This document shows positions 1 to 28,588 of a stretch of 28,588 nt of DNA, in pieces. The stretch comes from a virus, in the IMG/VR virus record IMGVR_UViG_3300020348_000131, positions 1-28,588 of that record; one strand, written 5' to 3'. A program made the position numbers and the translations under genes. The first letter of the stretch is position 1. The number at the start of each line of letters is the position of its first letter. The notes under the pieces were generated by a model. It was not told the DNA's origin and ran no database searches. It was given only the letters and a program-made list of their open reading frames with translations.

Positions 1-1
1 T

Positions 2-70
2 TTGAGTAAACCAATAGTAGTTGATGGTACAAATTTGATTGCAGGGAGACTTGCCTCTAAAGATCAATAA
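2..70 (+). other. Short reading-frame fragment at window edge, possible N-terminus of another gene
   Basis: The second frame is open from the window edge to a TAA at 68-70 and reads, from a possible TTG at 2, SKPIVVDGTNLIAGRLASK and then DQ and stop. The VVDGTNL..GRLAS pattern recalls two unrelated N-termini: the first strand of archaeal-type ribosomal protein uL13 (..DATNLILGRLAS..) and the first strand of PIN/FEN-type 5' nucleases (..VDGNNL..R..). Either way it stops after about 22 residues, so it would be a remnant, or the end of a gene that starts outside the window. The stretch is too short to decide, and chance is possible. Confidence 0.25.
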
Positions 71-92
71 TAAAAAGAAAAGAAACAAGAAA

Positions 93-560
93 ATGACAGC
101 AAGGGAGTTTCTTCAGTACTTTGGCACAGATGTTTGTAGAAAGATATATGACAACATCTGGGTTGATAGATGTATAGCAGATATAAAATTTGAAAATCCT
201 CTATTATCTATTGTGGATGACTGCCGATTCCCGAACGAGGCCGACGCTATACAAAGAGCAGGCGGAAAAGTCATCAGACTTACTAGGTCTCCACACCAAG
301 ACAGCCACGCAAGCGAGTCGGCATTGTCCGAGTGGGATAATTTTGATGCCGTAATAGACAACGAAGGCATGACAATACATGAGTCGTGCAAAGAGTTAAT
401 ACGAGTTCTAGGCGACTGGGGATGGCTAGGCAAAGAAACAACACTGCAACAGCCAAATGAGAAACTTGCTAAACACGTTCAAAGCGGAGAACCTGTTTCT
501 GAACCAGAGCCACAGCTTGTTGGGGGTATTCATACCATCAAAGAGGTTACTGGAGAATGA
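93..560 (+). CDS. Deoxynucleoside monophosphate kinase, C-terminal part (P-loop part missing)
   Basis: The product resembles the C-terminal part of phage dNMP kinases (T4 gp1 type), which phosphorylate dNMPs to dNDPs for DNA synthesis. Seen: REFLQYFGTDVCRK, matching the family's LMQALGTD.. helix; SIVDDCRFPNEADAI, matching the nucleotide-binding VPDTRQDHE.. strand; GGKVIRLTR; and a late DNEGM..ESCKELI segment. The family normally runs about 200-240 residues with a GxxxxGK P-loop near residue 10. Here there is no P-loop, and a TGA at 36-38 closes the frame upstream. I chose ATG 93; a TTG at 39 would add 18 Lys/Asn-rich residues unlike the family. The last about 35 residues are a Pro/Glu-rich tail. 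Its stop overlaps the next start (ATGA). It is either a truncated, probably inactive kinase, one half of a split kinase, or cut at an assembly or deletion junction. Confidence 0.7.
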   Translation: MTAREFLQYFGTDVCRKIYDNIWVDRCIADIKFENPLLSIVDDCRFPNEADAIQRAGGKVIRLTRSPHQDSHASESALSEWDNFDAVIDNEGMTIHESCKELIRVLGDWGWLGKETTLQQPNEKLAKHVQSGEPVSEPEPQLVGGIHTIKEVTGE

Positions 561-1579
561 TTGTAACCTACATAAGAAGCTCATCATATAATAACTATGA
601 CTATTGTCAAATGCAATATTTCATAACTTATGTTTTAGGGCACAGATCGACATCTGGCAAGAAGGCACAGCTTGGTACTATAGTACATAAAGTTATGGAA
701 GTTCTGTCTTCATGTAAAAAGAAACTACAAGAAAGCCCAGACAAAAAAAGTCTATATATAAAAGACGATGCGATTGGCAAAGTCAACTTTACTCCTAGAA
801 GCCTGTTCACAAAAACGTTTGTCTCTAGGATACTAGACAAAAGCTATGAGCACTATACATCTACGTGTGTTCATAAATATACTGGTGCGGATGTAAAGTT
901 TTGTAGAACACAGGTTGAAACAGCCTTAACTTACAATGATGGCCAGTTTGATCCAAGAAAAAGGGACATCGTAGACGCTGAGCCACAGTTCGACATAGCT
1001 ATCGACGAGCCTTGGGCAAAGTTTAAGTACAAGATGCCTAACGGTGAAGAGGTAGAAGGGCAACTTGCGATCAAGGGAACTATTGACCTTGTTACTAAGG
1101 TTGCGGATGATACGATTGAGGTTGTTGACTGGAAAACCGGAAGAAGACTGAACTGGGCCACTGGGGAAGAAAAAACTTACGAGAAACTACTTGACGATCC
1201 GCAATTGTTACTGTATAATTATGCTATATCGCAACTTTACCCTGAATATACTCAGGCGATAATGACGATATTTTATATAAGAGACGGTGGACCTTTTAGC
1301 ATGTGTTTTGACAAGTCTGATCAGGAGAAGTTTCTGGGTATGCTTGAAAAAAGATTTAAGCAGATACAGAGAAACGATTTTCCACAACCCTGTTCTAGAA
1401 ACAGAACCAGCTTCAAATGCACTAAGCTCTGCCATTTCTACAAGAACAACTGGCCGGGAACTAATATTTCTATGTGTGAGCACGTAGAGGAACATCTTAA
1501 GGCATTTGGAGAGCAGGAAACTATAGATAACTGTACAAGAGAAGGACATAACATTGGATACTACGAAGCTCCGGGATAA
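557..1579 (+). CDS. RecB/Cas4-like PD-(D/E)XK nuclease with C-terminal cysteine cluster
   Basis: Probable DNA exonuclease of the PDDEXK_1 (RecB/Cas4/AddB-like) family. Motifs in order: an N-terminal YNNYDYCQMQYFITYV helix with Cys17; GTIVHKVME with His44; IKGTIDLVT with Asp177; VVDWKTGRR with Asp191 and Lys193; and DPQLLLYNYAI with Gln216. The C-terminus has Cys279, Cys288, Cys292 (CTKLC) and Cys307. In Cas4 and AddB, one N-terminal and three C-terminal cysteines hold a 4Fe-4S cluster, and Cys17 plus three of the late cysteines could do the same here. The 340-aa length suits a stand-alone nuclease with no helicase domain. ATG 557 overlaps the kinase stop (ATGA), so translation is probably coupled. 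The likely role is end processing for recombination or replication, or degradation of host DNA. A CRISPR role is not supported, since no cas1/cas2 or array is present. Confidence 0.8.
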   Translation: MIVTYIRSSSYNNYDYCQMQYFITYVLGHRSTSGKKAQLGTIVHKVMEVLSSCKKKLQESPDKKSLYIKDDAIGKVNFTPRSLFTKTFVSRILDKSYEHYTSTCVHKYTGADVKFCRTQVETALTYNDGQFDPRKRDIVDAEPQFDIAIDEPWAKFKYKMPNGEEVEGQLAIKGTIDLVTKVADDTIEVVDWKTGRRLNWATGEEKTYEKLLDDPQLLLYNYAISQLYPEYTQAIMTIFYIRDGGPFSMCFDKSDQEKFLGMLEKRFKQIQRNDFPQPCSRNRTSFKCTKLCHFYKNNWPGTNISMCEHVEEHLKAFGEQETIDNCTREGHNIGYYEAPG

Positions 1580-1586
1580 TTTTAAT

Positions 1587-1742
1587 ATGGGTTACATTAT
1601 ATGTTCACTATGTATAGCGTCTTCTACATGGTTAGCTTTAGAAGATAAAGACGCTTGGACTTGGTTCTTAGTGGCTGGATTGTTTTTAGGTCTTAGTGCC
1701 ATAGGCAGCGACATAAAGCGAGCGGCAGGAACGCAGCAATGA
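1587..1742 (+). CDS. Small membrane protein, two predicted helices
   Basis: A 51-residue protein of unknown function. Residues about 2-18 (GYIICSLCIASSTWLAL) and 22-42 (DAWTWFLVAGLFLGLSAIG) are hydrophobic and long enough to cross the membrane, separated by a short acidic turn (EDKD). The C-terminus (SDIKRAAGTQQ) is polar. I chose ATG 1587 because GGGA at about 1573-1576 lies at a usable distance; a TTG at 1554 inside the nuclease gene would add 11 polar residues. Its TGA overlaps the ATG of the sulfotransferase gene. No lysis-gene motif (holin, spanin lipobox) can be claimed. Confidence 0.6.
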   Translation: MGYIICSLCIASSTWLALEDKDAWTWFLVAGLFLGLSAIGSDIKRAAGTQQ

Positions 1743-2437
1743 AGATTTTTCAAATAGGATTCAACAAGTGTGGTACATCAAGCTTATACCATTTCTTCAA
1801 AGGTAATGGCATTGCATCTGTTCATTGGAGATGGTGGCATGAAAGTGCCCACAAGTATGTCGCACTTGAAATGAAAAGAAACTATGAAAATGACCGCCCT
1901 CTTCTTGAGGGTATGGAAAACTTTGATTTCTATTCAGATATGGAGTCTCATTTAGACGGATTTGATGACGACTCGGACGATTACTTTCCCTGTGTTCATG
2001 CGTATATAAATTACTTCACAGAACTTGACAAACAATATCCAAATTCCAAGTTCATATTAAATCGTAGAAATCTAATTAAATGGATTAAAAGTAGGCAAAG
2101 CCATGTGTTTGGTAGTGGAAGAACCTATCTCGGTTCATACATGCATCATATGAAAATGACCGAAGAAGAAGTATTGACTTTATGGGAAAATCAGTGGAAT
2201 GCTCATATCAGTAATGTGCTAGAATACTTTAAGGACAGGCCGAATGATTTACTTGTCTTCAACATAGAAGAAGATGATGCTACTAAAATTAAAGACTTTT
2301 TCTCAGAAGATTTAGATTTAGATGTGTCACATTGGAAACAGCATAATCAAACAGGATCATTGATACCTATTACTATTACTGAGAAGGCAAAGAAGGATAA
2401 AAAAGGAAGAATTATACTGTGGAGCAGAGATGATTGA
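1739..2437 (+). CDS. Sulfotransferase family protein
   Basis: Probable PAPS-dependent sulfotransferase. The N-terminus, IFQIGFNKCGTSSLYHFF (residues 3-20), is the family's 5'-phosphosulfate-binding loop (G.pK.GTtSL) on the first strand. SKFILNRRNLIKWIKS (residues 103-118) matches the 3'-phosphate-binding strand and helix (kfIl..R.p..w..S). The 232-aa length fits the small bacterial Sulfotransfer families. These enzymes move sulfate from PAPS to hydroxyls on sugars, lipids or proteins. Given the glycan genes downstream, sulfation of a sugar is the most likely role here (inference). ATG 1739 overlaps the previous stop (ATGA) and the C-terminal 8 bp overlap the next gene. No PAPS-synthesis genes are visible, so the donor would come from the host. 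Confidence 0.8.
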   Translation: MKIFQIGFNKCGTSSLYHFFKGNGIASVHWRWWHESAHKYVALEMKRNYENDRPLLEGMENFDFYSDMESHLDGFDDDSDDYFPCVHAYINYFTELDKQYPNSKFILNRRNLIKWIKSRQSHVFGSGRTYLGSYMHHMKMTEEEVLTLWENQWNAHISNVLEYFKDRPNDLLVFNIEEDDATKIKDFFSEDLDLDVSHWKQHNQTGSLIPITITEKAKKDKKGRIILWSRDD

Positions 2438-2909
2438 AGTAGAAATAACACAAGACATGAAACAGCGAGCTTGGAGAAAGGCTCGTGAAATGGGAGAGAT
2501 AAACAACTCAATAACAAAGGGCGAGGGGAACATTGCGGGTTTTTTGGGTGAACAAGTTGCTAATGAAATAATAAAAGGTGACATAACCAACACTTACAGC
2601 TATGATATAGTAAAAGATGGAATTAGGTACGATGTCAAAACCAAGAGATGCACTAGCAAACCAAAAGATTATTACGAGTGTTCCATCGCCTCTTTACAAA
2701 AAAAGCAGGACTGTGATATATATGTATTTGTCAGACTAGAAAATATCAACGGTCGCTGGAAAAGGGCTTGGGTGCTTGGACAATACTATAAGCACAAATA
2801 TTTTGAAGATGCTAAGTTTCTGAAGAAGGGGCAGATTGACGGCGATAATAACTTTAGAGTTAAAGCGGACTGTTACAATATCGCTATCAGTGACTTAAAG
2901 AAGATATGA
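2430..2909 (+). CDS. PD-(D/E)XK nuclease-like protein
   Basis: A 159-aa protein with the layout of a small PD-(D/E)XK fold. There is a helix GNIAGFLGEQVANEII with Glu41, then YSYDIVKDGIRYDVKTKR with Asp59 and Asp68-Val-Lys70, then YYECSIAS and a strand with DIYVFVRLE. Glu..Asp..DxK is the usual catalytic order, so a nuclease activity is possible. I know similar proteins in phages, but no defined role. An SD-like GGAG at 2421-2424 lies five bases before ATG 2430, and the gene overlaps its upstream neighbour by 8 bp and its downstream one by 4 bp (ATGA). It could act in recombination, host DNA breakdown or defence; the context does not choose between these. Confidence 0.6.
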   Translation: MIEVEITQDMKQRAWRKAREMGEINNSITKGEGNIAGFLGEQVANEIIKGDITNTYSYDIVKDGIRYDVKTKRCTSKPKDYYECSIASLQKKQDCDIYVFVRLENINGRWKRAWVLGQYYKHKYFEDAKFLKKGQIDGDNNFRVKADCYNIAISDLKKI

Positions 2910-3499
2910 TTAAAAGAACTCACAAGAGCCATATACTTCAAGTGCTGAGAGACAACAGCACATGGCAAATATTAGATTTGGGATGTGGTCGGTTTGCTTG
3001 GGAAGAGGCACAAACTCTTTCTGATATAGTCGATCACACGGATCTATATCCAGAAAAACGTTTTGTTCAGTCGGACGCGGCTAATACCCCTTTTGATGAT
3101 AAGCAGTTCGATTTTGTCATAGCTAGTCATATAGCCGAACACATGCATGATCTAGATAAATTTTTAACAGAGCTGTCTAGGATTGCAAAGCGTGGCTACA
3201 TAGAGGTTCCTCTTCCCTTGTTCGATAACCTTACATATGGGAACAGAGAGGAGCACGTTTGGTGGATGAATTTTGATGACGTAAATATGAAACTAACAGC
3301 CGAACCCAAGGGGGTAGCAATACAGGCTAGAATTACGCCTGTCGAGCTAACAGTGCTTGAAGAATTTTTTAGACCCAGTATGGCATTAGAGCTATATTGG
3401 GAAGATAATATTGAGTGGAGTATTCGAGAAAGAAGTTTTCATCACATGATGGATTTATGGCCAGAGCCGCACTCGAATTACCACAGACCAGAAGGATAG
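2906..3499 (+). CDS. SAM-dependent methyltransferase (class I)
   Basis: The product has the Methyltransf_11-type Rossmann core. Motif I is ILDLGCGRFAWEEA (residues 22-35), an acidic strand end VDHTDLYP follows, QSDAANTPFDD matches the motif II/III region, and FDFVIASHIAEHMHDLDKFL is the typical post-motif segment before the helix (family: ..D.v.s..vleH..d....l.E..Rv). The rest (residues about 95-197) has conserved-looking Trp-rich stretches (EEHVWWMNF, ELYWEDNIEW) of unknown meaning. The substrate cannot be read from the sequence; a glycan or small molecule is more likely than DNA because no target-recognition or NPPY/DPPY motif is seen. The ATGA overlap couples it to the preceding gene. Confidence 0.8.
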   Translation: MIKRTHKSHILQVLRDNSTWQILDLGCGRFAWEEAQTLSDIVDHTDLYPEKRFVQSDAANTPFDDKQFDFVIASHIAEHMHDLDKFLTELSRIAKRGYIEVPLPLFDNLTYGNREEHVWWMNFDDVNMKLTAEPKGVAIQARITPVELTVLEEFFRPSMALELYWEDNIEWSIRERSFHHMMDLWPEPHSNYHRPEG

Positions 3500-3512
3500 G
3501 ACCGCACAGCAA

Positions 3513-5108
3513 ATGAATTCAAATTGGATACCACTAAATTGTAAAACACACTACAGTCTGCAAAAGGGTTTTTGCAAAAACAGCCTGCTTTCGGAAAGAT
3601 GTAAAGAGTATGAGTATAGTGCTTGCGGCATAGCAGATCTTGGAACGCTAGCTGGAGCTGTAGACTTCCATCAGCAGTGTAGAAAAAATGATGTCAAACC
3701 AATCATTGGTTGTGATTTTGACGGATACATTTTATATGCAAAGAATAAAGATGGCTGGTTTGACCTTATTAAGTATGTTTCAAATCAGAACTTGGATGTC
3801 TTAAAGGAAGTTTCCAAAAGGGGTAATCTGATTTGTGTGTCGCCTGACTCAAACGGTCTAAGAAAATTGTTTAAAAGCAATCACTTTGAATATGGGGCTA
3901 TGAATGATGATGCTGTTTACTATGTAGACAAAAGCGATGCGGATTGTCATAGGATCATGCTGTGCTCAGGTATGAAGACAACAATGAAGAAGGTAAACTC
4001 ATTACTAAAAAACAATCAAGAGGTTGCTAATCAGCACTTTTTTGAGAATGACAGCTTCTATCTACATGAGCCAAACAACAAAACGAACGACATAGATATG
4101 CTTAACAAAATAGCGAGCATGTGCGAAGACTACGAGGTTGCTGGAAAGCCGATGCTTCCAGCGTTTGACTGTCCAGAAGGAGTAGACGAAGATCAATATC
4201 TCACACAACTTTGTAGAGACGGATGGAGAGACAGGCTACAGGCTCAAAATAAAGTTTCTAGCGAGCAGGATAAAGACATTTACGCCGAGAGAATCAAGCA
4301 GGAGCTAAAGGTTATTATCAAGGCTGAACTATCTGGTTATTTTTTGATAGTTCAGGATATAGTTAACTTTGTCAAGAAGCAGGGTTGGTTAGCTGGTCCG
4401 GGACGAGGCTCTGCTGCTGGATGCTTGGTGTCATACCTGCTTAGTATAACAGACGTTGACCCTATTGAGTATGATTTGATTTTTGAGAGGTTCTACAATG
4501 AGGGAAGAAACACAGAAAACTACGTTTCCCTACCAGATATTGATATGGATGTTCCTGCCGAACACAGGGACGAAGTTATTGACTATATAAAATATAAATA
4601 CGGAGAAGAGAATGTAGCTCAGATGATCACATTTGGTCGCCTTCAGGGAAGAGCAGCCGTAAAAGAGGTACTAAGAATCAATGATGCTGTGTCATTTGCA
4701 GAAATGAATGCTATAACAGATAGTATCCCAGACGAAGCAAAGATATCTGACCAACTAGAATTAATGGAAGACAAGTCTATTATAAAATGGACACTAGAAA
4801 ACGAGCCAGAGAATCTCAAAAACTGGTGCATGATGAATGAGGACGGCGAACTAGAAGGCCCGCTGTCGCACCTGTTTGAGCAGGCTATAAAAATAGAAGG
4901 AACCAATAAGTCGCAAGGCAAACACCCAGCGGGCGTGATTATATCGGAACATAAACTCGCTCACGTATGTCCAATGACTGAAGATAAGTCAGGAGATACT
5001 GTTGCCGCCTTTGATATGGGCGACCTAGAGGTTCAGGGACATGTCAAGTTTGACGTGTTGGGAATTGATTTACTATCTAAGATAATGGAGATTTCAAATG
5101 CTGATTAA
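3513..5108 (+). CDS. dnaE: DNA polymerase III alpha subunit, N-terminal half (PHP + palm)
   Basis: N-terminal half of a bacterial-type C-family replicase. Residues about 7-215 form a PHP domain (LNCKTHYSLQKG, GIADLGTLAGAVDF, KPIIGCDF). Several metal ligands of active PHP domains are changed (for example Leu where ITDHG has His), so it is probably not a nuclease itself. The palm shows GWLAGPGRGSAAGCLVSYLL (291-310), LPDIDMD with catalytic Asp342 and Asp344 (E. coli D401/D403), ITFGRLQGRAAVKEV (372-386), QGKHPAGVIIS (468-478) and HVKFDVLGIDLL with Asp514 (E. coli D555). The protein ends 17 residues after Asp514, just where the fingers should begin; the missing part is encoded at 6685-8262. There are no intein motifs at the end. 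The 3' end overlaps the next gene by 11 bp. The two products must pair for polymerase activity (inference). Confidence 0.95.
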   Translation: MNSNWIPLNCKTHYSLQKGFCKNSLLSERCKEYEYSACGIADLGTLAGAVDFHQQCRKNDVKPIIGCDFDGYILYAKNKDGWFDLIKYVSNQNLDVLKEVSKRGNLICVSPDSNGLRKLFKSNHFEYGAMNDDAVYYVDKSDADCHRIMLCSGMKTTMKKVNSLLKNNQEVANQHFFENDSFYLHEPNNKTNDIDMLNKIASMCEDYEVAGKPMLPAFDCPEGVDEDQYLTQLCRDGWRDRLQAQNKVSSEQDKDIYAERIKQELKVIIKAELSGYFLIVQDIVNFVKKQGWLAGPGRGSAAGCLVSYLLSITDVDPIEYDLIFERFYNEGRNTENYVSLPDIDMDVPAEHRDEVIDYIKYKYGEENVAQMITFGRLQGRAAVKEVLRINDAVSFAEMNAITDSIPDEAKISDQLELMEDKSIIKWTLENEPENLKNWCMMNEDGELEGPLSHLFEQAIKIEGTNKSQGKHPAGVIISEHKLAHVCPMTEDKSGDTVAAFDMGDLEVQGHVKFDVLGIDLLSKIMEISNAD

Positions 5109-5325
5109 GGCCACTAAACAAGAATACAGGTCAGTGGTTTATTCTGGCTGCTATATAGAGTCTAAAGGTGTTTCATTGTGTAACCTAGAAGATTTCTTAA
5201 AAAACAGAATAGGAGTACCTAGAGCTAAATACCAAGTAGTCTCGGACAGAGACAGATTTCATGGACTTTTTCACACTCTAGACGAGGCCATTGACAAATT
5301 CATTGAACTAAAAACAAAAAGATAA
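5098..5325 (+). CDS. Hypothetical 75-aa protein between the DnaE halves
   Basis: A small, basic soluble protein I do not recognise with certainty. It has an N-terminal beta-rich part (ATKQEYRSVVYSGCYIES), a middle helix (NLEDFLKNRIGV) and a C-terminal part (KYQVVSDRDRFHGLFHTLDEAIDKFIELK), where the last helix resembles small phage proteins that end in ..LDEAvdKFieLK. ATG 5098 lies inside the last codons of dnaE-N (11-bp overlap), and only two bases separate its TAA from the next start, so it is translationally embedded in the replication block. A structural role in holding the polymerase halves together is conceivable but purely speculative. Confidence 0.6.
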   Translation: MLIKATKQEYRSVVYSGCYIESKGVSLCNLEDFLKNRIGVPRAKYQVVSDRDRFHGLFHTLDEAIDKFIELKTKR

Positions 5326-5327
5326 TT

Positions 5328-5972
5328 TTGAAGATTTCGCTTTGTATAACGTGCTATGATGAGGACGTGCATCTTTTGGATGCGTGTTTAGACTCCATGT
5401 CTCAACAAACCGTCAAGCCAGATGAAGTCATAGTCGTCTCTAGCGGGTTCGATTGGAATAAGAAAATAGGAAGCTCTAAAAGGCTAGACTATGTTGTTCA
5501 CAATTCACCATCTAGAAAGTTTGCGGGATGGGCAAGAAACAGCGGAGCAGACATAAGTACCGGAGACATCATAACGTTTTGTGATGTTGATGACAAGATG
5601 CATCCCCAAAGATGCGAATACATAAAAAATGTTTTCCGGAACCCACAGATATCAGCGTTGGTTGGCAGATATTATTTTGCCGAAGAGTTTAAAAGCTGGA
5701 AAGATCTTAACCTTGAGTTTGAAAATCTTCCAGTGGAAGTTAAAGAACATGATAAATGCCTCAAACCCCCGAATGGAGAGCGTGTTCATCATGGACATCT
5801 CACATGCAGGACAGATATGTTTTCCATTGGTAAAATGCGATACAAAGAGCACCAGAGAACAGGGCAGGATTCAGAATTTTGCGGAAGAATTTGCGACCAT
5901 CCAGACTATAAAATATTTCACACTCCGCAAGAGCTAACACTCTACTATCCGTCTGCGGAACGACATATCTAA
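5328..5972 (+). CDS. Family 2 glycosyltransferase (GT-A fold), TTG start
   Basis: GT2-like enzyme: an N-terminal strand KISLCITCYDEDVHLLDACL, then SMSQQTVKPDEVIVVSSG (canonical SI..QT..p.EiiVVdd), then RNSGADISTGDIITFCDVDDKM, where CDVDD carries the DxD metal and nucleotide-sugar motif near residue 88. Late GHLTCRTDMF and RTGQDSEFCGRI match the acceptor-side ED motif of the family. The 214-aa length is short but complete for a GT-A core. TTG 5328 is chosen because the first strand begins directly at it, and the next ATG lies past the nucleotide-binding strand. No strong SD precedes it, and the gene sits two bases after the previous stop, so coupled translation is likely. It is unusual in lying between two halves of a DNA polymerase. 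Confidence 0.85.
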   Translation: MKISLCITCYDEDVHLLDACLDSMSQQTVKPDEVIVVSSGFDWNKKIGSSKRLDYVVHNSPSRKFAGWARNSGADISTGDIITFCDVDDKMHPQRCEYIKNVFRNPQISALVGRYYFAEEFKSWKDLNLEFENLPVEVKEHDKCLKPPNGERVHHGHLTCRTDMFSIGKMRYKEHQRTGQDSEFCGRICDHPDYKIFHTPQELTLYYPSAERHI

Positions 5973-6008
5973 AAATACTACAAACAACAAAACCTTTAGG
6001 AGACACCC

Positions 6009-6695
6009 ATGAACTATAGAGACATTATTGTATTTGACTTTGAGACCGGAGGCAGAAATCCTCACAAGTGTCAACCAACACAAATTGCTGCGGTGGCGAT
6101 TCATGCTCGGAAGCTTACCTTACAACCGGGAGGAACTTTCAATAGTGAGATCAGGCCGATCATTGACGACGAAAAGGCTGTCGCTGCTGGATTCGACCCG
6201 CTTGAAGACGAGGCACTAGAAATTACTAGGAAAACCAGAGGGGCTTTAGCCAAAGCACCCCTACCAAAAACAGTATGGAAGAAGTTTGCCCAGTTCTGTG
6301 ACAAGTACAACTTTAAGAAGACAAGCTTCTCCGCACCTATTGCTGCTGGATACAACATCAACGGTTATGACATGCCCATTGTTGAGCGTATGTGTCAAAT
6401 GTATGGCCCAGTCGATGAGAAAAAAGGACGCCAGAAAATTTTCAATCCGATCTTCACTATGGATCTAATGCAGCATATCTACTGCTGGTTTGAAAACAAC
6501 TCAGATGTTAAGGGGTATAGCATGGACTATATGAGAGACTATTTTGGTATGCCTAAAGACAATGCTCACGATGCACTACAGGACGTAAAAGATACGGCGA
6601 ACATCTTAATCAAGTTCCTAAAGATGCAGAGAAACCTATCTAAAAAAATTAAGTTTGAAAAAACGTTCGCTAATGGTGATATGTATGTCGTTTAA
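6009..6695 (+). CDS. DnaQ-like 3'-5' exonuclease (proofreading, DEDDh)
   Basis: DEDDh exonuclease of the DnaQ/epsilon type. ExoI is IIVFDFETGG (Asp10, Glu12), ExoII is AAGYNINGYDMPIVERM (Asp121), and ExoIIIe is NAHDALQDVKDTANIL (His187, Asp192). The 228-aa length matches the epsilon subunit. The middle region DPLEDEALEITRKT is the usual element between ExoI and ExoII. Its place between dnaE-N and dnaE-C, with an 11-bp overlap into dnaE-C, makes it the likely proofreader of this polymerase; the PHP domain of the polymerase looks degenerate, which fits. No clear clamp-binding QxxLF peptide is seen. A good SD (AGGAGA, 5998-6003) precedes ATG 6009, after a 36-bp spacer with no other feature. Confidence 0.9.
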   Translation: MNYRDIIVFDFETGGRNPHKCQPTQIAAVAIHARKLTLQPGGTFNSEIRPIIDDEKAVAAGFDPLEDEALEITRKTRGALAKAPLPKTVWKKFAQFCDKYNFKKTSFSAPIAAGYNINGYDMPIVERMCQMYGPVDEKKGRQKIFNPIFTMDLMQHIYCWFENNSDVKGYSMDYMRDYFGMPKDNAHDALQDVKDTANILIKFLKMQRNLSKKIKFEKTFANGDMYVV

Positions 6696-8262
6696 TATTA
6701 ACAACTTTGAAGACGAGAAAGTTTGGGACTTAATCTGTGACGGAAACACAAAGGGTGTTTTTCAGTTAGAGTCTAGTCTAGGTAAACATTGGGCTAAAGA
6801 AGTCAGGCCTAGAAACGTAAAGGAGCTAGCGGCTTTAATTAGCCTAATTCGCCCCGGTTGTCTAAAGGCAAAAGACGCTGACGGAAAGAGTATGACGCAG
6901 GTATACGCTGATAGAAAGGCTGGTAAGCCTAATAGTCCTGTGGAGTATCTACATGAGTCTTTGGAACCTATTTTGAAAGAGACATATGGCGTTCTTGTTT
7001 ATCAGGAACAATCTATGAAGATAGCTCAGGTTCTGGCTGGATTCGATCTTAAAGAGGCGGACGCCTTGCGTAAAGCCATTGGTAAAAAGAAAGCGGATCT
7101 CATGGAGGCGGTTAAGGAGACCTTTCTAAAGGGAACGGAAAAGATGGGTATTGTAACACAAGAGGTGGCCGAGGAGCTTTTCTCTTGGATTGAAAAGTCC
7201 AATAGATATGCGTTCAATAAATCTCATGCTGTTTCATATGCCATCAACGCCTACTGGTCCGCCTATTGTAAAACCTATAGACTCAAAAAGTTTTATGAGA
7301 AATACCTAAATCGTGCAGATAGAAAGCCAAAGCCAGACATCGAGAAGAAGCAACTTATAATGGATGCCAGAAGATCGGATATAGATATTCTTCCTCCAAG
7401 GTTACAGCATCTACACACCAACTTTACAAGAAGCAACGATAAGGATGTTATCTACTTTGGTATGAGACACATCAAGAACGTTGGCATTAAAGAGTGTGAA
7501 AAAATCGAGAACATGCTGTCTGAGACAGACGTGTCAAATTATAGCTGGATGGATTCGCTGGTAAATATAATTTACAAATTAAATCTTAATAAGCGTTCTG
7601 TCATATCTCTCATATCTGTTGGGGCATTTAATGGGAAGTCCAACACCGAGAGCAGACAGAAGATGCTGTATGAGTTCGATAGTTGGAAGCAGCTTTCAGC
7701 TAGAGAGCAACAGGCGATAGCGGATAATCATAACAGTCAAGATCCCGCACTGTACGCAGAAGGACTTGCGGATGCAATATCACATATGTTAAAAACAATA
7801 AAGGTGAACTCCAGAAGAACCCCGACCGTGCTAGATATCAAAAACTCTTTGGAAAATCCGTTTTACGATTTAAACGATACAGCCGCTACAATAGCCACCG
7901 ACGAAGAAAAATATATGAGTTGTTCATTAACTTGCGATAAAATTGATGGAATACAACTAAATGTTGCTACTAATATGTGCAAAGACATAGCAAATGGCAC
8001 GATAACAGGTAAAGCGAATCTCGCTGCACAGATTGTATCTGTTAGAACTTATAAAACTAAACGTGGTAAAAACCCCGGCCAATTGATGGCCTTTTTGTGT
8101 GCTGAGGATGGAAGCGGCTCAGTTGATTCGATTACTGTTTTCCCAGAGTGTTATGAAAAACACAGGGATTTATTGATAGAAGGCAATACGGTACTAATGA
8201 TTGGCGAAACATCTAAGAAAGATAAAACATCGTTAATAGTCAATCAGGTATCACAAATTTGA
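6685..8262 (+). CDS. dnaE: DNA polymerase III alpha subunit, C-terminal half (fingers, HhH, OB)
   Basis: C-terminal half of DnaE. It begins just before the first fingers motif TKGVFQLESSLGKHW (residues 22-36; E. coli TTAVFQLES), then ALISLIRPG, YGVLVYQEQSMKIAQVLAGF, EADALRKAIGKKK and YAFNKSHAVSYAINAYW, all diagnostic of C-family fingers. It continues with a DILPP..FGMRHIKNVGIKECEKI helix-hairpin-helix region (about 245-265) and a C-terminal OB fold (about 435-525: ITGKANLAAQIVSVRTYKTK.. to the end). I chose ATG 6685, which overlaps the exonuclease by 11 bp; a TTG at 6655 would add 10 residues. The cyanobacterial DnaE split-intein site lies inside this half at Y.FNKSH and is uninterrupted, so the split here is of a different kind. 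No obvious beta-clamp motif was found. Confidence 0.95.
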   Translation: MSFNINNFEDEKVWDLICDGNTKGVFQLESSLGKHWAKEVRPRNVKELAALISLIRPGCLKAKDADGKSMTQVYADRKAGKPNSPVEYLHESLEPILKETYGVLVYQEQSMKIAQVLAGFDLKEADALRKAIGKKKADLMEAVKETFLKGTEKMGIVTQEVAEELFSWIEKSNRYAFNKSHAVSYAINAYWSAYCKTYRLKKFYEKYLNRADRKPKPDIEKKQLIMDARRSDIDILPPRLQHLHTNFTRSNDKDVIYFGMRHIKNVGIKECEKIENMLSETDVSNYSWMDSLVNIIYKLNLNKRSVISLISVGAFNGKSNTESRQKMLYEFDSWKQLSAREQQAIADNHNSQDPALYAEGLADAISHMLKTIKVNSRRTPTVLDIKNSLENPFYDLNDTAATIATDEEKYMSCSLTCDKIDGIQLNVATNMCKDIANGTITGKANLAAQIVSVRTYKTKRGKNPGQLMAFLCAEDGSGSVDSITVFPECYEKHRDLLIEGNTVLMIGETSKKDKTSLIVNQVSQI

Positions 8263-8269
8263 AAGGAAT
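8261..8269 (+). promoter_or_regulatory. Shine-Dalgarno site supporting a GTG start
   Basis: GAAAGGAAT lies just after the dnaE-C stop and three bases before GTG 8273. The AGGA core to start distance is about six bases. It supports GTG as the SSB-like start; no ATG exists in frame near it. Confidence 0.55.
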
Positions 8270-8272
8270 AAA

Positions 8273-8578
8273 GTGAATAAATGTCATTTTTTAGGGAAGC
8301 TTGATGGAGAACCGGATGTATACATCGAAAAGGGCGTGTCAGTAATAAGATTTACATTGGAAGTAGAAGAGTATAGGAAGGGGCGAGACGGAGAAAAAAT
8401 AAGATCCTTCACCTATTTAGAGTTTGAAGCTTGGGATACCGCAGCTAAAGCTATAAAAAAATACGCATATCCCGACTGTATGATTGCTGTAGAGGCAATT
8501 GCAAGAAATGACGACTCGTCAGAAAACGATATGGACATAGTTTTTAGAGTAACAAGTTTTAAAATTTTGCACGGTTGA
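8273..8578 (+). CDS. Single-stranded DNA-binding protein-like (OB fold)
   Basis: A 101-aa protein with the pattern of bacterial SSB OB folds: NKCHFLGKLDGEPDVYIEK (family N.v.LiG.l..dP), SVIRFTLEVEEY, SFTYLEFEAWDTAAKAIKKY (f....w...Ae....y) and CMIAVEAIARND (v.veG.l....). It would coat single-stranded DNA at the fork, which fits its position straight after dnaE-C. It is shorter than E. coli SSB (178 aa) and ends with FRVTSFKILHG: the acidic, Phe-terminated tail that recruits partners in bacterial SSBs is absent. GTG start with SD GAAAGGAAT. It closes the replication block; the glycan genes start 11 bp later. Confidence 0.75.
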   Translation: MNKCHFLGKLDGEPDVYIEKGVSVIRFTLEVEEYRKGRDGEKIRSFTYLEFEAWDTAAKAIKKYAYPDCMIAVEAIARNDDSSENDMDIVFRVTSFKILHG

Positions 8579-8589
8579 TTGGTAATTAA

Positions 8590-10230
8590 ATGAGAAAGAA
8601 GAAAGTTCTTTTTGTTTCCGAGGCATCTTGGAAAAAAACGGGATACTCTACGTACACAAGAGAAATTCTTACTAGACTAAGCCAAGTAGATTCTCTTGAG
8701 GTGGCAGAACTGGCCTGCTATGCTTCTTCTGCTGACCCAGAAGTTTACAATAGGCCTTGGAAAGTTTATCCCAACAAGCCGCTAAAAGACTCTCCAGAGT
8801 TTGCTTCGTATTACGGAAGACCTACGGCTGTATTTGGTGAACAGACGTTTAACTCTGTGGTGCTAGACTTTATGCCGGATGTCGTGATGGATATCCGTGA
8901 CTGGTGGATGTTTGAATATCAGCAGAGGTCGCCATTTAGAGATATGTTTCACTGGGCGATCATGCCTACCGTAGATGCTGCACCCCAGAATCCACAATGG
9001 ATAAACACCTTCCGGTCGGCGGATTCGGTTTTTGCATACTCGGAGTTTGGTAGAGATACAATGCTTGAGCAATGTAATGATATCAACTTCATCAACATTG
9101 CGTCTCCGGCGGCTAGTCAGGACTTTTTTCCAGCAGAAGACAAGGCTGCACACAAAGACAAAATGGGAATCGACCCTACCTGCAATATCGTGGGTACGGT
9201 AATGAGAAACCAAAGAAGAAAACTCTATCCCGATTTATTCAAGGCCTTTAGAAAATATCTCGATCAGACCAAAGATCCAGACACATTCCTATACTGCCAT
9301 AAATACTATCCAGATATCGGATGGGAAACCCCCAAGCTTCTTGATGAATTTGGATTAAACAACAGAGTATTGTTTACTTACAAATGTACCAAATGCGGAC
9401 ACTTGCATATGGACTTTTTTCAAGACTGTGTTGGCTACTGTAGTAATTGTGGGACACTTAATCGGACTCTGGCTGGACTAGAAAATCCAGTAAACGATCA
9501 AGAGCTTAATAGTATATACAACGTATTTGACTTGTATGTTCAGTATGCAAACAGCGAGGGATTTGGGATGCCTCAGCTTGAAGCGGCTTATGCTGGAGTT
9601 CCTGTGGTGTCTACATACTACTCCGCTATGGAATCCGTAGTGGACAATATAGATGGATATAAAGTTCCACCCCTTTCTTATTCTATGGAATGTGAAACAG
9701 GGTGCTACAGAGCAATCCCAGATAATGATCACTTCGTGGAACTACTGAAAACATTGATAAAAAACAAAGACGCCTTAAGGCCGAAAGGTCTACAGATAGC
9801 AAAAACAGCAAGGCAGAAGTATAGCTGGGATAAGACGGCAGATGTTTGGCTGAAGCATATAGAGTCGATTGAGCTTAGAGACCCAAAAGACACTTGGCTG
9901 TCTGCTCCAGATATTCGTACACCAGCAACTGGTATACCTTCTGACATTATAGACATGACAGACAAGGTGAACTTTATATTCAACAACATACTATATAAAC
10001 CGGAATGGATAGGTGGATATCTGTGGTCTAAAATACTTAGAGACTGTACCTACAAATATAGAGTTCGTAATCTAGATGACAACTTTTACTTCAACGAGTC
10101 ACATCTAGGCTCGATGGATAAGTATGAAAGTTTCTCTTTTGAGGCAGCGTGTAATGAGATGATAAACTTCAGGAATCAGATCAATGAATGGGAGCAGCTA
10201 AGGGGACAAATGATTGGAGCAATGGTATGA
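8590..10230 (+). CDS. GT4-type glycosyltransferase with inserted zinc-ribbon motif
   Basis: GT-B fold, family 4-like. The N-domain begins KKVLFVSEASWKKTGYSTYTREIL (GT4 glycine-loop region). The C-domain shows VGTVMRNQRRKLYPDLFKAF (about 201-220) and NSEGFGMPQLEAAYAGVPVVST with the EX7E pair Glu323/Glu331 that binds the donor's phosphates and ribose. Unusual: between VLFTYK and the EX7E region sits CTKCG..C..YCSNCG (Cys266, 269, 280, 284, 287), a CxxC..CxxC zinc ribbon not normal for GT4. After residue about 425 there is a further about 120-aa extension (from DPKDTWLSAPDIRTP to the end) without known motifs, which could bind acceptor or partner. The gene opens the large glycan island, and its stop overlaps the next start (ATGA). 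Confidence 0.85.
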   Translation: MRKKKVLFVSEASWKKTGYSTYTREILTRLSQVDSLEVAELACYASSADPEVYNRPWKVYPNKPLKDSPEFASYYGRPTAVFGEQTFNSVVLDFMPDVVMDIRDWWMFEYQQRSPFRDMFHWAIMPTVDAAPQNPQWINTFRSADSVFAYSEFGRDTMLEQCNDINFINIASPAASQDFFPAEDKAAHKDKMGIDPTCNIVGTVMRNQRRKLYPDLFKAFRKYLDQTKDPDTFLYCHKYYPDIGWETPKLLDEFGLNNRVLFTYKCTKCGHLHMDFFQDCVGYCSNCGTLNRTLAGLENPVNDQELNSIYNVFDLYVQYANSEGFGMPQLEAAYAGVPVVSTYYSAMESVVDNIDGYKVPPLSYSMECETGCYRAIPDNDHFVELLKTLIKNKDALRPKGLQIAKTARQKYSWDKTADVWLKHIESIELRDPKDTWLSAPDIRTPATGIPSDIIDMTDKVNFIFNNILYKPEWIGGYLWSKILRDCTYKYRVRNLDDNFYFNESHLGSMDKYESFSFEAACNEMINFRNQINEWEQLRGQMIGAMV

Positions 10231-10805
10231 GTGAACTTGATTTTAGTTACGCTGAAGCATTGTTGCAGCATAAGGAAGGCGAGTTTGAATTTGTGGGGGA
10301 TGTCAAGGTAAGGGACTCATTATTTCAGGATCTATTATCCACCTTTAGTGGCCCTATAAAAGTATTTCAAGTGGGTGCTATAGAGTCTCTCGACGGAAGG
10401 TTTAGAGTGGGCTCTGGTTGGAGTGACACCTTTTTTGGTGATTATATACTGAAGAATGGAGGCTCCCTAACGATTGCCGACATAAATCTAGATCATTTAG
10501 CACACTCATTTTTAGTTGCAAGGAGCAGAGGATATGACCTGCAATTAAAGCTTGGGGACGCTATCAACCATATAAAATCGGGGTACGATATCTATTATCT
10601 AGACGGAGCGGATGAGCCACTAGGACACCAACAAACCCTAGAACAGTTTCAAAGAATAGAAACAACCAAATCGCTGGTGATCGTTGATGATGTTGAAACC
10701 AAGGCACGACTTTTACAGCAGTATCTCAAGGCAAACGAAATAAACTTTACTTTCCATGATATCGGAAACGGCGGAATGATTACAGTAGATATGAGGGAAC
10801 ATTAA
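10227..10805 (+). CDS. Class I SAM methyltransferase-like protein
   Basis: A 192-aa protein with a Rossmann-type core: IKVFQVGAIESLDGRFRVGSGWSDTFF (motif I position, about 45-72), GGSLTIADINLDHLAHSF with an acidic residue after the second strand, LKLGDAINHIKSGYDIYYLDGADEPLGHQQ (motif III/IV-like, with a Y.LDGaDe strand end as in Methyltransf_24) and KSLVIVDDVETKARLLQQYL. The glycine-rich motif I is weak (QVGAIES), so loss of SAM binding or another Rossmann function is possible. The start is ATG 10227, which overlaps the upstream stop (ATGA) and follows GGAG at 10216-10219; an earlier in-frame GTG or ATG would only read into the upstream gene. It overlaps the next gene by one base (TAATG). Confidence 0.65.
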   Translation: MSELDFSYAEALLQHKEGEFEFVGDVKVRDSLFQDLLSTFSGPIKVFQVGAIESLDGRFRVGSGWSDTFFGDYILKNGGSLTIADINLDHLAHSFLVARSRGYDLQLKLGDAINHIKSGYDIYYLDGADEPLGHQQTLEQFQRIETTKSLVIVDDVETKARLLQQYLKANEINFTFHDIGNGGMITVDMREH

Positions 10806-11494
10806 TGCAAAAAGAAAAGAGGGTCATTTGGGCCGACACCTACGACAAAGATGACATAAAATATAGCTTTGATTTTTCTCAGTTTAGTCAGGACTGGGTT
10901 ATAAATAGAATACTTGATATTGATGAAGGATTCTTTTTGGACATAGGTGCTGGTGTCAGCGACTTAAATGCCGAAGAAGTTATCATTAGCTGCATGAGCA
11001 ACACCTATGGTCTAGAAAGGTTTAGAGACTGGAACGGAATAGCAATAGATTATGACGATGTATACATAAGGGAAGCAAACAAATTTCGTTCATGTACGCT
11101 CGTCTGCGAGGATCTCATGAAAACAAATATAAACGAGATACTAAAACAGCACGACGCCCCACAAAAAATGGACTATCTTTCTTTTGACGTTGACGCAGCA
11201 CAAGAGAAGGTATTGGAAGACTTGGATTTATCTACATATAGCTTTCGAGCAATAACTTTTGAGCACAACCTGCACCTAAGTTTTCAGGATGACAACTGGA
11301 AGAAAGTGCACAGAGACTCTAGAGACAAATTTATTTCTTCAGGGTATAAAATACTTTTTGGCAACGTTGGTCTTCATCCGAATCAGCCAGTAGAAGACTG
11401 GTATGTTGATCAAGAAACATTTGACAAATATGAGAAGATTTCTTCTGAAAACCTAACCAGAGACCAGATTATAGGGAAAATACTTAGGGCATGA
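10805..11494 (+). CDS. FkbM-like methyltransferase
   Basis: The FkbM family methylates sugar hydroxyls, among other substrates. Seen: EGFFLDIGAGVSDLNAEEVI (motif I, about residues 41-60), GIAIDYDDVYIREA (acidic residue that binds the SAM ribose), CTLVCEDLMKTN, and MDYLSFDVDAAQEKVLEDLDL followed by FRAITFEHN. The last pair is the FkbM hallmark (IDFLsiDvEG.E..vL.gld ... i..iEhN), with Asp-Ala-Ala in place of Glu-Gly-Ala. Length 229 aa. It probably acts on a sugar made or transferred by the neighbouring glycosyltransferases. It is coupled upstream (TAATG) and downstream (ATGA). Confidence 0.8.
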   Translation: MQKEKRVIWADTYDKDDIKYSFDFSQFSQDWVINRILDIDEGFFLDIGAGVSDLNAEEVIISCMSNTYGLERFRDWNGIAIDYDDVYIREANKFRSCTLVCEDLMKTNINEILKQHDAPQKMDYLSFDVDAAQEKVLEDLDLSTYSFRAITFEHNLHLSFQDDNWKKVHRDSRDKFISSGYKILFGNVGLHPNQPVEDWYVDQETFDKYEKISSENLTRDQIIGKILRA

Positions 11495-12600
11495 AAGTAC
11501 TATATATAGGAAACTACCGAGACGGTACGGGATGGGCGAACGCCTGTGCCGGTAACATATTAGCACTAGATGCTGCGGGAGTAGAGGTTGTTCCGAGGGC
11601 TATAAGCTTTAATTCTCAGGACACAGAGTATCCACAAAGAATCAAAGAGCTGGAGGCAAAATATAGCTCTAGAAGCAGTAACAATGACTGCGATACTGTT
11701 ATACAGCACACCTTGCCGCATTTGTACTGCTACAATTCAGCGTACAAGAACATAGGATTTTTTGATAGCGAGTCTCACGACTTTTCTATGACTGCATGGC
11801 ACTATTATGCTAACATGATGGATGAGATATGGGTTCCTAGTCAACAGAATCTAGAAGCCGCACGAAGAAGCGGTGTCAAGGTTCCTATAAAGATCGTGCC
11901 GCACTCTATAGACATCGACAGTTATTCAAATGGATTCTTCACTAAAAGCAGAGGAAGAAAAATTCAACAGATGGAGGACTCGTTTACTTTTGGGTTTGTT
12001 GGCGAGTTTATAGAAAGAAAGAATCTAAAAGCTTTAGTTCAGGCTTTTCACATAGAGTTTGACCCAAGAGAGCCTGTTAATCTTTTTATAAAAACATCTA
12101 GGGCAGACTTGGATACAGTACAGGGATATTGCACAGCCGTAAAGGACGGCCTTAAGATAAGAAGTAAATACAAGGAAGAAATTGTACTAGCTGGAATCCT
12201 GCCAAAAGATGATTACATCTCAGTCATGGGTCAGATAAACTCTTTTGTTATGCCTAGCAGGGGAGAGGCGTTCTGCATTCCAGCGTTAGAGGCTATGGCA
12301 CTAGGTATTCCGGCCATATATACAGATGGTATCGGAATGGACTTCTGTGTTGGAACGCCTGTAAAGTCTAGACTTACGCCATGTTTTGGTGCCGTTGATA
12401 CGCTTCCAGACATAGATACTGCCGAGACATTATGGTCAGAAATAGATATTTTAGAGTTGTCAAAAGCTATGCGTGATGCATATAATAAGTATCATACTAA
12501 TGACGAAAAAGAACGAAGGCAGGAGTGCCTGTCTACGGCCAAAAATTTTGATCACCAATCAGTGGGAAAAATAATGAAGGAGTTATTGAGTGACAGCTAA
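11491..12600 (+). CDS. Family 4 glycosyltransferase
   Basis: A complete GT-B enzyme of 369 aa. The N-domain begins MKVLYIGNYRDGTGWANACAGN, a GT4-like loop after strand 1. The inter-domain part is KIVPHSIDIDSYS (about 135-147), and the C-domain has FTFGFVGEFIERKNLKALVQAF (about 164-185) and MPSRGEAFCIPALEAMALGIPAI with the EX7E pair. The donor is unknown; GT4 enzymes take UDP-, GDP- or other NDP-sugars with retention of configuration. The last 11 bp, including a strong GAAGGAG, serve the next gene. Confidence 0.9.
   Translation: MKVLYIGNYRDGTGWANACAGNILALDAAGVEVVPRAISFNSQDTEYPQRIKELEAKYSSRSSNNDCDTVIQHTLPHLYCYNSAYKNIGFFDSESHDFSMTAWHYYANMMDEIWVPSQQNLEAARRSGVKVPIKIVPHSIDIDSYSNGFFTKSRGRKIQQMEDSFTFGFVGEFIERKNLKALVQAFHIEFDPREPVNLFIKTSRADLDTVQGYCTAVKDGLKIRSKYKEEIVLAGILPKDDYISVMGQINSFVMPSRGEAFCIPALEAMALGIPAIYTDGIGMDFCVGTPVKSRLTPCFGAVDTLPDIDTAETLWSEIDILELSKAMRDAYNKYHTNDEKERRQECLSTAKNFDHQSVGKIMKELLSDS
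12576..12582 (+). promoter_or_regulatory. Shine-Dalgarno site supporting a GTG start inside the upstream gene
   Basis: GAAGGAG lies seven bases before GTG 12590, inside the coding region of the preceding glycosyltransferase. It decides the start of the next gene and implies coupled translation. Confidence 0.6.
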
Positions 12601-13648
12601 TGCCAACAGAAGATCTATAAGGTCTTTAATGCGAAAAGTTCGGCGTGGAGACAAGCTGAACATTCTTACATTTGCGACCCACGAGAGATATGAAGAAAAC
12701 CTATGCAAAACGGGTCATGAGTTTTATTCTCTCCGATACGGAAAAGAATGGGACACATCGTATGCTGAAGTTCCGCAGAACTATCACATCATTGACACGC
12801 TTCCTGATTATGTTGATTTTGATCTGGTCTTGAGTCATACAAGCTGCAATAGGATTGAGGTTGTACACGATCTACTCTCTGGAACATATGGATCTCAAAC
12901 AAACAGAATTTCGATACCAATTCTTAGGCATTGCCATGTTTTACCCGATATCCGTTTTGACACAAAGCAAGAAATAAACGCTTTTCAATCTATACCGGTA
13001 GATCAAAACTCCTTCATATCAGACTTTAATAAGAAGGCGTGGGGATGCGATAAGGGGATCGTAATAGAGCACGGAATAGACACAGAATTTTGGAACTACG
13101 ACAAGGAAGCTGAAAGAAAAAACACCTGTCTATCTGTAGTCAACGAATGGCCAAGCAGAGACTGGTGCTGCGGTTTTAATCTTTGGAGAGAGACCAGTGG
13201 GAGACTTCCTGTTACAGTCGTTGGGAAATGTACCGGCAGAAACGAGGGCTTCTCTGAGCCTGCCAGAGACGCAAGTCATCTTAGACAAATATATCAAAAC
13301 TCAAGAATTTTTTATAACACATCAATACACTCGCCCGTTCCCACTGTGTTGCTGGAAGCTATGGCCTGTGGGTGTGCGGTTGTTTCCACAGAAACATGCA
13401 TGATTCCAGAGATTATAGAGCACGGCAAAAATGGATTCATATCAAACAACAAGAACGAACTTAGATCGTTTCTAGAGCTATTACTAAAAGACGAGGATCT
13501 AGCCAAGAAACTAGGAGCCGAAGCAAGAAAAACTATATGCGAGAGATACGGTTTAGATCCGTTTATAGAGAAGTGGAACGATCTATTATACAATACAGTG
13601 GAAAATTATACAGACACAATGGAGGTCTCTAATGAAAGCCTATCTTAG
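12590..13648 (+). CDS. Family 4-like glycosyltransferase
   Basis: A 352-aa GT-B protein. The N-domain LNILTFATHERYEENLCKTG lacks the usual glycine loop but keeps the first strand. GIVIEHGIDTEFWNY (about 156-170) is the typical HGVD..F.p linker, and SPVPTVLLEAMACGCAVVST with GKNGFIS following is the donor-binding C-domain (E..AMa.G.pvv.t...i.e.i..g.nG). The chain ends with the normal C-terminal helix region. GTG 12590 follows a strong GAAGGAG; the first about 22 residues are Arg-rich and precede the first strand, so an internal start is a weaker option. It is probably the next enzyme in the same chain-assembly pathway. Confidence 0.85.
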   Translation: MTANANRRSIRSLMRKVRRGDKLNILTFATHERYEENLCKTGHEFYSLRYGKEWDTSYAEVPQNYHIIDTLPDYVDFDLVLSHTSCNRIEVVHDLLSGTYGSQTNRISIPILRHCHVLPDIRFDTKQEINAFQSIPVDQNSFISDFNKKAWGCDKGIVIEHGIDTEFWNYDKEAERKNTCLSVVNEWPSRDWCCGFNLWRETSGRLPVTVVGKCTGRNEGFSEPARDASHLRQIYQNSRIFYNTSIHSPVPTVLLEAMACGCAVVSTETCMIPEIIEHGKNGFISNNKNELRSFLELLLKDEDLAKKLGAEARKTICERYGLDPFIEKWNDLLYNTVENYTDTMEVSNESLS

Positions 13649-14054
13649 TCAGAGCCAGACCGGAGATGATTCGTTTAAGCATTTTAGTAACATAGCATCA
13701 TTCTCTAGAGGAGTCCTTGATAGTGAGGCACAGGAAATTGTATGCGATAGATTTTTGTCGTCGTTTTCATATTCTGAAACCGAGAAGCTTCTAGAGATTA
13801 TATTTAAGAAGATGAGGACAGGCTGTCAGTTAACCATAATTGAGCCAGACTTCTATTTGATATCAAAACATCTTTTCAAAGACAGCGTGCATATAGATAT
13901 TATTAACGGAATTGTTTTTAAGGACAATGTTATAAAATGTATGCTGACAATGGATAAAATAGCGGGAATGATAAACCCCGCTTTAGACGTGATCGAAAAA
14001 CATTTTGACGAACAGTCATGTGTCTCCATAATAAAAATAAGGAGAAACAAATGA
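13632..14054 (+). CDS. Methyltransferase-like protein lacking SAM motif I
   Basis: A 140-aa protein resembling the back half of a Methyltransf_11-type enzyme. DSEAQEIVCDRFLSSFSYSE (about 30-49) corresponds to the s.d.ei....vleh.s..e segment, and LEIIFKKMRTGCQLTIIEPDF to the L.ei.r.LkpGG.l.i..pd strand. The usual front third with the glycine-rich SAM-binding motif is missing. It starts at ATG 13632 with SD GGAGG at 13621-13625, so it is translated as a separate protein. It may be a remnant or a non-catalytic partner. Some phage sugar clusters carry short proteins of this look, so a family of its own is also possible. Confidence 0.5.
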   Translation: MKAYLSQSQTGDDSFKHFSNIASFSRGVLDSEAQEIVCDRFLSSFSYSETEKLLEIIFKKMRTGCQLTIIEPDFYLISKHLFKDSVHIDIINGIVFKDNVIKCMLTMDKIAGMINPALDVIEKHFDEQSCVSIIKIRRNK

Positions 14055-14863
14055 GTCAGACGCTGAAAACAAATTGCAAGGGCTGTGTTTTTGCTCAAAC
14101 AAATAAAGAGAAAACCCAGATGGGATGCAGTCTCGGGAGGCACGAAAAGCTTGGTGTTGACAAGCTTGAAGAAAAAAACTTTATCACCAGTCGTTTCTGT
14201 AATACATATCGTCCTGAAGAGTGGTTTAACGATTTGGATTTAGAAGAATCCATGAATCCAGAATTGACGGTATTGGATGAGGTCTATCCCCGTCTCTGCC
14301 TATTTATAAGACTAAAAACAGAAATAGACAAGGGAAGAAACGAGTCGATACAGTCTTTAGAAGTGACCCTAGATAGTCTATTAGAGATTGACGATCCGAA
14401 TATAGCCTCGGTAGCCGTGATCACAGACAAGGTAGAGTATAACGAACAAATATGGGACGCCCTACACAAAAGACTCGGAGAGTCAGATACAAAATATCAC
14501 GTTGTACAGATGAGTTTTACTCCTGAAGATATGGAGCTATTGATGGACGCTTCATTCCAACATGCACAAAATGGCTGGATACGCTCAGTTGAAAGCGGCG
14601 ACACTATTCCTAAAAATATACTTAGTGTGATTCATAAGGCCGTTAACGAAGATATGTTGCAACTGCTGATGATAGATGCAGATAACTTCTTTTCTGGTCT
14701 GACATTTCCTTCGTTTCTGTTTAAGTTTTTAAACGGCAATAAACCAAAAGTTTTTGAAGATACCAGCTCGATCACTGGCACGTTTGTAGACAAATTGAAA
14801 TCAGCAGAGAAAAAATCGGGAACAAAAACAATATATAGCTGGGAGGAACTAAATGCTTCCTAA
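14051..14863 (+). CDS. Protein with N-terminal four-cysteine motif and possible GT-like domain
   Basis: A 270-aa protein. The N-terminus NCKGCVFAQ..K.QMGCSLGR..FCNTYR puts Cys9, Cys12, Cys26 and Cys50 in a C-x2-C-x13-C-x23-C pattern, suited to a zinc or Fe-S site. I recall a similar N-terminus in proteins from marine phages, without a proven function. The remainder alternates strands and helices (PRLCLFIRLK, IASVAVITDKVEY, KYHVVQMSF, NEDMLQLLMIDADNFFSG); the LMIDAD element near residue 205 resembles the DxD strand of a GT-A fold, and it lies between two glycosyltransferases. I call it a possible glycosyltransferase only. The start is ATG 14051, after AAGGAG; the longer GTG frame from 14018 overlaps the previous gene and has no better signal. 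Confidence 0.55.
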   Translation: MSQTLKTNCKGCVFAQTNKEKTQMGCSLGRHEKLGVDKLEEKNFITSRFCNTYRPEEWFNDLDLEESMNPELTVLDEVYPRLCLFIRLKTEIDKGRNESIQSLEVTLDSLLEIDDPNIASVAVITDKVEYNEQIWDALHKRLGESDTKYHVVQMSFTPEDMELLMDASFQHAQNGWIRSVESGDTIPKNILSVIHKAVNEDMLQLLMIDADNFFSGLTFPSFLFKFLNGNKPKVFEDTSSITGTFVDKLKSAEKKSGTKTIYSWEELNAS

Positions 14864-15581
14864 AGTAGCAATAATATGTGCGAACTACAACTATGGTGAA
14901 TATGTTATAGATGCCGTGAAAAGCATTGACAACCAGACATACGCTGGGCCTATTAGAATATTTTTGGTCGATGACGGATCTTCTGATAACTCTTGGAAAA
15001 AGCTAAAGGAATACAAAGAGTCAAAAGAAGACAAAGATAAGTATTGCTTTATGAGAATCAAAAACTCCGGAGCATCGGTGGCCAGAAACGTGGCGATTAA
15101 TGAGGCTTGGGAATGGGCAGACATATTTGGAGTACTGGACGCTGACGATGCCTATCTTCCCGAAAAAGTAGAAAAGCTTGTCGAAAAGCTTGTCGAATAC
15201 GAAGAAGTAGGAGTGGCATACGCGGACTACAAAAATGTGTTTCCAGAATATTCAAAGACGGAATTCAAACCTTCTTACAATAAAGTGAAGCTACTTAATA
15301 AGTGCATTGTTCATAGCAACTCGTTAATTAAAAAGAAATATTTAGAAAAGATCCGGCTTCCTAACGGAGAGTTTTTTGACAGCAGGCTTCATGGCCCAGC
15401 CAGTCAGGGCTTTATAGGTTGTACGGAAGATTACGATCTCTGGATAAGACTTGCTAATCACTGCATTATGACACACGTACCAGAGTGTCTAGGTATTGCA
15501 AATCAACACGGAAACAACCAGTCAATGAAAATGACTCCAGAGATATTTAGAGAGCAGGCAAGGATTTTAGGTTCTAGATAA
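14853..15581 (+). CDS. Family 2 glycosyltransferase
   Basis: A typical GT2 of 242 aa: KVAIICANYNYGEYVIDAVKS (about 4-24), DNQTYAGPIRIFLVDDGSSD (26-45), NSGASVARNVAINEAWEWAD and IFGVLDADDAYLPEKVEK with the DADD motif near residue 98. The acceptor-side GCTEDYDLWIRLA (about 195) carries the ED pair. ATG 14853 has a strong SD (GGGAGGA at 14841-14847). A tandem 12-bp repeat inside the gene duplicates EKLV at about residues 107-114. The final A of its TAA stop is the first base of the next ATG (TAATG). Confidence 0.92.
   Translation: MLPKVAIICANYNYGEYVIDAVKSIDNQTYAGPIRIFLVDDGSSDNSWKKLKEYKESKEDKDKYCFMRIKNSGASVARNVAINEAWEWADIFGVLDADDAYLPEKVEKLVEKLVEYEEVGVAYADYKNVFPEYSKTEFKPSYNKVKLLNKCIVHSNSLIKKKYLEKIRLPNGEFFDSRLHGPASQGFIGCTEDYDLWIRLANHCIMTHVPECLGIANQHGNNQSMKMTPEIFREQARILGSR
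15171..15194 (+). repeat. Tandem 12-bp duplication inside a GT2 gene
   Basis: GAAAAGCTTGTC occurs twice in a row and encodes EKLVEKLV in frame. It keeps a helix in phase and looks like a recent slippage event with no frame effect. Confidence 0.85.
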
Positions 15582-16291
15582 TGACTAGATTTACAACAAA
15601 AATAACAAACGACCCAAAAAGAAAAACAAGAACTGATAGGAAGGTTTCTGTTGCTATTCTTTCTGCCGGAATAGGTAGTAGAATAAAGTCATACGAGCCA
15701 CGTAGCTTATTGAAGATAGGAAGTAAATTACTAATAGAGCACCAGATAAATACTATCAACCAGTGTTTTGAGTCGCCAGAAATAATAAATGTCGTCGGTT
15801 GCCATGCAAATAAGATCGTAAAAAAGACAAGAGGAAAAACAAGAATAGTAGAAAACCAACTATATAAGGACAGTAATTCTTCTGAAAGTTTGAGGCTAGC
15901 GTTTAACAATACAATAAATGAAAACATCTTGTTTATGCATGGGGATCTTTATTTCAACGAATCGACATTAAAGGTTAACTATGATAAGTCTTTTGTTATC
16001 GTAGACAACAACGAACAAATAAAAGACACCGAGGTTGGGCTTACAACGTGTGACGGCAAACTTTCTATTATGTCTTATGGCCTACCTACAAAATGGGCAC
16101 AAATAGCCTATGTTACCGGCAGAGAGTATAAAATACTAAAAGGGATCTTTCACAAGTATGAAAACCAAGATAAGAAAAAATTATCGTTTGAAATTATAAA
16201 CATGATACTGGCTTCTGGTGGGAACTTCCAATGTTATGAGCCCGATAAAATGTCTATTGTGGAAATAGATAGAATAAAGGATATTAAATGA
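15581..16291 (+). CDS. Sugar-1-phosphate nucleotidyltransferase-like protein (LicC/RfbA type)
   Basis: Nucleotidyltransferase fold, 236 aa. VAILSAGIGSRIKSYEPRSLLKIG (residues 24-47) matches the GxGxR..p....PKpLl.v signature, and KLLIEHQINTINQCF, IINVVGCHANKI and ILFMHGDLYFNES (metal-binding Asp122) follow in order. The family joins an NTP to a sugar-1-phosphate or to choline or similar. Oddity: the signature lysine of PK.LL is Arg41, a conservative but unusual change that may affect activity. The N-terminal 20 residues are basic and precede the first strand; an alternative start is not obvious. It probably makes one of the activated donors for the cluster, but the nucleotide and sugar cannot be read from sequence. 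Confidence 0.75.
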   Translation: MTRFTTKITNDPKRKTRTDRKVSVAILSAGIGSRIKSYEPRSLLKIGSKLLIEHQINTINQCFESPEIINVVGCHANKIVKKTRGKTRIVENQLYKDSNSSESLRLAFNNTINENILFMHGDLYFNESTLKVNYDKSFVIVDNNEQIKDTEVGLTTCDGKLSIMSYGLPTKWAQIAYVTGREYKILKGIFHKYENQDKKKLSFEIINMILASGGNFQCYEPDKMSIVEIDRIKDIK

Positions 16292-17325
16292 GAGTACTTA
16301 TTTCTAATGATGGAACGCACGCACACTACTATCAGAGAATGGCGTGGGCTAACGCTTTTCATGCGTGTGGCATCCAGACTGCGTTTTGGGACTGCAAGAA
16401 CGTTCCGGCCTTCGATGTGTTTGACAGCTTTGAGCCAGACATGTTCTTGGGGCAGTCTTATAACCTTACAGAAGATGTTATAAAGTGCATCTATGAAAGG
16501 CCACACTTAAAGGTTGGCCTACGTGCTGGTGACTGGGGCGATCACGAACTGTTTGTTGACAAGAATAGATTCAATATACTATACTGCTCACCAAAAGAAA
16601 TCAAGGCACTAGAGAAGCTGAAGCAGGAGACGGGAAAGCCGGATTTTGTTCACATCCACTATAACGAAAACGCCATAAAAGAAACACACAACAAGTTTGA
16701 GGAAATTGGCATAAAGCCGGTATCTCTTATGATGTGTGCGGATATGATGACATACGAAGATTCAAAATATGATGAGGAGCTTTCCTGTGACATTGGTTTT
16801 GTAGGAGGTTTCTGGCCATACAAAGGTCAAATAATAAGTAGGTATCTATTCCCACTACTGGATCCGATTGGAAAATATAGAGTAAAGATATTTGGTAATC
16901 AGCCTTGGCAAGTAAATCAATACTGCGGGGTAATAGCTGACTCTAGAGTCAAGGATTTATTCGCCTCATCAAAAATATGTCCCAATCTAAGTGAGCCACA
17001 CGCTCAAGAATTTGGATTCGATATAAATGAGAGGATTTTCAAAGTACTTTGTGCTGGAGGCTTTTGTATCAGCGACAATGTAGAAGGATATAAAATGTTT
17101 GGCGATGGAATTGTTATTGCCGACTCGCCTAAAGACTTTCAGGACAAGGTCGATTACTACCTTAAAAACGAGGACGAACGCATAGCCATCGCTAAGAAGG
17201 GGCAAGAGTTTGTCATAGAGAATCATACAGGCTTTCATAGGGTCGCACAAATACTAAACGAGTTTGGTCACAGCGAAACTTCTATGGATTTATTGAAACA
17301 ATACAAGGAGGCTGTACATGCCTAA
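16288..17325 (+). CDS. CgeB-like glycosyltransferase (GT-B)
   Basis: A 345-aa protein with the C-terminal half of the CgeB/Glyco_trans_1_2 type: DIGFVGGFWPYKGQIISRYL (about 170-189), VKIFGNQPW, LFASSKICPNLSEPHA, FDINERIFKVLCAGGFCISDN (about 249-269, family ..n.R.fEa.a.G.fllt) and DFQDKVDYYLKNEDERIAIA, followed by KKGQEFVIENHTGFHR (family .A..g...v...HTy..R). The N-domain starts MRVLISNDGTHAHYYQRMAWANAF. Such enzymes occur in spore-coat maturation and O-antigen loci, with few known donors. The start overlaps the upstream stop (ATGA). Internal AGGAGG at 17306-17311 serves the next gene. Confidence 0.85.
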   Translation: MRVLISNDGTHAHYYQRMAWANAFHACGIQTAFWDCKNVPAFDVFDSFEPDMFLGQSYNLTEDVIKCIYERPHLKVGLRAGDWGDHELFVDKNRFNILYCSPKEIKALEKLKQETGKPDFVHIHYNENAIKETHNKFEEIGIKPVSLMMCADMMTYEDSKYDEELSCDIGFVGGFWPYKGQIISRYLFPLLDPIGKYRVKIFGNQPWQVNQYCGVIADSRVKDLFASSKICPNLSEPHAQEFGFDINERIFKVLCAGGFCISDNVEGYKMFGDGIVIADSPKDFQDKVDYYLKNEDERIAIAKKGQEFVIENHTGFHRVAQILNEFGHSETSMDLLKQYKEAVHA

Positions 17326-18289
17326 GACTAAAGTAATGGTAACTGGTGCCAACGGCTTCTTGGGCAGAGCCGTTTGTAGCTCTATAAAAAAGAATAATGA
17401 GTACACGCTAATACCACTAAGCGGAAGAGCACAATACGATCTTACTAATCAGAAGTATGTTGATTACGCACTGCAACAACACAAGCCCGATATGATTGTA
17501 CACTTGGCTGCGGCCTGTGGTGGGATCGGTATAAATAGAGAAAAACCCGGTCAATTCATGTACGACAATCTTGCGATGGGAATGAACCTAATAGAGTCCT
17601 GTAGAAAATATGACAGGCTTAAGAAGTTCGTAATGGTAGGGACTGTTTGTGCCTATCCTAAATTTACCCCTGTTCCATTCAAAGAAGAGGATATATGGAA
17701 TGGATATCCAGAGGAAACAAATGCACCATATGGAATAGCGAAGAAGACGCTTATGGAGCTTTTGATATCCTACAATAAACAATACGGATTTAATTCTACC
17801 AATCTTATTCCGGTTAACATGTATGGCCCTTATGACAACTTTGATCCCTCTAGTAGTCATGTGATTCCGGCATTAATACTCAAAATAGATAAAGCCATAA
17901 AGAATGGTCACGAGTCAGTAGAGCTGTGGGGAACAGGAAAAGCCAGTAGAGAGTTTTTGTACGTAGAAGATTGTGCTACTGCAATTACTAGATCCCTAGA
18001 AATACAAACTACACCACACCCCATAAACATTGGGACAGGGCAAGAAATAACAATTAAAGATCTGGCAATTACTCTCAAGGGCATTATGGGATACGAAGGC
18101 CAGATAATTTTTAACCCAGAGCATCCCGATGGACAACCAAGACGATGTTTAGATACAAGTGCGGCATATAGGGTAATGGGTTTTGAGTCACAGATAGATT
18201 TATATTCCGGATTAAAAGAGACTGTTAGCTGGTACTACAGACACAGAGAGGAGATGGGTTATTGTGATTACTTCGATCATATTCAGTAA
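17318..18289 (+). CDS. fcl: GDP-L-fucose synthase-like NAD(P)-dependent epimerase/reductase
   Basis: Short-chain dehydrogenase of the GDP-4-keto-6-deoxymannose 3,5-epimerase-4-reductase (Fcl/WcaG) type, 323 aa as in the family. NADP loop TGANGFLGRAV (9-19), VHLAAACGGIGINREKPGQF (61-80), KFVMVGTVCAYPKFTPVPF with Thr109 and Cys111 (E. coli Ser107 and Cys109), APYGIAKK with Tyr138 and Lys142 (catalytic YxxxK), and SSHVIPALI with His181 (E. coli His179). NREKP and the Cys/His pair set it apart from plain 4-epimerases. It should make GDP-L-fucose from GDP-4-keto-6-deoxymannose. The dehydratase Gmd is not in this window. SD AGGAGG is seven bases upstream. Confidence 0.88.
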   Translation: MPKTKVMVTGANGFLGRAVCSSIKKNNEYTLIPLSGRAQYDLTNQKYVDYALQQHKPDMIVHLAAACGGIGINREKPGQFMYDNLAMGMNLIESCRKYDRLKKFVMVGTVCAYPKFTPVPFKEEDIWNGYPEETNAPYGIAKKTLMELLISYNKQYGFNSTNLIPVNMYGPYDNFDPSSSHVIPALILKIDKAIKNGHESVELWGTGKASREFLYVEDCATAITRSLEIQTTPHPINIGTGQEITIKDLAITLKGIMGYEGQIIFNPEHPDGQPRRCLDTSAAYRVMGFESQIDLYSGLKETVSWYYRHREEMGYCDYFDHIQ

Positions 18290-19112
18290 AGATAGACCGC
18301 TACAGCTAGATCTTTGCCTTAGTAGCGTTCAGCAGAACTTCCCAGATTCTCGTAGGGTTATAGTTTTGTACCAAGCTTCACACAAGTTCCTTGGAGCCTA
18401 TGAGAAGCTAAAAACCATGCACCCAAATGTCGAGTGGTGGCCAGAATCAGACTGTCTGTTCATTGATATATTAAATGCAATAGTGTCGTCAGAAGATGAC
18501 TATATATGTTTTCTGACCGATGACGACGTTATATATGCACTCGCCCCAGTTATAGACGAAAATCTTTTTGGAAACCCTGAAGTATGCTGTGTGTCATTAA
18601 GGATGGGGCTAAACATTACACGAAGAAGACACAATGGGCAAGAAGGACCAGACGAGCCAAACGTTGTTTTAGAGGCTAGCAACGGCTGTATATGCTGGCC
18701 TAAAAGTTTTCATAACTATGGATCATATTGGTCTTATTCCCTATCTTTAGACGGACATGTCTTTCGTAAAGAAGATATTCTAAATATGGTGGACGAGCTA
18801 TGTTTCTTAAATGACAAGTACAAATGGGAACAGAACCCAAATGCATTTGAACAGGCACTCCAGCGGTTTTGGGCAGTGACGCCAAACTACATGTGTGCTC
18901 CTCGTCAAAGCGTACTTTTTAATAGCCCCAACAACCGAGTAAGCAACGCAAAAGGTTATGAGATGAACATGGCCGCAGAAAGCTTCAGTTTTAATGAGGA
19001 TGAGTTCTTGGATGATTTTATGAATGGCTCAAGAATCGAACTAGAAAAACTGAATATACGAGATATAAATTGTCCTCATACTGAAATAGATTTGATAAAA
19101 GGACTTCCATGA
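18264..19112 (+). CDS. Probable GT-A glycosyltransferase
   Basis: A 282-aa protein with a GT2-like start, TSIIFSKDRPLQLDLCLSSV (about 3-22), which matches the ..f.R...L...l.Si pattern. IFSKDRPLQLD is often seen in phage and lipopolysaccharide glycosyltransferases. YICFLTDDDVIYA (about 76-88) supplies the DxD-like acidic strand end. The rest (NGCICWPKSFHNY, SYSLSLDGHVFRKEDI, NPNAFEQALQRFW) fits an acceptor region. GTG 18264 lies 26 bp inside the fcl gene, with GAGGAG ten bases upstream; the first strand begins right at it. The donor is not known. Confidence 0.7.
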   Translation: MITSIIFSKDRPLQLDLCLSSVQQNFPDSRRVIVLYQASHKFLGAYEKLKTMHPNVEWWPESDCLFIDILNAIVSSEDDYICFLTDDDVIYALAPVIDENLFGNPEVCCVSLRMGLNITRRRHNGQEGPDEPNVVLEASNGCICWPKSFHNYGSYWSYSLSLDGHVFRKEDILNMVDELCFLNDKYKWEQNPNAFEQALQRFWAVTPNYMCAPRQSVLFNSPNNRVSNAKGYEMNMAAESFSFNEDEFLDDFMNGSRIELEKLNIRDINCPHTEIDLIKGLP

Positions 19113-19726
19113 TATTTGACCTAAACAAGATACACGAAACATTTCCTATCAAGGGCGTTATGCATATAGGTGCGTTTGCCGGAGAGGAGCTTAGGCAATA
19201 TAGATCAATAGGCCTTTCTAATACTATTATGTTTGAGCCACAAGAACATCTATATAACGACATTAAAAGTAGATGTATTATTGATGAGCAGATACATAAT
19301 GTGGCACTAGGTTCTGAAAGAGGATCGAAAGAGATGTACATATCCTTCAAAGAGGGTGGTGTATCTCATGGTTCGGGTGCTTCAAGCTCTTTGCTGAAAC
19401 CTAAAGTACACCTTGAAGAACATCCAGAAGTAACCTTTCCGGAAACAAAAACCGTGGAGGTTCATACGCTCGACGATTACTATGATCCGCAATACAATTT
19501 TTTGAATATTGATGTTCAAGGATATGAGCTGGAAGTTTTAAAGGGTGGCACAAAAACACTAGAAAACATTGACGCCATGATAGTCGAAGTAAACAGAGAC
19601 GAGGTGTATGAAAATTGTCCCATGATAGAAGACATAGATAACTTTTTAAAAGATTTTGGATTTGTCCGAGTGGCAGAAGTCTGGCAATCTAAAAGCTGGG
19701 GAGACGCTTTATATGCAAGGAATTAG
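19109..19726 (+). CDS. FkbM family methyltransferase
   Basis: A clear FkbM enzyme of 205 aa. KGVMHIGAFAGEELRQYRS (motif I, about 15-33), IMFEPQEHLYNDI (family ..fEP....), HNVALGSERGSKEMYISF (nvAlg...g..e..v), VHTLDDYY and NFLNIDVQGYELEVLKGG (about 131-148, iD.qG.E..vLkG), then IDAMIVEVNRDEVY (i..E......). It O-methylates a small or sugar substrate. It is the second FkbM-type gene in the island, and this one keeps the canonical DvqGyE motif that the earlier copy varies. The start overlaps the upstream stop (ATGA); the last 14 bp overlap the next gene. Confidence 0.9.
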   Translation: MIFDLNKIHETFPIKGVMHIGAFAGEELRQYRSIGLSNTIMFEPQEHLYNDIKSRCIIDEQIHNVALGSERGSKEMYISFKEGGVSHGSGASSSLLKPKVHLEEHPEVTFPETKTVEVHTLDDYYDPQYNFLNIDVQGYELEVLKGGTKTLENIDAMIVEVNRDEVYENCPMIEDIDNFLKDFGFVRVAEVWQSKSWGDALYARN

Positions 19727-20489
19727 TATAGTAACGGGGACACTTAATAGAAAAGAGTACCTTCCGTCTTTAATAGAAAACACAGTCAACAGCGGTAGCG
19801 ATGTCGAGATTGAGCTTATATTGGTTGATGGTGGAAGTACGGACGGTACAATACAGTTCATAGAAGAATTGAACCATCCTAAAATTAAACTAATCAATCA
19901 TGGACAGAGAAGTCCTTATCCCCATTACATGAATCTAGGAGTAAAGGCGGCATCGCATGATCTAATATGTCAGTGGAATGATGACGTTTTATTAGCGGCA
20001 TCTTGGGATGATGTGTTGGCGGAAATAGACGATGAGCATTCGGCCTATCTTTTTAACTGGAAAGAAGGCAATGTCGAAGATATGTCTAACGAGGGCTGGC
20101 TTAGCTGTCGGCACATTAGAGACAATGGGTGGATAATAATTAATAATGCTGAGTTTGATTACCCTCAGTCCAAAGGCGAGCAGAGGGGTGAGATAGTTAT
20201 GAACTACGGAATATATAAACGTTCCGTTTTTATGGAATACGGTCTTTATAGTCCCGCCTATCAGTACTACTGTGCGGATGGAGAAATGGCAATGAGATCA
20301 TACTATCAGGGTGTCAAGTTCAAGACTCTACTCAACATAAAGGTTTGCGTCTTGCCCGCAGAAAAAAGGGCAATAATGATACAATCTGATATAAACCAAT
20401 ATTATGCGGACTGCACATTTCTCAGAGACAACGTTCAGAATGGAGCGAATCTGTCTTTTTCTTTTCCGGGAGAATATCTAGATGGCTAG
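19713..20489 (+). CDS. Family 2 glycosyltransferase
   Basis: GT2 of 258 aa: QGISIVTGTLNRKEYLPSLI (about 2-21), ELILVDGGSTDGTIQFIEEL, YPHYMNLGVKAASHDLICQWNDDVLLA with the NDD motif near residue 90. Acceptor-side elements are YGIYKRSVFMEYGLY and YYCADGEMAMRSY, where the family's ED motif is ADGE. I chose ATG 19713 (GGGGAGA at 19698-19704); an upstream TTG would only extend into the FkbM gene. It is followed with an 8-bp overlap by another glycosyltransferase. Confidence 0.88.
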   Translation: MQGISIVTGTLNRKEYLPSLIENTVNSGSDVEIELILVDGGSTDGTIQFIEELNHPKIKLINHGQRSPYPHYMNLGVKAASHDLICQWNDDVLLAASWDDVLAEIDDEHSAYLFNWKEGNVEDMSNEGWLSCRHIRDNGWIIINNAEFDYPQSKGEQRGEIVMNYGIYKRSVFMEYGLYSPAYQYYCADGEMAMRSYYQGVKFKTLLNIKVCVLPAEKRAIMIQSDINQYYADCTFLRDNVQNGANLSFSFPGEYLDG

Positions 20490-21237
20490 AAAAGTTATAT
20501 CGTTTAGTTTATTTGGTGGTGGGGCGAAATACTGTCAAGGTATGCTCACTAACATGGAGCTGAAGCAACAGTTCTTCCCCGATTGGGAGATAATGATATA
20601 CCACGACGACAGTGTTCCAGATGTAATTCTAGGTGCCTTGGAGAGAAAAGGAGCCACACTAAAAAACGTTACAGGGTTTGGAGTGCTTCCAGCTAGCTGG
20701 AGATTCTTGGCTTATGATGAGCCGGATGTAGAGCGTTTTATTTGTCGTGACGCAGACTCAAGACTTAGCCAAAGGGAGGCCGTTGCAGTCAAGGAGTGGG
20801 AGGACAGTGATAAACAGATACACATAATGCGTGACCATCCACATCATGGAAGTCCTATGCACGGAAAGCCTATTCTTGGCGGTATGTGGGGAATGAAGGT
20901 ATACAGACCAAATGGTTCCCCAGCACTGGCAGACTATACGATGTATTCGATAATATTGGATCACCAAGGAGATGAGGTTTTTTCAAAAGACAGAAATAAA
21001 TGGTTCTGGACTGACATGTGGTTCTTAAGGGATGCAATATACGCCTCATACGGTAACGAATACGACTCTAAGGTACATGCGGCACGAGATTATATGCATA
21101 AGGTAAAATGGTGCAATGAGCCTTGGGCAGAAGACTTCCCCACTAAAAGAAACGAACAAAGAAACTTTGTTGGTGAAGTGTTTATTTTTGATGAAAACGG
21201 TAAGGAGAAAAGAGAGTGGCAATACAAGGAGATATAA
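20482..21237 (+). CDS. GT-A type glycosyltransferase
   Basis: A 251-aa protein. ARKVISFSLFGGGAKYCQGML is a start seen in a group of phage and bacterial glycosyltransferases, WEIMIYHDDSVP follows, and ERFICRDADSRLSQRE (about 84-99) holds a clear DxD (Asp-Ala-Asp) at the end of a strand, the GT-A metal site. HIMRDHPHHGSPMHGKPILGGMWGMK and FWTDMWFLRDAIY look like the acceptor side. The fold is inferred from these motifs only. SD GGGAGA at about 20468. The gene contains the AAGGAG and GTG that start the next gene. Confidence 0.75.
   Translation: MARKVISFSLFGGGAKYCQGMLTNMELKQQFFPDWEIMIYHDDSVPDVILGALERKGATLKNVTGFGVLPASWRFLAYDEPDVERFICRDADSRLSQREAVAVKEWEDSDKQIHIMRDHPHHGSPMHGKPILGGMWGMKVYRPNGSPALADYTMYSIILDHQGDEVFSKDRNKWFWTDMWFLRDAIYASYGNEYDSKVHAARDYMHKVKWCNEPWAEDFPTKRNEQRNFVGEVFIFDENGKEKREWQYKEI
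21202..21207 (+). promoter_or_regulatory. Shine-Dalgarno site supporting a GTG start
   Basis: AAGGAG lies eight bases before GTG 21216 and inside the previous gene. A second AAGGAG at 21226-21231 is followed only by ATA codons in frame, so the first site is preferred. Confidence 0.5.
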
Positions 21238-22448
21238 TAAAACACAATGGAGTAGAGCTATATCGACACACCTCTTCACTGGCTGAGTTAAGGGGTAAGT
21301 TATTTGTGAATAAAGAACAGAGGATGTGTGTAAGAACATCCACAGAGGAAAACTCACAAGTCCTAGACTCCACAATCTACGAGCTTCGACAGAATGTTTT
21401 CTGGCCAGAGATAAAGAAGATAGAGACTGGGTTATACGAGATTGAATATATAGACCACGTTGTCTATTGGACGGAGATGACAAACAAGCAAATTAAGCAG
21501 TGTATGTTATTTTTATGTGATGTGCTAGAGTATCTTAACTCGTTTGGATGGACCCTACAGACACACCTTTGGAACGTGGTGCTCAGAAATGGAAAACCGT
21601 TTTTGCTGGATATCGGTGATTTCAATATATACGATCCCGTTCTTCAAAGAGACAGCCTTGTATCTATGCTGAGACAGGAGGCTAGCCCACACGCCCCTAT
21701 ACCCATGAGCGATTGGCTTGTTGATGGTGAAAGTGTTTTGTCGGAAATACTGTCTATTGATCTAAGGCTGGATGGCACCAAATATATTAAAAAAGCCAAA
21801 AACATATTGGCGTCTTCGCAGACCGTTCAACAAAAAAACTATTGGGACAACTACAATAAGACTCATTATACCTGCCGCAAGGAAATACTAGAGTCGGTCG
21901 ATAACGCCAAAGATGGCCCAGTTTGTGACTATGTGAAAAAACATGCCCCCAAAACCCTTACTGACGTTGGATGCAATTCTGGAAAGCATTCGTTCTATGC
22001 CGCTATACAAGGGGTCAACTGTATTGGCTTTGACTACGCCGCAAAAACAATAGACGATGCGAACTCCGTTGCTGCTAGTCTAGATTTATCATGTTCGTTC
22101 TCCTATGTTGACATCTTCAAGAGTAGGAACAGTAGTGAAAATAGAGAGTCGATACAAGAAAGATATCGTAGCGAAATGGTGATTGCTCCGGCTATACTAC
22201 ATCACATATTTGATCAATCCGGAAAAGATATCAAAAAGTGCGTGGAACTTATATGCGGTTTTAGTACAAAGTATGCCGCTATAGAATTTATACCCCATAC
22301 TGACGAGTCTAGAAACAGGAGCGTAGCAGACTGGTTTACTTTAGATCAAGTTGTGTCTTCATTAGAAGATCTAGGATTTCATATACAAGAGATAGCTGAT
22401 TCTTATCCGTCTGGTAGACAATGGATATTCGCAAAAAAAAGTAAATAA
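21216..22448 (+). CDS. Two-domain protein: kinase-like N-terminus plus methyltransferase (NoeA-like)
   Basis: A 410-aa protein. The N-terminal about 185 residues end with GWTLQTHLWNVVLRNGKPFLLDIGDF (about 110-135), the layout of the kinase-like catalytic loop and DxG element in NoeA-type methyltransferases (LKDa.pFNv.f..grPvfiD..sF). The HxD aspartate of true kinases is not evident. From about 207 on is a SAM methyltransferase: KNYWDNYNKTHY, TLTDVGCNSGKHSFYAA (motif I, about 247-263), CIGFDYAAKTIDDA and EMVIAPAILHHIFD. A kinase plus methyltransferase pair also occurs in WbdD, which caps O9-antigen chains, but there in the opposite order. A role in capping or methylating a glycan fits the context. 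GTG start with AAGGAG; 22-bp overlap upstream. Confidence 0.7.
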   Translation: MAIQGDIIKHNGVELYRHTSSLAELRGKLFVNKEQRMCVRTSTEENSQVLDSTIYELRQNVFWPEIKKIETGLYEIEYIDHVVYWTEMTNKQIKQCMLFLCDVLEYLNSFGWTLQTHLWNVVLRNGKPFLLDIGDFNIYDPVLQRDSLVSMLRQEASPHAPIPMSDWLVDGESVLSEILSIDLRLDGTKYIKKAKNILASSQTVQQKNYWDNYNKTHYTCRKEILESVDNAKDGPVCDYVKKHAPKTLTDVGCNSGKHSFYAAIQGVNCIGFDYAAKTIDDANSVAASLDLSCSFSYVDIFKSRNSSENRESIQERYRSEMVIAPAILHHIFDQSGKDIKKCVELICGFSTKYAAIEFIPHTDESRNRSVADWFTLDQVVSSLEDLGFHIQEIADSYPSGRQWIFAKKSK

Positions 22449-22454
22449 AAAATG

Positions 22455-22482
22455 TTGCCAGTCACAAATGTGATGATAATAT
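22455..22482 (+). promoter_or_regulatory. Candidate sigma70-like promoter in the largest intergenic gap
   Basis: TTGCCA (22455-22460), a 16-bp spacer and TAATAT (22477-22482) sit in the 71-bp gap between genes. An alternative -10 is GATAAT just before. A short CACA-AA-TGTG palindrome lies in the spacer (22463-22472). It is the only gap long enough for an internal promoter, but the -10 match is imperfect and phage promoters may differ. Confidence 0.35.
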
Positions 22483-22519
22483 GGTAGTGTTTAGCTAAGA
22501 CATTGAGAATGGAGACATC

Positions 22520-22942
22520 ATGAAATTTGTACCAAAGCGATGGGGCTATGAACTATGGATAGAGAACAATAGAGATTACTGTGGAAAGCATCTGCATGTT
22601 GTTCCTGACCACTGGTGTTCATTTCACTATCACAAAAACAAGAAAGAAACATTTTACGTAATAGGCGGCGAATTGCTGCTTATCCACGCGAAGTATAGTG
22701 AAGACTTGGCTAAGGCTGTAAAGGAATCTAATAATCCAAGGTGGGATTGGCAGAACTCTTTTCCAGAAAAAAGCGATCTCTACTACAAGTTTAAGACAAT
22801 AACCTTAAGTAAGGGCGACTGTTTGACCATAGAGCCCTATGTGCTACACAGCTTCACGACCGCAACTTCAGAGCCATGCGACTTTGTTGAAATATCCACT
22901 TTTCATGAGGATTCAGACTCACACAGGGTTTATGAGGGATAA
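22520..22942 (+). CDS. Cupin-fold protein, mannose-6-phosphate isomerase type II-like
   Basis: A 140-aa cupin. PKRWGYELWIENNRDYCGKHLHV is the KpWG.E.. start of the C-terminal cupin of type II PMI/GMP proteins. CSFHYHKNKKETFYVIGGELLL has metal ligands His36, His38 and Glu43 in the s.H.H..r.E.w.vv.G pattern, and TIEPYVLHSFTT brings His110. In the family it interconverts mannose-6-P and fructose-6-P or a related sugar; the guanylyltransferase half is absent. It could feed GDP-mannose synthesis needed by the fucose and perosamine genes here, but a single-cupin sugar isomerase of other specificity (for example lyxose or mannose) is possible. It is the first gene after the only intergenic gap; SD GGAGA at 22511-22515. 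Confidence 0.75.
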   Translation: MKFVPKRWGYELWIENNRDYCGKHLHVVPDHWCSFHYHKNKKETFYVIGGELLLIHAKYSEDLAKAVKESNNPRWDWQNSFPEKSDLYYKFKTITLSKGDCLTIEPYVLHSFTTATSEPCDFVEISTFHEDSDSHRVYEG

Positions 22943-23682
22943 TGAATAAGGCACTAGTGTACACGCATCAGGGTCTTGGCGATCAAATTGAGTGCGTTGG
23001 TATGATACGTCACATAGCAGATATATTTGACGAGGTTCACATACTATCAAAGTCTCAGCACGCAGACACTGTCAGATACATATATAGGGACGATTCTACC
23101 GTAAAAGTTCATGTTATTCCTCCTAGCAGATCAAACGAGTATGGGGACGAGAGGCTTTGGGTAAGATCCAACTTTTCTAGCTTTGACGGAACAGTTCTGA
23201 CTCCGGGTCATGAGAACTATTTTAACAACATACAAGACTTCAACAGAAGACAGGTGGCGGCAGCACCAGCCTTTTATGAAATAATTGGAGTGCCGTATGA
23301 GTTTAAGTTTGAAAAATTTTACTTCCAAAGAGAACGCAGAGAGGAAGATAGAGTCTATGAAAAGCTTAATCCAAACGGAGACAAGTATATCTTTGTTCAT
23401 GATGATGTTTCTCGTGGATTTTCAGTAGATGTTGAAACGGATTATAAGATAATCAGAAATGATATGTCTGAAAATGTTTTTCACATGACAAAAGTATTTG
23501 AAAACGCCGAGGAGATACATTGTATGTCCAGTAGCATGTTTTGCCTAATAGACTGCATGGCTGCGTCTCCACTGTTAGAAACCAATCTAAATCAAATAAA
23601 TAAATTCTTACACTGGAACGTAAGAAAGGTTTTCCTTGGTAATGGATATATGGGTGCGGATAATTGGAAGGTGCTAAGATGA
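22942..23682 (+). CDS. Possible GT-B glycosyltransferase (GT9-like)
   Basis: A 246-aa protein. KALVYTHQGLGDQIECVGMIRHIADIF has the GLGD..... .P.IR.L start of heptosyltransferase-like GT9 proteins. DEVHILSKSQHADTVRYI gives the second strand and helix. ENAEEIHCMSSSMFCLIDCMAA (about 190-211) resembles the C-domain strand and helix that place donor-binding Ser residues (..h.sSs..lia...). It is shorter than full GT9 enzymes (about 340 aa), so it may be a compact variant or a related non-catalytic protein. The start overlaps the previous stop (TAATG). Confidence 0.55.
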   Translation: MNKALVYTHQGLGDQIECVGMIRHIADIFDEVHILSKSQHADTVRYIYRDDSTVKVHVIPPSRSNEYGDERLWVRSNFSSFDGTVLTPGHENYFNNIQDFNRRQVAAAPAFYEIIGVPYEFKFEKFYFQRERREEDRVYEKLNPNGDKYIFVHDDVSRGFSVDVETDYKIIRNDMSENVFHMTKVFENAEEIHCMSSSMFCLIDCMAASPLLETNLNQINKFLHWNVRKVFLGNGYMGADNWKVLR

Positions 23683-24329
23683 AAATAGCTCTTTTTACAA
23701 ACAAGAGTCAAGAGGCTCACATAGCCGCTGAAATAATACAACCCAAAGTGGTAGTAACAAATAAATACGACAAAAGGATAGATTTGTCGGAAATGGATCT
23801 TTTGGTATCATATTGTTATCGGTCTAAAATAGACGTATCTGTATTTTCTAAACCTAAGTACGGTGGAATAAACTTCCATCCGGCACCACTACCTAAATAC
23901 AGGGGCTTTGCTGTTTATAACTTTGGAATACTCAACGAAGAAGAAAAGTGGGGAGTAACCGTACACTGCCTTGAAGATACGATTGACACGGGAGATATAC
24001 TAGCCTCCGATACTTTCCATATAGATAAAACAAAAGAAACAGCTAAGTCGCTTAGAGACAAGAGTCATATATGTATGCTAAAAATGATGTCTAAAGTAAT
24101 AAAAGACTTCAAAGATCTTTATTTGGCAAGAAAGCCCCAAAAAGGACAGGGCGGATATTACTCTAAGTATATGATGGACATGGCTAGGCGAGTAAGAGAC
24201 GAAGACGATCCAAGTACTGTCAATAAAAAAATACGTGCCTTTTGGAATCCTCCTCATGACGGTGCGTTTATTGTCAAGAATGGACAGATTTTAACACTGG
24301 TAAACAAAGAAGTTATAAAACAGTTATAA
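23679..24329 (+). CDS. Sugar N-formyltransferase (10-formyl-THF dependent)
   Basis: Formyltransferase of the Fmt/ArnA-like fold, 216 aa. KYGGINFHPAPLPKYRGFAVY (about 60-80) carries the catalytic Asn65 and His67 of the N-x-H-P..LP.yRG motif; GVTVHCLEDTIDTGDILAS holds DTGD (103-106) with the catalytic Asp. There is no tRNA-binding C-terminal domain as in Fmt (about 310 aa), so the substrate is probably an amino sugar nucleotide. The gene is next but one to a perosamine-synthase-like aminotransferase, the arrangement expected for GDP-N-formylperosamine synthesis (compare Brucella WbkC). ATG 23679 with GAAGGTG upstream; a TTG at 23664 is the weaker start. Confidence 0.8.
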   Translation: MKIALFTNKSQEAHIAAEIIQPKVVVTNKYDKRIDLSEMDLLVSYCYRSKIDVSVFSKPKYGGINFHPAPLPKYRGFAVYNFGILNEEEKWGVTVHCLEDTIDTGDILASDTFHIDKTKETAKSLRDKSHICMLKMMSKVIKDFKDLYLARKPQKGQGGYYSKYMMDMARRVRDEDDPSTVNKKIRAFWNPPHDGAFIVKNGQILTLVNKEVIKQL

Positions 24330-24339
24330 GGAGCTAGAT

Positions 24340-24648
24340 ATGGCTGATACGTTGGGTGGCTTGATAGACAAGCTGATCACCATCGACATGAAGATGTGGA
24401 CAAACCAAGAATTTCTCTACGAGGTTCGACGAATATCATTTGAGGAGTTTAAAGAAAGATTCATTGCCACAGAACAACAACAAAGGGATCTATTCGATTC
24501 TGTCAAGAAGTGCTGCGACTTAAACTATCAACGAAACGTATTGATTGATGAGGTTGATGAAAAAATCGTTGAGATAGTTGAGGCGGCAACCAGCGGAGAA
24601 GAACTAGATAGCGGAAAATTTATTCAGAGAAAACATAAGACATATTAG
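24340..24648 (+). CDS. Hypothetical 102-aa helical protein within the sugar cluster
   Basis: The protein is almost all helix (LGGLIDKLITIDMKMWTNQEFL, EEFKERFIATEQQQRDLFDSVK, VLIDEVDEKIVEIVEAAT), with heptad-like Leu/Ile spacing. The start ..LG.LIDKLit.d.K.W.. recalls small phage and bacterial proteins I have seen near sugar-nucleotide genes, and loosely the DUF4254 pattern; I cannot assign a function. A strong AAGGAG six bases upstream, plus its location between the formyltransferase and the aminotransferase, suggest a partner of one of them (inference). Confidence 0.55.
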   Translation: MADTLGGLIDKLITIDMKMWTNQEFLYEVRRISFEEFKERFIATEQQQRDLFDSVKKCCDLNYQRNVLIDEVDEKIVEIVEAATSGEELDSGKFIQRKHKTY

Positions 24649-24650
24649 AG

Positions 24651-25760
24651 ATGATACCTGTTTATAAGCCAACAATAGGCACTCTCGAAAAAGAGTATGT
24701 TAATGATTGTCTAGATAGCTCTTGGATTTCATCTAAGGGTAAATACGTTAAGCTTTTTGAGAACGCATTTAGTGAGGCAACGGAAGTTTCATATGCGACT
24801 AGCGTTTGCAATGGCACTGTGGCATTACATTTAGCACTACTAGCACTAGGCGTAGGAGAGGGCGATGAGGTTATTGTTCCAACTTTCACCTACATAGCCT
24901 CGGTCAACTGTATTAAGTATGTCGGAGCAACTCCTGTCTTTGTAGACTGCCTAGAAGATACTTGGCAGCTAGATCCAGAGGACGTTAAGAGAAAAATAAC
25001 CCCTAAGACAAAAGCCATAATTGCAGTACATCTATACGGACATCCAGCCGAGATGAAAGATATAGCTTCACTAGCAAGGGAAAATGATATATTTGTTGTT
25101 GAGGATTGTGCGGAAGCATTTGGTTCTTTATACGAAGGTAAGCATGTTGGGGGATTTGGCGACATTGCAACCTACAGTTTCTTTGGCAATAAAACAATAA
25201 CGTGCGGCGAAGGGGGTATGGTTGTGACAAACAACGAAACACTCTACGATAGGTGCAAAAGTATCAAGTGCCAAGGTTTGGCCACGCATAGACAGTACTG
25301 GCATGATGTTGTTGGATATAACTACAGGATGACAAACGTTTGTGCCGCTATTGGTTATGGCCAGCTACAGCGGATGCAAGAAACGCTATCTAGAAAGAGG
25401 CGGATAGCAGAGATATACATCGACAGTCTCAAGGGTACAAATATATCGTATCATAAGGAGAAAACCAATGTCTATCATAGCTATTGGATGTTTAGTGTGA
25501 TTATGGACATAAACGAAAAGCAGAGAGATTTGGTAAGACAGCATCTACATAACAAAGGAGTAGAGACTCGTCCGTTGTTTTATCCTGTTCACACGATGCC
25601 CATGTATTCTGGAAAATACGAGATGCATAGAGTATCTGAGGAGATACACAGAAAGGGATTCAATGTACCAAGCTACCCAGAAATGACAGATGATGAGGTG
25701 CTGTATGTCGCCAATAGCATAAAGGATATAGGAGATCCAAAATGTCTGGAATCTCTATAA
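24651..25760 (+). CDS. per: PLP-dependent sugar aminotransferase, GDP-perosamine synthase-like
   Basis: DegT/DnrJ/EryC1/StrS family, 369 aa. TSVCNGTVALHLALLALGVGEGDEVIVPTFTYIASVN (about 50-86), VVEDCAEAFGSLYEGKHVG with PLP-pyridine-binding Asp152, and YSFFGNKTITCGEGGM (175-190), where Lys181 forms the Schiff base. EDCAEAFGS plus SFFGNKTIT.GEGGM are most like GDP-perosamine synthases (Per/RfbE); ColD-type dehydratases have His in place of this Lys. YNYRMTNVCAAIG completes the family motif. The reaction would transfer an amino group from glutamate to C4 of GDP-4-keto-6-deoxymannose. It starts two bases after the helical protein; other 4-keto sugars cannot be excluded. Confidence 0.85.
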   Translation: MIPVYKPTIGTLEKEYVNDCLDSSWISSKGKYVKLFENAFSEATEVSYATSVCNGTVALHLALLALGVGEGDEVIVPTFTYIASVNCIKYVGATPVFVDCLEDTWQLDPEDVKRKITPKTKAIIAVHLYGHPAEMKDIASLARENDIFVVEDCAEAFGSLYEGKHVGGFGDIATYSFFGNKTITCGEGGMVVTNNETLYDRCKSIKCQGLATHRQYWHDVVGYNYRMTNVCAAIGYGQLQRMQETLSRKRRIAEIYIDSLKGTNISYHKEKTNVYHSYWMFSVIMDINEKQRDLVRQHLHNKGVETRPLFYPVHTMPMYSGKYEMHRVSEEIHRKGFNVPSYPEMTDDEVLYVANSIKDIGDPKCLESL

Positions 25761-26506
25761 TAACCTCGATGTTACGTTCTGAGACTTTTATCGACGGACT
25801 AATCCAAAATGTAACCGAGATGCAAAGATTCGATGACTGTGAGTGGATAGTGATAGACGTTAACCCTTCCGAGGAAACATATGAAGGAAAAAGAGTACAG
25901 CAAGCGGCAGAAAAACATTTCAATATAAAATACTTTAAGTTAAGGTTTGATCCCAAGGGCGGCGTATACGGTGTCTGGAACCTTGCAATAAAAAGCATGG
26001 CCCAAAAAGAGTATATAACCAACTGGAACTGTGACGATAGAAGATATAAGGACTCTTTCGCAAAGCAAATAGATATCTTAGACAACGAGCCTGACGTAGA
26101 TCTACTTTATAATGATCATTACTGGCACGAGGCTCCGAACGCATCACAAGAGAACATACGACAAACAAAACACGAATTAATGGAGCATCCTGAGTTTTCA
26201 ATAGAAAGTATATGTCTGAGTAATCTGCCACACAATGATCCAGTATGGAGAAAGTCTTTGCATGATAAATTTGGGGTCTTTGATACGAATACCATAACCG
26301 TAGCTGACTGGAACTTCTGGGTAAAGTGTGCTATCGGGGGTGCTGTGTTTAAGAAGGTTCATGACATCAGGGGAATATATTACAATAATCCAGAGGGGAT
26401 ATCTACGGGAAAACGTAAACTAAGAGAGAGAAAACTCGAAGTGGCTAGAGCAAAAGAAAGACACAAACAGACACTAAACAATTTCTATCAAGGAAAAACA
26501 GAATGA
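25742..26506 (+). CDS. Family 2 glycosyltransferase
   Basis: GT2-like protein of 254 aa. GISIITSMLRSETFIDGLIQNV (about 3-24), CEWIVIDVNPSEETY, GVYGVWNLAIKSMAQKEYITNWNCDDRRY with the CDD metal motif near residue 98, then VDLLYNDHYWHE and WRKSLHDKFGVFDTNTITVADWNFW, where ..G.FD.....aDw.fw is the usual acceptor-side block. The C-terminus is a basic helix (KRKLRERKLEVARAKERHKQTL). The last 19 bp of the aminotransferase gene overlap it, so the two are translated together, and it could be the transferase for the N-formyl amino sugar (inference). Confidence 0.85.
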   Translation: MSGISIITSMLRSETFIDGLIQNVTEMQRFDDCEWIVIDVNPSEETYEGKRVQQAAEKHFNIKYFKLRFDPKGGVYGVWNLAIKSMAQKEYITNWNCDDRRYKDSFAKQIDILDNEPDVDLLYNDHYWHEAPNASQENIRQTKHELMEHPEFSIESICLSNLPHNDPVWRKSLHDKFGVFDTNTITVADWNFWVKCAIGGAVFKKVHDIRGIYYNNPEGISTGKRKLRERKLEVARAKERHKQTLNNFYQGKTE

Positions 26507-26982
26507 TGAACATAGCGGCTTCGGTCAAAGATCTATCGGTATCTCAAAGTTCTTTTTATCTAATAAAAGAATTTAACAAGTGCCTTAGCAATACGGATCT
26601 ATCAATGTCGGTTTTTTTTGAAAGACCGGCAATACCGCCAATACAAACGTGTTTCGCCTGCAAAAGTGTATCTTTTCTGTCGTCCTATCAGGGTGTTGTT
26701 ATAGCTACATCTCTTGAGGCGGCAGATCAGGCACTCAAAGCATCTAATTCAAGCTCAAGATACTTATATATGTGGGACTTAGAATGGCTAGAAACTCCCA
26801 TGTATTTTGATGCGGCGATGCGTATCTTAAGGGACGAAAGATTAAAAATAATAGCAAGAAGTAGTTCGCACGCACAGCTTATAGAAGAGTTTTGCAACAA
26901 GAAGACCGTAGGAATTGTATCTGATTGGGACATGCGAGAAATACAGAAACTAATAGGGGACAAACATGAAAAACATAGATGA
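26503..26982 (+). CDS. Hypothetical protein at the end of the glycan island
   Basis: A 159-aa alpha/beta protein with no known catalytic motif. NIAASVKDLSVSQSSFYLIKEF, ACKSVSFLSSYQGVVIATSLEAADQAL, SSRYLYMWDLEWLE, AAMRILRDERLKIIARSSSHAQLIEEF and KTVGIVSDW read like a Rossmann-type domain and recall the N-domain of a GT-B enzyme without its C-domain. I recall similar short proteins near glycosyltransferases in marine phages, so it is probably full length rather than a fragment. The start is ATG 26503 or the adjacent ATG 26506, in an ATGATG overlap with the previous stop. Confidence 0.55.
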   Translation: MMNIAASVKDLSVSQSSFYLIKEFNKCLSNTDLSMSVFFERPAIPPIQTCFACKSVSFLSSYQGVVIATSLEAADQALKASNSSSRYLYMWDLEWLETPMYFDAAMRILRDERLKIIARSSSHAQLIEEFCNKKTVGIVSDWDMREIQKLIGDKHEKHR

Positions 26983-27739
26983 ATCATATGTAGTAAAAAA
27001 ATACGCCGAGGGACAGAGTACTATCTCTTTAGCAAAAGAACTTAATACCTATCCCAAAAAGATAGAGAGAATACTAAAGAAAAATGGTCACGCTTTAAGA
27101 AGCAGATCTGAATCTCAGTCACTGGCGATCAAGAACGGAAGAGCAAAGCATCCAACCAAGGGACAAAAAAGAACCGAGGAAGAAAAGCTAAAAATAAGCA
27201 TGGGTGTTGAAAAGGCTTGGCAAGAGATGTCGGACGAATCCAGAGCCAAATTTTGTGAATCCGCCAAACAAAGATGGGACAAAATGGATCCACAGAAAAA
27301 AAGAGAGATGCAGGAAAAGGCGGGCAGAGCACTGAGGCTAGCTTGCCTAGAAGGATCGAAGCAGGAAAAGTTTTTAAAACAAAAACTTGAAGAACTTGGG
27401 TACGAAGTTCAGATGCATAAAAAGGGATTAATTGAGGGAAATTTTGAAATTGACTTGCTTTTACCAGAGCTAAATACTATAATAGAAGTAGATGGGCCTC
27501 AGCATTTCTTGCCTCTGTTTGGAGAAGAGAAGCTTGCGGAGACGATCAAACTAGACAGCGTTAAAAACGGGCTCCTTATATCTAAGGGGTTCTGTGTGAT
27601 TAGGATCAAGTATTTGTGCAGAAATATGAACCAAAGCGTAGAAAGAAAATTGTGGGAACTGGTTTCAAAACAGGTGGAAAAAGTACAGGACAAGTTTCCT
27701 CCTAAAACCAAAAGATTTATTGAACTGGAGATTAAATAA
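26966..27739 (+). CDS. Freestanding homing endonuclease-like protein (EDxHD/Vsr-like)
   Basis: A 257-aa protein. The N-terminal about 45 residues form a helix-turn-helix (YAEGQSTISLAKELN..PKKIERILKKNG). A basic linker with NUMOD-like repeats follows (RTEEEKLKISMGVEKAW, ESRAKFCESAKQRWDKM, QKKREMQEKAGRAL). The C-terminal domain, KQEKFLKQKLEELGYEV..NFEIDLLLPELNTIIEVDGPQHF (Glu134, Asp163, Glu174, Asp176, His180), with D..K..LL.SKGFCVIRI after it, is the Vsr/DUF559-like nuclease fold of EDxHD homing enzymes. Such genes spread by cutting alleles that lack them and often sit beside or inside replication genes. No intron is visible around it. The alternative is a small restriction or repair nuclease. 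Confidence 0.75.
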   Translation: MKNIDESYVVKKYAEGQSTISLAKELNTYPKKIERILKKNGHALRSRSESQSLAIKNGRAKHPTKGQKRTEEEKLKISMGVEKAWQEMSDESRAKFCESAKQRWDKMDPQKKREMQEKAGRALRLACLEGSKQEKFLKQKLEELGYEVQMHKKGLIEGNFEIDLLLPELNTIIEVDGPQHFLPLFGEEKLAETIKLDSVKNGLLISKGFCVIRIKYLCRNMNQSVERKLWELVSKQVEKVQDKFPPKTKRFIELEIK

Positions 27740-28503
27740 TGGGAAAAGAGTTGGACTTATTCGATGTTGATAGCATCAAGGAAGGAATTAAAGAAGACGA
27801 AGCCACAGAAGTTTCTGAGAACCTAATGCCCGCATATGGCTCCGAAAAATGGAACGAGTATGTAATGGGCAAGTTTGAGGACAGGGAGCTTATCGACGGT
27901 AATCCGGTATGTGCTGGATTACGAAGAGTGGCAGAAGAGGTCTTAGGAACGATTATTGTCAGTAGACCATCTCAAGTATTTCCAGCTACAGATCCGGACG
28001 GACCGGGAAGAGCAACGGTAGTATTCGAGGTTGTTATTGACTGGATGGACTCAGGTCAACTCAGAACGTTTTCTGATGTGGCCGACGTTTGGCACGGAAA
28101 CACAGATGACTTGTTCTGTGCTCACCCCGTAGCCACTGCTAGTACTAGAGCAGAAGGACGTGCCCTAAGAAAGGCACTCAAAGTTAAATGTTTGGCAGCA
28201 GAGGAACTAGCCAAAAAGGACATCGCTTCCATAGTTAGGCAAACAGTACAAAAGCCTACAGATGGCGAGTGGAAGGAAGAGGACGCTATTAGCACACCAC
28301 AGGTGAATTTTGTTGATGCTAAATGTAAGCAATTAGACATCAACGTTATGTCATTTGTGAATTCTGGAGCAGATTCTTATGATTCGATTACAGAGGTAAG
28401 CAAAAAGACCGCGTCTAAAATGTTAGGAGTTTTAAATGAATACCAAAATAAATCTAAGGATATCCCAGAAGAGATAACGGGGTATGATTCCAACTGGAGG
28501 TAA
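27739..28503 (+). CDS. Possible recombination/repair protein (Rad52/Sak-like region)
   Basis: A 254-aa soluble protein. NPVCAGLRRVAEEVLGTIIVSRPSQVF, GRATVVFEVVIDW, LRTFSDVADVWHGNT and PVATASTRAEGRALRKALKVKCLAAEEL (about 131-158) form a core like phage ssDNA-annealing or recombination proteins, where A.A.TRA.gRAlR.al resembles the conserved helix of Rad52/Sak and RecT-like families. The C-terminus (from about 195) looks like a separate, lysine-rich helical tail with a KKTASKMLGVLNEYQNKSKD segment. The assignment rests on pattern memory only. The start overlaps the endonuclease stop (TAATG). Confidence 0.5.
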   Translation: MGKELDLFDVDSIKEGIKEDEATEVSENLMPAYGSEKWNEYVMGKFEDRELIDGNPVCAGLRRVAEEVLGTIIVSRPSQVFPATDPDGPGRATVVFEVVIDWMDSGQLRTFSDVADVWHGNTDDLFCAHPVATASTRAEGRALRKALKVKCLAAEELAKKDIASIVRQTVQKPTDGEWKEEDAISTPQVNFVDAKCKQLDINVMSFVNSGADSYDSITEVSKKTASKMLGVLNEYQNKSKDIPEEITGYDSNWR

Positions 28504-28505
28504 AA

Positions 28506-28588
28506 ATGAAAGTAACTTATCAAGAAGGCAAACTATCCGTCCAACTAGAATGTGATAGTCAAAAAGAACTCTTCACACAGCTAGCTCA
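28506..28588 (+). CDS. Partial gene at window end, unknown
   Basis: Only the first 27 codons are present: KVTYQEGKLSVQLECDSQKE and then LFTQLA, running off the window. The strand pattern and QKELF.QLA recall small phage proteins of unknown role that end up near recombination genes. A very good SD (GGAGG at 28497-28501, overlapping the previous stop) supports the start. Confidence 0.6.
   Translation, partial: MKVTYQEGKLSVQLECDSQKELFTQLA

What the first reader, a model, noticed from the sequence alone, without database searches (positions are those of the whole stretch)
3513..8262. DNA polymerase III alpha is split into two genes with a proofreader and a glycosyltransferase in between
The first part ends 17 residues after the third catalytic aspartate (Asp514) and the second begins at the fingers motif TKGVFQLES. 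Together they cover a whole DnaE with no overlap or loss. The cyanobacterial dnaE split (intein, at Y/CFNKSH) is elsewhere, and no intein ends are present, so the two chains would have to assemble without covalent joining. The break lies between the palm and the fingers, which is an unusual place, and the gap holds the DnaQ-like exonuclease, a 75-aa protein and a GT2 enzyme.
Basis: partly seen in the sequence, partly recalled or inferred. Interest (0 to 1): 0.78.

Follow-up and report, generated by a model that had tools for sequence, protein, structure and literature searches.

The report
Phage DNA polymerase in two genes
A large group of uncultured phages builds its copying enzyme, a bacterial-type DNA polymerase III, from two separately coded proteins cut at the border between palm and fingers, with the proofreading gene between them and no known way to join the pieces covalently.

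Summary
Gene A (3513-5108, 531 aa) carries PHP, palm and thumb with all three catalytic aspartates. Gene B starts at ATG 6685 and carries fingers, HhH and OB fold (525 aa). This is neither decay nor an assembly fault: about 155 IMG/VR contigs show A, exonuclease, B. In 157 of 157 loci with both motifs, A and B are in different open frames. The 40 sampled members form one clade (SH-aLRT 100), so the break most likely arose once. Synonymous sites are saturated while proteins are conserved. Nine relatives of 125-167 kb hold no family A or B polymerase; ten of 89-154 kb hold only this one C-family set. No intein half fits at the A/B edges, although the clade uses split inteins at two other dnaE sites, so A/B most likely assembles non-covalently. 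Corrections: GT2 is a recent passenger; a linker of about 7-11 residues and the tau-binding C terminus are missing; p75 is common but not universal. Phage DnaE genes split at other points exist in deposited records, and a split minimal Pol III is published for jumbo phages. So: a new variant of a known kind, with one origin and a palm/fingers break.

The parts
3513..5108 (+). DnaE-A: degenerate PHP domain, palm (PDIDMD and D514) and thumb; stop 17 aa after Asp514
   Evidence: Pfam PF07733 3.6e-74, PF02811 2.1e-14; AlphaFold2 pLDDT 90.5 alone, best PDB matches are DnaE; 40-member clade
5098..5325 (+). p75: conserved 70-90 aa protein overlapping the end of A; alpha-beta-beta-alpha-beta-beta-alpha model; function unknown
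   Evidence: kept between A and exo in most of the clade, not detected in one sub-clade; no Pfam, PDB or clear viral fold match
5328..5972 (+). GT2 glycosyltransferase (TTG start), passenger gene, not part of the polymerase
   Evidence: Pfam PF00535; at this place only in window/L011, L007, L077
6009..6695 (+). DnaQ-like DEDDh exonuclease (DFETG ... HDALQDVKD), probable proofreader
   Evidence: Pfam RNase_T 6.8e-16, PHROG 'DNA polymerase exonuclease subunit' 3.5e-23; present between A and B in every locus where A and B were both found
6685..8262 (+). DnaE-B: fingers, HhH, OB fold; ATG start overlapping the exo stop
   Evidence: Pfam PF17657 6.3e-44, PF14579; NF004226 588-1060; start position kept in close relatives
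8273..8578 (+). SSB (GTG start), next gene of the same replication run
   Evidence: Pfam PF00436 2.6e-6; found after B in nearly all loci that extend far enough

Best explanation
The phage encodes a working C-family replicase whose alpha subunit is two polypeptides: A (PHP, thumb and the complete catalytic palm) and B (fingers, HhH, OB). Shown here: the break is in one monophyletic lineage, both halves and the exonuclease stay together and stay conserved, no intein half or intron model is found at the break, and no other family A, B or C replicase is seen in long relatives. Inferred: the genes are translated together from one transcript (overlapping or abutting ends), A and B dock through the palm/fingers contact that is internal in ordinary DnaE, and the DEDDh exonuclease joins through A's eroded PHP domain to give a core of A, B and exonuclease. 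Also inferred: the break arose by gene fission, perhaps helped by homing endonucleases, at a linker where no covalent rejoining was needed.
For: A-exo-B order in about 155 viral contigs and 5 MAG-binned contigs, never fused. One clade, SH-aLRT 100, one change on the tree. pS 0.79-0.93 against pN 0.08-0.15 for A and B. A and B distances co-vary, r 0.94, best of 2000 permutations 0.46. One pol3_alpha and one finger hit per relative; no PolB, and no PolA in the viral contigs; DnaB present. A's tail after the third Asp is 15-43 aa and B's nearest Met is typically 16-26 aa before TKGVFQLE: no room for intein halves. In the same clade real split inteins are easily seen, at GPGRG|SAAG in L145 and FNK|SHA in L074/L075. 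A alone is predicted to fold confidently. Rfam finds no intron.
Against: No biochemistry; a two-chain model could not be run. All members are uncultured. The long relatives are not certified complete, so a second replicase of an unknown kind, or use of the host's, is not excluded. No beta-clamp family hit, so processivity is unexplained.
Confidence: 0.8

Rival explanations
1. A and B are joined covalently by an undetected route (trans-spliced RNA, a cryptic split intein, or ribosomal bypassing).
For: The clade does carry split inteins elsewhere in dnaE.
Against: A ends with a stop and B begins with its own conserved start; the tails beyond the conserved core are only a few residues and vary; no Rfam intron; the distance from A's stop to the fingers motif varies from 713 to 3233 nt and holds other conserved genes.
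Confidence: 0.06
2. The halves are decaying remnants; the phage uses another or the host polymerase.
For: PHP of A has lost its metal motif in the window's sub-clade.
Against: Saturated synonymous but low amino-acid change; invariant catalytic Asp and fingers motifs; no PolA or PolB in nine long viral contigs; one origin kept across a deep clade.
Confidence: 0.03
3. The split is a fossil of a fractured gene: a split intein plus homing endonuclease once sat at the A/B break, later lost once the halves could self-assemble. This concerns origin, not present function, and can be true together with the best explanation.
For: Live fractured-gene states in the clade: L074/L075 (split intein with a stand-alone NUMOD3/DUF559 nuclease), L145 (split intein), L168 (LAGLIDADG gene in a further break of A). 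Nucleases now lie in the A/B gap: Endonuclease_7 in L027, HNH_3 in L032, MUG113/T5orf172 in L038.
Against: No sampled locus keeps an intein at A/B; the break is in a poorly conserved linker, unlike the intein sites, which are conserved motifs. Nucleases in the gap may have come later.
Confidence: 0.35
4. p75 is a dedicated bridge that holds A, B and exo together.
For: Conserved place and family in most loci.
Against: Not detected in a sub-clade that keeps the same split; no fold match.
Confidence: 0.12

Closest known systems
Bacterial DnaE (PolIII alpha), E. coli/Taq/Mtb structures 2hnh, 2hpi, 7pu7
   Same: Domain order, catalytic PDID.D and KFD motifs, fingers motifs, fold of A
   Different: Two chains; short linker, part of PHP and tau-binding C terminus missing; PHP metal motif lost in the window's sub-clade
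Split dnaE of cultured phages: Tenacibaculum phage Larrie, Bacillus phage Jayan, Microbacterium phage Kate
   Same: DnaE in two neighbouring genes
   Different: Broken elsewhere: before PDID.D (A335|339 and A332|342) and near A205; they fall outside this clade; no exo gene between the halves
Split minimal Pol III of jumbo phage group 2.2 (PMC7824862)
   Same: Pol III catalytic part in two proteins thought to reconstitute one enzyme
   Different: Reported as distant genes, minimal catalytic part only, next to a family B polymerase; our A and B profiles find nothing in PTm1 (no positive control)
Split dnaE of cyanobacteria (split intein)
   Same: DnaE made from two genes
   Different: There joined by protein splicing; at A/B no intein half exists. 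The FNK|SHA split intein of L074/L075 is the nearest parallel
Split PolA of OM43 phages MEP401/402 (PMC10580990)
   Same: Phage replicase in two genes with a small gene between
   Different: Family A; the authors suspect an intron

Membership tests
C-family DNA polymerase, DnaE type | PF07733 and PF17657 domains over cut-off in DnaE order | tested here: met
   both far above gathering score; collinear on NF004226
C-family DNA polymerase, DnaE type | Three catalytic aspartates | tested here: met
   D344, D346, D514 invariant in alignment A3
C-family DNA polymerase, DnaE type | Single polypeptide alpha subunit | tested here: not met
   157/157 loci not in one frame
C-family DNA polymerase, DnaE type | DNA synthesis activity | not testable with these tools
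   needs purified proteins
Split-intein (fractured) dnaE | N- and C-intein halves at the break | tested here: not met
   A tail 15-43 aa after last Asp, no Hint/intein match in window A or B; positive controls L074/L075/L145 do match
Split-intein (fractured) dnaE | Homing endonuclease gene between the halves | tested here: inconclusive
   none in the window; nuclease genes present in the gap of L027, L032, L038
DnaQ-type proofreader (DEDDh) | Exo motifs DxE, D, HxxxxD | tested here: met
   PF00929 6.8e-16; DFETG and HDALQDVKD in sequence
Jumbo-phage group 2.2 split minimal Pol III (PMC7824862) | Minimal catalytic part in distant genes beside PolB | tested here: not met
   near-complete DnaE, adjacent genes, no PolB in 9 long viral relatives

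The most novel reading that the evidence does not exclude
The separate fingers/OB subunit is not just tolerated but used: a modular core in which B, with the exonuclease coded directly before it, can load onto or leave the palm subunit, giving a regulated or exchangeable C-family replicase unlike any described.
Probability: 0.15. Interest if true: 0.85.

Novelty: new variant of a known kind. Interest (0 to 1): 0.57.

Why it matters
It defines a widespread, uncultured phage lineage whose only visible replicase is a two-subunit DnaE cut between palm and fingers. It gives a natural test of whether the C-family active site can be built from two chains. The clade also shows further breaks of the same gene at several stages (split inteins with and without a nuclease gene, a nuclease gene alone, bare fission), so it is a good place to study how essential genes become multi-gene.

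Tried and rejected
Assembly error or chance: rejected by about 155 contigs. Second polymerase: none found. Group I/II intron: no Rfam hit at gathering threshold in the window and seven loci. p75 as a known clamp, bridge or theta-like subunit: no sequence or fold match. GT2 as part of the enzyme: rejected, only 4 loci. Jumbo group 2.2 comparison through PTm1: no match with our profiles, so the exact break there could not be mapped. Host from MAG contigs (Flavobacteriales, SAR202, Alphaproteobacteria, Verrucomicrobiales, Lokiarchaeota): contradictory, probably misbinned phage contigs. Dassa 2009 (fractured genes) could not be read (not held); used from memory only. The first motif count (31 loci) used too narrow a pattern and was replaced. 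dN/dS ratios could not be given because dS was saturated. A two-chain structure prediction was not possible with the tool (single chains only).

Full report
What is there. The window is a 28,588-base virus record, identical from 2430 to 8575 to the 138.5 kb contig behind L011. Gene A (3513-5108) holds PHP, palm and thumb and stops 17 residues after Asp514. Gene B starts at ATG 6685 and holds fingers, HhH and OB fold. B's longer TTG start in the ORF list is unlikely, because close relatives keep the M-S-F-N/D-I start. On the NCBIfam DnaE model A runs to position 568 and B from 588 to 1060 of 1146. A short linker and the tau-binding end are therefore missing, and part of the PHP domain is too (A135 aligns to E. 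coli 202).

The split is real and old. A search with B found 80 viral contigs at 47-100% identity, and a wider one 80 more (five contigs recur). In every locus where A and B were both found the order is A, exonuclease, B. In 157 loci with both motifs A and B are never in one frame. Of 80 loci from GTDB genomes 73 are fused, ordinary DnaE at about 28-40% identity; the near relatives L166-L170 are split too, and L171 is cut off before A. In a tree of 72 polymerases the 40 sampled split members form one group with support 100. The relation to the Bacteroidetes phages next to it rests on long branches and is unsure. No cultured phage falls near: best identity is about 31%.

It is under selection. 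Against four close relatives synonymous sites are saturated (pS 0.79-0.93 for A, B and exo) while pN is 0.13-0.15 for A, 0.08-0.13 for B and 0.05-0.08 for the exonuclease. A and B distances correlate at 0.94. Ten relatives of 89-154 kb carry one pol3_alpha and one finger domain each. Nine viral contigs of 125-167 kb carry no family A or B polymerase but do carry DnaB. No beta-clamp family hit was seen.

What holds it together. After the last catalytic Asp there are 15-43 residues and a stop, and B has its own start, so no intein half fits. Controls inside the clade show that inteins would be seen: L074 and L075 carry a split intein at FNK|SHA of B with a stand-alone nuclease gene between the halves, and L145 carries one at GPGRG|SAAG of A. 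L168 has a LAGLIDADG gene in a further break of A, near the PDID.D motif. In L074, L075 and L145 the polymerase thus comes from three genes, with one junction that has intein halves and the palm/fingers junction that has none. I infer non-covalent assembly at A/B; this is not shown. Gene ends overlap or nearly abut at most A/p75 and many exo/B borders, which fits coupled translation.

The other genes in the gap. The exonuclease is constant and has DEDDh motifs. p75 is present in most of the clade, and BLAST-missed copies were found in L076 and L081, but in the sub-clade of L135-L165 no p75 was detected (L149 and L157 in that number range belong to the p75-bearing group). Its AlphaFold2 model (pLDDT 85.6) matches nothing convincing. 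The GT2 gene is at this place only in the window/L011, L007 and L077; other loci carry sugar enzymes or nucleases there, so the gap is an insertion site.

PHP erosion. L066, L076, L078 and L081 have a longer PHP domain with the HLH metal motif; the window's sub-clade has NCKTH instead and a shorter domain. All are split and all have the exonuclease. Loss of the PHP metal site with a separate exonuclease at hand agrees with DnaQ-based proofreading (inference).

Comparison with what is known. Deposited phage records already contain DnaE in two genes: Tenacibaculum phage Larrie, Bacillus phage Jayan and Microbacterium phage Kate, broken at about A335, A332 and A205. A split minimal Pol III is published for jumbo phages (PMC7824862), and a split PolA for OM43 phages (PMC10580990). 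I found no paper on a palm/fingers split (open-access library only). The finding is therefore a new variant of a known kind, strengthened by its single origin, its spread and its link with repeated breakage of the same gene.

Noticed in passing
L074:3560-6443; L075:6170-9026: B broken a second time at FNK|SHA by a split intein (CLSPKT... / ...FYGDGIxTSN) with a stand-alone DUF559-type nuclease gene (NUMOD3 in L074) between the halves; very near the cyanobacterial dnaE intein site.
   Followed up: yes
L145:2346-4311: A broken at GPGRG|SAAG by a split intein without a nuclease gene between the halves.
   Followed up: yes
L168:1942-4935: A broken near PDID.D with a LAGLIDADG gene between and about 90 odd residues at the start of the second part; no intein seen.
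   Followed up: partly
window 8590-24329: Long run of sugar and modification genes: several glycosyltransferases, NAD epimerase, FkbM methyltransferase, cupin/lyxose isomerase-like, formyltransferase; perhaps a glycan island in a phage.
   Followed up: partly
window 1739-2437: Sulfotransferase-like gene (Sulfotransfer_4, 5.6e-11) just upstream of the replication genes, unusual in phages.
   Followed up: no
window 39-560 and 557-1579: Deoxynucleotide monophosphate kinase-like ORF and a PD-(D/E)XK exonuclease-like gene upstream.
   Followed up: no
L169, L170 (Lokiarchaeota MAG), L167 (SAR202 MAG), L166 (Flavobacteriales MAG): MAG contigs carrying this phage-type split dnaE; binning probably wrong, or true host links, unresolved.
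   Followed up: no
alignment A3, residues 8-19 of A: PHP metal motif intact in L066/L076/L078/L081 but lost in the window's sub-clade: PHP erosion in lineages that are already split.
   Followed up: partly
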